From contig CAUYUJ010003570.1 in NCBI GenBank assembly GCA_963575745.1, positions 170,001-234,000 on the forward strand: a DNA stretch of 64,000 nucleotides, read 5' to 3'. This stretch comes from Prorocentrum cordatum. Its lineage: Eukaryota; Sar; Dinophyceae; Prorocentrales; Prorocentraceae. Positions 1 to 64,000 of this stretch are shown piece by piece; the first letter of the stretch is position 1, and the number at the start of each line of letters is the position of its first letter. The notes below the pieces were generated by a model. The model was not told the origin of the DNA and searched no databases. It was given only the letters and a program-made list of their open reading frames with translations. Position numbers and translations under genes: made by a program.

Positions 1-1430
1 TAAACGCCACTTGTCGGGGTCTGGGTGGTTTTCCCTCCCTTGAAAAGCGGAGCTCTCCTGGACATTTCTCTTCGCTTTCTGGTTCTACCGTTCCGCGTTT
101 TCCAAAACAGATGTTCCTCGGGACAGTGCCCGCAGGGCCTGAATGGCAGTGCCCGTGGGGCGCTCGAGTTTCGAGGGGGAGCTTCCTGCAGCGAAGAGGC
201 GTGCCTGTGGGGACTCGCGAAGAGGGAACTCTGGACTGGAGGGAGTATTACAGCATCGCTATGCTTGCTATAGTGAAGAGGAGTGCCTGTAGGGACTTAT
301 GAAGAGGGAGCTCTGGACTGGAGGGAACATTCCAGCATCGCTACGCTTCCTGGCTTTACTCGGGTCCTAGTCCTCCTCCACCTGATTCATCCTTCTCATC
401 GACTCCCTGCTGCCGATTTCTGCTGCAGCTGCATCCTACGTCACCCAACTTCGCGCATCGCGCCCCGCGATGCGCGATTATCTTCGCGCCGTCGCGCCGC
501 TCCCTTGGGGAAGGGCAGCTCCTCCAGCCCAGGCCGCGACGCGCGAAGCGCGATCATCTTCGCGCCCCGGTGGGTGACCTTAGCTTCTGATCCACTCCTT
601 GCTGCTGACTGCTGCTGCAGCTGCACCCATTGCCGCAGCCGCTGCTGCCGCTGCTGCTGTTGCGCTGCGTAGAGGACAAGAACTCGTGTGGGTCCCCGGA
701 AGCGGAGGGAAGCAGGAGCAGGAGGAGGAACAGGAGGAAGCAAGAAGGAGGCAAGAAGGAGGAGGGAGGAGAAATGAGGGTGAAGAGGGGAACGGGCGAC
801 AGCCATTGTCAGACTAGTGGGCATCCGCCCTCGAGCCTCGTCTTCGCTGTTCTCGGCAGTCACGGCCCTCGCGGCGCCTTGCCTCGCGCTCATCACGGTG
901 ATCGCGCTCCTGGCAGCTGCCCGCGCGCATCGGGAGGGCGGCCTTTCTCCTCTTCCTGCTCCTCCTCCTCCTGCTCCTGCTCCTCCTCCGCATCCTCTCT
1001 TTTCTTAGTCTTGCTCCACCTTCGTCCCCTCCTCATCATCCCCATTAACTTTCGCTTCTGCTCGACCTCCTCCACCTCCACCTCTTCACTCCCCATCCTC
1101 CCTCAAAGAGGGCCCAAGAGAAGTCCCCAGCACCCACATTCATAGAACAACAAACGCTGTTGCACTGTTGCTTGACTTCCACGCTTCTCGGCTCAAAATG
1201 AAAGAGCCCAACGACGGCCCCATGATGACCCAAGAAGCCCAGAAGCCGAAGAAGACCCCAATAATTTTCTAGAGGGCTTTTAGGAGGAGCCCCAAACGAA
1301 CCAAGAATCCAACAAGACAGCGCAAGTTCCCCAATTGGTTCCCAAAACGGCCCCAGGCAGCCCCAATAGGACCCTGGAGAGTCCCCAAAAAACCCAAGAC
1401 GCCACAAAGGACCCCAAAGATGCTCCAGGA
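1..1430. other. Non-genic GC-rich and low-complexity stretch
   Basis: No recognisable gene. It holds an imperfect tandem duplication of about 80 bp (195-274 and 275-352, each with gtgcctgt and ctctggactggaggga). There is a block near 450-515 that recurs at 30802-30870 (both contain cgcgccccgcgat followed by tatcttcgcgcc). Trinucleotide-rich tracts lie at about 595-660 and 950-1000, and purine-rich DNA at 700-790. From about 1240 to 1430 it carries repeated ccccaag/ccaagac motifs of the dispersed family seen elsewhere in the window. Open frames here are simple-sequence frames. Confidence 0.6.
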
Positions 1431-1452
1431 TCACTGCCCCTCCCCCCCCATC

Positions 1453-1560
1453 ACCTCCTCCTCCTTCTCCTCCTCCTCCTCCTTCTCCTCCTCCTCCTCC
1501 TTCTCCTTCTCCTCCATGCTCCTCCTCCTCCTCCTCCTCCTCCTCCTCCTCCTCCTCCAT
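1453..1560. repeat. (CCT/CTT)n pyrimidine tract
   Basis: Nearly pure C/T strand of about 108 bases built from cctcct and cttctc. It is open in several frames as Leu or Pro runs, which is a simple-repeat artefact and not a protein. It directly follows a block of the dispersed ccccaag repeat. Confidence 0.9.
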
Positions 1561-1914
1561 GCTCTTGACGGCCTTGCATGATTTGGGGAAGCGAGCTGAT
1601 ACATGATGTGGCCAACTCAGCAACGAAAAGGAAAGGGTCTTACGCACGATGGCATAGCGATCTTGTGCGGGCCACCAGCGCGGCACGCTACATTGGAAAC
1701 GAGGAGGCTAACGCGCGGCCTTACGCGAGAAACTTATGCACGAATGTCGGCCCAGTCGGCCCGGTTTTCTTGCGTCGCTCAACTTGGATTTGTGGAAAAA
1801 GAGCGCGCAGAAATTTGCGCTGGCACGAAGACCCCTGCCGCAAGCACCGGGATCAGCAGTTCAAGGAGGACGCTGCGCGAGGAGGCCGCTCCTCCCGGCG
1901 GCCGCGGCGCTCTA

Positions 1915-2396
1915 CGATTTCGCGGTCCCTCCGAAATCGTTCTCTCTCCTGGTCGCCTCCTCTGTCTCCGTCGCCAGCTGGGCCGACGTCGCGGTCTCTC
2001 CGGTATCTTTCCCTCTCCTGGTCGCCTCCTCTGTCTGTTTCGCCGGCTGAGCCGACGTCGCGGTCTCTCCGGCATCTTTCCCTGTCCTGGTCGCCTTTTC
2101 TGTCTCTTTCGCTATGCGTGCCGCCGTCGCGGTCTTTCCGCAATCTTTCCTTCTCCTGGTCGCCTCCTCTGTTCCTGTTGTCGCCCAAAAGGCCGACGTC
2201 GGGGTCTTTCCGTAACAGGTCCCTCTTCCGGTCGCCTGCTCTGTCTCTGTCGCCGTGCAGGTCGACGGTGCGGTCTCTCCGGTGTCCCTCTCTCTCCTGG
2301 TCACCTCCTCTGTCTCTTTCGCCGTGAGGGCCGCCGTCGCGATCTTTCTGGTATCTTTCCCTCTCCTGATCGCCTCCTCTATCTCTGTCGCCTGGC
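1915..2396. repeat. 69-bp minisatellite, about 6.5 units
   Basis: Units start at 1951, 2020, 2089, 2158, 2230, 2299 and 2368, each beginning ggtcgcctcctctgtct or a variant. Spacing is 69 bp, once 72. Because the period is a multiple of three, one minus-strand frame (inside an ORF at 1853-2965) reads as about seven 23-residue Arg/Asp-rich units of the type DRGGDQERERYRRDRDV. This resembles RD/RE repeats of RNA-binding proteins, but no folded domain flanks it. Coding use is unproven. Confidence 0.85.
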
Positions 2397-2399
2397 GGG

Positions 2400-3386
2400 G
2401 TAGGGGGGGGCCGAGGAAGAGGAGCGGTGAGGGGGAGGTAAAGGTGCGAGGCGAGGCGGAGGGAGGGGGGGACGGACTGGGGATGGGGAGGGGGATGTGG
2501 GATATACGTGCGGGAGGGATAATGGATAGGGGTTACAGGGCAGAACAAATAAAGACGAGACAAGGGGTGAGACGTGATGGGGAAAAGCGGCGGGACAGGG
2601 TGGGAGGAGGAGGCGAGACGGAACGGAAGCGGGGGTGGAATTCTCGAGAATATAGGGAGCAAGCAAGCATAGGATAGGAACAAGAAATTGAAGGCAAACC
2701 ACTTGCCCTTCCGAGCGGTCACACTCAGTTCAAATCCGTCGATGCACAATTTGACCGCATCAGGCCGCGCCGCCGAAACGATCCCTGGAGCACTGTCATT
2801 GCAGTGCCTCAACATGCTTCTCAAGGGCCACCATTTGTTTCCAGCGCCAAGCGTGTCGTAGTCAGCGCGACGCAGGCGCCTCCACGAGAGCGAATTGGAC
2901 GGGCGTAGCAAACCGAGTTCGGAACGAAGAATAATCTTGGCGCAGAAACTACTCAGCTCCAGCACGTTGTGAAACCAAAACAGGCGACCATGGCGGCGGC
3001 GACAAGAACTGGGATCAAGGCGAGGCCGAGTACAACATCGACAACGAAGGAATTCCTAATCGGCCTGCGCCGACTCCGCCACGACGTTTGCCAATTCTGG
3101 GGACGTCGTCGCGACTTCACGCACGACCGCCACTGCAACCGCACTGCCCACGCCTGGCCCGCAACTAACTAACAGGCAGGAAGCCGTTTCAAACTTGCGC
3201 GGCGGGACGCCCTAGCCGCCTCCCGCGGTCAGGCCTCGTACAGAGAGTGGCCGCCCAACGGTCCCGAAGGGCGGCGGGCGGAACCCGTGGGAGTCGAGTT
3301 TCGGGCGCATCTCGAAAATCAACGTCCTTCTCGGCCAGCGCTGGACCCCGCCGCGGCGTCTGTCAACTTTCGGGGCGCCGTTGCGA
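2400..3386. other. Unassigned stretch
   Basis: The first 250 bases are purine-rich (gggagg, gagg). The rest is ordinary mixed sequence with no domain recognised on either strand. A pair of loosely similar segments at 3290-3360 and 3415-3485 (both ending gaccccgccgcgg) suggests an old local duplication. Confidence 0.5.
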
Positions 3387-3731
3387 CTAGAACCGACACT
3401 TTGCGGAAACCGTGACGGTCGACTTTTTCGGCGCAATCCGACGAACAAGCTCCTTATCAGCTAGCGCCGACCCCGCCGCGGCTGGAGCATTTAATCGGCG
3501 AGTGCAGCCTTCCACCACCAACTGCATGAACAACGCGCTGACAACCAGGATGGCCACGAATGCGCTGAAGATGGAAAGGAAAAATCCGCGCCATCGCATC
3601 ACCAAGGGCGAAGCCGGTGCCGACGAAACAATGACATACAAACCAGATTGACAACGCCCAACAGCCAGAAACAGACCAGCGCGCGCAAGTCCTCTAAAGC
3701 GAATCACCAACGCCAGGAAACCCGTAGCCAC
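3387..3731 (-). CDS. Hypothetical ORF with one predicted membrane segment
   Basis: A 114-codon minus-strand frame. Residues around 50-75 form a hydrophobic helix (FFLSIFSAFVAILVVSALF) followed by a basic stretch, as in a single-pass membrane protein. Composition is less skewed than in neighbouring frames, which is the only reason for listing it. No homologous family was recognised, there is no supporting neighbour, and the frame overlaps a local duplication. It could be chance or part of a decayed element. Confidence 0.2.
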   Translation of the reverse strand: MATGFLALVIRFRGLARAGLFLAVGRCQSGLYVIVSSAPASPLVMRWRGFFLSIFSAFVAILVVSALFMQLVVEGCTRRLNAPAAAGSALADKELVRRIAPKKSTVTVSAKCRF

Positions 3732-4317
3732 GCATCAAATAGAGAACCTACCCGACCGAGGACAACAAACATTGCAGGACGAAACGAACCGCTCCAGGCA
3801 CGAAATAGGGAATTCGCTCGTAGATCAAGCTGAATGTCAGCTTGTGATTAACAAATCGGTGGGCGGCGCGTGTTTAAACAAATAGTCCCCCTGCTCGGGC
3901 GAATCGCGGGGTGGCGCCCGCCAAATTGAAAATCAACGGCGCGGCGCCGGCGATTAGCGCCGACGCCCGGCCGCCAACGAGAGGCAAGGGGGGGGGGTCG
4001 GGAGGCAAGGGCGAGCCAGGGCGCCCTGCGGGCTGGACGAAAGTGGGGCGCAGCAAATGGGGGATTTGCCAAGCAACTCACGTCGCCGATCTTCCAAACA
4101 CTTCTTGGCGCCGAAAACGGCCATGAGTCGAGGATTGGCTCTTCGGCGGGACGACCGAAACCAGCTGCGCGCAGCAGGCTTCGCACGCCCCCCGTTTCTT
4201 TCCCCAGCTCTTCGTCCGACCCGAGCAAGGCGGGTAGTCCTCCTCCCCGCTTCTCTTGCCGTTGTCGCCGCCGTCCCCCGCCCTGCCAACCCCGTTTCCA
4301 GCGGCCGTTCTTTCCGT
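3732..4317. other. Unassigned GC-rich stretch
   Basis: Nothing recognised. The section 3850-4130 is GC-rich with short inverted ggcgcg motifs. Confidence 0.5.
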
Positions 4318-4500
4318 CGCTCGGGCCTCCTCCTCCTCCTCCTCCTCCTCCTCCTCCGTCCTCCGTCCTCCGTCCTGCTCCTCCTCCTCCTTTTCCTCCT
4401 CCTCCCTGTCCTCCTCCTCTTCCTCGTCCTCCGCCTTCTCCTCCATCTCCTCCTTCTCCTCCTTTTCCTCCCTCCCCCTCCTCTCTCCTCCTCCCCCCTG
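4318..4500. repeat. (CCT)n pyrimidine tract
   Basis: About 180 bases of C/T-only sequence on the plus strand (cctcct, ccgtcctccgtcc, cttttcctcc). Low-complexity ORFs over it (poly-Leu/Ser and poly-Glu) are shadows. Confidence 0.9.
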
Positions 4501-4635
4501 GCGCGCGTTATCAAAGAAAGTATAGCGCCCCGCGGGACCCATTCATCAGTCCCGGGGGGCAATGCCTGGCCATTTGGTAATTACAGGCTGACACTACTCG
4601 AAGATATCATCATGATACCAGAAAAAGCCCAAACC

Positions 4636-4795
4636 TATTTTTTTTAGGGCTGTAGGGCTATAGGGCTACAGGACTATATGGGCTCTCGGGCGCTATATGG
4701 GCTGTATGGCTATATAGGTTATAAAGCTATAGGGCTATAAGGCTATATGTAGGGCGACAGGGGTATAGGGTTATAAACCTATAAGGCTACAGGGC
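4636..4795. repeat. Degenerate agggctata tandem repeat
   Basis: Roughly 160 bases of short units such as agggctatagggctac, ggctatatggg and ataaggctata with a period near 8-10. AT-rich compared with the neighbouring GC-rich DNA. Confidence 0.8.
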
Positions 4796-5062
4796 ACTGG
4801 TCACCCGGGCACCCGTGCACCCGGTACCGGGCACCCGGGCACCTACCCGGGCACCGGGCATTCGTCACCCAGGCACCCGGGCACCCGGGCATCCCGGCAC
4901 CCCGGCCAGGCCACCGAATCGGCGGCGAACCTGGGTACCTGGGCACCCGGGCACCCGGGCCCGGCCACCGAATCGGCGGCGAACCCGGGCACCCGGGCAC
5001 CCGGACACCCGGGCACCCGGGCCCGGCCACCGAATCGGCGGCACACCTGACCTACCCTGAAA
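4796..5062. repeat. gcacccggg minisatellite with a compound unit
   Basis: Runs of cacccgggcac are interrupted three times by ggccaccgaatcggcggc (about 4911, 4965 and 5026). This gives a compound unit of about 55-60 bp. Pro/Gly-rich translations on both strands are artefacts of the repeat. Confidence 0.85.
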
Positions 5063-8000
5063 TCCGCTAGGACCCCTACAGAGGCAAGCTCTGATTGGGG
5101 CAAAATACGATACCACACCGACGCAATCGAGGCCCGAAAGATCTCTGCCACGGCGGTCGAATATGGAGCGGCACAATGCAACCCGTGGAAAAAACAGGCC
5201 CCACCCAGGAGCATGTGGCAGCTTCGTCGGCGCCCACAAGCTGCTGGATGCACCCGGCGCCACGTCAGCCACGGAAACACCTGCGCCCAAAGAACCGTCG
5301 GCTGCCCGAGCAGCAGCATGCTGGACACCACCACCACCAGCATCCGCAGGGCCAGTTTGCAACTCCCACACCATGCTGAAGGAGCCGAAGAGTGCATGCC
5401 TGCGCCGACGGTACCGCGCCCCAGGCTATCCGCCCGCGACTTTCCGACCGATGCGAACCTCGGCAACGGGCGCGAACTCGAACGTCTCTGCTCGGCTGGC
5501 TGCAGGATTCACTCCGCTGAAGAGAACAGCGCGGCTCCGCGCGCGCACGGCCGCCTTTCTGTGAACCGCGGGGGCAGCTGCCAGCGGCAGGGCGCGAGAA
5601 TGGCTGCGTCGGCGCGCAGGGGCGACTCTTCGAACGGCGCGTCGACAATTGCGGCGGGGCCGAGCGGTCGCCGCTCCATCATCGCTGTGCTTGCGCTGCG
5701 TGGCGCCCGCAACCATCGCCGCTGGCGCGTCGAAGACGCACGCGGCGACATTGCGCCACATGCGCGCCATGATGGGAGCCTCGATGTCCTCCACCTGGGC
5801 CTGCAGCGCGGGCGCCATGAGCATCGGCCCCGAGCGCAGCTCCTCGGCGATGTCCACCTGGAGTGACCGAGGCTTCTCGCGCAGCTTCGCCGGCTGAGCC
5901 AGGAGACGACGGGTGGCTGCAGCTGCGCTCTCACGAACTCGCCGCGCAGCTGCCGCCCCCTGATTTCCGCTTCTCCAGGGGCCGCCGGCGCGGCGGCCCG
6001 TGACAATCGAGCTTCGAGGGCGCCCCATCATGCGACCTCCTTATCGACAGCGGTCGGGCCCGCCGCGGCATCTCCCTTTGGGTCCGGGGGCGACGTCGCG
6101 ACCGAGCCAGGCGCCGCATTATCACGCGGTTCTGCTTCTGCGCCTCGCACAACTCCTCGGGCGAAGTGACTTCTCCTTGGCGCCCTGGCCCTGGGCCGCG
6201 ACATGAGGGCCGCGAGCGTCGTCGCGAAATTGTCGGTCTAGTTCGCCCCCGGAAGCGCGCTGCTCGCCCACGCAGCGGACGATTGACATCGGGCCGCGCG
6301 TCGGTCCAGTCCGAATCTGCGAAATTCAATTTTAGCGATGTCCCCGGGGGGCGCTCTGCGGAGCGTGCCCCGACCTGTTGGAGCTCAGGATGGCCCCGGA
6401 CCGCGAGGCATCTCTGGGTGCTCGGTGTCCAGGCCGAAGTCCTCGCCCGCGGCCGCCGTGTCCGCGAGCTCCCCTTTGGCCTCCGAAGGGGGCCACCGAG
6501 GCCGTCGCGCCGTCAGTCGCGTCCGCGGCCTCCTCGTCCGCGTCGATGCCCATCTCTGGCTGTTCAAGCCCGGCCCTGCGAAGTTCGTCGATCGTGGCTG
6601 GCGCCTCTACCGCGAAGGATTCTCGGGCGCCGGCGCCGGCGTTGGCCAGAATCCACCTGCCCGACCTCGTCGAAGTAGGGTGGAATCGGAAGGCCTCAGC
6701 ATGCGCGGGGGAATTCCTGTGGGGGCCCTCCATTGGCGATGGCGCCTAGGGAACTTTTGATCAGCGACAAATCTCTTTGATCCGCGGCCCTCGCCCGAGC
6801 GCGCGGTGGCCATTCCGCGACTGCCCAGCCTTGTCTGCGCAGGGTGGGCGCGGCCTTCGCCGAGCGGCTCGCGCGGCCGGGCGCAGTTGCGATATCTGAC
6901 CGCCTTGGGCCAACAGGGCGCGCGGGGCAAGGTCCACGTCGGATGTCCTAAATCGGCCTGCTCCGAGTTCGCCTGCGCCCAGGATGTCGGGCATCGGGCG
7001 CGCGTCGGCCCGTGCGCTGCACTCTGCGAACTCTGCTGCCTTCGACCCTGCTGCGGCCCATCCCGGACACGATAACTTGTCTGCAATTCCGACATGGGTC
7101 TTCTTCCCCATCTTGGTCACGACATTGCCTGTCCTGTGCTCGCTGGGGGGGCTCGATGGGCCCGTGGTGTCCAAGTCCAGCTCTGGCTCCTTGGTCCTCG
7201 CGCTGCCTCTGCACCTCGACCTCGCGCCGATGGTCCGAAACGGACGAGCGCGTGAAATCTCGATCGGCAAATGCGCTTTCTCCGACGGGGCGGGTCGCCG
7301 CCGCCGACAGACCTTCGGCGCCCGCGACGAATGTCCCGGTGAACGGCGCCCCCTGTTTCCCACGCCGTTCCATCTTCGAACCTCCCGTCGCCGCGCTCCC
7401 TGCCCCGGGCGCGAGGCCCGCCCCCGCGCCAGCGGCGACTGCGAACTGGGCGAACGACCTCGCCTCCAAAGGCTTCTGCCAGCGCGTCGCGCACTTGGCG
7501 GCGACGCGCCCCAAGTGCTCGTCGGACCTCTCGGGGGGCCTCGGGCACCGCGGCCCCATGCGCCATCGCGCCGAGCCAGGTGCAACTTGATCGAGCTCGC
7601 GCGGAAGCCGAGCGCGCCCGTCGTCTTGTAGGGCGTGAACTACTTCACGTAAGGAACCAAAGGCTGCTCATCCTTGAACGGCGCCCTGGGCACCCAAAAC
7701 TACTTGAGGATGTCGGCCCATTTTTGGATCGTGGCGTTTCTGTCCTGATCGTCGCCAGCATTCCGAAGAAAACCTGACGCCCCCCCAATGCCGGTCGGGG
7801 CCCCCCTCGCAGCTGGCGCGGCCGCCGGTTCCTCCGGATCGCTGCTGCCCGCGAAGCTCGCCAGGGCCGTCGCGACGCGCAGGGGGGGAACGTCAGCCCA
7901 AGACGGCCTATGTCCCCGGCGCTCGGCGGGCGCGCGCGCTGCTGGCCGACGAGCGGCCGTGACATCCGCGCCCCTGAAGGCGCTGTCAGTGCGAGCGGGG

Positions 8001-9170
8001 GGCCGAGGCCCTGCCCGCGCCGCCGCGGGGGCCCGGCGGCCGCGGTGGCGCGCCCTCCTTTGGTCGCGCCTGGCACGGTTGAAGTTATTCGCCCTCCTGG
8101 GGAGATGCCTGAGGCGGGCCGAAGTCAAGGGGTATCGATCGAGAACGTTTGGCGAGGAGGCAATGGCCAGCTGGGCGACTGGCGCGACCAGGCGCGCGCG
8201 GCCTGGGTTTTGTTTTCACGTCATCGCTCCTAAACCTTCGCATCTTCCTCGGCGACCCCACGTCGGCGGCGGCGGTCGATCGCGGAATCACCGAGTCGCT
8301 ATCGTCGTGCGCATCGTAGTTGATGGCAGCGCAGAAATCGGTGTCTACGTTGTGCTCCCTCGCTGCTCATGACAATATGCATTTCGACTGGTCTTCTGTG
8401 AGCTGCAGGGCGTAGAGGTCCTTCGGCGTCTTCTTTTCATTCTTCTTCGTGTTCTCCCCCTCCTTTTCGAGGTGCATCGCGCCGCGCTGCGGATGGCAGC
8501 CAATGGTGGAGCAATCATCCTTCTCTCGTCTGGCTTCTGGTCTCGACGCGCTGGCAACGGCGGCCAGGCCGCCGCCCCCGCGCGGCAATGTGTCGGGCGT
8601 GGCTGCGCAGCGCGACCATGGCACCAAGACTCTGATGCCGTTGGGAACGCCCAGCTACCCGCCAATGCCTGAAGCAACCTTGTTCTTGAAGGCCCGCTTC
8701 CAAGGCTCGAGTCTCTGCGATTGGTAATGCGCGTCCTGGTTCTTTGTCAGCCGCGCGTCCTGTTTGTCGCGGACACATAAACAAAAACTCGGGCAACTAA
8801 TCCCATCTGGGACTCGGCCTGCTGTGATGGGGACTCCGCGTGGACGTCATTGTCGCCGCAGTTGGAGCTGGGTTGCGAAGTCGGGACGGGCGCCGCCAGC
8901 GCATCGGCCGCCATCTGGTGCGCAGATGCGCCGCCTGGATCCTGCCGCCACGCTAGAAGATATCTTCGATCTTTCTGGGTTGGACTGGTGTCAAGCCTTG
9001 TGTGAACCCCATCTGATGAACAGATCCCACAGTCTGTGGCCGACCCGCGAGGCAACGACGGGGTCTGTCGCGACGGATGCCCAAAAATATCCAGACGACG
9101 GACCCCGCCACGTGCAATTGTGGGCAACGCAAGTTTGAGACTCGTCTTCGTTTGCGATCTCATGGGGCCA
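5063..9170 (-). pseudogene. GC-rich region with broken, unrecognised minus-strand coding-like frames
   Basis: No domain family was recognised. Stretches of balanced, protein-like composition occur on the minus strand in changing frames and can be followed for several kb. Examples are near 5500-6030 (AEELRSGPMLMAPALQAQVE), 6120-6200 (SPEELCEAQKQNRVIMRR), 6560-6700, 6950-7560, 7700-7780 and 8367-8540 (KKTPKDLYALQLTEDQSKC). Frames shift often, and in-frame TAG codons interrupt the 7640-7780 section. This fits an old, decayed coding unit, host or transposon, in the same direction as all other elements here. It could also be GC-rich sequence that happens to be open; identity is unknown. Confidence 0.25.
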
Positions 9171-9300
9171 CGACATGTATGAAGGGCGCGCCGAAATGGG
9201 CGGGGATCCGCACGCGGGCCCTCGGTGGAGCTCCATATGGGGCCACGAATCGCTTGAGGGGTGTGCCGAAATTACAGAGAACGCGCTTCGCGGGCGCTTG
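9171..9300. repeat. One to two copies of the 88-bp satellite unit
   Basis: Contains ctcggtggagctccatatggggccacgaa followed by gaggggtgtgccgaaatt. This is the same core as the arrays at 19500-20370 and 22930-23880. Confidence 0.7.
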
Positions 9301-9777
9301 TCTTGGGAACATTCGGCGGCACGTTTCGAACCGCGGGGGGGGCCTCCCCCAACACTCGGTCGGCGCCGTCGATCAGAACCAGGGGGACTCCCCTCCCCCC
9401 TGCCCCCTCGCTCCCGAACACCCCCCACCCCCAAGTGGGGAAGGCCCCCCCCCCCTCGGCGCCGGCGCCGGCGGCCGACAGCAGCGCCGACGACAAGAAG
9501 GGCCCAGGGGGAGGGGGGGGGGAGGGTTCCTCCCCGGCGCCGGCGCCGGGGCTGGCGCTGGCGGCGGCCAGCAGCGCCGACGGCGGGGACGCAGCGACGA
9601 TCACCAGAGAGAACCCAGAGGCCGCAGAGGGAACACACAAGTCGCCATATCGAGCCCTCGCCCCCCAGAAGCCACTGAGAGATGCTCCTCAAACGCCCCC
9701 GAAACCCTTCTGACGAGACCTCAAGAGACATCACCAAGTAGAGCTCTGACCCAAAACTAAAACAAATGGCGGGAAGA
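9301..9777. repeat. G/C-run block and a copy of the dispersed ccccaag-family terminus
   Basis: 9335-9560 is dominated by runs of C or G with ggcgccggcgccgg palindromes. 9690-9770 matches the terminal segment of a dispersed repeat also found at 11235-11320 and 57140-57222: gacgagacctcaag, then ctgacccaaaac, then tggcggg. The (CCA)n block follows immediately. No gene seen. Confidence 0.6.
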
Positions 9778-11184
9778 GCCGACGGCCACACTACCACCAC
9801 CACCACAAACCACACACCACAACCGCAACAACAATCACCACCACCACCACAACCACCGACACCACAACCACCACCATCCACCACCACAACCACCACCACC
9901 ATCACCACAAACCACAACACCACCACAACCAAAAAAAACGCCACCACCACAAACCACCACAACCCACCACAACCACCACCACCACCACAAACCACCATAC
10001 CATTACCACCACCAGCACCACCACCGCCACCACCACAACCATCACCAACCCACCACCACCACAAACCACCATAACACCCACCACCACCACCACACACACC
10101 ACCCCCAACACCACCAGCGCCGATACCAGCAGCAGCACCACCACCACCAACACCACAGCCCACCACCACCACCACCACAAACCACCACGCCACCACTACC
10201 ACTACCACCACCGCCACCACCACTACCACCACCACCACCACCACCTCAACCCACCACCACCACCACCACCACCAACCCACCACGCAACCACCACCAACAC
10301 CACCACAGCCACCACCACCACAACTACAACCACCACCACCACCACAACTCACGACCACCACCACCACCACTACAACAAACCACCACCACTACCACCACCA
10401 TCACCACCACAATCTACCACACCACCACCACCGCCACACAACCACCACCACTACCAGCAACACAACCCACCACCACCACAAACAACAACACCACAACCAC
10501 CACTACCACCACCGCCACCGCCACCACCACCACCACCACCCATCACCACCACCACCACAGACCACCACCACACCACCACTGAACCACCACCACTACCACC
10601 ACCGCCACCACAAACCACCATTCCACCACCACCACCACCACCACAACCACTACCACCACAACAAACCACCACAACCACCGCCACCACTATCACAACAACC
10701 CACCACCACCACCACCACTACAAACCACCACGCCACCACCACCACCACCACCATCACCACCACCACAACAACCGACACCACCACAATAAACCACCACCAC
10801 CACCAACCACCACTACCGCCACCACCATCACCACCATCAGAACCCACCACCACCACAATCACTACCATCACCACTATCACCACTATGATAAACCACCGCA
10901 CCACCACCGCCACCTACCACCACCACCACCACCACCTGAACCCACGACCACCACAACTACCACCACCACCACCACCACCACCAGAAACCAGAGCAGCACA
11001 ACCACTACCACCACCGCCACCACTACCACCACCACAACCTGCCACCACAACCACCATAACAACCACCATCACCACCATTAGCACCAACCACACCACCACC
11101 ACCGCCACCGTCACCGCCACAACCACCACCACCACCACAGCCCACCACCGCCACCGTCACCGCCACAACCACCACCACCTCAGA
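9778..11184. repeat. 1.4-kb (CCA)n microsatellite
   Basis: About 1,400 bases almost without G on the plus strand, made of cac/acc/cca triplets with scattered t and a (caacca, ctacca). The minus strand is a (TGG)n G-rich strand. Long frames over it read as poly-Thr/Pro/His on one strand and poly-Val/Gly/Trp on the other. They are open only because the repeat has no stops. Confidence 0.95.
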
Positions 11185-11519
11185 GAGGCCCCAAGAGACG
11201 CCCAAGAGGCGCCCAGGAGGATGCACAAATGGCCTTCAGAGGCCCCCGAGAGCCCTCCGACGAGACCCCAAGAAGCATCCATTGGGACGCTGACCCAAAA
11301 TCAAGACACTGTGGCGGAGCGTCGTCGTCGTCATCGTCGTCGTCGTCGTCGCCCTCGTCGACGCTCCCCGCCGCCGCCGCCCGCCGCCGCAGGCGCCGGC
11401 GCCGGCGCCGGCCCAGAAAAGGAAATCGTCGTTCCCGCCGCCGCCGCCAGCCGCCGCCGACGCAGGCGCTGGCCCGAGGAGAGGGAGAGAGGAGAAGTAG
11501 GGGAGGGGAGGGGGGAGCT
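11185..11519. repeat. Dispersed-repeat terminus and (CGT)n/(GCC)n tract
   Basis: 11185-11320 is a copy of the dispersed ccccaag repeat terminus (cccccgagagccctccgac, then gctgacccaaaatc, then tggcgg). It is followed at once by a (gtc)n tract at 11320-11360 and gcc/gccg-rich DNA to the edge of the Copia-A 3' LTR. Confidence 0.7.
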
Positions 11520-11993
11520 TGTGGACATCAGCGGGTGCTGGTCCACGAACGGGTGCGCAGAATACATCCTCTCGTTGCTCATTCTTCCTCTTCTGCCAGT
11601 TCTTCGATGCTCACGCCCAGCACGATCTGACGAAGGATTTCCAGGGGTCTGGACGGAACAATGGGAAGAGTATGGGAAAGAGAGTTGTCAATAGGGAGAT
11701 GTAGCCTAAGCCTGAGGAGGGTGTTAGGAGAGATAGAGAGACGGCAGAGCAGACGGTGTTGCCGCGCTTCGCTGCTCCGTCGTTCGGTCATGTTCCTCGC
11801 TCACACGTCGAGCCTTGAGCCAAACAGTGCAGACACAAATCTGGCGCGGGGAGGTGTTGCCACGCTCCCCGCGCGTCTGAAACTATACCGCGCCATGCAT
11901 CACGCACCGCGCAACACAGCAAAGATCGACGCAAGCTATGGGGACCTCTATCTCCGGTTCGGTCGGAACAGGTTCGCAGACACCACCCACGCA
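11520..11993 (-). repeat. Copia-A 3' LTR (474 bp)
   Basis: Direct repeat of 18911-19373. On the plus strand it starts tgtggacatc and ends cccacgca. It carries an 11-base insertion near 11865-11877 that the other LTR lacks. Inside it, on the element's sense strand at about 11813-11823, is TTTGGCTCAAG, identical to the 3' half of the dinoflagellate spliced leader. The other LTR has one change there. Confidence 0.95.
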
Positions 11994-12005
11994 CGCTCCT
12001 CCTCT
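11994..12005 (-). promoter_or_regulatory. Polypurine tract of Copia-A
   Basis: On the minus strand AGAGGAGGAGCG lies directly upstream of the 3' LTR, the place where plus-strand DNA priming occurs in LTR retrotransposons. It is ten purines with two pyrimidines or ambiguous ends. Confidence 0.75.
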
Positions 12006-12146
12006 GAAGCCGTGGTGGGGCCGCAGCTGCAGCGAACACCGTGCTCTGTCTAGCGCGGTGGTGCGTGGGGGGTGCCCTTGCACCTCCAAGCCCCCGTACA
12101 CGCCTACAAAAAATCCAAGACAGAACTCATATACAAAACTGCGCTC

Positions 12147-13952
12147 CTACGCCAGAGCTCGCAGGCCGAAGTGCTGGCGAATCCTCGCGGCATGCTGGAC
12201 ACCGCCGCACTTTGTGAGCCCGTCCGCACGCTGATCGTCGGTGCCGACGAAGTGCAACTCGAGTAGCCCGCGTGCCATCCTGGAGCGGATTGCGTTCACC
12301 TTCGTGGGCAATGCACGTGTCCGCCATGAGCCTCGTCCCTCTGCCACGTGGTTCGCCGCGACACTGTCTCCGTACAGTGTCGGCCTCACTCGGAGCCCCA
12401 TGCTCTCGAGCGTGGTCGCAGCCGCAGCGCTCATGTTCTCGCCAACGGCAAATGCATTCACCTCCGCCTCCGCGGTGCTGAACGGGACGACCTGCTGGCG
12501 CACGCTGCGCCAATCGACCAGGCAGCCGAGGAGGTGCACCGAGACGCCCGTCAGTGCGCCAATGTCCTCGAAGCTCGCGTCGGCGTACGTCTCTAGCTGG
12601 AGTGGCTCGTCCATGCCGAACTCCTCCGGGACGTGGTACTCCAGACCCACGCGCCTCGTGCCAGCGAGGTAGCGCAAGACTTTCTTGCCGAACAACAAGC
12701 TCTGGACAGGATGGCTCGTGGCGAGAGCCGCGACGCGCGACACCGCATAGGCGATGTCCGGGCACGTCCGCGAGGCCAGCCGGAGGAGCCCTCCGGCCAT
12801 GCGTTGCGCGAGCCTGACATCGCTCAGCGCTGGCTCCTCCTCGTCCACGTTGGCCGCCCCGGCGAAGTCGTGGAAGCTCTCCTTATCCAAGTTGATGGAG
12901 CCGGCGCCGTTCGCCTTCTCCATCCCCCACTTCTCCAGCAGCTCCTCCGTGTAGGAATGCTGCGAGAGCGTGATGGTGGAGTCGATCTTGACCTCGATGT
13001 CAATGGAGAGGTAGCGCACAACTCCTGGCGACCCAGGTCCAACTTGGGGTTGGGATGATGTCCTCCAGAGCCCTCCTAAAGCCGACCTCGTCGCCGAAAC
13101 AACCGACGAAGGTCCCAAGATGAGGAAGTCGTCCACGTACGTGAGGACGTACCCGCAAACGCTGCCCGCGGAGTCCAGGATACTCCACACTGCCCCGTCC
13201 GCGGTGCTCTGCCTGAGCCGGAGCTGACGGCCCTGCGCGTCCTCGACGATCACGTCCTTCATATCCGAATCCCGCTTCGTAGCCCACGCCCTGGGCGAGA
13301 CGCGCAGGCCGTAGATGGCCTTCGCCGCCCTCCAGACCTCCCCGGGACGGACGAGGCCATACTGCACCATCACGGCGGGAGGGCGCACCAGCACCTCCTT
13401 GTGCTCGATGGGGAGGTGGGCGTTGAGGAAAGCAGTCGAAACATCCATGGCGCCGATGTCCCAGCGCATAGCGGATGCTACCGCCAAGGCGCTGCGGAGG
13501 CTGCAAACCTCGAGGTTCGAGGTGTACACCTGCTCTCCCTCCCCGTGCTGCTCGAAAATGCCGCAGACCACGCCTCGGCATTTCTTCCTCCGGTATCCCG
13601 TCGGATCGGAGGGCTCGGCAGCCTTGACACCTGCCACCACCTTCATGGGCATGATGTCCCTGGGCCTCGCCTGGCGGACCTCCGCCGGCGTCAGCCGGGA
13701 GAAAACTTCGTTCTCCGTCATCGAGTTCAGCTCGTTCTCGAGGGCCTGCCTCCACTCCTCCTTCTCCGAGCCGAAGGCCTCGTTGAGCACCCTGATCGAG
13801 ACCGGCGACGTGCCTGAGTCGCGGATGATGTCGCGGAACTCGGGCGGCACGCTATCCTCGTCGTCGCTGTCGTCGTCGTCGCCGCCCCTGGAGCCTATGG
13901 GAGCGACCTGGGCGTTCACGTCGTCGTGGCACCGCAACATCTGCACTTGCAA
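12147..13952 (-). pseudogene. Copia-A reverse transcriptase and RNase H
   Basis: A 601-residue open frame. The copia-type RT (RVT_2) covers about residues 50-300: the region around MDVSTAFLNAHL holds the first catalytic Asp, KAIYGLRVSPRAW is the conserved YGL block, and TYVDDFLIL (13127-13139) is the catalytic YVDD box. The RNase H follows at about 455-560 with LETYADAS, STAEAEVNA and YGDSVAANH supplying the acidic residues. The C-terminus (GTDDQRADGLTK) is typical of the family. Normally this is part of one polyprotein; here its frame differs from that of Gag-protease-integrase, so it would not be made as a fusion without frameshifting. All RT and RNase H motifs I can see are intact. The listed start is just the first ATG of the frame, not a known initiation site. 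Confidence 0.9.
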
Positions 13953-14193
13953 GCCCGCACTTCGAGTCGCAGATGCTTCTGCTCTCGTCCTCGACGTCCT
14001 CGCGGCTGCCGGGGAAGCCGCCGCACCTGGCCCACGTCGACAACGATGGTCCCTGGTGTGGGCGACGTGCCGTCCACGGCACGCCGGGCACGACCATTTC
14101 GGCCCCGCATCCGCGCCGGCGTCGAAAGGAGGCCCACCAGCAGGTCCACGAAGAAGAGGTCCGAGAAGACAATGGGCGTCACGAGTGTGTGGC

Positions 14194-14478
14194 CTACGTA
14201 TGGGCTCTAGTGGTGCACGCTGGGCACGTGATATCCTTCAAATCGGCTTCGAAGATGTCGTCACCCTTCTCCTCAGCTACTCCTGGTGCTCCTGATCCTC
14301 CTCCTGGTGGTGCTGCGTCCTCTTGTTCCTCCTCCTCCTCCTCCTCCTGCTGGCCTCCTCCTGGTGGTGATGTCTCCTCTGCCTCCTCCTCCTGCTGCCT
14401 CGCTGCTTCTCCTGACTTCTCCTCCTCCTCCTCTAGCCGGGTTGCCGGCGCCTGGCGGATCGGCTGGGGAACAGGCAC
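14194..14478 (-). pseudogene. Copia-A acidic linker between integrase and RT
   Basis: A 94-residue frame in the same phase as the integrase frame, separated from it by the TAG at 14494-14496. It is mostly Glu/Gln/Pro/Gly low complexity (EEEEEKSGEAARQQEEEAEE) ending in CPACTTRAHT. It is the usual hypervariable linker of copia polyproteins. Between about 14190 and 13950 the likely coding phase moves between frames (PIVFSDLFFVDLLVGLLSTP near 14170 is in a third frame) before the RT frame opens. Confidence 0.55.
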
Positions 14479-14493
14479 GAAGGAGCTGGAAGC

Positions 14494-15594
14494 CTAGATA
14501 ACCCACCTCCGCTCCGGCATCGTGGCTTCGGGATCCACCCGGCCCACGAGCCAACCGCCACCGCCCTCGTCGATGCCCAGGAAGATGCTCTCCACCGCCC
14601 GCGCCCGGAACATGCTGCGGGGGACGTCCTTTACCCTGGACGTGACGCGGGCGCCGAAAGCAGGACAGCCTGTCCTGCGCCCATCGGCGGCCATTCGGCT
14701 GCACCACGCCGCATGGGTGACCGCCCTCGGCCACAGCGCCTGCCGATCGGCCATGGAAGGGAAGGCGAGTAGCATGGCGCGAGCACACTGCTTTATGAGT
14801 CCCACGCCTCTCTCAGCCCGTGGGTTCGCATTCGGCTCATAGCCAGGAGTCGAAGTCACAGCGATGTGGCGCTCGGCGAAATAGTGCCGGACCTGCGCAC
14901 CAGTCACCTCACTGGCCCTGTCTCCATGGATCCTGTAAACCACGTCGGCCCCCTCAAATTCTCTGCGGATGGACGCGATGATGGCGTTCAACGCGGCGAT
15001 GCACACGTCGGGCCTGCGGCTCTCGAGAGGCACGACGTAGTACCATGTGCGACTCTTGGGCGCCGCCGCATGTCCATCATCAGCTTCGGCCTCCTGGCCG
15101 GGGCCCTCAACCAGGATCGGGGGAGCCAGAATGTCCCCGGAGGACTCTCCAGGAACATCTGGGCCGACGGTCTTGCCCTCGCCAGGCGCTCCCTGCGCCT
15201 CTACAGCTGCCGGCCGCGCGCTGACACCGAACGCCTCGGCGGCGCGCGCCATCAGCCTCCTGAGTGCCGGATGCGCCGTCGGCGCAGTCTCCATGAGGAG
15301 GGGGGGAACCTGCGTTACGGCAGCAGCTGCATCTGCATCCTCGCCAACGCTTGCCCCCTGCGCTCCTGGCGCCGCCTCCGAGCTGGCCCGCGCGCCCTCT
15401 TCGCGCCTCCTCTTAAGCGCCAGCTCGTCGTCGGTGGTGACGCTGAAGGCGGCGAGGAGGAAGTGGATTGCCTTTTTGCCCTGGTCCTCTGGCCGCCCTG
15501 AGGGCCAGCGGCCAGGCAAATGTGGCCCTGACAGGTCCACCGACAATTGGCCGCCTGGCCTCGTCGAGGCGTCGTGTCTGAAGTGCTGTCTCAT
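14494..15594 (-). pseudogene. Copia-A integrase
   Basis: Open frame of 366 residues, continuous in phase with the Gag-protease frame except for one TAG (15664-15666). Just upstream in phase lies GHVVFDPACSKRR, a GAG-pre-integrase-like segment. The catalytic core shows D20 (LSVDLSGPH), D225 (HGDRASE, codon 14920-14922) and E261 (NPRAERG, codon 14812-14814), with the last two 35 residues apart as in DD35E integrases. D20 and D225 are unusually far apart because about 120 residues of Ala/Glu-rich low complexity (about residues 45-165) sit inside the fold. The core resumes at TWYYVVPLESR. The frame ends with TAG at 14494-14496, after which linker sequence continues. Confidence 0.85.
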
Positions 15595-15663
15595 GCGCCC
15601 GAAGGCGCCCCTGCGCTTGCTGCAGGCAGGGTCGAAGACAACGTGCCCCGCCTCCTCGTGCTC

Positions 15664-18147
15664 CTACAAGCTTGGCCGCGCGGGCGCAGCATGAGCCATG
15701 CCGCGGAGGGCGCGTGCAAGCACGCCCATCGCCGCACGAAGCCGCTCGCGAAGTCGCCTCCGCCGCTCCTGCCGCAGCACCTCCGCGTCACCCTCGGAGA
15801 TGTACAGCGCGCTGTTCACGCGGTGGAGGTGCACCTCGCGGCCGCCCGCGAGCATCACAACGCACTGCTCCGCATCCCAGCTCATCCTGAGGCCAGGCTG
15901 CTCCATGTAAGTGGCGAGAGGGAACAGGCCCTGCAGGGACTCCCCCTCGACGTAGACCACGTCCGCCACCATCTTCGCGTCGACCTCGCCGCTGGCGGTC
16001 TGGAGCCTCACGTTGCTGCCGCGGATTGCTGAGGGGTCGCGCACCCCGCGCAACTCATGAGTGGCCCCCGTGTCTGCGAGAAGCATGCGCTCGCCGTTGA
16101 CCCCGGCGATTTTCGCCGAGACCCGGATCGTTTTCGCGCTCGGCTCGACGCCGGCCCAGAAGTCGACCGGCGCCGCCTGCCCCGAAGGGGCCTGCGGCAC
16201 TCCAGCGCCCATGCCCATGAGCGTCAGGAGCTGCGCGCTGACCTCAGCGCGCGCGGCCTGAGCAGCCACCTGCTCCATCGATGCCGCATCCGATTTCGAA
16301 GGAGCTGTCCCTGGAGCGGCCGGCGACGCCGTGGAAGCCAAAGATGCAGCAGCCCCTGGAGCAGCCACTGTCTTCGCCGGAGGCCTCGGGCGCTCACGCG
16401 CGTCCGAGCGGTGCTGGGGGGGCCCGCAGTTGAAACGCTTGCCCTCCTGCGGTTGGAGCTTTCGATGCCGATCTCGGCAAGCTCCTCCGCTGCCGTGCCG
16501 GCAGCGGCGGTCGCCCTCGAAATGCGGGCGCAACTTGAGCTCGCCCTTCACTCCGGAGCCCCAGCCAGGGCCATCTCCAGCGCCGCCTCCAAGAGGTGGA
16601 TGACCGCCTTTCGGGCCCCCCCTGCCGGCGCCCTTCGGCTTGCCACTTTTGTCCTTATCCTTGCCCTTGTCTTTGCCCTTCCCCTTCGGGTCCTTGCCAC
16701 CCTGGGGGGCCAGAGCTGCCACGCGAGCTGCCTCCTGCTGCTCGCTCCTGCCGCCGCCGCCGGACGAGCCCGCGAACTCCCGGGCCTCTGCTGACAAGTG
16801 CCTCCGCAACTCGTCGACCTGCGCCTGCGCGCAGACGCCGCCACTCAAGCCCCGCACCGCGAGGAACCCGCAGTAGCGGTGCTTGACCTCCTGGTCGCTC
16901 TCGATCATGCGGCCCACGATCGTCTTGAGAGTCGTCAGCCGGACCGACGGGTCTGGCGCAGCAGCGCCAAGCGTTGCGAGGCGCGTCGCATTCAGCTTCC
17001 ACCTCTGTAGCTCTTCGTAGGCGTGGGCCTGGTCGACGGCCTTGCCCTTCGAAGCCGCGTTCAACACGTAGTCCTTGTCAGCGGCCGCGCCGGGCCCTGC
17101 CTCGACAAAGGCCCCAAACAAGATGTCGCAGGTCGACGTCATCTTTGTGGAGAGGCGCTGCGACCTGACGCCATCTGGCATCAGATTCAGCAAGATGCTC
17201 CGCAACCGAAGCTCGCAGCTGCGGTAGTTGATTGCCTCGGCCTCCGAGGCAACCCAGTCCTCGGGCTGCGACGGCCTGATCCCAGGCCTGTCCAACGGCC
17301 CGTGCGCGAGGTACGAGCGGTGCGCCTCGGAGACGACGGCGACCACGCGCTGCCAGTTCTCTTGGATGAGGTGGTGCAGGCCGCCGAGCTCGAGGCTGAT
17401 CCTCTGCAGCCACCCCTCAAAGGCAGCTGCCTTCTGCCCCGTCGAACCCCCCTTCGGCCAGGACATAGAGGGGAGCTCGTTCGACTTCAACTTGCTCAGC
17501 ACCGTCTCCAAGGTGCTGTCGCGGCCTGCGGGCATCGAAGTCGCCGCAGTCGCTCCCCCACCGCCGAAAGGCGGCGGCGGTGGAGGTGGTCCGCCGCCTC
17601 CGCCGCCTGGTCCACCAGGCCCGAAGCCGCCACCTCCAGGGCCCTGAGGCCCGAATCTGCCAGGGCCGCCTGGCCCGCCATCGAAACCATCTCCCGGCTG
17701 CCCGGGCGGGGGGCCGAATCCACCGCCACCAGGTCCACCTGGTCCGCTCGGCCCGCCTCCTCCGCCGAAGTGTCCACCTCCAGTGCCTCCCGGAACACCT
17801 CCGAAGCCCTGAGATCCTGGGAATCCTCCCTGAAAGCCTCCACCAACTCCATGAACTCCAACTCCGCCACCACCATGTGGGACACCTCCTGCAAGACCCC
17901 CGGAGCCTCTTCCAGGTAGCCCAGCGCCTCCAGGAACACCGCCGCCCTGAGGATGACCACCTTCTGGATGTCCTGCAGGCGCGAACCCAGCATGAGCAGC
18001 GGCGCCGAGTCCTGGCGGCTGCTCCTGCTGCGTGGCGCTCGCCGGCGCCGCGGCTCCCACGGGAAACTCCTCGACGTGCTTGCCAATCGTATCAGCCGCC
18101 TCGCACGCGGCCTTCACCTCGTGAGTCTCGGCGGCAGTCCCCAGCAC
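15664..18147 (-). pseudogene. Copia-A Gag (Gly-rich) and aspartic protease
   Basis: An 827-residue frame. Residues about 55-195 are Gly/Pro-rich (GGGFGPGGPGGGGGG). About 215-430 is a helical capsid-like region. About 485-520 is a Lys/Gly basic tract (KGKGKDKGKDKDKSGKP). About 545-575 is a damaged zinc-knuckle region (FNCGPPQHRSDARERP) in which only one Cys and the His remain recognisable. The retroviral-type protease has its active site in LLADTGATHELRG near residue 690 (16063-16079). The frame stops at TAG 15664-15666 although integrase-like coding continues in phase. Its 5' end overlaps the N-terminal Gag frame by 56 bases in another phase. Confidence 0.85.
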
Positions 18148-18973
18148 CGCTCACGGCAAGCCCCCCCGCCTGAGACCAATCCGCGCCGTAGACGGTGTCG
18201 ATACCCTCGTCCTGGGCCTCGGCGATCTCCTCCTCCAGCCGCTCAGGCGACGAGGGCGTCGCGTACCCGCCTCGGGCTGACGCTGCGCTCCCTCCTCGGA
18301 GCCTGGCGTTCTCCTCCCTCAGAGCCTCCATCTCCGCGCGCATCCGGCTAAACTCGGCCATCACGTCTGCCATCTCGGTCGGCACGCCGCTGCCCGAGCC
18401 CTCGTCCGAGATGTCGAACTGCTCGAGGGCGCGCGGGCGCTGCGTCGCAGGTGCGCTCGGCAGCTCCACCGCGCGCATGCCCCGGATCGCTGACACGGCC
18501 CCCGAGGCGCAGCCTGTCATCAGCCTGGCCGCTCCTCCCACGGCCCCGGTGGCCACCGCGCCAATGGCCTGCCCCGCGTACTGGCCGCTGGCGCTCATGA
18601 AACACCCGAAGCCCGCGGAACTCACCGCCATCCTCCGCTGCGCCTGGTGGTTCGCGAAGGCGAAGTCCATCTCGCTGGCGCAGCTCGTGCACACCATGCA
18701 GCTCATTCGCCTCACCACGCAGTGGCTGTGCACGGGCGCGTGGCACGCCGAGCACGTGACAGAGGGCCTTGTCATCACGTCGGCGCACGCCTGGCACGTT
18801 CGGATGATCCACGTGCCCAATCCTGCAGCACATGCCGATGGAGGCGTCCAGGTGGTAGTCGAAGAGGATGCGGGGAAGGATGCTGAAGGTGCGCTTGGGC
18901 TCATAACCCTTGTGGACATCAGCGGGTGCTGGTCCACGAACGGGTGCGCAGAATACATCCTCTCGTTGCTCAT
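18092..18973 (-). pseudogene. Copia-A N-terminal Gag with Cys/His finger
   Basis: A 293-residue frame. If the first ATG (18973) is used, residues 1-21 are encoded by the 5' LTR. Residues 22-25 (RVMS) are encoded by the primer-binding site, which holds a second in-frame ATG at 18902-18904. Residues about 55-95 form a zinc-binding pattern: CQACADVMTRP, then CSACHAPVHSHC, then CMVCTSC (CxxC, CxxC, His, CxxC), as in RING/PHD-like fingers. A hydrophobic Gly/Ala segment (GQAIGAVATGAVGGAARLM) and a coiled-coil-like stretch (MRAEMEALREENARL) follow. The frame then needs a shift near 18100 to join the next Gag frame. Confidence 0.7.
18890..18910 (-). promoter_or_regulatory. Primer-binding site of Copia-A, anticodon-arm type
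   Basis: Directly downstream of the 5' LTR on the minus strand is AGGGTTATGAGCCCAAGCGC. Its complement (gcgcttgggctcataaccct) matches the anticodon arm of a Met tRNA (GGGCTCATAACCC, anticodon CAT) and not a tRNA 3' CCA end. Drosophila copia is primed in this way by the 5' half of initiator Met tRNA. No intact tRNA gene surrounds it. Confidence 0.75.
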
Positions 18974-19373
18974 TCTTCCTCTTCTGCCAATTCTTCGATG
19001 CTCACGCCCAGCACGATCTGACGAAGGATTTCCAGGGCTCTGGACGGAGCAATGGGAAGAGTATGGAGAAGAGAGTTGTCAATAGGGAGATGTAGCCTAA
19101 GCCTGAGGAGGGTGTTAAGAGAGATAGAGAGACGGCAGAGCAGACGGCGTTGCCGCGCTTCGCTGCTCCGTCGTTCGGTCATGTTCCTCGCTCAGACGTC
19201 GAGCCTTAAGCCAAACAATGCAGACACAAATCTGGCGCGGGGAGGTGTTGCCACGCCTGAAACTATACCGTGCCATGCATCACGCACCGCGCAACACAGC
19301 AGAGATCGACGCAAGCTGTGGGAACCTCTTTCTCCGGTTCGGTCGGAACAGGTTGGCAGACACCCCCCACGCA
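18911..19373 (-). repeat. Copia-A 5' LTR (463 bp)
   Basis: Direct repeat of 11520-11993. Its outer (right) edge ends cccacgca and is followed by a G/C-run block. Promoter and polyadenylation signals of copia LTRs should lie here, but no TATA or AATAAA element can be pointed to with confidence. Confidence 0.95.
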
Positions 19374-19460
19374 CGGGGAGGGGGGCGGGGGGGGGGTTCT
19401 GGACCCCCCCCTCTGTCACGGGAGGGGGGAGGGTCCAGTTCCCCCCCCCCCATCCAAGCG
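19374..19460. repeat. G-run/C-run inverted block
   Basis: Alternating homopolymer blocks (gggggcggggg, then gacccccccc, then ggagggggg, then cagttcccccccccc). G-runs can pair with C-runs in two hairpins joined by ttctgga and tcca spacers. It directly abuts the Copia-A 5' LTR. Confidence 0.8.
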
Positions 19461-19499
19461 ACCACAGAACGAGCCCTTTCCGAAATTATTAGAAACGGG

Positions 19500-20370
19500 A
19501 GCTCGTGCGGTCACCGCCACTGGAGTCTTCGGTGGAGCCCCCTGTGGACCTGCGAAACGTGTGAGGGTGCGCCGAATGAGGGGCGGGAGCTCATGCGGTC
19601 ACCGCCGCTGGAGCCTTCGGTGCAGCTCCCTGTGGGCCACGCAAGCGCGTGCTGGCGTGGGCGCGGCGGTGGCACGCGGGTCCTCCCAGTGGGGCCTTCG
19701 GTGGAGCTCCTGTTGGAGTCACGAATCGTGTGGGAAGCGTGCCGAAATTCGTGCGGCGGTGGCATGCGGCCCCTCCCACTGGAGCTTTCGGTGGGTCTCG
19801 CTGAGAGGCCGCGACCCGTGGGAGGGGCGTGCCGAAATGGGGGCGGCAGTGGCATTCGGACCCTCCCACTCGGGCCTTCGGTGGAAATCCCTGTGGCTCA
19901 CGAAACATATGGAGTGTGCCGAAATGGGAGCGGCGGTGGGCAGCAGGCTTTCCCACTGGGGCATTCGGTGGAGCTCGCTTCGGGGCCACGTAATGTGAGA
20001 AACGTGCCAAAATGATTGCAGCGGTGGCATGCAGGCCCTCTCCTTCGGTGGAGTTCCCCTTGGGGCCACGAAGCGTATGAGAAGCGTGCCGAAATTGATG
20101 CGGCGGTGGCATGCGGGCTCTCCCACTTGGGAATTCGGTGGAGCTCCCTTTGGGGCCACGAAACGTGTGAGAAGCGTGCCGATATGGGTGCGGCGGTGGC
20201 TTGCGGGCCCTCCCACTGGGGTCTTCGGTGGAACCCGCTACGGGGCCACGAAACGTGTGTGTGAGAGAGGTGTGCCGAACTGGATGCGGCGGTGGCATGC
20301 GGGCCCTCCCACTGAAGCCTTCAGTGGAGCTCCCTACGGGCCCATGAAACGTGTGAGGGACTGGCCGAAA
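19500..20370. repeat. 88-bp satellite array, about ten units
   Basis: The core cttcggtggagctccctgtgg recurs near 19523, 19616, 19695, 19784, 19872, 19960, 20042, 20131, 20221 and 20317. Each is followed by ggccacgaaacgtgtgag and tgccgaaatgg and a gcggtggcatgcgggccctccca spacer. The spacing (80-96, mostly 88) is not a multiple of three, so the long frames over it rotate and are not genes. Confidence 0.9.
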
Positions 20371-20639
20371 CCTGATGATGACGACAATATTGACGACGAT
20401 AATTATGATGGCGATGAGGACATGCGAAGGACAGAGACAGGCATGGGAAGAGGGGAAGCGGGAGGAGAAAGGAGGAAGGAGTTTCGCAGGGCGCTGTGGA
20501 TTCAAAATGAAGACCCAACAGCACATGAAGGTTGGGAACGATATGTCATCGAACAGGACAAAAAGAAAGTAATCACAAATTATCCCAGTGCGACCCTACC
20601 TAGGAGTTGGAGCCCCTAGGAAAGCAGCATTAGTAGTAA
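20371..20639. other. Short unassigned spacer
   Basis: A gatgatgac-rich segment (20374-20430), a purine-rich segment (20435-20500) and mixed sequence up to the 11-bp array. No gene recognised. Confidence 0.5.
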
Positions 20640-21664
20640 CAGTAAAGCTAAGCTAAAGCTAAGCTAAAGCTAAGCTGAAGCTAAGCTAACGCTAAGCTAA
20701 AGCTAAGCTAAGGCTAAGTTAACACTAAGTTAACATTAAGCTAAAGCTAAGCTGAAGCTAAGCTAAAGCTAAATTAAAGCTAAGCTAAAGCTAAGCTAAA
20801 GCTAAGCTAAAGCTAAACATAAGCTAAAGCTAAGCTAAAGCTAAGCTGAAGCTAAGCTAAAGCTAAGCTAAAGCTAAGCTGAAGCTAAGCAGAAGCTAAG
20901 CGAACGCTAAGCTAAAGCTAAGCTAAGGCTGAGCTAAAGCTAAGCTAAAGCTAAGCTGAAGCTAAGCTGAAACTAAGCTGAAGCTAAGCTGAAGCTAAGC
21001 TGAAGCTAAGCTAAAGCTAAGCTAAAACTAACTAAAGCTAAGCTAAAGCTAAGCTAAAGCTAAGCTAAAGCTAAGCTGAAGCTAAGCTAAAGCTAAGCTA
21101 AAGCTAAACTAAAGCTAAGCTAAAGCTAAGCTAACACTAAGCTAAAGTTAAGCCAACACTAAGCTGAAGCTAAGCTAAAGCTAAGCTAAAGCTAAGCTAA
21201 CACTAAGCTGAAGCTAAGCTGAGGCTAAGCTAAAGCTAAGCTAAAGCTAAGCTAAAGCTAAGCTAAAGCTAAGCTAAAGCTAAGCCAAGGCCAAGCTAAC
21301 ACTAAGCTAAATATAAGCTAAAGCTAAGCTGAAGCTACGCTAAAGCTGAGCTAAAGCTAAGCTAAAGCTAAGCTAAAGCTAAGTTAAAGCTAAAGCTAAA
21401 GATAAGCTAAAGCTAAGCTAAAGCTAAGCTAACACTAAGCTGAAGCTAAGCTAAAGCTAAGCTAAAGCTAAGCTAAGGCCAAGCTAAAGCTAAGCTGAAG
21501 CTAAGCTAAAGCTAAGCTGAAGCTAAGCTAAAGCTAAGCTAACACTAAGCTGACGCTAAGCTAAAGCTAAGCTAAAGCTAAGCTAACACTTTGCTAAAGC
21601 TAAGCTAAAGCTAAGCTAAAGCTAAAGCTAAAGGTAAGCTAAAGCTAAAGCTAAGGTTAAAGCT
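20640..21664. repeat. 11-bp satellite array, unit GCTAAGCTAAA
   Basis: About 1 kb of alternating gctaa and gctaaa blocks (5+6 = 11 bp) with variants gctgaa, cactaa and gccaag. No ORF crosses it, because taa occurs in every unit on the plus strand. Every unit has an AGCT palindrome. Confidence 0.95.
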
Positions 21665-22259
21665 CCCAGGGGACTGGGGGAACCGCGGGGCGGGGACTGG
21701 GGGAACCGCCCGGGGCGTGTAGCACTGCCCGGCCCCTTTAAGCTAGAGAGTAAGAACCCTTCTAGGCAGAGCCTAGGTAGGGAACAATTTGTGCGGCAGC
21801 AGCGACTGGCCAAAGACAGCTCAATGTAATTATGTCCAGTGCCAGATTTCAAGTGCGACGGCGATGGGGCGGGGCCAGGACAGACAGACAGACCACACAA
21901 CAATGATCAGAAATGTACGGTTGGCCAGCGATGCGACAGCGACTGGCGGCGCCCAGCCACACAGGCAGTTCATCAGAACTGCACAGGTGCCAGCGGTGCG
22001 ATAGCGAATATTGGGGACGATCTGGATACACACTCTCACTGCAAAACTGGTCGGCTTGTGCGACGGCGAGGGGCGTGGTCCAGACAGATGGGCTCAGCTC
22101 GCGGTGGACCCACTAATGGTGCAACAGCCACTGGTGGACCCAAGACAGATTACCACGAGCTAGCCGGTTGCGACCAAAGCGAGAAAAGAGAACCTGGCTC
22201 CTCCTCCGATTTGGTCGCGACACGCTTGCTCGTGTCACCCGGGAGAAAATGCAAACACA
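21665..22259. other. Unassigned spacer between satellites
   Basis: Starts with a doubled gactgggggaaccgc (21671 and 21697). The rest contains loosely repeated gcgacagcgac and gtgcgacggcgatgggg segments with spacing of roughly 90, perhaps degenerate satellite. No gene recognised. Confidence 0.5.
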
Positions 22260-25200
22260 CCTTACAATTCACTTGTAGTATGAACATCAACGCGGGGCCA
22301 TACTTTGTACAGAAGCGTACGAGCGACGCGCCTCCAAAGCTCTGACACAACCAATTCAGTCTCTTGCATTCTGAACGTCAACATCGGGTCGTACATTGTA
22401 AAGCAATAACAGATGTGACACCCGTAAACTCAAAAGCTGTGTGAGACACACCATGCGCTTCACTTGTTCTCTGCGGGTCAACATGGGGTCTTACATTGTA
22501 AGAAAGGGCCAGGGTGATTCGTGTAACCCTGAACAAGATAGTTATGGGACTCGAGCGTATGATATCCTATGAGGTCACTCGTGCGTCCAGAGCGTCAATA
22601 CGGGGTCATACACGGCGAGATAAAACACACGTAGATGGCACGCGCCACCCAGAAAGCTGTGCGTGTGATCACAACCAAAACGTTTTGTATCGTGAGCGTC
22701 GACGTGGGTTCACACGGTGGGAGAAAAACACAGGGGTGACACGTGCCACCCCGAAAACGGTGTAGGACAAATCATCCTGGCGAAGAATCCAACCCAAAAT
22801 TAACGCGCGGCGCATATGTGCAGGACCGCTCCATGCGAATGAACAGACATACGGATTTGCAGTCCCCCCGAACGCTTCGACAAAGACCGCAAGGCCACAC
22901 TCAACCGAGCGAGGCGAAGCGAAATGGGCGAGGCGACACCATGCGGACACAACCAATGGGGCCTTCGGTAGAGCTCCCCGTGGGGCCACGAAACGTGTGA
23001 GGGTGTGCCGAAATGGGGCAGGGCCGCATGCGATCGCAGCCACTGGGGACCTCGCTGGATCTCCATCTGGGGCCACGAAACGTGTGAGCTGCCGAAGTGA
23101 AGCGGATGACCATGTGAACCCAACCAATGGCACCTTCGGTGGAACTCCCTGTGCGGCCACGACACGTGTGAGGGGTGAGCCGACATGGGGCGGGGCACAA
23201 TGTTGACCCAGCCACGGATGCTTTCGGGGAGCTCCCTGTGGGGCCACGGAACGTCTGATGAGTCTGCCGAGAAGGGGGCGGGTTACGATGTTGACCCAGC
23301 CACGGACGCCTTCGGTGGAACTCCCTGCGGCCACGAAACGAGTGAGGGGTGCGTCGAAATGGGGGGGATCACCGTGTGAACCCAGCCCCGGGTGCCTTCG
23401 GTGGAGCTCCCTGTGCGACCACGAAGCGTGTGAGGGGTCTGCCAGAATAAGGGTGGCCACCATATGAACCCAACCACGGCTGCCTTCGGTGGAGCTCATT
23501 TTGGGGCGACGAAACGTGTGAAACATGTGCGGGAATGGGGCTGGTCACCATGTGAACCCAACCACGCGGGTGCCTTCGGTGGAGCTCCATGTGGGGCCAC
23601 GGGCCGTGTGAGGGGTGTGCCGAAATGGGGCGGGTGACCATGTGAACCCAACCACTGGCGTCTTTGGTGCAGCTTCCTGTGGGGCCGTGACGCGTGTGAG
23701 GAGTGTGCCAAAATGGGGCGGGTCACCATGTGAACCCAACCGCTGGCGCCTTCGGTGGAGCTCCCTGTGGGGCCACGACACGTGTGAGGGGTGGGCCGAC
23801 ATCGGGCGGGTCACCATGTGAACCAAACCACTGGTGCCTTCGGTAGAACTCCCAATGGGGCCACGAAGTGTGCCGCAACGGTGATGAGAATGACGATGGT
23901 GGTAGCGAGTATGAAGATGGATGATGCTAAAGGCAACGATGATGACAAGGATGAGGAGGAAGAGGAGAGGAGAGGATGTGGAGGAGACGGATAAAGAGGT
24001 GGGGCGCGGCGCTGCAAATTCACGACGAGGACCCAACACACAGGGTTGGGAACACATGGCTCCGATTGTATTCTGAGCGCCAACAATGGGCCACACATTG
24101 TTAGAAGGCGCACTGGTGACACGTGTCATCCCGAACACTGTGTGAGCAAACCCACTTGTTGCACCTGCATTCTGAGCATCATCATGGGGGCCATAAATTG
24201 TAAGAAACAGCACCGATGCATGGTCACCCCGAAAAAAATGTGCGAGATTATCAAGTGAGCCACTTGTAGTCGAGCGCCCACACGGGGTAGTTGACAATCA
24301 GAAAACACAATCCGTTTCACCTGCATTTTGAACGTCAGCGGTGGTCCGTACACGGTAAACACATACACAGCGGTGACGCATGTCACCTCGAACACTGTGT
24401 GATACAATCAATGTTACTAACTTGCATATGCGCGTAGACGTGAGGTCGTACATGGTACGCAACCAAAAACAAACAGGTGACACGGGCAACCCGAAAAGCT
24501 GCAAAATAACATGACCCACTTGCATTCTGAACACCACCGTGGGATAACACATAGTGACAAGTTACAGGATGACGCGTGCCACCCCTTGCATTGGCACCCT
24601 GAACGTCAGCACGTGATCATACAAAATAAGTTCTCTGGCCAAGGACCCAAACATATGCAGTTGCGAGTGCCGCCACCGTGAGTATTGCCTTCGGTGGAGC
24701 CCCCTATGAAGCCACGAGACGTGTGAAGGGTGTGCCGAAATGGGTGGGGCGGCCGCATGTTGTCATGGCCACGAAGCGCGTGAGGGGTGTGCCGAAATGG
24801 TCATTGCACCGACCTTGCAGACGTGCTACACCGGATTTTTGCTTGGATGTCTGTCAACGCAAAATGCCGAAACGGCAAGCGAAAAACGAAGTGAATTGCA
24901 CGTGGATCTTCTGTATTCTTCGTTCCTGACCAACAGAAATCCACACGAAAGTCACTTCGAAATGCAGAACAACATTCTCCAAGACAATCCGGGCCCATTC
25001 CATTGTTTTCCGAACGAAATCCCGTCTGCGATGTTGGCGCCATGAAAATGGGCATGCGGAGAACAGATGCAAGCATGGGAAGTTAAGGATGAGAGAAGAG
25101 AACGCGGGAAACCACAAAATGATGGGGGAACAGCTGAAGTCGACACGCGTCACCCTGGGAACGGTGGGACTCAAACCCATCGGTTCATCTGCATAGTGAG

Positions 25201-28200
25201 CAACAGCATGGGGTCATACATTGTAAGAAACCACAAGGTGACACGTGTCACCACGAACGCTGCGCGAGAAAAGGTCACTGGCTCACTTGTAATATGAACT
25301 TTGATATGCGAACTTTGATATGGGGTCACCTATTGTAAGAACGCACAGAAATGTCACGTGTCATCCCGAAAACAGCGAGGCAAACAAGTTTCTTCACCCG
25401 TATTCTGCGGGTCAACATGGTGCCACACAGTGAAAGACCGCACAGAGGAGGTGGCGCCTGCCACCCCGAAACATGCGTGCAACAATCGAATTGCTTCACC
25501 TGTGCAGTCGGAGAACGGCCAGAAGCACATTCCCAACAAGCCTAAACCCCTCCACTGCCAACACGCCCCAAACCATGCGGTCACTGATGGTATCCCTCCG
25601 ACGGGCCCTCCGACCTCACATGCCCTGGCTTGTCTGGGAAACTGCGATGGACGTGTCCAGATCGAACCTTAGCGTTGATCATCGTGAGCATGCGGACATA
25701 CCGCCTCATTGCCCCATCGGCTCTAGCAATGGACTTGGGCTCTAGGCCCTGGCAACCACACATAAAATGCCACCATCACCCCTGTCCCGACGTGTTCCGA
25801 CTTCTGAGAAGCCGTGCGCGGCCCGCCTTCCCAAGCCCTTAGCCCACGGCCGCGCAGCCCCTGAGGCCCCAGAGCCCCAACCTCTGGAAAACTTAATGTG
25901 TTTCCCAACGGTCCCCTCAACACCCAGCCCCAGATAACACCACAACAGACTGGCGCAAACCACTTGACTCCCGTGCATTTTGGGTCTCAACATGGCATGA
26001 CACATTGTGGAACAACTCGTGTTTCTTGTTGCCCGCGAGCGCCAACTGAAAACCAAACGCAACAACAAAAAGCAAACGCAAAACCGAACACTGACTGGGG
26101 ATAACCGATTGTGTCACTCGTCTTCTCGGCATCAACATGGGATCGCCCGTGGTAAACCAACGCGCTTTTACAAATGCGCGCGCGCGGCGCCATGCGAACG
26201 CTCAACGCTTTTTGCAGTTGTAAGCTCAACAACTGAATTGGGCACGGACAGTGTTCGCTTGCACCCTTGGCATCAACATTGAATGACTTGTGATGCAACT
26301 GCACATGTCCGTTGTACTGCGCGCGCGGACGCGCACACGCGGCGCAATCTGAACATCAAGCGCACATGGCCGACGTACTTGGACAATCAAATGGTGATCA
26401 ACAATTGTTGCACTCGTATTCTTGGCCTCGGCATTGGATGATACTTGTTCAGACGTGCGCACTTTTGATTGTGCGCGCGTGCGAACGCACGCAACGCCTT
26501 ACGGAACATAATAGCATGCGGTCTACGTAAACTCGAAAATTGCGTGGTCAAAACGGTTTGTTGCACTTGCATTCTGGACCTCAGCATGGAAGACGTGTTG
26601 TAATTCAATGCGTCTTTATTCTTGCTCGCGCGTGCGCGCGCAGACGGTGCCATATGTAATACCGTTGCAGCGTCGAAATCTGAATCACTTGCACTCTGAG
26701 CCTCGCCATGAACACCTCTGTTGTAAAGCAATGCAGGTTTCGTATTGCGCGCGCGTGCGCGCACAGCGCCACATCAAACACCATCGCACATGGCAGGCTT
26801 AACCTCGAAAGCGAGCAAGTGAACCTCAACAATGTCACTCGCATTCTGAGCCTCAACATTGGATGCCATACTTTAGAACAAAACGCGTTTCTCGCCGAGC
26901 GCGCGTACGCGCACGCCATATGAAAACAAATGGCGAATGGCCAACTTGACTTCGACCACTGAATGGTGAACCGTAATTGGTTTAATTGCCTTCTGGGCCT
27001 CACTATTGGGAAACACCATCCTCATCTGAAACACATCGAGAGCACCCTGTCCAAGTGACCCAGAAAAGTGAACTTATACCGACGAACTTTCGAACATCCT
27101 TCTCGAACTATAATTGTGATTCCGCCTTTCTCGGGCTCCATTTTGACCATCATACTGACACCATACCTTGTAAAGAAACACTGCCATCCCGAGAACCGTG
27201 ACGGACCAAGGCTTCACTTGTATTTTGAGTGTCAGCATGGACATACCTTGAAATGAGGCACAGAAAACGATGACACGTGCCATTCTGAAGAATTCACAAA
27301 ACTGAAATGACTCATGTATTCATTAGTGACCTGGGCGTCGGCCCGAAAACGGAGTGAGACAACAAACACGCATCCTTCCACTTGTAGTAGGGGCTCCACA
27401 ATGCGGATACATAGGAAGATATTGCAGAGGTGATACGCGTCAACACGACAAATGCATTATAACAAATCTTTCGCTTATAATATGATCGTCGACATGTGGC
27501 CATCCATGGTCAGAAATCATAGAGGTGGCACGTGCCACCCCGAAACATGTAAGCATAACCAATCGTTCCACCTGCTATTCTGAACGTCGGCATGGGACCG
27601 CAAGTGGCAACAACGCACAAGAGGTTGACGAGCGTCACCCCGAAACCAACACATACTCACACGAACCAGCCTGTCGGCATCCCCTGCAACCCCGCAAGAC
27701 CCTTCCCCTCCCTCCACCCTCATCAACGACTCGCAAGCGCTTCTCAGAGCCCAACGGGCCCGCTCAGCTGCCTCGCGTAAGTTTTTGATGCGCCCCTCAT
27801 AATTTCTCCAGGCGCCGTAGTAGTTGGAAGTATTCGAACAGCCGCGAGCGCTGGATGACGTATGACGGAGTGTCGGGCAACTGTGCAGAAAGGCTGGTGC
27901 GACGGCGCCTGGGGTTGGGCAGACGGATGCACAGTCCAAATCCGAAGTCAAAGACAGGCTGGGCAGACATATGAATGCCAAATGTGAAGACACGTCGGTG
28001 CATCGGCGACCGCGGGGTCATATATAGATAGATGGGCAACCGCCAGTAGCCAAGTCACGCCGACGGTGCGGCACCGCCGGGTTCTCGAATAGCCACCAAC
28101 ATACGTACAATTCATTACGCATGACATCCCATCAAATCAGGTGACGTTGGTTTGTACTTGTTTGCGGCCTAGGCCTATTTGCTGCACGCTGGTGTCCCAG

Positions 28201-28650
28201 CCTCGAGTGTAAGAAAATACAGAAAGGTGACACGGTCGCCCCGAAAACTGTATGACAAACCAAAGGATTCATGTGTGGTCTGAGCGTCAGGACTAAGTCA
28301 GACATTATAAGACAGCACGGAAGTGACACGAGTCACCCAGAAAACTGTGTGAAACAAACACTCTTGCGTTTGTCGCATGGGCGCCACGATGTGGTCATAC
28401 ATAGACAGAGATCGCAAAAGTGACACGCGGGACCCGACAAATCTGTTACAACCATATTCCCGCTTGTAACATCATTGTCGACATGTGATCACACATGGTC
28501 AGATACCCTAGAGGGGGCGCGTGCCACCCCGAAAAATGCGGGAGGGCAACCAATCGTTTCACCTGCCATTCTGAACGTCGACATGAGGACACACTTTGTA
28601 AGAACGCACAGAGGTGATGCACGCCACCCCGAAGCCATCACATACTCACA
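22260..28650. repeat. Long degenerate satellite field, units of about 85-100 bp
   Basis: A recurrent core is seen many times: cacttg-attctga-gtcaacatggggtcatacattgtaag, then cac..ggtgacacgtg.caccccgaaa, then tgtgtgag. Examples are near 22270, 22360, 22480, 24060, 24160, 24330, 25190, 25390, 26560, 27220, 27480, 28280 and 28560. Between 25970 and 26930 the units carry gcgcgcgcgtgcgcgc inserts. An array of the 88-bp family (22930-23880) is embedded. No protein domain was seen; short frames here are shadows. 25530-25960 is unique-looking sequence without a recognisable gene. Confidence 0.7.
22930..23880. repeat. Second 88-bp satellite array, about eleven units
   Basis: Same core as 19500-20370 (ccttcggtggagctccctgtgg, ggccacgaaacgtgtgagg, gtgccgaaatgggg). 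The spacer here is cgggtcaccatgtgaaccca in place of gcggtggcatgcgggccctc. Two further units lie at about 24675-24810. Confidence 0.9.
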
Positions 28651-29160
28651 CGAACCAGCCTGTTGCAACCTCTGCCATCCCGCAAAGCCACCCCCCCCCA
28701 CCCTCACCAACGCCTCGCAAGTGCTTTTCAGAGCCCAACGGAACCGTTCAGCTGCCCAGCGTAAGCTTTTGATGCGCCCCTCAGAATTTCTCCAGACGCC
28801 GTAGTGTAAATGTTCGAAAGGCCGCGAGCGCTGGATGACGTACGACAGTGTGTCAGAAACATGTGCAGACAGGCTGGTGCGAGGGCTCCTGGGATTGGGC
28901 AGACAGATGGGTAGTCCAAATGAGAAGTCAAAGACAGGCTGCTTCTGCGGCGCATGGGGATGGGCAGACAGGTAAATGTCAATTATGAAGACACGTCGGT
29001 GCGACAATGACCGCGGCGGTCAGTAGCCAAGCGATGCAGACTGTGCGGCACCGACGTCTGAGTAGCCGCCAGCATGCACATCAATATGCATGACATCCCC
29101 TCGTATCCGGTGACATTGGTTTGCACGTGTTTGCGACCTTAGCATGCTTGCTGCAGGGTG
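27478..29160. repeat. Tandem duplication of about 0.7 kb (27478-28195 and 28466-29160)
   Basis: The two segments align about 988 bp apart: gtcgacatgtg, then cacacgaaccagcctgt, then ttttgatgcgcccctca, then gccgcgagcgctggatgacg, then aagtcaaagacaggctg, then gaagacacgtcggtgc. Both keep a minus-strand frame containing the similar peptides WRNYEGRIKNLREAAERARW and WRNSEGRIKSLRWAAERFRW. This could be a decayed coding unit or simply shared ancestry. The copies differ by many substitutions and indels. Confidence 0.75.
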
Positions 29161-31319
29161 GGATCCCAGCTTTGAGTGCCGCGCATCCTCGCAGCCTTGA
29201 CATACGTATCCTGTGCCCAGAGGACTGCGATAACCAGATCATGAGGCCTTCCACCGCCGCAGTCTTGACCACGTGGGCCACGGCTGTGCCGCGCTTCGTT
29301 GCGATATGTTTGCCCCCGCATCCGCGTGCAAACACGGGGGGATATACCATGCAGGGGTGTCAATCGACAAACAGGCAAATGTGCTGAACGTCGCAGTGGT
29401 CTAAAATTGTTACGGACCTCCCCCCTCCACTATTCCCCCCTATTCCGTATCCTCTTGCTCAGCTTCCTCCTCCTCCTCCTCCTTCACCTACCCTCCTCCT
29501 CTTCCTCCTCCTCCTACTTCACCTGCCCCTCTTCGTCCACGTCCCCTCCCTTCCCTCCTCGCGTTCCTCTTCGCATTCTCCTACCACCCTCTTTGCCTTT
29601 CCCGCTCGTCCTCGTGTTTCTCATTTTCTTTTCTTCCTCCGCCTCCGTCTCCTCCTCCTCCTGCTGCTGCTGATGCTCCTCCTCCTACTCCTCTTTCTCT
29701 TCCCCCCTCCCCTCCCGACTCCAAGCCTTCTCGGGCGCCAACACACGCAGGGCCCCTCCTCCGGTCGCTGCGGCTCCTCCTGGCGCGCGGGAGTCAGGGC
29801 GGCCGCCACTACTGTGCTTCTTCCTGGGCGTTCCATGCCCGCCCCCTTTGCCTCCTCCGTTTTCCTCCTCATCTTCTGCCTCCTATTTCCTTTTCTTCGC
29901 TAAGAGCCTTAGTGCCTCCAACGTGCCCCCTGTCGCATTCAGGCATGACAGGACTCCAAGTGCTGTCTTGCACGGCTTCTGCTTCTGTTCCAGTTCTATG
30001 CACCTCCCATTTCCCCACACTTACTAACGTGAATCGCCCCTCTGTCCCGAGGCTTCCTGGGCGCCCCGACACCTCCCTGGTGCTCTCCAGGTGGTCCAAG
30101 ATGTCCGACAACTTTCGAACAGACCCCAAGGGCCTCCAAGAGGCTCCAACACATCCCCGATACACTTTCCAGGAGGGCCTCGAGAAACCAAGAATATAGA
30201 TTTCCTGATGGATTTCAACAAATTATATTTCTACGCTTTTCGGTTGAATTCCGCTCAACTTGCGGTTTCGAACTCCCCCACAAAACCAACTAGGAACGGA
30301 AACCCTCCCCCAGTGTATATCCCCCCGATAGGGAGATGCCTAAGCCACTCGTGGTATTGTGGTTATGCTCTTTTTCGGTGTTCGTTAAATATTTGTGTTT
30401 CTCTCTCTCTCTCTCTCTGTTAGTTCTTGTTCTGGTTGAAATATGCAAATGTGGCATAATTGAAAAGCCCACCCGCCCGCTGGGCATATGCGATGTCACG
30501 AGTCAATTGTTCCAACTCTCTTAGTCTCCTGCGGGCAGAGGTTTCCTTATCCCCCCTACCTCCCCTCCCTGGGTCTGGATATGTTTATTCTGCGACGCGT
30601 TGGAGCGTTCAGGATGGCTCCAAGACGGCCGCCCCAGACAGCCCTATCTGGTTTCGAATAGAATGCAATACAGCCCGAGGTGGGTCACGCCATCCTCCAA
30701 CATGCCTCCCAGGGGCGCCAGGACCGTCCCAAGACGGCTCCGAGTGGCCATGCCCCCCCCCCGAGAGCTCCCAACCTTTTGACAACTTAACTAAGTCACT
30801 GAACTTCGCGCATCGCGCCCCGCGATTATCTTCGCGCCTTTGCGCCCCCGCGGCGCCCCCTTGGAGAAGGGCGACCTCATGATTATTGTTTTCCGCACTA
30901 TCGCTTCCGACGGGCTCTTGGATCCTCAAGATGGCTGTGAAATCGCCCACAACGAGGGCCCCAAGACGGCCCCCAAAGCGCCACACCAAACCATTCTTCG
31001 GCCTCGGAGACAGGGGGCCGTGATTGAGACCCCCTACATTATTTGACCGATGGCCTCCACGATTGTCCCACGGCCCCGGAGAGGGCCCCAAGAGTGCCCC
31101 AGAAACTCTCCGAAATAGCCACACGATGAGCCAAATACGTTGTCAGAAAAACTCCCCTTCGAACGACCCGCGAATGCATGTATGGTTCCTTCCTGGGCCT
31201 GCTCAGGCTGGCCCCGATCTTCAGTTTGACGGCTGGGAACGCTGAGTAAGGAATGCGGGGCATGTCTGGCCACGGCGAGCCTCGTCTACGAATAGGTTCC
31301 ACGATCTAAGGAGCGGGCC
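29161..31319. other. Non-genic stretch with CT tracts and dispersed repeats
   Basis: 29420-29710 is a C/T-rich tract (cctcctcctc). 29890-30190 and 30600-31130 hold dispersed ccccaag/ggcccc-type repeats. 30230-30300 is AT-rich. 30394-30419 is (CT)n. 30802-30870 is homologous to 450-515. No ORF with a recognisable domain was found. Confidence 0.6.
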
Positions 31320-31423
31320 TGGCGAGATCATTTCTTCGGATGCTTGCCTTGATGAGTAGAGCCCAAACGTCAACGCACATACTCTCTTACAGTAAACCTG
31401 CTGGGGGTCTCTGGATTCCTGCA
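31320..31423 (-). repeat. Copia-B 3' LTR (104 bp)
   Basis: Direct repeat of 36864-36967, plus-strand start tggcgagatc and end gattcctgca. Shared landmarks include gatgagtagagcccaaacg and cagtaaacctgctgggggtc. It is very short for an LTR, yet the TG/CA ends and correctly placed primer site and purine tract support the call. Confidence 0.9.
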
Positions 31424-31432
31424 GCCCCCTTC
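31424..31432 (-). promoter_or_regulatory. Polypurine tract of Copia-B
   Basis: GAAGGGGGC on the minus strand directly precedes the 3' LTR. Confidence 0.75.
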
Positions 31433-31657
31433 GTGCCGCCCAGCTCCTCAGCCAGGCGCGATGCTTGAATCCTGAAAAGCTCCGAAACTCATTGACAGTA
31501 CACAGCGCTCTGGACCACGGCGTTGGTCGAGCGCTGCAATCAAAAGTACGCGCCGTCGCCGCGCTGACGACCGTAACCCGTCCAAGGCAATGACAGCGCG
31601 GGGCGAAAGACTGCAGGCCAAAATGGCCAGGCCAAAATGGCCGCTCATGCCTCTGGT
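31433..31657 (-). other. Copia-B 3' untranslated region
   Basis: 225 bases between RNase H and the purine tract, no ORF. A 14-bp tandem pair of GGCCATTTTGGCC (minus strand, 31612-31640) lies just after the coding end. Confidence 0.6.
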
Positions 31658-32329
31658 TCAGACCTTCGCCTGAAGGGCACTCGAGAGAGGCGCGTCCGAG
31701 AGCTCGACATTCATCATCTTCAGCCCTCGGAGCATCGCCGCCTGGTCGAGGAACTTCGTCCCCAGGTCCGCCGGGTTCGCCCGGGAACCTTGGCCAGTTG
31801 AAACCGTCCGTCCTTGAGTGCCTTCTGCACCCGCAGCGTCGGCGTCTCGAGGCGTCGGACTTTGCCGCAGCCCCGTCGTCGCATGATGCCAAGAGCAGCC
31901 GCCGAGTCGCTCCAGATGCGAAGGCTCATTTTCCCTGCCTAGGCCCTGGCACAGTGACTGCATGCCGATGGCCCTGCTGGCCGCTCGCACACTGCCGTAG
32001 AACTCAGCCTCCCCCGAGCTCATGGAGATGGGGATTTGAATCGTCGATGCCGTCACGATCAGGTGCTGCCCATGTTTGATCACGACTGAACTGGTGCTCC
32101 TCCGCGTGATCGGGCAGCCTGCCCAGTCAGTGTTCGAGTAGATGTTCATCACCGTGGGCGCCCGCTGTCGGCCCCACTTCCAGATAGCCCGCGGCGCCCC
32201 GATCAAGAAGCGTCCAGCGCGCTTCAAGAGGCGGAGGTGTCGCTCTGTCGGCTTTTGCATGCCGCGAGCGCACTCCTTGGCCGTGAACTGCACTTCTGGC
32301 CGGTCGAACGCCAAGTAGCCCAGCCTCAT
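31658..32329 (-). pseudogene. Copia-B RNase H, with two compensating frameshifts
   Basis: A 223-codon frame starting inside the conserved MRLGYLAFDRPEVQFTAKE block that follows the copia RT. RNase H motifs follow: NIYSNTDWAGC (first Asp), SSGEAEFYG (Glu) and, in another frame at 31929-31720, RIWSDSAAALGI (Asp). After that the original frame regains family-like sequence (ANPADLGTKFLDQAAMLRGL). So one indel near 31930 and an opposite one near 31780 shift and restore the phase, leaving a stretch of about 50 missense residues across the third catalytic position. Confidence 0.85.
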
Positions 32330-32341
32330 GCACGCGCTGCG

Positions 32342-32510
32342 TTACTCTGCCGCCTCGTGCTCGTTCAGCTCGCGCTCGACCTCAGATGTCAGCTTCTGGC
32401 TCAGCCCAGGCGTGCTCAATGACTTCGTAGTGCGGGGGTCCATTCCGAGCTGTGCGTGCAGGATCTGCGCGTGCCTGGGATCCGCTTCGTACTCGATGGC
32501 ATGAAATCCA
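32342..32510 (-). pseudogene. Copia-B end of the RT module
   Basis: In the same phase as the RNase H frame, but separated by a TAA at 32342-32344. It reads AIEYEADPRHAQILHAQLGM and TPGLSQKLTSEVERELN, the post-RT segment of dinoflagellate-type copia polyproteins. Immediately upstream the sequence jumps to the pre-RT linker. Confidence 0.75.
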
Positions 32511-33924
32511 TCTCCAGGCGCCTCGCGGCTTTCACCAGCGTGGGGTCCAGCGGTGGGCCGGTGAGATCGTCGTGGAACTCGGTCCTCAGCGTGTCGCGCC
32601 ACCTCCCGACGAAGTCCTTCAGGCTGATCTCCTCGTCGTCCACGTTCGGCCCAGCATCCAGGGCCGAAAGCGCGAGATCCTTCTTGTTCCCAAGGTGACG
32701 GCGGAGACCACGGAGGATGGCACGGAGGAGCTTAACCGGGCACCTCTCCGCCACGCGCATGTTTCGGCCGACGAAGGTGGAGTGCTGGTGTTTGCTGCCA
32801 ATGCCAATATCATTGTGGCAGCGCTTGCAGACCTCATCCAACACCTCCTTGTTATTACTCATCCATCCTGTCGGCTTCTTGGCGAGCCCGTCGCCGTGCG
32901 CGTCCGCAACCACCGGACCGAACGCGCGCTGGTCGCCTCGCCCGACCTCGACGCCGGGGAGAGCCATCACGTCCTTCACGATGTCCAGGTCCCAGCCGTC
33001 CGCGCTCCAGGGGTGTTCGTGCAAGAACGCGCGGTCGTTCTTCACCTGCAGCGTGTAGAGCCCCATCACGAGCCTCAAATGCTCGTACCCGATGGCATAG
33101 GCCTCGCGCTGCTTCTCCGTGTCCTCGCTCAGGTACTTCAGCATGGAGAACGGCGCGCAGCGAGGGCTGCCCAAGATGAAGTACACCTCGTAGTGCTCGA
33201 TCAGCTCCCGGCGCTGTCGCTGCTGCTGGCGGTCGGTCAGGTCCCAGCCAACCCTCAAGTCGAACGAGCCGCCGTGGACCAGACCGAAGAGTGGGGCAAA
33301 GCCCACAAGCCTATTCGGGCAGAAGACCTCCATCACGTCGGCCTTGCGCCCGCTGTAGCCGAGGGGGAGCAGGAGGGCACTGATCTCCTCCTGCATGTTG
33401 TCGTCGCCTGGGTCGTGGGGTTCCGGAGCCATCGCCGCGTCGGCCGCCGCCGCGGCCTCAGGTGCTGGCGGCGCCTGCTGGGCTGGGGCTGGACCACCAC
33501 TACCGGACGAGCCGCCCCCTTGGTAGACAGGCCCGGCGACGTCAGTGCGATGCCGCTTCCGCTCGCGGGCATCCTCGAGCCTCTGCTTCGCCTCCTCGTC
33601 GTCCTGCATCGCCTGCTCGATCCGAGCGCGGCGCTCTGCTGAGTGGGCCTGCGCCCGGGCGCCGTTGAGCATCGCGGCGCGGCGCAGCCGTAGCAGCCCG
33701 AGGAGACCCCGTACTTCGCGATCTCGACGTCCTTCCTGATGTAGGCGGCCCGCGGCCCTGCCGGTGGCCGCCCGACTCGGGGGGCCCGGGGCGGGAGGTC
33801 CGCGACCTCGGGGATGGGCGCCAGAGATCCGCCCACAGGCGCGACCGGCGCCGGCGCGGGCGCTCGGATCTCGATGGCCACCGCTACTTCGTCCACCGCC
33901 GTGTCCGTCGGCACTGGCGCCCAC
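32416..33924 (-). pseudogene. Copia-B Cys/His linker and cytosine-methyltransferase-like domain
   Basis: A 502-codon frame whose first 85 residues are out of phase. The true linker (YIRKDVEIAKYGVSSGCYGC) is in the frame of 33333-33950. From about 33660 down it reads AHSAERRARIEQAM, then an Ala/Pro-rich spacer, then a domain at about 33345-32690. That domain resembles C5-cytosine methyltransferases: VMEVFCP (start), DLRVGWDLT, FILGSPRCAPFS (33145-33171, in place of the catalytic PC loop; the Pro before the Cys is Arg here), RAFLHEHPWSADGW (ENV-like block), KKPTGWMSNN and RCPVKLLRAI. The frame ends in the pre-RT linker (DDLTGPPLDPTLVKAARRLE). Enzymatic activity is not shown and the PC change argues against it. 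Confidence 0.7.
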
Positions 33925-33959
33925 GGCTTCCCCACGAGGCTGCTCAGCACAGGTCCTTG

Positions 33960-34958
33960 TCAGCCCGCTGCTCGACCGTCAACCGCTTGAAGGTCCTGGC
34001 CCGTAGCGCGCCCACCTCCGTGCCAATGTAGACCTCGTCCGTCCGAAGCGCGGGCCCCAGGTAGAGCCCGGCGAGGAACTTGTCCTCGATCCTGGCCTTG
34101 CGCTTGCCCCCTGGGAGGTACAGGACCTTCTCCGAGAAGCAAGCCAGGTCCTTGTTGAAGGGGCGGCCGTCGGCCGCGCCGAAGCTCCCAAGCCGCGCGG
34201 CCGTTCGCGCCCCGCCTGCCCAGGTTGATGGACATGGCCGCGAACTCGACCATCCACAGGGTCACCGGGTGCTCGACGCCAATGCTCACGCCGTGGAGGT
34301 CGTCCACCTGCGCCCGCGCCGCCCTAACCTTGGCCTTGACCTCGCGCGCCGCGTGCTCGGCAAGGCCGTTGCCCTGAGAGTCGCCGACCGCGCTCTCCTC
34401 GGGCACCGTCTCGACGCCGTGCTCCTTCTTGAGCTTGGCCCCGACGCGGGTCTTCAGGGCGACGAGCGGCGCTCCGCCGTCCGAGCGGAAGACGAAGCGC
34501 TTGCGGCCAGCCGATGCCAGCCTCCTGGACCACGACTTCGCCTGCCAGGGATGCTGCGTCCCCATCGATGGAACCACCGACGCGTGGAACCAACGCTGCT
34601 TCGAATCCTTCCCGACCAGCAAAGGCGCGGCGTCCTCTCGTTCACCGAGGTAGCCGTAGTCGATGCCAACCACCGCGAGCGCCGACTCCTGGCGGTCCTT
34701 CGACTGATGGCCTGCGGACAGGCCCCTGCCGGAGACGCACTCCCGGCACCGTGCCCTGTAGAGCTCGTGCAGAACCTCATGCGCGGCTCGCTCGGCCGCC
34801 GTTGGCGCTGCGGGCCCCCTCGCCGGCCGTGCCGGCGGGCCCTCCGCGACCTCCTCGTGAGCCGCGCCTGGCTGGCCGGCCTCGCCCTCGGGAGGCTCGC
34901 GGCCTGCCACCTCGACCGGGCAGACCTCAGGCACGTACGGGTCAACGTGCATGTCCAT
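33960..34958 (-). pseudogene. Copia-B integrase
   Basis: A 332-codon frame. Around residues 60-90 a zinc-binding segment (HEVLHELYRARCRECVSG, later H) represents the GAG-pre-integrase domain. The catalytic core shows D in AVVGIDYGYLG, D in FRSDGGAPLVA and E in GNGLAEHAAREVK. The last two are separated by 40 residues, slightly more than in DD35E. The C-terminus turns into Gly/Arg-rich out-of-phase sequence after about residue 265 (34160); the homologous continuation lies in other frames. The start is not a real initiation codon, since this is an internal part of a polyprotein. Confidence 0.85.
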
Positions 34959-35278
34959 CTCGTAGACCTTGTTCCTGCGGCGGAACTAGACGACGTCTCC
35001 GCGACGCTCAGCAACGGCTTGCTGACGTCCGCCACCCTGAACTTGGCAGCGCGTGCCTGGGATGCCCCAGGCATCGCCCCCGCGAGAAGCCTCTCGCTCT
35101 CGTCGTTCACGTAGTGGCCGGGGGCGGTCTTGTACGAGATAGCCTGGCCACCCTCGTGCACCGGGTAGTCTGCGCACGAGCCGCGCGGCAGCACCGAGGC
35201 CGCCGCACACGAGTCGATGCCCGCGCGCAAGATGCCGTTGAGCTTGACCTCCTCCGCATCCGAGTTGCCGTGGATCAT
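34959..35278 (-). pseudogene. Copia-B aspartic protease
   Basis: The frame 35278-34454 carries the protease in its first 100 residues. The active-site strand ILRAGIDSCAAASVLP has Asp-Ser followed by Cys where the family has Gly (D-S/T-G). The flap and C-terminal lobe region KFRVADVSKPLLSVAE follows. Beyond about residue 105 the phase is lost and the integrase frame takes over. The Gly-to-Cys change at the active site would be expected to impair catalysis. Confidence 0.7.
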
Positions 35279-35280
35279 GT

Positions 35281-35895
35281 TCAGGCCCAGGGCCGCGCCG
35301 ATCGCAGAGTCGACCAGTTCGCCTTGTCCGGCCGCGGGTCGTAGGTAATGAGGGGGTGGAAGTTCGCGAACGGGTAGCTGACCTGCTCGCCCGCGTCGTT
35401 CAGGTAGAGTGCTGCGACCTGCCGAGAGATCGCGCCGGACATCGCCGTCGCCGGACTCAGCCTCGTAGTCGCAGCCGTCGAGATAGAGCTGGCCGCCGAC
35501 GGCGCAGTCTTACTCGTCGACTGGGAGGCGTTGATGCGAGCCAGCGTCTGCTCCATGCTCGCCAACGTCCCCCTGTGCTTGCTTGGGCATTCGCGCTGGG
35601 TGTGGCCGTGACCGCCGCAGCCCCAGCAGAGGGGTCCAAGCTGCTGGCCATGCGACTTGCTGCCGGTCTTGCCCTTGCCGTCGGACTTGGACTTGCCCTT
35701 GCTGTCGCCCTTGCTCTTGCCCTTGCCACTGGACTTGCCCTTGCCTTTGCCGTCGCCCCTGGACTTGCCCTTGCCGTCACCCTTGGTGAACGCACTCAGA
35801 TCCATGGGCACGGGCACTGGGGCGATGGCGCTCTGGGCACGGCGGACGTCGGTGACCTCGTCGGAAATCCTGCCACTCCACCAGACTGGTCGCAT
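35281..35895 (-). pseudogene. Copia-B Gag C-terminal part with CCHC zinc knuckle
   Basis: A 204-codon frame with a long Lys/Gly/Ser basic tract (about residues 38-80, DGKGKSRGDGKGKGKSSGKG), then a canonical CCHC nucleocapsid knuckle CWGCGGHGHTQREC (Cx2Cx4Hx4C). The region near the end (VSYPFANFHPLI) leads to the protease in another phase. Confidence 0.85.
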
Positions 35896-36517
35896 TGAGC
35901 TGGCGTAGAGGGCCTTCCTCGAGCTGCCGAAGGACGATGCCGATCCTCATGGGGGCCGTGATGGCCTCGCCGCTCCTCTGCTCACACCTGAGGAGCTCTC
36001 GCTCGAACAGCGCCAGCCGGTCCTCGACATCGCCGGTGAACGTGAAATTCATGAGATTCAGCAGCTGTCCCGCGATGCGGGACCTCGCAGTCGGTTCGTA
36101 GTACTCGACCAGCTTGCGCCAAGCCTGGAAGCCCTCATTCTCGCCAGCGTTCGCGATCGTCGTCAGCGGGTGCTGCCGGCAGAGGAGGAGCAAGATGTAG
36201 TACAACTGCTGCGAAGCCTGCCTCATGTTCTCCTCTATGAAGTCGTCGATCTGGACTGAGGCCTCGTCTGCACTCTCTGCCAGCCGCATCCCTGCCAGCA
36301 AGTCAGCGTTCACAACGCCACAGTACGCCTTGAAGATCTCCTTCCAATCGTTCCACTTGTGCTCTTCGCCCATGAACATATCTGGCTTGCCCAGCGCGCG
36401 AGTGTCCACGAACGACTCAGCTCGAGGCTGCAGCACAAGCCCTTCCACCCGTGGTCTAGCCCAGGCCGCGCGGCCGAGCCGCTGCACCTCGGCCGTGAAA
36501 TCGTAGCTCCTGAGCAA
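35860..36517 (-). pseudogene. Copia-B Gag capsid region
   Basis: A 246-codon frame (35777-36517) with copia Gag capsid features (UBN2-like): FMGEEHKWNDWKEIFKAY, QLYYILLLLC, FQAWRKLVEYYEP, IAGQLLNLMNF and MRIGIVLRQLEEG. These helices form the particle capsid. The real phase ends near 35870 (SLVEWQDF), where a shift leads to the knuckle frame. Upstream the phase also changes near 36500. Confidence 0.8.
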
Positions 36518-36564
36518 TTGCCCGCATCTGCTGCTCTAGAGCGTGCATGCGCTCCTCCGCCATT

Positions 36565-36864
36565 TCAGCGGCGGTTCGCGCGCAGCTTCGTGAAATCCTT
36601 CAGGTGCTGGCCCAGCGCCGCCCAGGTCCTCCTGAGTCTGAACAGCTTGCGCAGCGACCGCGCCACTCTCCTCCAGCCACGATGGACCTCGAGGAGCTCC
36701 CACTCGTCGCCGCTGCCTCCGCTGGGCCCGGCCGGCCCTGCTGCGGCTCCCGCGCCGGCGGGCCGCCCCAGGTTGCCGGGGCTCTCCGCGCCGCTGGCGG
36801 GAGCGGGGGCCGCGGAACCCGACCCCGTAGACTGGGAGGGCCGGGGCCACGGCTCCGCTACCAT
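36565..36864 (-). pseudogene. Copia-B N-terminal Gag
   Basis: A 99-codon frame. Its ATG (36862-36864) spans the LTR/primer-site junction: A is the last LTR base, TG the first two of the primer site. The primer site itself is translated MVAEP. An Ala/Gly/Pro-rich stretch follows, then a helical basic segment (SLRKLFRLRRTWAALGQHLK). TGA at 36565 ends this phase; the capsid lies downstream in another frame. Choosing this start rests on the junction geometry and on the protein-like composition downstream. Confidence 0.6.
36851..36863 (-). promoter_or_regulatory. Primer-binding site of Copia-B (tRNA 3' end type)
   Basis: TGGTAGCGGAGCC directly follows the 5' LTR on the minus strand. It is complementary to a tRNA 3' end ...GGCTCCGCTACCA. 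The tRNA is probably initiator Met by similarity to common PBS sequences, but the isotype is uncertain. Confidence 0.8.
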
Positions 36865-36967
36865 GGCGAGATCTTTTCTTCGGATGCTTGACTTGATGAG
36901 TAGAGCCCAAACGTCAACATACAGACTCTCTTACAGTAAACCTGCTGGGGGTCTCTGGATTCCTGCA
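36864..36967 (-). repeat. Copia-B 5' LTR (104 bp)
   Basis: Direct repeat of 31320-31423 with TG/CA ends, followed on its inner side by the primer-binding site. Confidence 0.9.
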
Positions 36968-37460
36968 TGCCCAGAAACCAGAGTCCCTCCATAACTCTGA
37001 ATGATTAGTACTTCAACGTCTTGCCTGCACGTGTTTCACCAGTCGATCAACAAAAAAACACGCGGGCCGCCGACGCGCGCTTGTCGAACACGTTCAACAA
37101 CCAACACGCGCCCACCAACTGCTCACAGCACCAATTCCAACACACGTCGGCACGCACATTTGAAACCGTGCGAAGCCACACGCACACACACATATATATT
37201 TATACACATGTATATGTATATATGTATATATGTATATATACATATACAATACACGTATACAGATATACACACATATAAACATATATTTATATATGTATGT
37301 AAGTATGTATGTATGTACATATACACATACATACACACTAGAACCACGCACGTGCCACGAGCGCGCGCTCAGGTTCTAGCCCACTGCGCAATCGTTGTCA
37401 ATAGACCTTGTGCTAACCCACGAAATCCAAAGTACGAGGGTGCGCCGCTGGATCTCCCCA
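36968..37460. repeat. Spacer with TATG/TACA microsatellite
   Basis: 37185-37340 is a (TA)(TG)-rich microsatellite (tatatgtatatatgtata, atgtatgtaagtatg). The remainder is unassigned. Confidence 0.8.
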
Positions 37461-37690
37461 GGGGGGGGGGGGGGGGGGGGGGCCTTCCCCGATCCGTCGT
37501 CGGGGACCCCTCTCCCCGATCCGTCGTCGGGGAAGCCCCCCCCCTTCCTCGATCCGTCGTCGGGGACCCCCCCCCCCCTCCCCCCTTCAAAAGGGGAAGG
37601 GGGGTTCCGAACCCCCCTCCCCTCCCGCCCCTTTGCCCCCCCCCCCTCTCCCCCCCTTTCGCCGCGCCGCCCCCTGACTCCGGAACCCGA
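37461..37690. repeat. Poly-G run and triple palindromic CCCCGATCCGTCGTCGGGG block
   Basis: 22 consecutive G at 37461-37482, then three copies of ccgatccgtcgtcggggac or ctcgatccgtcgtcgggg (about 37487, 37519 and 37547). Each is able to pair ccccga with tcgggg. C-runs and a ggggttccgaacccc hairpin (37602-37616) follow. Confidence 0.85.
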
Positions 37691-37765
37691 CCCTTGCCAC
37701 CCCTACCCCTAGTCCCCACCCTAACCCGAACCCCTAATCCTAACCCCAACCACTAACCCCAGCCG
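37691..37765. repeat. Degenerate telomere-like CCCTAAC repeat
   Basis: ccctacccctagtccc, accctaacccgaaccccta and atcctaaccccaaccac form an imperfect run of CCCTAA-type units. It directly precedes the 7-bp satellite. Confidence 0.7.
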
Positions 37766-39010
37766 CAAAGAGTACTCACTACTCATTACTCACTACCCAC
37801 TTCTGACTGCTCGCTATTCGCTACTCACTTCTCACTACCCCCTGCTCACGGCTCACTCCTTACTATCCACTACTCACTACCCACCACCCACTACTCGCTA
37901 CTCACTACTCCCTACTCACTACTCCCTCCTCCCTACTCACTACTCACTCCTCACGATCCACTACTCAATACTTACTACGCACTACTCACTGAGCACTAAT
38001 CACTACTCCCTACTCACTACTCACTAACCACTACTCATTATCCACTACCCACAATCCACGATTCACTACTCACTACTCATTACTCATTGCCCACAAATCG
38101 CTGCTCACTACCCACTACTCGCAACTCGCAACTCCCTACTCCCTACACAGTACTGGCTACACAATACTCAGTATTCACTACTCGCTACTCCCATACTCGC
38201 TACTCACTCCCCGCTACTCACTACTCACTACTTACTACGCCCTACTCACTAGTCACTACATAATCTCTCGCTACTCACAACTCATAACCACGAGTCTCTA
38301 CTCACTACCCACTACTCACTAATGGCTACTCACTACCCACTATTCGCTCCCCACTTCTTACTACTCACTGCTCACTACTCCCTACTCCATACTCCCTACT
38401 CACTACTCGCTACTCCCTACTCGTTACTCACTTCTCACTACCCACTGTTCACTACTGACTACACTCTATTCACTGCTCACTACGCCCTACTCGCTCCTCA
38501 CTGCTCACTACTCGCTACTCCCTACTCGCTACTCACTACTCACTACCCACTGCCACTACCCACTACTCTCTAGTCGTCACTACTCACTACTCACTACTCA
38601 CTACGTACTACTCGGTACTCAGTACTCAGTACTCACTACTCACTACTCGCTACTCACTACTCACTACTCACTACTCCCTACTCCCTACTCCCTACTCCCT
38701 ACTCACTACGCACTACGCACTACCCACTACTCACTAAGCAGTGCTCGCCACCCACTACTCACTACCCACTACTCACTACCCACTACTCATTACTCCCTAC
38801 TCCCTACTCAGTACTCACTACTCGCTACTCCCTACTCAGTACTCACTACTCGCTACTCACTTATCAGTACATACTACTCACTATTCACTACTCACTACTC
38901 CCGACTCCCTACCCCCTACTCGCCACTCACTACCCAATACTGACTACTCGCTACGCACTAACTCACTATTCACGACTCACCACTCCCTACTCCCAACTCC
39001 GTACTCCCTA
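37766..39010. repeat. 7-bp satellite array, unit CTACTCA
   Basis: About 1.24 kb of ctactca with frequent ctaccca, ctactcc and ctactcg variants. Short Leu/Tyr/Ser/His-rich frames over it are artefacts. Confidence 0.95.
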
Positions 39011-39039
39011 CACACCTTCTCCTGCGCAGAAAAGAGAAG

Positions 39040-39170
39040 CGAGAGAGGCCCCCCCCCCTCCCCCCCCTTTCCAGCGCCAAGGGGGGGAGGGGGAGTCGGA
39101 CCCCCCCACCCCCTTAAGGGGGGAAGGGGGGGGGGGGGGGGGGGGGGGGGGGTCCGAACCCCCCCCCCTT
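39040..39170. repeat. Poly-G and C-run hairpin block
   Basis: 27 consecutive G at 39126-39152, flanked by agtcggaccccccc and ggtccgaacccccc. It is the same ggtccgaacc hairpin type as 37602-37616. Confidence 0.85.
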
Positions 39171-39560
39171 AGTGTATCCAGGGAGATCCACTGGCGCACT
39201 TTCCCAAAGTACCCTGTGAGAGGTTCCCCAGGCAAGGGCCGCCCTTGCGTGGAGGTGCTGGGCCTTCTGGGGGGCTTAGGGCTCGGTGGGCGGTCGCGGA
39301 GCCGTGCGATGATCGACGTGCGACGCGTCGGAAGGTTCCGAATGTTTCCCACACTGCGCAAGTGCTGTAACTGCCCGAGTGACCGAGGAGAGCCCCAGAA
39401 ACTCTGGGCCGCCAAGCCGTCGCCGCCGCCGTCCCCGCGGGAGCCGCCGCCGCAGCCGCCGCCGCCGCCGTCGCGATGATCGTCGCGGTGGTCGTCGTAG
39501 TGGTCGTGGTGGTGGTGGTCGTCGTCTGAGGACGTGAACGGACGATTGCACGATTTGGGG
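39171..39560. other. Unassigned stretch with a (GCC)n/(GTC)n tract
   Basis: 39171-39418 is unassigned. 39418-39530 is cgccgccgcc grading into gtcgtcgtggtggt. No gene recognised. Confidence 0.5.
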
Positions 39561-39599
39561 CGTGTTTTGCCTTTCCGGGGCCTCCAGATTCTGGAGATC

Positions 39600-40170
39600 T
39601 GTGGGGCCCCGAGTGCCTCCAGAAACCTCCTGAAACTATTTGAAACTCCCACAGGCCTCCACGAGAGCTTTTGGGGATAGCGTGGGAGGGTCCAAAGGGG
39701 CACCAAGGGAACTCCCAGGGAGGCATCAAAACCCCAACAATTCAACACACACACACATACACACATTTGACACGCCGCCGTCTTTGACCAGGAAGCGGTT
39801 TGTGTCAAGTTTGTGTTGCATTCGGGGCTCTCTTGGGGCGTCTTGGGCGCCTCTAGGGCCATCTTGAGGTTCTCCTGGGCAGTCTTAGGGGTCCTCTTGG
39901 GGCCCGCTTGGACCGTTTCGGGGCGGTCAGGGGGGAACGCGGGAAGCTCGAAAACTCGAGACTTTCGAGAACACAGACAAAACTATGGAATATCATCTGG
40001 GGAGCGCTCACGGAGACCTCTTGGGCCGTCTGGGGGCATTTCGGGGCATCTGGGGGCGTCTGGCCGAAGGTGACCCAAGGATTTCCAGGGGGGGGGGCCC
40101 GCCTCTAGAGCGCCCCTGACGAGGCCCAGAGGGCCCCAGGGGCTCCAAGATTGAGCGAAAACCTGGGGGC
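39600..40170. repeat. Fold-back dispersed repeat, copy 1
   Basis: The left arm has gcctccagaaacctcc; the right arm has tcttggggcgtcttgggcgcc motifs. The centre is a quasi-palindrome (acacatttgacac ... gtgtcaagtttgtgt, about 39759-39817). From about 39950 (gaagctcgaaaactcgag, cgagaacacagacaaa, ggggagcgctc, ccgtctgggggcat) it aligns with 41885-42005. Confidence 0.7.
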
Positions 40171-40392
40171 ACCTTGTGCCAGGGGTCCCTTGAGCAATCC
40201 CCGACCCAGACATGCTCGCGTCCTGGAAAAATGAGGGCGAGGTGCGCGGCCGGCTTCGGCCCCTCAGGGCCCTCGCCGTGCCCCCGGACCGTCAAAGAGC
40301 GGACCCGGATGAAATGCTGGCCCTGGGGAAAGGGTCGACGTCGCGAAAAGATTGGGTCAGGGGCTCTGGTTGCAATTTGTCGCGCTGTTGTT

Positions 40393-40559
40393 GATGGGGT
40401 CGGAGGATGGCGCCGCATCGCCACTGCATCTCAGATGCATCGACGATGCGTCGGCGACGTCGGCGATGCATCGGCGCCGCCGGCGGGGAGAACATCGGGA
40501 TCCACGTCGAGCCGCATCGCGGTTGTTCCGGCGGTGCGGCGCGATCCTCCGACCCCATC
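40393..40559. mobile_element. MITE-like 167-bp inverted-repeat element
   Basis: 25-bp terminal inverted repeats, 40393-40417 (gatggggtcggaggatggcg...) and 40535-40559, match with one mismatch. The interior is also rich in gatgcatcg palindromes, so the whole unit could fold. No clear target duplication next to it. Confidence 0.55.
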
Positions 40560-41410
40560 TATGCTTGTTCGGCCCAAAACACAAATATCGGACGACCCTG
40601 CGATCTGGGCGTCGCATTTGTTTCACACTGTGCGTTTTCGCCCAGCCTCGGGGCTCGGGACCATCACGGATCGATCCGGCTCAAAAAATGGTGAAGCTCC
40701 AGTTGGAAAAGATTTTAGGGTTCTTGTGTGACCCGTTTTTTTTCCGGGTAACGGTCGTCACCCGGGGGGGGGGGGGGGGTCGGGGGGGGGGGGCAAGGGT
40801 AAGGGCGGCCGCGGCGTAGACCCGTCAGGGTGCGTCCGCGCCGCCAGCGCATCAATCGCCTGCGGGTCCCAAGCATGCGGGGGGCGGGTCGAGCCACCTC
40901 CCCTCAGTGGCGGGGCCCCTGCAAAACCTGGACCCAGGCGGCGGCCGACATAGACCATGAGCAGGGTCGGCATCAACAAATACCGCGACATCTTGGCCAT
41001 GGTTTCCGTGTTCCTTGCCTGGTCTTTGGGCCCTACTTGGGAGGCTCGGAGATTGCGAGTTCGGACCGAGGCGCTGCCCTGTGCAAGGTCACTATGGGGC
41101 CTCGCAGGGGGCCCGGGAGCATGAGTGCCGCCTCCATCGACAAGAAGAGGAGGAGTAAGAGGCGCACGACGAGGGGAGACGGGCTGAGGCAAGACAAATA
41201 ATAACAACATCGAGGTCATGGGGGGGAAGCAAGAGGCGGGGGACGAGAAGTGATAACGTAGCCCTACCCAGCTGCTGCTATTCCCTCCCGTCTTCTCTTG
41301 GTTCTCCCTGTCTGTTCCTCCTGACTCTCCGCTTTCGTCATTCCCTGGCTCCTACATCAATCTTTTCGTGTCCCATTGGTTTCGTAACTCCTTTTCCTTC
41401 CAGAAAGCTC
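40560..41410. other. Unassigned stretch
   Basis: Contains a G-run block (40761-40790) and otherwise mixed GC-rich sequence. No gene recognised. Confidence 0.5.
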
Positions 41411-42150
41411 TGCCCCCCCGCGGATGTGGGCCGTCCTGGGCCATTTCTGGCACCGCTGTCCCGGGCCTGCAAGAAACTCCCAGGAGGGTTTCAAGACGGC
41501 CCACGACGCCTTCGAGACAACCGACGAAGGTCACAAGGCGTCCAACGACGATCCCCGATGGACCTGGGCGTTGGGACCACGGAGAAGCCCACGAAACCCA
41601 CCGAGACAGGCTCAAACAGGGCCTACATGGAACCCCCAAAGGGGCGCCAAAGGAGCTCCCACAGCGCCCCCGGAACCCCAAACATTTAATACAAATCTGA
41701 CACAGCACAAATTCGTGTTAAACATATGTTGAATTGGAGGGCCCTCTTGGGGCCGTCTCGGAACTCTCTTGAAGTGCCGTGGGCGCGTCTGGGGCCGTCT
41801 AGGGGTTCTCTTGGACCGTTTTGGGACCCTCGTCGGGACCTCTCGGGGCGGTTTTAAGGGCCTCTTGAAACGTCGTGGAGCGCTGGAAGCTCGAAAAGTC
41901 AAGACCTTCGAAAACACACGACAAACGAGGAACATAATTTGGTTTTGCCTCACGCGGCCATCCGGGGAGCGCTGCTCGAATCCTCCATGGCCGTCTGGGG
42001 GCATCTGAGACGGAAGACTCGAAGTATCGCTTCGGGCTCCTGCGCTGGGGCCCCTCTTGGGGCCGTCGTGGGGCGTCTTGGGCGCCTCTAAGGCCGCTCG
42101 AGGCCCCCTTGGGCCGTCTTTGGGTACTCTTGGGGGCCTTTAGTATCAAC
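41411..42150. repeat. Fold-back dispersed repeat, copy 2
   Basis: Left arm with ccccaaagg and caagacggccc motifs, right arm with ctcttggggccgtct motifs, and a central hairpin-prone sequence (gcacaaattcgtgttaaa). Right part homologous to 39950-40080 of copy 1. Confidence 0.7.
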
Positions 42151-42809
42151 CGATGGCAACGCGCGAAGTCTCAACGGGATGTGTTCGGTAGAAGAGATTA
42201 TCTTGGTAACCGTATCCGCTCGCGGGATGCGACTTTTTACCTGACTCAGGAGCCCCTGAACATCAAATGGCAATGGTACAGACATATGTGAAACAACTGC
42301 CTGCAACGCGTCATGCCATGCTGAAATTGCTGACCTGTGCTATAATAGACGAGCTTGCACACACATATCGGTAGACTCGGGGTTATATGGACACGGGCGG
42401 AACAAAAACAACACCTATTCGCTCAAAATCGCACATTGCCAAGATCAGGGCCCCCCGGAATTCTTCCGGGAAGTTCGACGCGGGAACAGGGCCGACACTG
42501 AAAGAGGTAAAACGACGCCAACGCCGCGGGCCCCCAGCACAAGCCAGTCGAACTCGAATGTGAAACTCACCGGCTGTCGCGACAGCGACATCAATATCTC
42601 TTTATTTGGTCAACGCACCCAACGATCGGTCTATCTCGCCGGGCAGGAACATGCCCAAAGCGTGCGCGTGCTCCTCGGAGCGTTCAGGCACGGGTTGGCC
42701 TCCGCCGACCAAGTCGTTCACGTCGGCCCCGTCGGCCGTCGTCCTCCTGTCGGCCTTGCCGATGTTCTGTCAAACTGGCAACATGTCAAAACGGCCTCTT
42801 GGTACCCCT
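42151..42809. other. Unassigned stretch
   Basis: Mixed sequence; no domain recognised in either direction. It lies directly downstream (minus-strand sense) of the next ORF and could be its 3' flank. Confidence 0.5.
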
Positions 42810-43214
42810 TCATCCTGTCACGAAAGCTCCATGAGCGTTTTCGGGCAACGGCTGGCACCCCGGCGCGCTGAGATCCTGGTCGCAGCGGCGCTGCAACTGA
42901 ACGAGCACGCTGCGCTCCTTTTTCTGATTCGTCGGCTTCGGGTCGGCCCCGGTCGCGGTCGTTTTGACCTGGACGGGCGCTAGCTCTGTGTCGGGCTCGC
43001 GCGTCTCCTCAATCGTCATGTCATGCTCGAGCAGCTTGGTCCAGCGTTTCCACTGCGCCCCAGTACGGAATCCGCAGTGGAATGCCCCCGCAAGTCCCAT
43101 CGCGAAGCCGAAAACCATCATCTCCATGATCGGTTTATTCCAGTCGGCCAGCGTCGGTGGGTTGAACAGCTCGACGCCGCTGGGCGCGACCTGCGTCGCT
43201 GGGAACGTGATCCC
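42810..43214 (-). CDS. Hypothetical protein fragment, one membrane segment
   Basis: The ATG-initiated frame is 43127-42810 (105 codons). Protein-like sequence continues upstream in the same phase to about 43214 (GVELFNPPTLADWNKPI), so the ATG may be internal or the upstream part an exon. Residues 1-20 are hydrophobic (MEMMVFGFAMGLAGAFHCGF), followed by a charged, Thr/Lys/Glu-rich soluble tail. Composition is unlike the surrounding repeats. The family is not recognised and no catalytic motif is seen. An in-phase TAA lies a few codons above 43214. Same orientation as every transposon here; it could be a host exon or a fragment of an element. Confidence 0.35.
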   Translation of the reverse strand, partial: GITFPATQVAPSGVELFNPPTLADWNKPIMEMMVFGFAMGLAGAFHCGFRTGAQWKRWTKLLEHDMTIEETREPDTELAPVQVKTTATGADPKPTNQKKERSVLVQLQRRCDQDLSAPGCQPLPENAHGAFVTG

Positions 43215-44256
43215 ATGGATGATCGTTTATATCCTTGGTGGAAAGCCGAGGAAAAACGGAACAATCTTTAAAACAATGCTTCTCACCACTTAGAGCGCCT
43301 TTGACTTTTAACCCTGAGGGCTCCACCAGGAGAGGTGCAAAACCAAACTCTGGTCCTTGGGGTTGCGCCGCGGCTCCGTTGGGCGTGCGATTTCGCGACC
43401 AATGCGCATGGCGCGGACGCCGATGCGGGGGGTACTCTGCTCGGAAAAGCTATTGTTCTGGCACCCTGGCATGGGCCGATCTAGCCGCCAAGCGGCATCC
43501 CTGAGACGTCGAGCGCTCGACAGCGAGGCCGCCCCACTCGACAGCCGTCGAGTGCTCGAGCGCTCGACAGCGAGCGCTCGGCAGGACTTGGAGGGGAGAA
43601 GTGGGAAACATGTGAAGGATGAGCGAAGAGAAGACGGCCATCCTGGCGGCCCAGAGGGGGTCCTTCTCGGGAGTCCTTCTAACCGTTTGGGGGCCCTCTT
43701 GGGCCGTCTTGGGGGGCTTGGGCCGCCCTCGGGCCCCCTGGGGCCTTCTTGGGCACATCCTCTTGGGGACCTTTTGGGGCTCCCAGGGGGCTCCCTTGGG
43801 CAGTCTGGGGGCCCGCCTGGGTCGTCTTGGGGCCCTCTCAGGCCGCCTTGGTGCCATATTCGAGCCGTCTCGGGGGCCTCTCGCGACCTTGCGAAGGGGG
43901 GGGGGGGAGGGGGGCGCGCATTGCGATGATGGGGTCGTTTATTTAGCATCATGTCGCGAGCGTCCGAAGCGGCGCGCGCGCGGCGAGCCGAGGAGCTCAC
44001 GCACTGCGCGATCCCACAACGCAGCGCGCCACATTGTCTGGCGCGCGCGGCATGCGCGTGGCTCCTCTGCAACCTTCCCCGGGCGGCGCTCGCAGCCTGT
44101 CCACCGCGTGAGCTCGAGCAACTAGCTACCCCGCGACGTCGCCGCGACAGGCACCCACCTGTGCAGAAACCAAAGAGAACACAGCAGCCAACTAACAGGC
44201 AACCGCTGGCCAGCGTCACGCAAACCTGACCTGACACGTCGGGCTCCGCGTCCCTG
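43215..44256. repeat. Spacer with a dispersed repeat block
   Basis: 43490-43590 has repeated tcgagcgctcgacagcgag. 43640-43890 is a dense run of the dispersed gggccgtcttgggg motif, ended by a G-run (43898-43915). 43950-44110 is cgcgcgcg-rich. No gene recognised. Confidence 0.6.
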
Positions 44257-45130
44257 CTATCCGCGACCCCTACTCATATCGTCGGGCTCCGCGCCCTCGC
44301 TGCGGCTGCTCATCTTCGCCTCCATCGCCTCCATCGCCCCCCTCGCAGTCGCGTCGTCGCCGCTGGAGCGGGCGGCCTTCGTCGCCGCGGCCGCCTCCAT
44401 GATATTGTGCTCTCCCGCCGCGGGCTCCCGCACCACCTCGAGGAAGTCGGAGTCGCCCCAGCCGTGGACAGTCCAAGCTGGCTTGTCCCTCTGCTCGATC
44501 GGCGCGACGCTGAACGACTGGAACTCAGCGAGGCAGCCCTCGACCCTGACCTGACTGTCGTTGGCATCGGAGTTCTTGGGCGAGACCCAGTCGATGACGA
44601 CTGTCTCCGCGACGTCCAACTTGGCCGTTGCCCCGCCCCCCTCTGGGCGGCCCCCAGGCGGCAAGACCCTCACCGCGCAAGCTGGCGAAGAGGAATCAGA
44701 CATATGGTCCATGCGCTGGACCTCCGGCGCGAGGAACAAGTCGAGCGTCACCATCGTGCTTGTCTTGTTTAAGCGAACCTGCGCTCGCCCACAGGGGATC
44801 TGCCCGGCCGCCGCCTGCAGATGCGTCCCCAACGGTACAGCCACAACTTTGCCTGGAAGCTTCAGCGCCCAAGAGATGTCGCGGTGCGGTAGATGCGACC
44901 AGGCACAGGTTTGCCATTGGCGGTGACCCTGCGCTTGATTTCCGCCGTCGGCGGTTCGTATCCTATCATCAGGAGGGCCGTCGCGTAGGATGCGCAAGCC
45001 TGCGCCATCCACATGGCGCGCACGCAGCATGCAACTGCTGGCTGAGCGGAAGCAACTGGGTAAAAGCAATGGGCAGCCTGGCTTTGGCTCTCCTCATTGG
45101 AATCCTTGGAACCCTTGGCGGTGTCCACGC
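44257..45130 (-). pseudogene. Unrecognised coding region, frame broken once
   Basis: The minus-strand frame of 45266-44862 reads protein-like sequence from about 45100: FYPVASAQPAVACCVRAMWM, a likely membrane helix in a Cys-containing segment, then EPPTAEIKRRVTANGKPVPG. Near 44880 the sense continues in the frame 45069-44257 (SWALKLPGKVVAVPLGTHLQ, RLNKTSTMVTLDLFLAPEVQ, AKLDVAETVVIDWVSPKNSD) to a Ser/Ala/Glu-rich tail and TGA at 44257. The total would be about 280 residues. No family recognised. Low-repeat composition and hydrophobic/charged alternation support coding. The break may be a mutation, a short unspliced intron or a base-calling error. Confidence 0.4.
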
Positions 45131-45835
45131 GCGGCGCCCTGACGGGCGGGCGGCGGGTCGGGCGGGCGGGCCCTAGCGGGCGGGCGGGTCGGGCGGCGGG
45201 CGGGGCACTAACGGGCGGGCGGGCGGCCGGTCGGTGGCGCGGGCGGGACATTAGCGTATGGCGCATAATCGAGGCAGCACGCGCGTCACCCTAACGGGCG
45301 GGCGGCGGTTCGGGCGGGCGGGCCCTAACAGGCGGGCGGGTCGGGCGGCGGGCAGGGCCCTAACGGGCGGGCGGGCGGCCGGGGTCGGGCGGCGGGCGGG
45401 GCCCTAATGGGCAGGCGGGCCGCGGGCTCGGCTGGCGGAACATTAAACTATGACGCATATACGAGGTAGCACTCGTGCCACCCTAACCCGCGGGCGGCGG
45501 GTCGGGCAGGCGGACCCAAACGGGCGGGCGGGTCGGGGGGCGGGCGGAACCCTAACGGGCGGGCGGGCCGCGGGTCGGGCGGGCGGGACATTAGCGTATG
45601 ACCAAGCATCGAAGTCGCACGCGTGGCACCCTAACCCGCGGGCGGCGGGTCGGGCAGGCGGACCCTGCCGGGCGGGCGGGTCGGGCGGCGGGCGGAGCCC
45701 TAACGGGCGGGCGGGCCGCGGGTCGGGCGGGCGGGACATTAGCGTATGACCAATCATCGAAGTAGCACGCGTGGCACCCTAATGGGCGGGCGGCGGTTCG
45801 GGCGGTCGGACCCTGGCGGGCTGGCGGGCTGGGGG
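45131..45835. repeat. GC-rich satellite with 148-bp units
   Basis: Anchors acatta(gcg)tatg occur at 45248, 45440, 45588 and 45736 (spacing 192, 148, 148). Each is followed by tcgaggtagcac or a variant, then ccaccctaa. In between are short cgggcggg repeats. Confidence 0.85.
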
Positions 45836-45990
45836 CGGGAACAAGACCGGGCGGAACAGGACCAACGGAACGGGATCGGCGGAACAAGACCGGCGGAACA
45901 AGACCGGGCGGAACAGGACCAGGCGGAACAGAACCTCGGCGGAACAGGACTGGGCAGAACAGGACCAGCGGAACAAGACCTCGGCGGACG
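45836..45990. repeat. 15-bp repeat, unit CGGAACAGGACCAGG
   Basis: About ten imperfect units (cggaacaagaccgg, cggaacaggacca). Frames over it are artefacts. Confidence 0.85.
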
Positions 45991-46440
45991 AGGTCCGGTT
46001 CTGTCTGGGGGCCTCCTTTGGGCCCTCCTGGGGCTTGCAGGGACGTTCCTGGGACATCTTGGCCTTCTTGGGGCCCTCTTGGGCCGTCTTCGGGCTCTCT
46101 TGGGGGCTTCTTGGGCTGTTTGGGGGCGGTCTTGGCGGCGTCTGGGGTCGTGGTGCACGCTTGGGCAGCCCGGCCCGAGAAAATGCACGGTTTCCGAAAA
46201 AGGAATGGGACGATGTCAGCCTCCTGGGGCCTGTTTGGGGGCCATCTTGGAGCCCCCTTGGGACGTTGTGGGGGCCTCGTTCGTGGGCCTTCTGGAATGG
46301 ATCTTGCATGGTCCGGGAGCCTGTGGGGGCTTCTTGGAAGCGTCTTGGGGACGGCCGCAGGCCTCTTGCAGGCCTCGTGAAGGGCTTCGGAGGCTCTGGC
46401 CCCCCCGTGCGCCGTTGTTGTCCCTGGGCGCGGCCAGGGG
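45991..46440. repeat. Dispersed gggccgtcttgggg repeat block
   Basis: Dense tcttggggccctcttgggccgtct motifs; same family as 39600-40170, 41411-42150 and 43640-43890. Confidence 0.7.
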
Positions 46441-46486
46441 GCCTCGTCCCCCAGGACATACACATATACGCATTTACACATGTGTG

Positions 46487-46500
46487 TATATATATATATA

Positions 46501-46549
<49 letters not shown>
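46487..46549. repeat. (TA)n microsatellite
   Basis: About 63 bases of ta with one gc interruption; borders the 3' end of the LINE fragment. Confidence 0.95.
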
Positions 46550-46551
<2 letters not shown>

Positions 46552-48034
46552 TGCAAGGCATGGTAGTCTCAAGCATGGGAAAAGAGGGCACCTTAGGCGC
46601 AAGCGGGCTGTACACACTGTACGGTCAAGGAGCCAGGTAGCACATGTGGCTACGACCTGTGCAGCACTGGCAGCACTGCCAAGTGATGAGAATGCTCGGA
46701 TTGTTGGGCAAGCCGCCGATGCTCGCGATCTCTGGCTCGGAGTGCGGCCGCCTGTGCTGGAGGCAGCAGAAGGCAATTAGCAATGATCCACTCGCGGCAC
46801 CGTGGCCGGCGCGTATCGGAAACATGTGCCAACAGGCGCACTCGCTCTGGAAAATCTTTGTGGCATGCAGGGCACACAGACGACCCCAGCCGGTCCTGGA
46901 TCGACAGTGTCTGCCCATGCTTGCGGCGCTGGTGGCTCGCAAGGGCACGGGAACTGATGAAGGCGGCGCCGCAATGGCAGACGTGCTGCGCGGGTTGGCC
47001 GCGCTGTACAGGAGCGCGAATGTGATCGCAGACCGAGGGGGCAAAAAAGATCTTATCTACAAGCGCATTCCAATCGTTCCGCTTGGCCAGGAGGTCCTGC
47101 CAAGCAAGGGGGTCAGAGGAGAAGGAGGGGAACTCAGCAGGCAGAAATGGGTGAAAAAGAAAAGTATCACTCTCAATCTGCTCTACCCACTGCAAACGCT
47201 GCCCTCCAGGCCAGGCGTGCAAAATAGCAATCAAAGCACGCGGGCGGTGCGCGACCAGCCGAGCGAGATACTTCAGCCGCATGCGGATGATGTGGCATTC
47301 TATGGCTGGCTGCCCTAACATTTCGCGAATCTCGCGATCCGTGTGCTCGGTTCTGGTGAAGCGAGGCTCGTTGGCAATGCGCCTCAAAACGATCATGTAG
47401 GCACCATTCAGCTTCTTGAGCTTCCGCGGGGAGGGCGTCAGCACCTGCATGCCGAACAGCAGCTTGCTCATCGGAAGACAATGGAGGAATCGTATTTTGT
47501 GCGCCCGCTGGACGTGCTGGGACCCGAACACCTTCCAAGACAAGGGGGCGTAGGCCTGGAGCGTGCGGGTAGCCTTGGAGTTGACGTCCGCCACGCAGCA
47601 TTCCCGGAGAGACGTATGCACTCCCAAATGCTTATACGATGTGACAACGGCAATGCTAATGTCGCGCCCAGGCACGGCAATCCGAAGACTACCGTCCTCT
47701 TGCCGGCGAGCCTCACGATGGGCAGCGCAACGGGCGCCACGATACTGTAGCAATGCTTCTTTTTTTCCGGCAGAAGCGTTCAATTGCAATTGCAGCTTCT
47801 CGAACACCCCGAAGACGATGCCCAGCAGCTTGTCGATGTGATCGTCTAGGATACGCGGAGTCGGCGCCATGATAGCCAAAGCCTCGTCATCAATGAAAGC
47901 CGCATCGAGCAGCGACTCGGTCGGGGTCGCGTCGTCGCGCGGCGGAGCCCAGAAGGGCCCGTCGGGCAGCGGCAACTTCAGCGTGATGCCTGCCCGGTCG
48001 GCCTCCCAAGCAATCATATCGAGCGCAATGCCGT

Positions 48035-48037
<3 letters not shown>
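46550..48037 (-). mobile_element. 5'-truncated LINE (non-LTR retrotransposon) fragment
   Basis: The frame at 48068-46650 (472 codons, its first ten from the TA repeat) begins within a non-LTR RT. FIDDEALAIMAP is the catalytic xxDD box with Phe for Tyr, and SYKHLGVHTS is the following conserved block. After a helical region come two zinc-finger-like motifs near the C-terminus (CHCGAAFISSRALASHQRRKH, a Cx1C...Hx4H pattern, and CPACHKDFPERVRLLAH). These are nucleic-acid-binding tails typical of some LINEs. Endonuclease and the front of the RT are missing; truncation is at the right-hand TA tract. It is open over 460 codons, so the copy is fairly young or the tail is under constraint. Confidence 0.8.

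Positions 48038-48065
<28 letters not shown>
48038..48065. repeat. (TA)n microsatellite
   Basis: 28 bases of ta, continuing into cattattattatta on its right side; borders the truncated 5' end of the LINE. Confidence 0.95.
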
Positions 48066-48141
48066 CATTATTATTATTAGGCGAGTGTTGCGCGAGGCGT
48101 AGCAAGTTAATAGGGCGAACCGTAATCAGAGAAGTGAAAGC

Positions 48142-48308
48142 CTAGACGAAGCACGCCAGGCAGTGTCCCAGAGGCAACGTCCCCTTCTCGTAGGCGCACA
48201 CCTGGACAGGAGTGCGGCGGTCAGGCAGGGCATGTACACAGTGTGGCACAGAGGCCCCGAGACACGTCGTGTGGTGCCCTCGCAGACGGGCGCAAAAGGC
48301 TACGCACA

Positions 48309-48309
<1 letters not shown>
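48142..48309 (-). other. Small Cys-rich open segment between two TA tracts
   Basis: The minus-strand frame reads CVAFCARLRGHHTTC, then PHCVHALP, then GTLPLGHCLACFV and stops at TAG 48142. Seven Cys and several His in about 50 residues look like part of a zinc-binding protein or a LINE tail. It is too short to classify and may be chance. Confidence 0.15.

Positions 48310-48352
<43 letters not shown>
48310..48352. repeat. (TA)n microsatellite
   Basis: About 43 bases of uninterrupted at/ta. Confidence 0.95.
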
Positions 48353-48356
<4 letters not shown>

Positions 48357-48449
48357 GCCAGCCCCATTGTGGGGCCACCAGGCTGCGAGGCGCGTGATTC
48401 GCAGTTTCCCGTACCAGTTGTAGTTTGTAGTTTCCAGTGTTACAGTTAT

Positions 48450-48506
48450 GCTTCTTGCTGGTTACTGTAACTAGTTGACTGATTGCTGGTTACTGTAACT
48501 AGTTGA
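48450..48506. repeat. 30-bp direct duplication
   Basis: Two copies of tgctggttactgtaactag with ttga(c/t)tga spacers. Confidence 0.85.
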
Positions 48507-48589
48507 TTGACCGCGCGAGGGAGGGGGGGGGCCCAAACAGGATTTTTTAGCACCCCCTGGGCGCGTTGTCTGAATTGCTGGGGGGGCTC

Positions 48590-49195
48590 GAAATCGACCC
48601 CCCTCACGCAGATCGGCGGGGTTAGGGTCCAAAAACAAAGGATTTCCCACATTTCTGAAATTCGGTGCCTCCCCTCATGCAGATCCGCGGGGTCAGGGTC
48701 CAAAAACACATGGGATGTCCTACATTTCTGAAATTCGGTGCCACCCCTCACGCAGATCCGCAGGGCCAGGGTCCAAAAACATACGGGATTTGCCACATTC
48801 CTGAAATTCGGTGCCACCCCTCACGCAGATCCGCGGGGTCAGGGTCCAAAAACACAAGGATTTGCCACATGTCTGACATTCGGTGCCACCCCTCACGCAG
48901 ATCCGCGGGGTCAGGGTCCAAAAACTCATGGGATTTGCCACATTCCTGAAATTCGGTGCCACCCCTCACGCAGATCCGCGGGGTCAGGGTCCAAAAACAC
49001 ATGGGATTTGCCACATTTCTGAAATTCGGTGCCACCCCTCACGCAGATCCGCGGGGTCAGGGTCCAAAAACACACGGGATTTGCCACATTTCTGAAATTC
49101 GGTGCCACCCCTCACGCAGATCCGCGGGGTCAGGGTCCAAAAACACAGGGGATTTGCCACATTTCTGAAATTCGGTGCCACCCTTCACGCACATC
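48590..49195. repeat. 73-bp satellite array, eight units
   Basis: The core cacgcagatccgcggggtc plus agggtccaaaaacac recurs with 73-bp spacing from about 48605 to 49116; the last partial unit is at 49185. Units are nearly identical, so the array is young. 73 is not a multiple of three; the many ORFs over it are shadows. Confidence 0.95.
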
Positions 49196-49197
49196 CA

Positions 49198-49315
49198 TCG
49201 CAAGGCGTGGTAACCCAAACTGCGAGAACTCCCTCGGCCCTTTAATCGCAAGGTGTGGTAACCAAGCCCTTAAACCATACACGTCTTACCAATCGCCAGG
49301 TGTGGTAACCCCTCT
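49198..49315. repeat. Three copies of ATCGCAAGGTGTGGTAACC
   Basis: At about 49198, 49245 and 49291, period near 47 bp. Confidence 0.8.
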
Positions 49316-49471
49316 TGTGATCAGTTGGTTTTGCTGATTGCGACTCGGCTTCGCATGAAGTTTCGATACTGCTTCACGACAGCGCCAAGGCCTCATGACT
49401 TAGCTCTTCCATGGCCCATTCTCCGAGAGAGGGGGCCGGCGGCAGGGGGCGAAGCCCTTGCGGATACATAT

Positions 49472-49630
49472 ATGAGCTTAGGCTGCTACCCGTGCCAAGA
49501 TCAACTTTTCCTTCGGCATGCTCCGCTGCTTCGAAGCAAATCAAGAGAACGAGCGGCAGGCGGTGACAGGGCAGCACGATGGCGCTGACCTGAACGGACT
49601 GAGCGAGCGGCATTCAAGACTCTGAGCCCC
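49472..49630 (-). repeat. YR-1 terminal repeat B2 (159 bp)
   Basis: Identical by eye to 49761-49919 (atgagcttaggctgctaccc ... tctgagcccc). Forms the outer left end of the element. Confidence 0.95.
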
Positions 49631-49682
49631 CTGTGGGGCGAAGTGACGCCCAGGCAGGTGGAAGATGGGGACGGCAGGCGGG

Positions 49683-49762
49683 TCCTGGAAAAAACTTGAG
49701 CACAAGTACAACATACGGCACTGAACGCAGCAAGAGATCATTAATGTGCAAGCACAACGCAT
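49683..49762 (-). repeat. YR-1 internal repeat A2 (80 bp)
   Basis: Identical by eye to A1 at 55801-55880 (tcctggaaaaaacttgagca ... caagcacaacgcat). Separated from B2 by a 52-bp spacer and joined directly to B1. Confidence 0.95.
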
Positions 49763-49919
49763 GAGCTTAGGCTGCTACCCGTGCCAAGATCAACTTTTCC
49801 TTCGGCATGCTCCGCTGCTTCGAAGCAAATCAAGAGAACGAGCGGCAGGCGGTGACAGGGCAGCACGATGGCGCTGACCTGAACGGACTGAGCGAGCGGC
49901 ATTCAAGACTCTGAGCCCC
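49761..49919 (-). repeat. YR-1 internal repeat B1 (159 bp)
   Basis: Second copy of B2; its inner edge touches the TAG stop codon (49919-49921) of the methyltransferase-like frame. Confidence 0.95.
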
Positions 49920-50645
49920 TACCCACTGCCATCCAGTGTCTTGGCTTTGGCCACCACCAGCGCTGCTAGATCTTTGCAGAGCGCCGCGGGGTAAGGGCAC
50001 GCCCTCGAAGTCCAGAACACACCGAGCGGGTCTTTACCCTTCAGCGTTATGTGTGCCTTACCTGTTGCACTACACCTTTTTTGACAGCCTGAACACAGGC
50101 GGAGGGAAGGCTGCGCTGGCAGCCAATTGAAAAGCAAAAAGGTAGTCGCCTTTTTCCAGGGGACCTGATACTGGCAATAATCAACAGAAGCCCACTCGGC
50201 GTGAGCGTCGCGGGCCATGTCCAGCAGCTTTGGGACCAGCCAGAGGCGAGACGTGCGAGGGTGCTCGAGAGAGAAGGGGACTCCCGCCTCGACGGCCGCC
50301 GCCAGCAGGCGCAGAACATTAGCGAGCAGACGATTGGCGATCCTCACCTTCTCAGCGTCTGCCGCCGCCAGCAGAGGGAGGCCGTGCAAATTCGCATCGT
50401 CCCTGAGCGGCGGCGGACCCTGTCCATCATTCTTCCTTGCCCGGCTCCACGTTTTGCAGTCCAGGCCGACATGCACCCCCGCGACTTCCTTCCGTGAGAT
50501 CCTCAAAACCAGACTGTCGACGAGGGACTCATCAAGAAGTTCGGCTCGCGGGTCGTCAGCATAGTCCCAGCCTTCCGAAGCCCAGCCGGCGGCGTGGACG
50601 GCCTTGGCCAAGGCGGCGGAGCCGCACATGAGCTCGACGAACGGC
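49919..50645 (-). pseudogene. YR-1 methyltransferase-like domain (C-terminal)
   Basis: Last about 240 residues of the frame 53119-49919. FVELMCGSAALAKAV opens a Rossmann-type SAM-binding fold. GLDCKTWSRARK aligns with the catalytic GTPC/PPC-x-x-S loop of cytosine methyltransferases, with Asp replacing Pro before the Cys. PFSLEHPRTSRLW corresponds to the ENV-type block. WKKATTFLLFNW, a Cys-rich segment (LCSGCQKRC) and CPYPAALCKDLA end it. Many DIRS-type elements carry a methyltransferase-like domain; this one looks C5-like. It is in a different phase from the recombinase before it (shift near 50,700). The role is unknown and activity is doubtful. Confidence 0.65.
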
Positions 50646-50699
50646 CTGGCACGGGCGCGTGCCGCGGCACCTTGGCAGAAGGTGCGGGGCGGCGCATGC

Positions 50700-52071
50700 T
50701 GGGCACAGGTGCCGCCTGCAGCCGCGCCGACGGCGTGGCCGTCCGCGGCCTCTGGGGCCGCGCCAGGAGCCCCTCGAGCTCGGCGTGCAGCTTCGCGGGC
50801 GCCGCCTCGGCCCTGCGGCGGACGTCGACTGGGAGTGCCGCCAGCTCCTGCTGCACCAGCGCGTGGGCCTCGTAGCGTTTCATCGTGTAGTCGCTGGCCC
50901 ACCGCCCGCGCCTCTTGATCTCGTCCATGGAACGATACCTCTTGAGGCGATCGTGCGACGGGCCACCGTGGCGGAGCTGGTAGGGCACGTACTTGGTGGG
51001 CACCTCGGCCAGCTCCAGCGCCTGACGCCACGTGACGCCCAGCTGCGCGGCGGTGAGACGGAACAGCGGCGCCTGCGGGTCCCCCGACCTCGCGCGCGCC
51101 AGCAGCGGGCCCAGCCAGGGCACCTCGACCGAATCGAGGAGCAGGCTCTCGTCCGACAAGCTGGTCTTGCTGTGCTCGCCCCTCGCGCTGGGGTGCAGGT
51201 TGAAGCCGTAGTCCGTGCACGAGCCCGAGGGGAGGAAGAGGTCCTGCTCGCGCAGGCCGACGGCCTCGGAGGGCCTGAGGTACACCCAGAACATCGTCAC
51301 CACCATGAGCGCCGCGCGCGGGGGCCCCAGCTGCGTGGCCATCGCCAGCGCGACCAGCGCGACCACTTGCCAGGGCATGGGCGGGCGCGTCTGGCCTGGG
51401 TCCAGGCGCCTCCAACCCTGGAGGGCCCGACAGAAACGCGGCAGGCGGAGCGACCCCTTTCGGGAAAAATCGGGGTGCGCCGAGATGTACGCGGCATATG
51501 TTTTCAGGACGGCGGCTCTCTCGAGCCCGATGCTCCAGGCGTAGTCGGCGTAGTTCATCAGCGCCAGGTCGACCTGAGCCGCGGTGTGCAGCGGCAGCTC
51601 GAAAAGGTCCACGAACGTCTGGAAGTCGTCGAGGGCGTCCTTGTAGCATGCCTGGGTCTCGGGCGCCACCGCGTTCCACTCCAGGAAGCTCCTCTCGTCC
51701 TCCCCCACCATCGTGAATGGCCCAGAGGCCCGCAGACGGTGAGCAATCCTCTCCTCCTTCGTCGCCCCAACACACGGCCTGCCCTTCAAAAAGCTCTTCT
51801 GCACGATCTTGGGGCTGGCAGCTGGGCGCTTGACGGACACCGCGCGGGGCAGGCGGGACACCTCCCGACTTGGCATCCCAGCGCCTCGACCCCTCATCGG
51901 AGGGGTTGAGCTCCGAAGGTATCCACCGATGCTCGAACCGCGACGCAGTGGCGACGGAGTAGGCAGCCTCTCTGCGGCAGCACAGCAGAAGGGGATAGGA
52001 GGAGCATCGCCCACGTCCGAGCGCGAGCACTGTGCCGAGGTTGCCCCCAAAACGTAGATGTCGGAGACCAA
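50700..52071 (-). pseudogene. YR-1 tyrosine recombinase
   Basis: Lies in the frame 52071-50503; the genuine part runs from about 51870 to 50700. An N-terminal helical SAM-like domain (WNAVAPETQACYKDALDDF) precedes the catalytic domain. That domain has Arg in VYLRPSEAVGL, the YQLRHGGPSHD block (His and second Arg region) and RRGRWASDYTMKRYEAH, whose Tyr is the nucleophile. The recombinase joins the extrachromosomal DNA copy into the genome. All key residues are present. The domain sits between RNase H and the methyltransferase-like domain and is in another phase than both. Confidence 0.85.
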
Positions 52072-53119
52072 AGGAGGCCTGGGCCCTCGTGATATGACGA
52101 GATGTCATGTTCGAAGCCCCCCCCTCGATAATAGTAATGGGCTCCTTGACGTGAGCCCTGGCCGAGACCACCTGCTTCCACTGGGGGCCCTGCAGAGCCT
52201 GTACGGGCACCTCTGTGAACTGCGGGTTGAGCTCCCAGGGGTCCTTGATGAGGTCCATGCTGGTGCTCTTGGGGGCCTTGACGGTCTCGATGTCGCTGAA
52301 GACGTCGAACGGTCCCTCCGAGGCCTCATAGCCTCCAGAACGGACTCCCAGAGCAGAACGGCGTGCCGAGATAGCCGAAGGCATGCGATATCTCCATCTC
52401 TCACTGACTGACCCGATGCGCTTGACAAGATCTGATGACAGTGTTGTCTGACACGTGGCCATACCCGTCAAGCACGCGTCGTAAGCGAAGACCGTCGGCG
52501 ACCACTGAAGCCGAAGGTTGGCAGACATCAGCGGCAGCAGGCGACGGCGCTGCTCGACTTCGCGGGCAGCCGAGGGCCAGAGACGGGCTCGCACGTGATA
52601 GCACTCTCTGACGAAATCATACAAACTCCTGAGGATCGAGAGCAGCTCCCTCTTCAGCATCAGATGATCAATGAGATGACCCACGTACCTCTCCACCTCC
52701 CTCCCCGTGACTCTAGGGCGCTGCTCTAGCCACAGTGAAGCTTGGCGGAGGCGCTCGGAGCGCTCGGGCCGTGAGAAAACTCGCCCAGACGCGCCGTCGA
52801 TCGGACGGCCGAGGCTGGTGAAGACGTCAGTGGCCTCGACCACCTCGTGAATCTGCACGCCATGCTTCCTCCAGGCGTCGCAGATCTGGTGCATCAAAAC
52901 ATTGCATCTGACAGGGTCGGTGCCGATGACGTTGATGTTATCGCAATAGGGGAGGAGGCAAGGGAACCCCCCGTCGAGCGGGGGCACCGGGCCGTGATCG
53001 GTCAGCACCCGCGGGAACCCGAGCCCCGAGGCAGAGCAGCAGACGTGCGCATTCGCACGCTGCCCAAGCCAGAAAAAGCCCAAGACCAGCCCATCGGAAC
53101 GACCCGCAGGAACGGCCAA
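51880..53119 (-). pseudogene. YR-1 RT C-terminal half and RNase H
   Basis: First about 410 residues of the frame 53119-49919. LLPYCDNINVIG (about 52938-52949) is the RT active site with Y-C-D-N instead of YxDD; Asn at the second Asp position is common in DIRS-type elements. VGHLIDHLMLKRELLSIL is the thumb region. RNase H follows with VFAYDACLTGM, IIEGGASNMTSRH and RWIPSELNPSDEGSR. The phase moves to the recombinase frame near 51,870. Confidence 0.85.
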
Positions 53120-54159
53120 ACCCAGCCCCCCGAGGGGCCCTCGGGAGTGCCCACTGCCTCAACCCCCCATTGCGACAACGAAGCCTGCGACACCGGAGGC
53201 AGCGAGAAGAACAGTCCCAGCTCCTCCCTCAGGCCGAGAGCGTAGAAGTAGTTGCGCACGTCAGCCTGGGCGCAGAAAAGCTTGGTGTTGAAGCTGCCGT
53301 CCTCCTTACGATCATCAGGTAGCTGTAGGCGACCGTGCGCCGCCGATGTCCCCATGGCCAGCGGCGGCGGGTCGCGAAAACGTCGATTTGGCACTCTAGC
53401 GTCCCGCGCTAGACGCTGCGCTCCACTCTTCTTGGCCACGAAAAAGGGAGCGACTAAATCCTTCGGGCGGTACGTGAAACCCAGCATGTTAGCCTTCACC
53501 AGGTCGCCGATGAAAGTGTGGTACGCCACTGGGTCACGCTTCAAAACTTCATCCATGTAGGGGGTGACGGGCGGCTCGCTATCCAGGACGCGGGACCACT
53601 CGTCAGGAGTCTTCATCATGGCTTGCTCGTAGTCCAGCACGTAGCTCCTCCCGATCCCGTCGAGCACCGACTCAACAGGAGGTATGACCGCACCCACTTC
53701 TGGGATGTCGACTCGGGATCTGACGTACCTTACCACGGGACTCGGTGCCTCGTCCGCGGTGTAGGACAGGCTGGAGGCCAGGAGCTCCTTCGCGGCTCCA
53801 CGGCGAGAAAAGTGAGTGTCAGACTTCGGGGCCATTCTGACCTCGTTCAAAATGGCGGCGGTAGCAAGCCGCTGAGCCGCCGTGATGGGCCCACGCTGCT
53901 CGCACGGAGGATGGAGAGCGTTGAGACCCGCAATGGCATCATTGGCACACTGCTCCGTCTGCCGCCTATGTGCCAGCCTTCGCCTCGTCGACGTAGACGC
54001 TGGCGCAGAAGTAGGCGGAGTCGGCTGAATGGAGGGCAGCGGGAACAGATCACGCTGGCGATCGTCCGCTGCACTCAGCCCAGGAGGGCGCCCCCTGTCA
54101 CTACCACAGGCCTTGTGCACGTCGCGGGCCGGCCAGCCCCCGCGACTGGGAGCCGTCAT
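53066..54159 (-). pseudogene. YR-1 ORF3 start: RT N-terminal half
   Basis: Frame 54159-53002. The ATG overlaps the stop of ORF2 as ATGA (54156-54159), so translation by termination-reinitiation is plausible. After a Pro/Ser-rich leader, helical ANDAIAGLNALHPPCEQRG precedes RT motifs: DLVAPFFVAKKSGAQRLARD (fingers), FCAQADVRNYFYALGL (first catalytic Asp) and RVVPMGWSWAF. At about 53,075 the phase is lost in a run of five T (AAAAA on the plus strand). One extra T would carry the sense into the next frame (WLGQRANAHV), so this may be a mutation or a homopolymer base-calling error. Confidence 0.85.
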
Positions 54160-55379
54160 GATCCCTGCCCGCCAGTACCGCTGGCGTCGGTCCTGTAGCC
54201 CCCCTTGCCGCGGCGCAGCTTCTGCTCCTCCTTCGCCTTGCGAGCCTCTTTGAAAATCGCTGCCCTGTCGCGCATGCCCGCGGCCACGTGGCGCTGCAGG
54301 TCGGGCGCGACGGCGGCGCCCTGGCGATGCGCGGCCCAGCCCATGAACTCATCGGCCGCGGAGTAGTCTGGGTTCGAGGGCGAGGCGGAGTGAGCATCCT
54401 CGATGACCTGGATCCTGCGCACGACGAGCTCGGCGCTCTGGAGCGCAGGGGCGCTGAGCTGGTCCACAGTCACGATTGCCTCCAGCACATGGCACAGCAC
54501 CTCGTGTTCGTGAACTGAACGATCTCCATCAGGGATGCGAGCCGACCTCAGCCAGTTCGAGTGGTGAGTGACTGGCGTGAGCCCGGCATCCCGATACGAC
54601 CTCAGCACCCAATCCGTAGTGCGAGGGCCCTGCAGCATGATGCCTCCCTCAGGCTCATCCACGATCTGCATGTCCACGGCCTCGCTGTCAGGGCGACGGC
54701 GCGCCCCCTGCTGGTTGAAACGCACAGGCAGCACGCGCAGGTCGTCCACGACGAAGGCATCCACGTCGGCTAGGGCCACCTGGCGCGCTCCGACGAAGCC
54801 CCCTCCATGAGGCACCAGCGCCAGCTCCCCGTGTACGACGGCACCCTGAGGGAGAGGATCAGGCATCTGCTCGCCGCGCCGCATCCCCTGGAAGTCCTCA
54901 ATAGCCAGCCAAACTGTGCCAGCCACTGCGGGGGCGGCCGCGGCCCCAGCGCGGGGGACCCCTCCCACCACGCCAGCGCCTCGAGGCACGATGGCCCCCT
55001 GCGGTGCGGCCGCCGCGGGGGGAGCCGCCACGGGCGCCGCTGCGGCGGCAGGAACAGCGGCAGCAGGCGGCGCCACCCCCCCGATCAGGAGCGAGCCCTC
55101 GCGGATCAGCTGCTGGACCTCGGCCGCCGTTGGCACCTGGCGGAAGCGGTAGACGTGGGCGGGGTTGACCCCAGGGGGGGTGGCGCCCTGCGCTCCCGAC
55201 CACCGCACATCTCTGAGGTCGTCGGACGTCGTGTACTCGGCGTAGTGGTCCCCGTCTGGCGAGAACGTGCTGACAAGACCTGGATCCCCGATCGAGACCC
55301 CTGTCACGAGCCTCTCATGATACACCGGCGCTCCAGGCAGGTCATACTGGAAGAGCACGTAGTCACCTACTCTCGCCAT
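54156..55379 (-). CDS. YR-1 ORF2: Gag-like protein
   Basis: 407 residues, intact. It starts MARVGDYVLFQYDLPGAPVY and is Ala/Pro-rich at about residues 100-150. A conserved C-terminal half shared with YR-2 follows (DLRVLPVRF, DWVLRSYRDAGLTPV, HHSNWLRSARIP, DQLSAPALQSAELVVRRIQV). It ends in a Lys/Arg-rich tail (KARKAKEEQKLRRGKGG) suited to nucleic-acid binding. No known Gag fold is recognised by eye; the position before RT and conservation between two elements support the Gag role. The start overlaps ORF1's end by 17 bp; its stop overlaps ORF3's start by 4 bp. Confidence 0.7.
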   Translation of the reverse strand: MARVGDYVLFQYDLPGAPVYHERLVTGVSIGDPGLVSTFSPDGDHYAEYTTSDDLRDVRWSGAQGATPPGVNPAHVYRFRQVPTAAEVQQLIREGSLLIGGVAPPAAAVPAAAAAPVAAPPAAAAPQGAIVPRGAGVVGGVPRAGAAAAPAVAGTVWLAIEDFQGMRRGEQMPDPLPQGAVVHGELALVPHGGGFVGARQVALADVDAFVVDDLRVLPVRFNQQGARRRPDSEAVDMQIVDEPEGGIMLQGPRTTDWVLRSYRDAGLTPVTHHSNWLRSARIPDGDRSVHEHEVLCHVLEAIVTVDQLSAPALQSAELVVRRIQVIEDAHSASPSNPDYSAADEFMGWAAHRQGAAVAPDLQRHVAAGMRDRAAIFKEARKAKEEQKLRRGKGGYRTDASGTGGQGS

Positions 55380-55788
55380 TGCGCCTCCTGATCAGCTGCA
55401 GCTGCTCTCGCGCTCGATCTCCGACCCCTGTCGCCTCGGCGTCGACGCGGCCGCCCCGCCGCCAGAGTGCGCCGCCCAGCCCGAGCCCCGCAGAGGCTCC
55501 TGCCAGGTATCCCCAGCAGGCCGAGGGGATGTCGAGCCCGTCAGGGACGAGCTCCGCTCCTGCAGGCGGGCAGGAGAGATCCACCAGCGGCACGGGACAC
55601 GCTGGGGTCGGGCAGGCCAGCGCTGGGCAGACCTGGACGGGGCAAGAGACGTTCGCGGGCGGGCACGCCAGCGAGACCGCGGGGCACTGGGGCACCGCCG
55701 AGATCAGGGACTGGCGCAGCGCCAGCAGCTCGAGAGCACGGATCCCTGCAGACTGGAAGGTCTCGATGAGGGCGGACTGCGCCCCCAT
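55363..55788 (-). CDS. YR-1 ORF1: small Cys/Pro-rich putative membrane protein
   Basis: 141 residues from the first ATG (55786-55788), 12 bp inside repeat A1. A helical N-terminus (SALIETFQSAGIRALELLAL) is followed by a Cys/Pro-rich segment with regularly spaced Cys (CPAVSLACP, VSCPVQVCPALACPTPACPV, LSCPPAG). Then comes a likely membrane helix (ACWGYLAGASAGLGLGGALW) and a basic tail. The frame is open upstream through A1 but has no ATG there until the flanking microsatellite. No family recognised. Its stop overlaps the ORF2 start, as in compact retroelements. Confidence 0.5.
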   Translation of the reverse strand: MGAQSALIETFQSAGIRALELLALRQSLISAVPQCPAVSLACPPANVSCPVQVCPALACPTPACPVPLVDLSCPPAGAELVPDGLDIPSACWGYLAGASAGLGLGGALWRRGGRVDAEATGVGDRAREQLQLIRRRNGESR

Positions 55789-55800
55789 CAGGGAAACCAC

Positions 55801-55880
55801 TCCTGGAAAAAACTTGAGCACAAGTACAACATACGGCACTGAACGCAGCAAGAGATCATTAATGTGCAAGCACAACGCAT
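55801..55880 (-). repeat. YR-1 terminal repeat A1 (80 bp)
   Basis: Outer right end of YR-1; identical by eye to A2 (49683-49762). Any promoter of the element should lie here or just outside. Confidence 0.95.
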
Positions 55881-56426
55881 ATGTATATACATGTATCTGC
55901 ATCCAAATATATAATTGCACACGAACATTTAAGTACATGCTTATGTCTATGTCTACGTCTATGACTACGTAAACATGCATGTGAATGTGTGTACGTGTAT
56001 GTCTACATAGGTGTATGTGTATGGGTATATGTATCGTTCGTATGAACATTCAAATGGCTATGTGTATAACTATGCACATACGTATGGATGCATGCGCATA
56101 TTTGTTCATATGTATATGTATGTGTGCATGCATATGTTTAGGTATATATAGAGGTGCTTTTTAACATTTCCATTTGTATATATATATAGGTGCATGTATA
56201 TGATTATGCATACGTACGTGCATATGTACATACATGAATCTATGACTACAGGCGTTGTGTAGGTGTATGTGCGTATGCATGTACGCATGTCTGCATATGC
56301 GTGTGCCAACATGTATGTATATTTGTTTGTTTGTATGTATACATGTATGTATGTGTGTATGTGTGCTCGTATGTACGTGTGTATGCATGTATGTATGTAT
56401 GTATGTATGTATGTGTGTGTATGTAG

Positions 56427-56464
<38 letters not shown>

Positions 56465-56520
56465 TGTTTGTATACATATATACACATGTATGTATGTATT
56501 CACATCCGCTACCGTGCCGC
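55881..56520. repeat. TATG/TA microsatellite field
   Basis: About 640 bases of atgtatgta, tacatgtat, tgtgtatg and (TA)n (56430-56462). Cys/Tyr/Val-rich or His/Ile/Tyr-rich frames over it are artefacts. Confidence 0.95.
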
Positions 56521-57235
56521 TGGGCACGGAGTGGGCGTGTCCTCAGGTCATTCGCCTAATCCCTTAAGCATCATCCATCACCCCTGAGGAGTCAAAGGGG
56601 ATCGGACCTCAAATTCAAATGTGGCGGGGCTTGTCGAGTTTTGTCGCTTGACTTTTTCGGAACCAAGGGGGCCCCAAGACGGGCCGAGCGGGCCCCAATA
56701 GGCCCCAAAACGAGAGCCCCTAATCGCCGAACGACCGCTCCAAAACGCGCAAGATTGCCCCCCCAAAGGCCCAAGAGGCCAAAATCATGATTTCCTTACG
56801 TTTTCGAACGATTTGGCGTTCCCGCCGGCTTCCCGACGCTCCAAGACAGTACACGAGGCCCCCAGGATCGCTCGAAGACGGCCCCAGAGGCCCTCATGCC
56901 GACACGGCCCAAAATGGCCCCAAGAGGCGCCCACGACGGCCCAAGAGGGCCCAACGACGGCCTCTAGAGGGGGCCCAGATGGGGAACCCGAGCGGACCTT
57001 TCGAGCCCTCTGCCCCGAGGGGCCCCCAGGAGGCCCCAAGAAACCCCCAAGAGGCCCCCAAGACCCAAGAGGTGCCCAAGATCCCCCAAGAGGCCCCCAA
57101 GAGGCTCCCAAGAGGCCACCAAACTGCTCCCAGGAGGCCCCCGAGAGCGCTCCGAAGAGACCCGAAGAAACATCCCTGAAAACCCTGACCCGCAACCCAG
57201 GCACGGTGGCGGGATGGACCGAAATCATTTGCTTG
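56521..57235. repeat. Dispersed ccccaag repeat with its conserved terminus
   Basis: 56640-57110 is a dense array of ggccccaagacggcc motifs. 57120-57222 matches the termini at 9690-9770 and 11235-11320 (cccccgagagcgctccga, accctgacccgcaaccc, ggtggcggg). Confidence 0.7.
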
Positions 57236-57302
57236 TATATATCTCTCTCTCTTTCTCGTTCTCTCGTTCTCTCTCTCTCTCTCTCTTTCTCTCTGTTCTC
57301 TC

Positions 57303-57334
<32 letters not shown>

Positions 57335-57560
57335 GCGGGTATCAACGTCATCGTCGATGTCGTCGCCCTCGTCAAAATTCTGCTCGCGCGCTTCCTCATC
57401 GCACTCACCAACACAATCGTCAACATCATCGCCAGCTTTAACGTTGCCACCGTCATTGTCAAAGCCATCAACATCAACATCATCACCACTGCTGTCGTCG
57501 GAATCGGCACCACCTTCGTCATGAACACATCATCGCCTTCGTCATCGATGTTGTCGCCGC
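57236..57560. repeat. (CT)n tract and (GTCATC)n-like tract
   Basis: 57240-57335 is ctctct with few interruptions. 57338-57560 is a degenerate catcgtcatcatc repeat. Confidence 0.9.
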
Positions 57561-58052
57561 CCAGGTGGGTTTTGCGAACAATCTGCGGCTGTGTGGGTGG
57601 GATGCTTGCGCAGACATTGGATGTGGCAACGCGCATATGCGGTCTAAGTTTCTGAATTCAATTGCATTGCGCAGATTTATAAACACATCGCACATCGAGA
57701 ATACAATGACCCACTGCTTGCGGTCCGCGCAAACAAACATTTATCACTGAATACGCCTGGCCTCCCTTTCTGCCCCGATAGCTGGCCCACTATACCAATC
57801 AGGAAAGAAAACCAAGTCAACAAATTTCCTCTCAATATGGCCGTGTTGTAGTCAACATGTGGCAGAATGGGTGGCAGGAGTGGATAAGGCGACATTGCGC
57901 GCTAACGAGGTCTCGTTATCGCCCAAGTTCCGCTCAGATTGTGCGGTTCCGTCCAAGCGCAGCGCAAGATTGTAGTTTGACAAAAAATTGGCAACGGGAC
58001 GGCACCCGAGAGAGCAAAACGACGCATTCGAACAAGAGCTGGGTATGCTTCG

Positions 58053-58058
<6 letters not shown>
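57561..58058. other. Unassigned stretch
   Basis: Mixed sequence of about 500 bases; no gene or repeat recognised. Confidence 0.5.

Positions 58059-58089
<31 letters not shown>
58059..58089. repeat. (AT)n microsatellite
   Basis: 31 bases of at, immediately followed by the left end of YR-2. Confidence 0.95.
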
Positions 58090-58090
<1 letters not shown>

Positions 58091-58270
58091 GTTCACCAGC
58101 TCAACGGCGGTGAAGCGCGGAGCGCTCAGATCTAGACAAAGAGGAGCAGTGCCAACATGCTGATCATCTCACTTATTCTCTGGCCGACCTCGACAAGGCT
58201 CCGAGACACAAGAAGTAGCAACTCGTGCTCAAGAAACAAGGTGTCGTGCCGGCACCACAGCGCTCTCCCA
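58091..58270 (-). repeat. YR-2 terminal repeat B2 (180 bp)
   Basis: gttcaccagctcaacggcgg ... cgctctccca. Imperfect copy of 58399-58578. Confidence 0.92.
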
Positions 58271-58398
58271 AATAATAGAGTACAAGGGACGGAGGGCGGG
58301 GGACCAAAAGAAACTGCAAGAGCGGCCAATGATCCCCCTCGGACAATTGGCCTGAGACCGCCTCGCCGCATCTAAACAAAACAGTCGAAGACAAAAAT
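58271..58398 (-). repeat. YR-2 inter-repeat segment, expected to be A2
   Basis: 128 bp between the two B copies. In YR-1 this place is held by A2, so a matching copy is predicted at the element's far end outside the window. Confidence 0.5.
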
Positions 58399-58578
58399 GT
58401 TCAACAGCTCAGCGGCGGTGAGGCGCGGAGCGCTCGGATCTAGACAAAGAGGAGCAGTGCCAACATGCTGATCATCTCACTTATTCTCTGGCCGACCTCG
58501 ACGAGGCTCCGAGACACAGTAAGTAGCAACTCATGCTCAGGAAACAAGCTGTCGTGCCGGCACCACCGCGCTCTCCCA
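58399..58578 (-). repeat. YR-2 internal repeat B1 (180 bp)
   Basis: gttcaacagctcagcggcgg ... cgctctccca. It sits 22 bp downstream of the recombinase stop codon (58601-58603). Confidence 0.92.
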
Positions 58579-58600
58579 TAACTCCCATATCCAATGGACT

Positions 58601-59680
58601 TCAGGGTGGGCGGGCTGGGCACTGCGATTCCATCGCACGGATGTTCTGAAGGATGCGTGGGAAGCGCGAATGAAGCCACTGCAAGCTGGCGTCGCCATCA
58701 ATACCTGTGATCGACTTCAGGCGCTCGAGCTGCTTGAGAAGCCTACCCTTTTCCTCGTGCCGCTTGCAGCTCGCCAGACTTCTCCGCCGGCCTCTCTTTT
58801 GAATCTGCGCCATCGGGAGGTCGTCCAGGCCATCGGCGGAAGCGCCTCCGCGCCGCAGGCAGCCCGGGGTGAGCTGGAGGCCGCCGAGCTTCAGCTCCTC
58901 CACGCCCCGTCGGAAGATGCGCTCGTACCCCGCGAGCGTCGGGCCAGCGAACGCAAGCTCTCCGACGGCGGTCGCCCGATGGAGAACGGAGAGCACCTTC
59001 GACAGGAGCGGCCGCCTGACCTCGGAGGTCTCGCCGAAGAAGATCGCGTCGTCGAAGTCGCCGCTCTTGGTCGGCCGACCCTCCTCCTCCGGGCAGATCA
59101 TCGCCGCCCAGCAGCGGCGCCCGCCTCGAGCGCCTTGTGGCTGGATGAGCTGGCCCCGCCCCAGTCCGAGGCCTTCCGAGGCCCGCAGGTCGCCGTCGAA
59201 AAGCACTAGCGTCAGCGCCGCCGCGTTCACCATCACTAGGCTGCGCTGCTCGCCCATCCAGCGGGCCAGTGCCAAGGCCGCCTCCCAGGGGCAGCCATCC
59301 CGCGACCTGATCTGCGAGGCTTTGCGGAAGCCTCGCAGGGCGCGCCGGGTCCGAGGGAAGTGCGGCGACTTCGCCCAGACCTCGTCGATGTGGAACATCA
59401 GCGCGTGGATGGCGTTGTTGGCGCGGGACGAGGACTCCCCGTCGAAATAGAGCTTGTCGAGGTAGCTCTCGAGAGCCATGTCGCGCGCCTCGGGAGTCGC
59501 GGTCGCCAGGTGCTGCGACTTCCACCCCGCCGTCAAGTCGTCGCGCTCGCGCTGGTAGACGCGCAGGGTCGCTGGCCCCGCGGATCTCTGCTTCAAGTAG
59601 CCCTCCTGCCCGGGCGCGGCGACGACCTGCTTGGCGACCGCCCGTCGGCGTGAACTCCGACGTTGCCGAGCGCTGGAGGG
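58601..59680 (-). pseudogene. YR-2 tyrosine recombinase, catalytic Tyr lost
   Basis: Within the frame 59956-58601. An N-terminal helical domain (LRVYQRERDDLTAGWKS) is followed by the catalytic domain. The first Arg is in VLFDGDLRASEGLGL. The block LTPGCLRRGGASADGL has Arg where the family has His after LR. QKRGRRRSLASCKRHEEKG has His at the place of the nucleophilic Tyr and Arg for the usual Trp. With two key positions replaced, strand transfer by this copy is not expected. The frame itself is intact over 350 residues and lies last before the terminal repeats, unlike in YR-1. Confidence 0.8.
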
Positions 59681-59989
59681 TGGGCGGCTGTCGACGCCGT
59701 CCTGCGCCAGAAGTCCCAGCGGAGGCATCCCGCCGCCTGGAAGGCTCGCCTGGCTTGCCAGTCGCCCGGCCCAGCGAGCGGAGGGCGAAGCGCCGCCGAT
59801 CCGCGCTGTCACCGCAGAGCTGGTGGCCGGCAGCGTGCCCCCATCCAGTAGCAAACCGCCGTGGACAGGTGGGGGCCGCGAGCGGCTTCGGCCGCGTGAC
59901 CCGCGCGGCGGCGGCCAGCTCGCGCACCCAGCGGGGGTCGAGCAACGGCTCGCCATCCCGCCGAGGCGCGGTCCGACCCAGGGCCCTCT

Positions 59990-60630
59990 TGAGCCCCTCC
60001 GCGGCGACCCGACACAGACCTGGGGGATAAGCTGCTGACGGGGAAGTCCTCCATTTCCAGACGTACTTGCCGGCCCCGTCCAGGACCGTCACTTTGCCTT
60101 CGAGGAGCTCGTGGGGGAATAGGCACATGCACTTTCTCTCAATGATCTTCAGCTCAGGGAAGTTTGTGAAGAAGACGGTGGGCTTCTTGTATGGGGGGGC
60201 CCGTGGCGGAAACAGTGGTACCCGATGGACTCGCACTTCATGTGGTTGAACATACTGACCTGACCAGGGGCTGGTACTTTAGGAGCCTCGAGGACGCCGG
60301 GTTTTCAAGCGATACAGGCACCCCAGACTTGTGGCACGCCTTGAGAACCTTTACGGTGAAGTCAGCACACCCTAGACCCGCCCGAGAGCCCTCCGAGTCC
60401 CTGGGCCCCGTGTTGTTTGCGACGCTCCAGCGTGTACAAGGAGGAGCAAGGTGGACGTGACTAACATGCCCTCGAACAATCCACTGTATGATCTTTTGCT
60501 GTACACTCACATCGAGAACGTTGAACTGCGGCCCCGCTGACGCGTCCACTGGGCACAGGATACGCAGCCCACTCGCCAAGCGCGCGCCAGAGAGCCTCGA
60601 GCACCCGCTGAAGACCTCCAGCACGCCAGC
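59990..60630 (-). pseudogene. YR-2 methyltransferase-like domain
   Basis: The first half is the C-terminus of the frame 62382-60238: VLEVFSGCSRLSGARLASG (SAM-fold start), VHLAPPCTRWSVANN (the PPC catalytic loop of C5-cytosine methyltransferases, intact here) and PVSLENPASSRLL (ENV-type block). The second half is spread over two other frames: SMFNHMKCESIGYHCF near 60,225, then YKKPTVFFTNFPELKI and AAYPPGLCRVAAEG in the frame starting at 60236. It lies between RNase H and recombinase. Of the three such domains in the window this keeps the best catalytic loop but is broken by shifts. Confidence 0.7.
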
Positions 60631-62382
60631 GCGGCCGCGGCTGCTCCGAGCCGCGGGGCCACCGCTGGGAGGCGCTGCGCTGCGGAGCCGACCCAGGCGC
60701 GCCGCGAGGCGACCGCCGCGCAGCGCCTCGCCTGGTGCCAGCAGCCCCCGCTCCGCCAGCCGCGAGTCCGAGTCAGTGGGGTTGCGAGCCGTCTCCACGT
60801 AGCGTCGCACCCGCTTCACCTCGGCCCCAGGCTGGACGGCGGCGGCCAGCCGGTAGATCACGTTCAGGGCGGGGCTGCGCGCCCAACCCCGCTCCGTGGC
60901 CAAGACCTCCGAAGGATTATCGCCGAGGGGCAAGACCGCGCCGCCATGGCTCGCGGGGCCCCGAACAGCATGGTGCAGCCCTGTCAGTGCGATCCTCGCC
61001 TCCTTCATGTGGATCGCCTCACGCCTCTGCCGGGCGCCCGCCAGCAGCCGTCGCCAGCGGCCCGCAGCCGCCATGCTGTCGGGCAGCGCGGGAAGGATGC
61101 CAGTCGCGCGGGGGCGCGGGAGCCCGGCCTCGACCGCCTTCGTCGCCTCGACGGGCGCCAGGTTGCTCGCCCGAGCCGCGCGGCGGGCAGGGCGGTCGCC
61201 AGCGTTCGCGCCAGGCCAGCCGCTGTCCTCCACTTCTAGGTCGGCGCTTAGCTCGCAGAAGTCGGCAGCAAGCCCGGATTGAGCACCAGCGAGACCTGGC
61301 CCCTCCTCCTCCTCGGCGTCGGCGAAACGCCGGCGCTCCCGCCGCCGGCAGACGTCGCGCAGCTCGCGCCTCTCGAAGTCGCCCAAGTGGATCGCGTAGC
61401 CGCCCGTCGAGGCGTCCGCGCAGAAGGCCGTGGTGTAGTGGTGAGGTCGAAGCCGACTCCGGACAAGAATAAATAGGCGACGGCGCGTGACCAGCTCTCC
61501 TCGTACGCGACAGTCGAACCGACGGAAGCGCCCCAAGTTCTCAGAGCTGAGCACATGCAGCTTCGAGGGGGCGCCCAGGGCCGGCCGCGCCAGCATGAAG
61601 AAGTTCACCAGGTGCCCCAATACTATGCGCATCACTTCACCTGTGCAGCCGGCCCGTAACTCCAGTTGCCGCAGCGCATGCCACAGTCGCCAGAACAGCG
61701 ACCGCCGCTGTCGCCAGGGGAACTTAGCGCCCTGGAGCTCGAAGCCCACCATGTCCAGGTTCGGGTCGCACTCAGCGTTGCCCCGCAGGGTGAAACCACG
61801 CTCGCTCAGAACGGCGACCATGGACTCGTAGAAGATGCCGGCATCCTCGCGGTCGAAGGAGAGCAGGTTGCCGTTGTCTACGAAAGGCGCGGCGATGGGC
61901 TTACCTTTGGCCAGCCGGGGCGCAGGCCGCCCGTCACGCAGCAGCTGAGCCTCAGCTGGCGCCCAGTCGCAGCGCATCACGCGGACGAGCGACTCCACCA
62001 TCGCGTCGGTGAGCGCGGAGTGGCAGATTAACAGGGCCCACGTCCAGCCCATGGGCGCGCCGCAGAAGCAGGGCCACACAGCATCCGCCGCCGCGACCGG
62101 CAAGCGGGCGCCCTTCCCGTCGACGACGTCAAACACCTCGGAGATGCCTGCCTCCGCCGCGGTCATGCGGCAATCGAAGCCGAACCAGTCGCTCATCACC
62201 CTGAGGCACAGCTGGTAGAAACCGTCCTGGAGGTCGACCGCGGCCCCGCACAACTCCAGAGAAGAGGCCGATCCCGGTTCCAAAGCCTCGTCGCTGAGAT
62301 CCAGGGCGGACGCGGCGCCGGGCGTCGCCAGGTAGGAGTGCGGCGGTCGCCTGTGCCAGTGGTTGGGAACACGGGCGTCCAC
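60630..62382 (-). pseudogene. YR-2 reverse transcriptase and RNase H
   Basis: Frame 62382-60238 (714 codons). RT: VDLQDGFYQL (first Asp), CGAPMGWTWALL and APFVDNGNLLSF (catalytic F-V-D-N). The thumb region LRGNAECDPNLDMVGFELQG follows. RNase H: AFCADASTGGYAIHLGDF, HMKEARIALTGLHHAV and ARNPTDSDSRLAERG. The N-terminal fingers (FIGLFTVIKKDG) lie upstream in the same phase behind a TAG at 62398-62400. Confidence 0.85.
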
Positions 62383-62397
62383 GATGAGCCGCAGCCA

Positions 62398-63140
62398 CTA
62401 GCCGTCCTTCTTGATCACCGTGAAGAGCCCGATGAAGGCCTTCACCGAGCGCCTGTGCACCGCGAGGTTACCGCGGTGAAGTGTCATGACCAGCTCCTTC
62501 AGCAGCTTGCGGCTCTGCCGGAGGCGCGGGTCAGTGTAGGGCCGCGGCGGAGGTCCGTCTGCCTCCACCTGCTCGGGGCGCCGTTCGATGCGCCGCCGGG
62601 GATCAGCCAGAAGTCGGTGGGCATCAGCGCCGACGACGCCCAGCGCCTCCTTGGGGACCGCGTCATTCTTCAAGATCTTGAGTCGCTCCAGCTGGATCGG
62701 AACCCGGCTGGTGGTGTCGCTCGCCAGGTGCATGTCGGAGCACTTCAGGAGGTCCGGAAGCGCGCTAGAGAAGTCAGCATCTGGAGGGGCAGGAAACTGG
62801 TCGCCCACCCGCTCCGCGACGCGGTCCAAGATCGACTGCTGAGCCGACGTGACCACTTGCCTGGTAGGCCTCGGCCGCCGCAGCTGCAGCGGCCGACCGC
62901 CGCGAGAGGCAGACATGCTGTTCCGGGCCGTGACCGCGTCCACGACCAGCGCAGCCGCTGAAGGCTCGTCTCCAGCTCGAGTCGGGAGGCGGCAGGGGGC
63001 CGCTCGATCACCCTCGCCTCCGACGCAGTCGAACGCGTGCAGCGGCAAGGGGAGCGCGTCGCCAGGCGACGTCAAAACTTCGCGGTCATGCGAGGCCGCT
63101 GGCCTCGAGGTCGGGGGCGCGGCCGCGGTGCTCAGACCCC
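62398..63140 (-). pseudogene. YR-2 Gag C-terminus and RT N-terminus
   Basis: Only the last about 240 codons of the frame 63969-62398 look genuine (VTSAQQSILDRVAERVGDQF, LPDLLKCSDMHLASDTTSRV, RKLLKELVMTLHRGNLAV, AFIGLFTVIKKDG). The frame stops with TAG directly before LRLIVDARVPN, an RT motif in the same phase. Gag and RT are thus in one frame here, whereas YR-1 keeps them as separate overlapping ORFs. Confidence 0.65.
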
Positions 63141-63850
63141 GCGATGCGGATCGGAGCGCGCCCGCTGGCACACGATGATGCGGCGGCAGATCAGCTCCGC
63201 CGACTCCAGCGCCTGCAGGTTCAGCTGATCGTACGACTGCATCATCCGCAGGTAGTCGAAGCCGAGCCTGACCTCCCTCGCGACACTGCCCTGCGGGTTC
63301 ACCCCGCTCTTGTTCTCCCACCACGACGGGCAGAGGTACAGCTCGAGCCCCGCCGCCGCCACGTCCGTGATGACCTCCCGGGCGGCTGAGGGCCCTTCGA
63401 ACGGCCAGTCCGCGAACGTCGGATCGGAGGCGAGGTTCGTCGTCTCTCGAAGCAGCATCATCCGCTTGCCCCCCGCGTCGCGATGCACAGGCAGCATGCG
63501 GAGATCTCGTCCTGGGCCGCTCCGCTTGCGCTCTAGCCAGTCGTCCAGGTCGCGGTCCTTCACTCTCTGAACCGAAACCCATTCGCCAGCCGCCAGGTCG
63601 ATACAGTAAAGCCCGACGTCGCCCTTCACCACGGCGCGGTCGCCGATCATACTCCCGTCCGCGATCACCTCGTTGAACTGCTCGTGGCCTGTGTCCGCCA
63701 CGCGCCGGCGCCGATCCGCCACCGCTCCGACGGCTCCAGCGGCTGGCTGGTGACCGAGCACACGGGCCAACTGGCCGCCCCGCAGGAAGAGGTCGTCCCG
63801 CTGGTCGGCCGTGAGCGGGTCGAAGCAGCACGCGTCCCCGCGCGCGCACC
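63132..63850 (-). pseudogene. YR-2 Gag-like region
   Basis: ATG frame 63770-63132, with coding-like sequence in phase up to about 63850 (CFDPLTADQRDDLFLRGGQL). It shares with YR-1 ORF2 the blocks DLRMLPVHRD, SWWENKSGVN, YDQLNLQALESAELICRRII. The phase is lost at 63132 (TGA) and the sense continues in the frame ending at 62398. The beginning lies near or beyond the window edge. Confidence 0.65.
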
Positions 63851-64000
63851 TGCACCGGCCACGGCGCCGAGCGAGCCAGCGGCAGCACGCGATGACCTGA
63901 CAGGTCCAGAACTTGCACCGAGAAGTCGGGCGTCGCGCATGCCCAGCGCCCTGGCCCGAGCTCGTGCAACAGCAGCCTGCGGTGCCATGTGATGTTCGGG

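Follow-up and report, generated by a model that had tools for sequence, protein, structure and literature searches.

DIRS1-like retrotransposons carry gag, a tyrosine recombinase (YR) gene and a pol gene composed of reverse transcriptase (RT), RNase H (RH) and methyltransferase (MT) domains. Their pol and YR genes may overlap considerably, with the catalytic part of the recombinase located in the non-overlapping 3ʹ end, and the elements terminate in inverted repeats (PMC3266345). The DIRS methyltransferase is of the Dam (adenine) type (PMC3783388). PAT, Ngaro and VIPER elements have ends of the form A1-genes-B1-A2-B2 and RT/RH and YR frames that are often extensively overlapped; Ngaro and VIPER are without a methyltransferase, and a nested recombinase followed by a methyltransferase is not part of the descriptions drawn on here (PMC3266345, PMC3783388, PMC6681497). 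In dinoflagellates, the DIRS-like family termed SymbioDIRS-Dnmt3 has split A-B-A-B repeats, a C5 methyltransferase in pol and two structures in which domain and ORF order are shuffled; it was described by de Mendoza et al. (2018), who also found Symbiodinium genomes to be unusually methylated (PMC5890265). Order shuffling in dinoflagellate DIRS elements (PMC5890265) and pol/YR overlap in DIRS elements (PMC3266345) are therefore already published. What appears to be new at the present locus is a recombinase that is fully nested in pol, with pol resuming afterwards.

The window analysed here is a 64,000-nucleotide stretch of Prorocentrum cordatum DNA. It contains two elements, YR-1 and YR-2 (Table 1), both of which appear to be tyrosine-recombinase retrotransposons with split direct repeats in the arrangement A1-genes-B1-A2-B2. 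On the minus strand, the modules of YR-1 are ordered RT-RH-YR-MT and those of YR-2 RT-RH-MT-YR. In searches restricted to the window, the two elements match in RT (32%, E 3e-13), in YR (26%, E 2e-13) and in MT (29%, E 6e-5); the weakest cross-match, also from a window-only search, is that of the Gag-like protein (30%, E 7.5e-4, at 63401-63153 of YR-2). Because of these cross-matches, all four modules (RT, RH, YR and MT) are judged by sequence to be homologous between the elements and swapped in order. The first-pass annotation had proposed this swap of recombinase and methyltransferase, and the coordinates and the homology of the modules bear it out. Its claim that both elements end in the B1-A2-B2 manner also holds, and its claim of a common Gag-like protein gains weak support.

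Table 1. Features of the YR-1 and YR-2 elements in window coordinates.
Feature	Position	Strand	Remarks
YR-1 repeat A1	55801..55880	minus	80 nt, 100% identical to A2 (49683-49762)
YR-1 Gag-like ORF	54156..55391	minus	411 aa
YR-1 RT/RH	within 54348-51869	minus	
YR-1 pol ORF, first part (N-terminus and RT fingers)	53002..54348	minus	32% to YR-2 RT
YR-1 pol ORF, second part (remaining RT, RNase H, linker, methyltransferase)	49919..53158	minus	1079 aa, no stop
YR-1 tyrosine recombinase gene, +1 frame of pol	50503..51876	minus	ATG at 51876; ORF 52104-50503
YR-1 YR domain	51843-50764	minus	PHROG_1 integrase, E 4e-4; R, K, R-H, W, Y positions kept
YR-1 C5-type methyltransferase domain	49937..50653	minus	
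YR-1 pol stop	49921-49919	minus	
YR-1 repeat B1	49761..49919	minus	159 nt, 100% identical to B2 (49472-49630)
YR-1 repeat A2	49683..49762	minus	bases AT common to A2 and B1
YR-1 repeat B2, element 3ʹ end	49472..49630	minus	flank starts ATATGTAT
YR-2 pol ORF (RT, RNase H, start of methyltransferase at 60651-60241)	60238..62397	minus	
YR-2 RT/RH	62397-60751	minus	
YR-2 methyltransferase, second part	59979..60218	minus	other frame in window copy
YR-2 tyrosine recombinase ORF	58601..60088	minus	domain 59641-58709; +1 to second MT part
YR-2 repeat B1	58399..58578	minus	94% to B2
YR-2 repeat B2	58091..58270	minus	flank is a TA repeat

B1 of YR-1 starts on the final base of the pol stop codon, and in copies that keep A1, similarity to the window begins at the first base of A1 or up to ~40 bases upstream. 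A and B are each present twice in 17 of the 20 other YR-1 copies in the genome, B2 being shortened in L014. The ends of YR-1 are thus direct repeats and not the inverted terminal repeats with an internal complementary region that characterize DIRS1-like elements. YR-2 displays B1 and B2 only; its A1 was not seen within the window and is expected beyond the window edge, so the A-coding-B-A-B pattern of SymbioDIRS-Dnmt3 is found in YR-1 only. Reverse transcription would produce a circular form closed at the B-A junction, which the recombinase may insert into AT-rich simple repeats.

Pfam, NCBIfam and PHROGs searches with whole window ORFs returned almost nothing, and Pfam gave no RT match on the window proteins themselves. 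Many YR-1-type relatives, however, carry a precomputed PF00078 assignment, and the PMGW, Y-D-N and RNase H end motifs, which we take to be RT/RH motifs, are present. For the recombinase, PF00589 matches three of seven members (best 7e-4), and a profile search of PDB gave no YR match. Of R, K, R-H, W and Y, assumed here to be the catalytic residues, the seven-row alignment has R, K and R in every row and H, W and Y in six; the exception is the window copy of YR-2, which has lost the catalytic Tyr and has His where it is expected.

The methyltransferase has a C5 cytosine methyltransferase fold and, on sequence comparison, is neither the Dam type of DIRS1 nor recognisably Dnmt3. PF05869 (Dam-type) gave no match, PF00145 matches 1 of 17 domains (1.8e-4), the best sequence hit in PDB is to DNMT2 (0.0026), and a tblastn search of phages with two of the domains gave no match. 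Among the 69 read-through ORFs described below, the catalytic Cys (presumably motif IV) is present in 60 of the 66 with a residue at that position and the ENP-like Asn (presumably motif VI) in 64 of 64. The putative activity would be methylation of cytosines in cDNA or host DNA. The presence of this domain separates the elements from Ngaro and VIPER. That they are simply SymbioDIRS-Dnmt3, a family with two structures of unlike domain order, is quite improbable: host group, A-coding-B-A-B ends and shuffled structures agree, but the DNMTs of that family were found with PF00145 and fall within the Dnmt3 clade, and its YR is described as a separate ORF, nesting not being mentioned in that description (PMC5890265). 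With the present elements, dinoflagellate retrotransposons would gain a methyltransferase-like lineage that is not recognisably Dnmt3.

The YR-1 recombinase leaves pol unbroken. Its gene lies in the +1 frame while pol is open throughout, reading RT-RH-(about 390-400 residues)-MT, and the two frames overlap completely. In the second part of pol, HMM matches place RT/RH at residues 29-430 and MT at 833-1072; in the window copy the frame changes within RT, near 53.1 kb. A nested second-frame recombinase in pol was absent from the first-pass annotation. Read in the +1 frame, the pol linker of the window scores 213 against the Symbiodinium natans recombinase (controls ≤39). An initial YR profile had taken up stretches of the pol frame, as several ORFs with an apparent in-frame YR change frame part-way, and a strict YR profile took its place. 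A hidden +1 recombinase is present in 16 of 16 pol ORFs in one set and in all 69 read-through pol ORFs scored (lowest score 202, highest control 48), and a single DNA could encode two S. natans proteins, one in each frame, over 353 consecutive residues. These 69, plus one mixed case, are the pol ORFs that run on to MT, with linkers of 335-425 residues, out of 100 among the best 120 of 149 matches, a set spanning 0.55-1.75 times the query length in which ORFs stopping just past RNase H are under-represented. The 100 have only ena, lgn or jgi sources and were assumed to be unspliced ORFs; the other 20 are gene models and were excluded. Among the matches listed, 87 of 130 MT-bearing ORFs reach at least 700 aa and 44 at least 1300.

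The arrangement recurs well beyond the window. All 20 further YR-1 copies in the same genome have RH-YR-MT, 19 with RT ahead; 19 also have the Gag-like ORF (partial only in L026), 12 have RT5, RH and MT in one shared frame, and in one (L013) a stop codon interrupts pol within the overlap. Counting the window copy, 19 of 21 sequences have an RH-to-MT distance that is a multiple of three, and three spacing classes cover 18 of the 20 other copies. Three divergent loci all have RH-YR-MT, with pol read in frame 2 and YR in frame 3. Relatives were found in other dinoflagellates and in environmental data, and the same order occurs in proteins of other genera. Scanned with the pol alignment, viral_contigs and genome_contigs yielded no relatives. 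Misassembly or two adjacent insertions, against which the first-pass annotation had cautioned, drew no support beyond that caution; given this recurrence and the single A1...B1-A2-B2 structure that encloses YR-1, such a chimera is ruled out for practical purposes.

In this GC-rich genome second frames are frequently open (98 stop-to-stop ORFs of at least 200 aa in 64 kb), and the window copy of YR-1 would not on its own be a convincing case for overprinting. The pol frame might be open by base composition only, with MT made separately by splicing or from its own start and the swap a simple rearrangement of independent genes. In synonymous simulations, a second frame stays open in 0.12-0.17 of genes at third-position GC 0.95, in 0-0.003 at 0.85 and in 0 of 2000 at ≤0.75; the window recombinase stands at 0.90, but that of S. 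natans, also open, at about 0.73. Stop-making third bases are missing before risk codons both in the window (0/79 vs 24/296) and in S. natans (0/59 vs 24/211). The P. cordatum gene models P0022-P0028 and P0030 do join YR and MT in one protein, presumably via predicted introns; nesting of the recombinase may explain why public gene models at these loci span both frames or carry unrelated names. The YR-2 lineage also lends the base-composition account something. Its pol frame is open across much of YR, with overlap in all three loci that have an intact YR ORF, yet the few changes among four copies track the recombinase (YR positions 6/3/11). In the tails of five YR-2-type proteins (P0014, P0017, P0013, P0016, P0006), protein-level comparison alone gave no hidden-YR signal above controls; a PDB sequence search with P0006 returned weak, unrelated matches only. 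The window copy of YR-2 has a frame change inside MT, which runs on at about 60218-59979, and its own-genome relatives L003, L005-L008 and L033-L036 have RT, RH and MT in a single frame. With 69 of 100 ORFs reading through, and with a pol-type position bias that persists in copies whose recombinase is dead, base composition as the whole explanation is improbable.

This bias is evident by comparing sister copies of YR-1. When polymorphic sites of the overlap are sorted by pol codon position, they are evenly spread in YR-intact copies (40/36/37) and concentrated at the third position in a YR-dead subfamily that has a recombinase without its catalytic end (18/23/48, p 1.7e-4, from columns that are partly non-independent because the copies are related). 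The bias remains after CpG columns are dropped (p 0.004). L014 and L023 were omitted because their recombinase is broken. The RT/RH and MT control regions, covering 12 and 13 YR-intact and 6 and 5 YR-dead copies, respectively, are likewise biased to position 3. Pol is therefore probably constrained in its own right within the overlap, as judged from these patterns. Polymorphism density in the overlap (113/876) resembles that of RT/RH (141/1080) and is slightly, not clearly, below that of MT (109/708); differences fixed between the subfamilies amount to a trend only (p 0.09), and across the 292 codons compared the YR-dead subfamily is free of stops in its YR frame.

Very probably, then, the recombinase domain of the YR-1 lineage is overprinted on a selected pol linker between RNase H and methyltransferase, and one old rearrangement parts the two lineages. 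In both elements pol carries the C5-cytosine-methyltransferase-like domain, and copies with intact frames read the recombinase +1 to pol. It is likely, with somewhat less assurance, that throughout a large dinoflagellate clade an integrase gene of 350-450 codons is overprinted in this way in the gap between RNase H and C5 methyltransferase, and that constraint on pol outlives the integrase. The recombinase would need a separate expression route, for which a +1 frameshift, trans-splicing and an internal start are candidates. If true, this would be a deeply conserved instance in which one stretch of a cellular retroelement encodes two full-length products, showing that a tyrosine recombinase can be carried within an uninterrupted pol. 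The domain swap also becomes an overlapping-gene system that can be tested, in which sister copies that have a working recombinase and those that lack one provide an internal control.

YR-2-type elements keep the usual DIRS order, RT-RH-MT-YR. The YR-1 type departs from it and from DIRS1-like elements in having the catalytic part of YR inside pol, with MT downstream of YR yet in the pol frame. Separate RT, YR and MT trees each divide the two types, with support of 100/100 for RT, 95/95 for YR, and 88/92 and 97/84 for MT. When two very long rows are included in the RT tree, the YR-1 type is no longer one clade; the RT tree that takes P0046 as outgroup has a branch of 8.7, and it was not used for rooting. 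Since all three trees give the same split, the order difference is taken on sequence grounds to track one old divergence. The first-pass annotation had inferred modular exchange or independent methyltransferase capture and proposed looking for conflict among these trees; that comparison found them congruent, and recent module exchange is rejected. Capture of a C5 methyltransferase by each lineage separately, at different places in pol, is unlikely but less so than the other alternatives. A GPPPLR segment in the YR-1-type MT is missing from the YR-2 type, P0044 and P0046 have MT before RT with their MT on the YR-1-type side of the tree, and repeated captures have been reported (de Mendoza et al., 2018; PMC5890265). 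The congruence of the trees, in which the MT tree covers the element MTs only, argues against separate captures. So does the alignment of both MTs over their length as one C5-like family with common motif positions, the YR-2-type domains being 24-28% identical to that of YR-1 in the window.

Cross-comparison within the window shows that YR-1 and YR-2 have their modules in common: the reverse transcriptase (RT), tyrosine recombinase (YR), C5-cytosine-methyltransferase-like domain (MT) and Gag-like protein are homologous between the two elements, the Gag-like match being the weakest. The swapped order of recombinase and methyltransferase described in the first-pass annotation is borne out (see table); the shared Gag-like protein, also described there, is weakly supported. 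The best protein matches come from Prorocentrum cordatum. The YR-1 recombinase is nested inside pol, the open reading frame (ORF) holding RT, RNase H (RH) and MT. This ORF (53158-49919) is stop-free from RT via RH to MT and spans the entire YR-1 recombinase domain, whose frame lies one base later (+1).

Modules of the two tyrosine-recombinase retroelements
Feature	Position	Strand	Remark
YR-1 Gag-like	55391-54156	minus	
YR-1 RT + RNase H	up to 51869	minus	
YR-1 recombinase	51843-50764	minus	
YR-1 methyltransferase-like domain	50653-49937	minus	
YR-2 RT/RNase H	62397-60751	minus	
YR-2 methyltransferase-like domain	60651-59979	minus	frame change within
YR-2 recombinase	59641-58709	minus	

In database searches, many dinoflagellate and environmental proteins of ~1300-1400 aa consist of RT, RH, a domainless middle and MT. 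Symbiodinium natans has one protein per frame, and both are compatible with a single DNA over 353 consecutive residues at shift +1, with no run of at least 15 residues at shift +2. Scored against known YR proteins, with shifted and shuffled readings as controls, the possible +1 reading of the pol middle lay far over controls in 16 of 16 cases, window included, and over controls in all 69 pol ORFs (minimum 202, control maximum 48). Among 100 ORF-type proteins taken from the best 120 of 149 pol matches, 69 read through from RH to MT and one more does so while matching YR as well; 10 slip part-way into the YR frame, 17 terminate within the middle, and the RH end is missing from 3. The slip positions differ between proteins, as expected if copies decay with two overlapping frames. 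Of the 130 MT matches listed for the P. cordatum genome (matches of ~200 residues or more), 87 have an MT frame open over at least 700 aa. Some public pol proteins (P0041, P0051, P0066, P0128 and P0028) bear misleading names (ANK1, Ankyrin-1, RNA-directed RNA polymerase), and several hold both frames within a single gene model, presumably via predicted introns.

The P. cordatum assembly (4.13 Gb, 21,875 contigs) was searched for copies, and twenty further members of the YR-1 family were read, picked among those with the closest MT. All twenty have RH, YR and MT in this order, with RT ahead in 19; in copy L023, RT and part of RH are absent from the stretch read. The distance from RH to MT is a multiple of three (1212, 1221 or 1014 nt) in 19 of 21 sequences, window counted (exceptions L014 and L023), and a single further copy, L013, has a pol-frame stop within the overlap, the stretch on which the recombinase is overprinted. 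Three divergent loci share the YR-1-type order. Misassembly, a concern of the first-pass annotation, was looked at in these independent copies, and their agreement rules out an assembly artefact as the source of the YR-1 order. The YR-2-type order was found in 10 of 11 distinct loci of the P. cordatum genome, window counted; L004, the remaining locus, showed no YR in the stretch covered.

Since base composition alone can keep a second frame open, three tests of selection on the pol frame were made. In synonymous simulations of four YR proteins (2000 draws), the pol frame was open in 0 of 2000 at third-position GC up to 0.75, in a fraction of 0-0.003 at 0.85 and in 0.12-0.17 at 0.95; third-position GC is 0.90 in the window YR and about 0.73 in S. 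natans. Before codons able to create a pol stop, third-base T occurs at 0 of 79 positions in the window YR versus 24 of 296 elsewhere, and at 0 of 59 determined positions in S. natans versus 24 of 211. The corresponding count in the non-nested YR-2 gene of the window is 1 of 61 versus 16 of 239.

Where YR is intact (13 copies), polymorphism in the 876-nt overlap is spread evenly over pol positions 1/2/3 (40/36/37 columns), and position 3 is favoured outside the overlap (RT/RH 36/35/70, MT 25/19/65). Six copies (L024, L025, L027, L028, L030 and L031) have a YR about 68 codons shorter, without its catalytic end (H, R, W and Y gone); their pol stays open through MT, in four over 1522 codons. Overlap variation in these YR-dead copies lies mostly at pol position 3 (18/23/48, p 1.7e-4). 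This pattern departs from that of the intact group (p 0.007); against RT/RH and MT of the YR-dead copies themselves, the difference is not significant (p 0.13). Leaving out any single copy does not abolish the bias (p at most 0.0021), nor does dropping CpG columns (p 0.004). All six copies have a higher identity to the window in the pol frame than in the YR frame. Against pol-frame selection, the polymorphism density of the overlap is not clearly below that of RT/RH, fixed differences amount to a trend (p 0.09), the YR-dead copies have kept a stop-free YR frame, and the copies compared are kin to one another. Four YR-2-type copies have an ordinary YR pattern in the part of YR read (YR positions 6/3/11); with too few changes in these four, the difference from the YR-1-type pattern is not significant (p 0.17). 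The pol frame is also open across much of YR in 3 of 3 intact YR-2-type loci. The YR-dead subfamily has multiplied and retained long pol ORFs; complete relatives presumably supply the recombinase that moves it.

Separate unrooted RT, recombinase and MT trees, proposed in the first-pass annotation as a check for conflict and built from rows hand-picked from fetched proteins, give the same split. YR-1-type and YR-2-type sequences separate in the RT tree (39 rows, 100/100), the YR tree (26 rows, 95/95) and the MT tree (41 rows; YR-1-type 88/92, YR-2-type 97/84); with the long rows P0046 and P0021 added, the RT tree divides the YR-1-type into two groups with weak support (84/54). Excerpts of PMC3266345 describe DIRS1-like pol as RT-RH-MT and place the catalytic part of YR 3' of it; on this basis, the YR-1 order is probably the derived state. 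A third arrangement, with an MT of the same family ahead of RT, occurs in proteins P0044 and P0046; the latter is apparently MT-RT-RNase H by eye.

De Mendoza et al. presented two SymbioDIRS-Dnmt3 structures with shuffled order (PMC5890265, in excerpt), so order shuffling as an idea is already known. Overlap of pol and YR in YR elements is likewise known from excerpts of PMC3266345 and PMC6681497, and an accessory-domain review credits DIRS elements with Dam and C5 domains, nesting not being described in the portion available (PMC6338049). In searches of open-access papers, none of the titles and abstracts listed described a recombinase lying within pol upstream of a methyltransferase.

YR-1 is bounded by split direct repeats, A1...B1-A2-B2, which are perfect; the first base of B1 doubles as the last base of the pol stop codon. 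At the B1-A2 junction, the bases AT are common to both repeats. T directly precedes the A1 start in every readable 5' flank (19 of 19, with the window's counted), the flank endings being ATGCG (14), ATGCT (three), ATGTG (one) and GTGCG (one). Of the 3' flanks, 19 are readable, and most consist of AT- or ATGT-type repeats. The shared AT, flank endings and AT-type flanks fit a circle that would recombine at a short AT core, the published model for this element group (PMC3266345, in excerpt). The YR-2 end also lies at a TA repeat.

A short way downstream of the YR-1 3' end is a tandem array of a 73-base unit in 8 registers (48558-49296). A minus-strand ORF (46650-48125) has an FIDD stretch that resembles RT on visual inspection, and towards its end a C2H2 zinc finger that misses the cut-off of its model (zf-C2H2_4, E 6e-4); it is perhaps a LINE-type remnant neighbouring YR-1. 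Two long minus-strand open frames, 12147-14237 (696 aa) and 15664-18150 (828 aa), lie within a GC-rich block.
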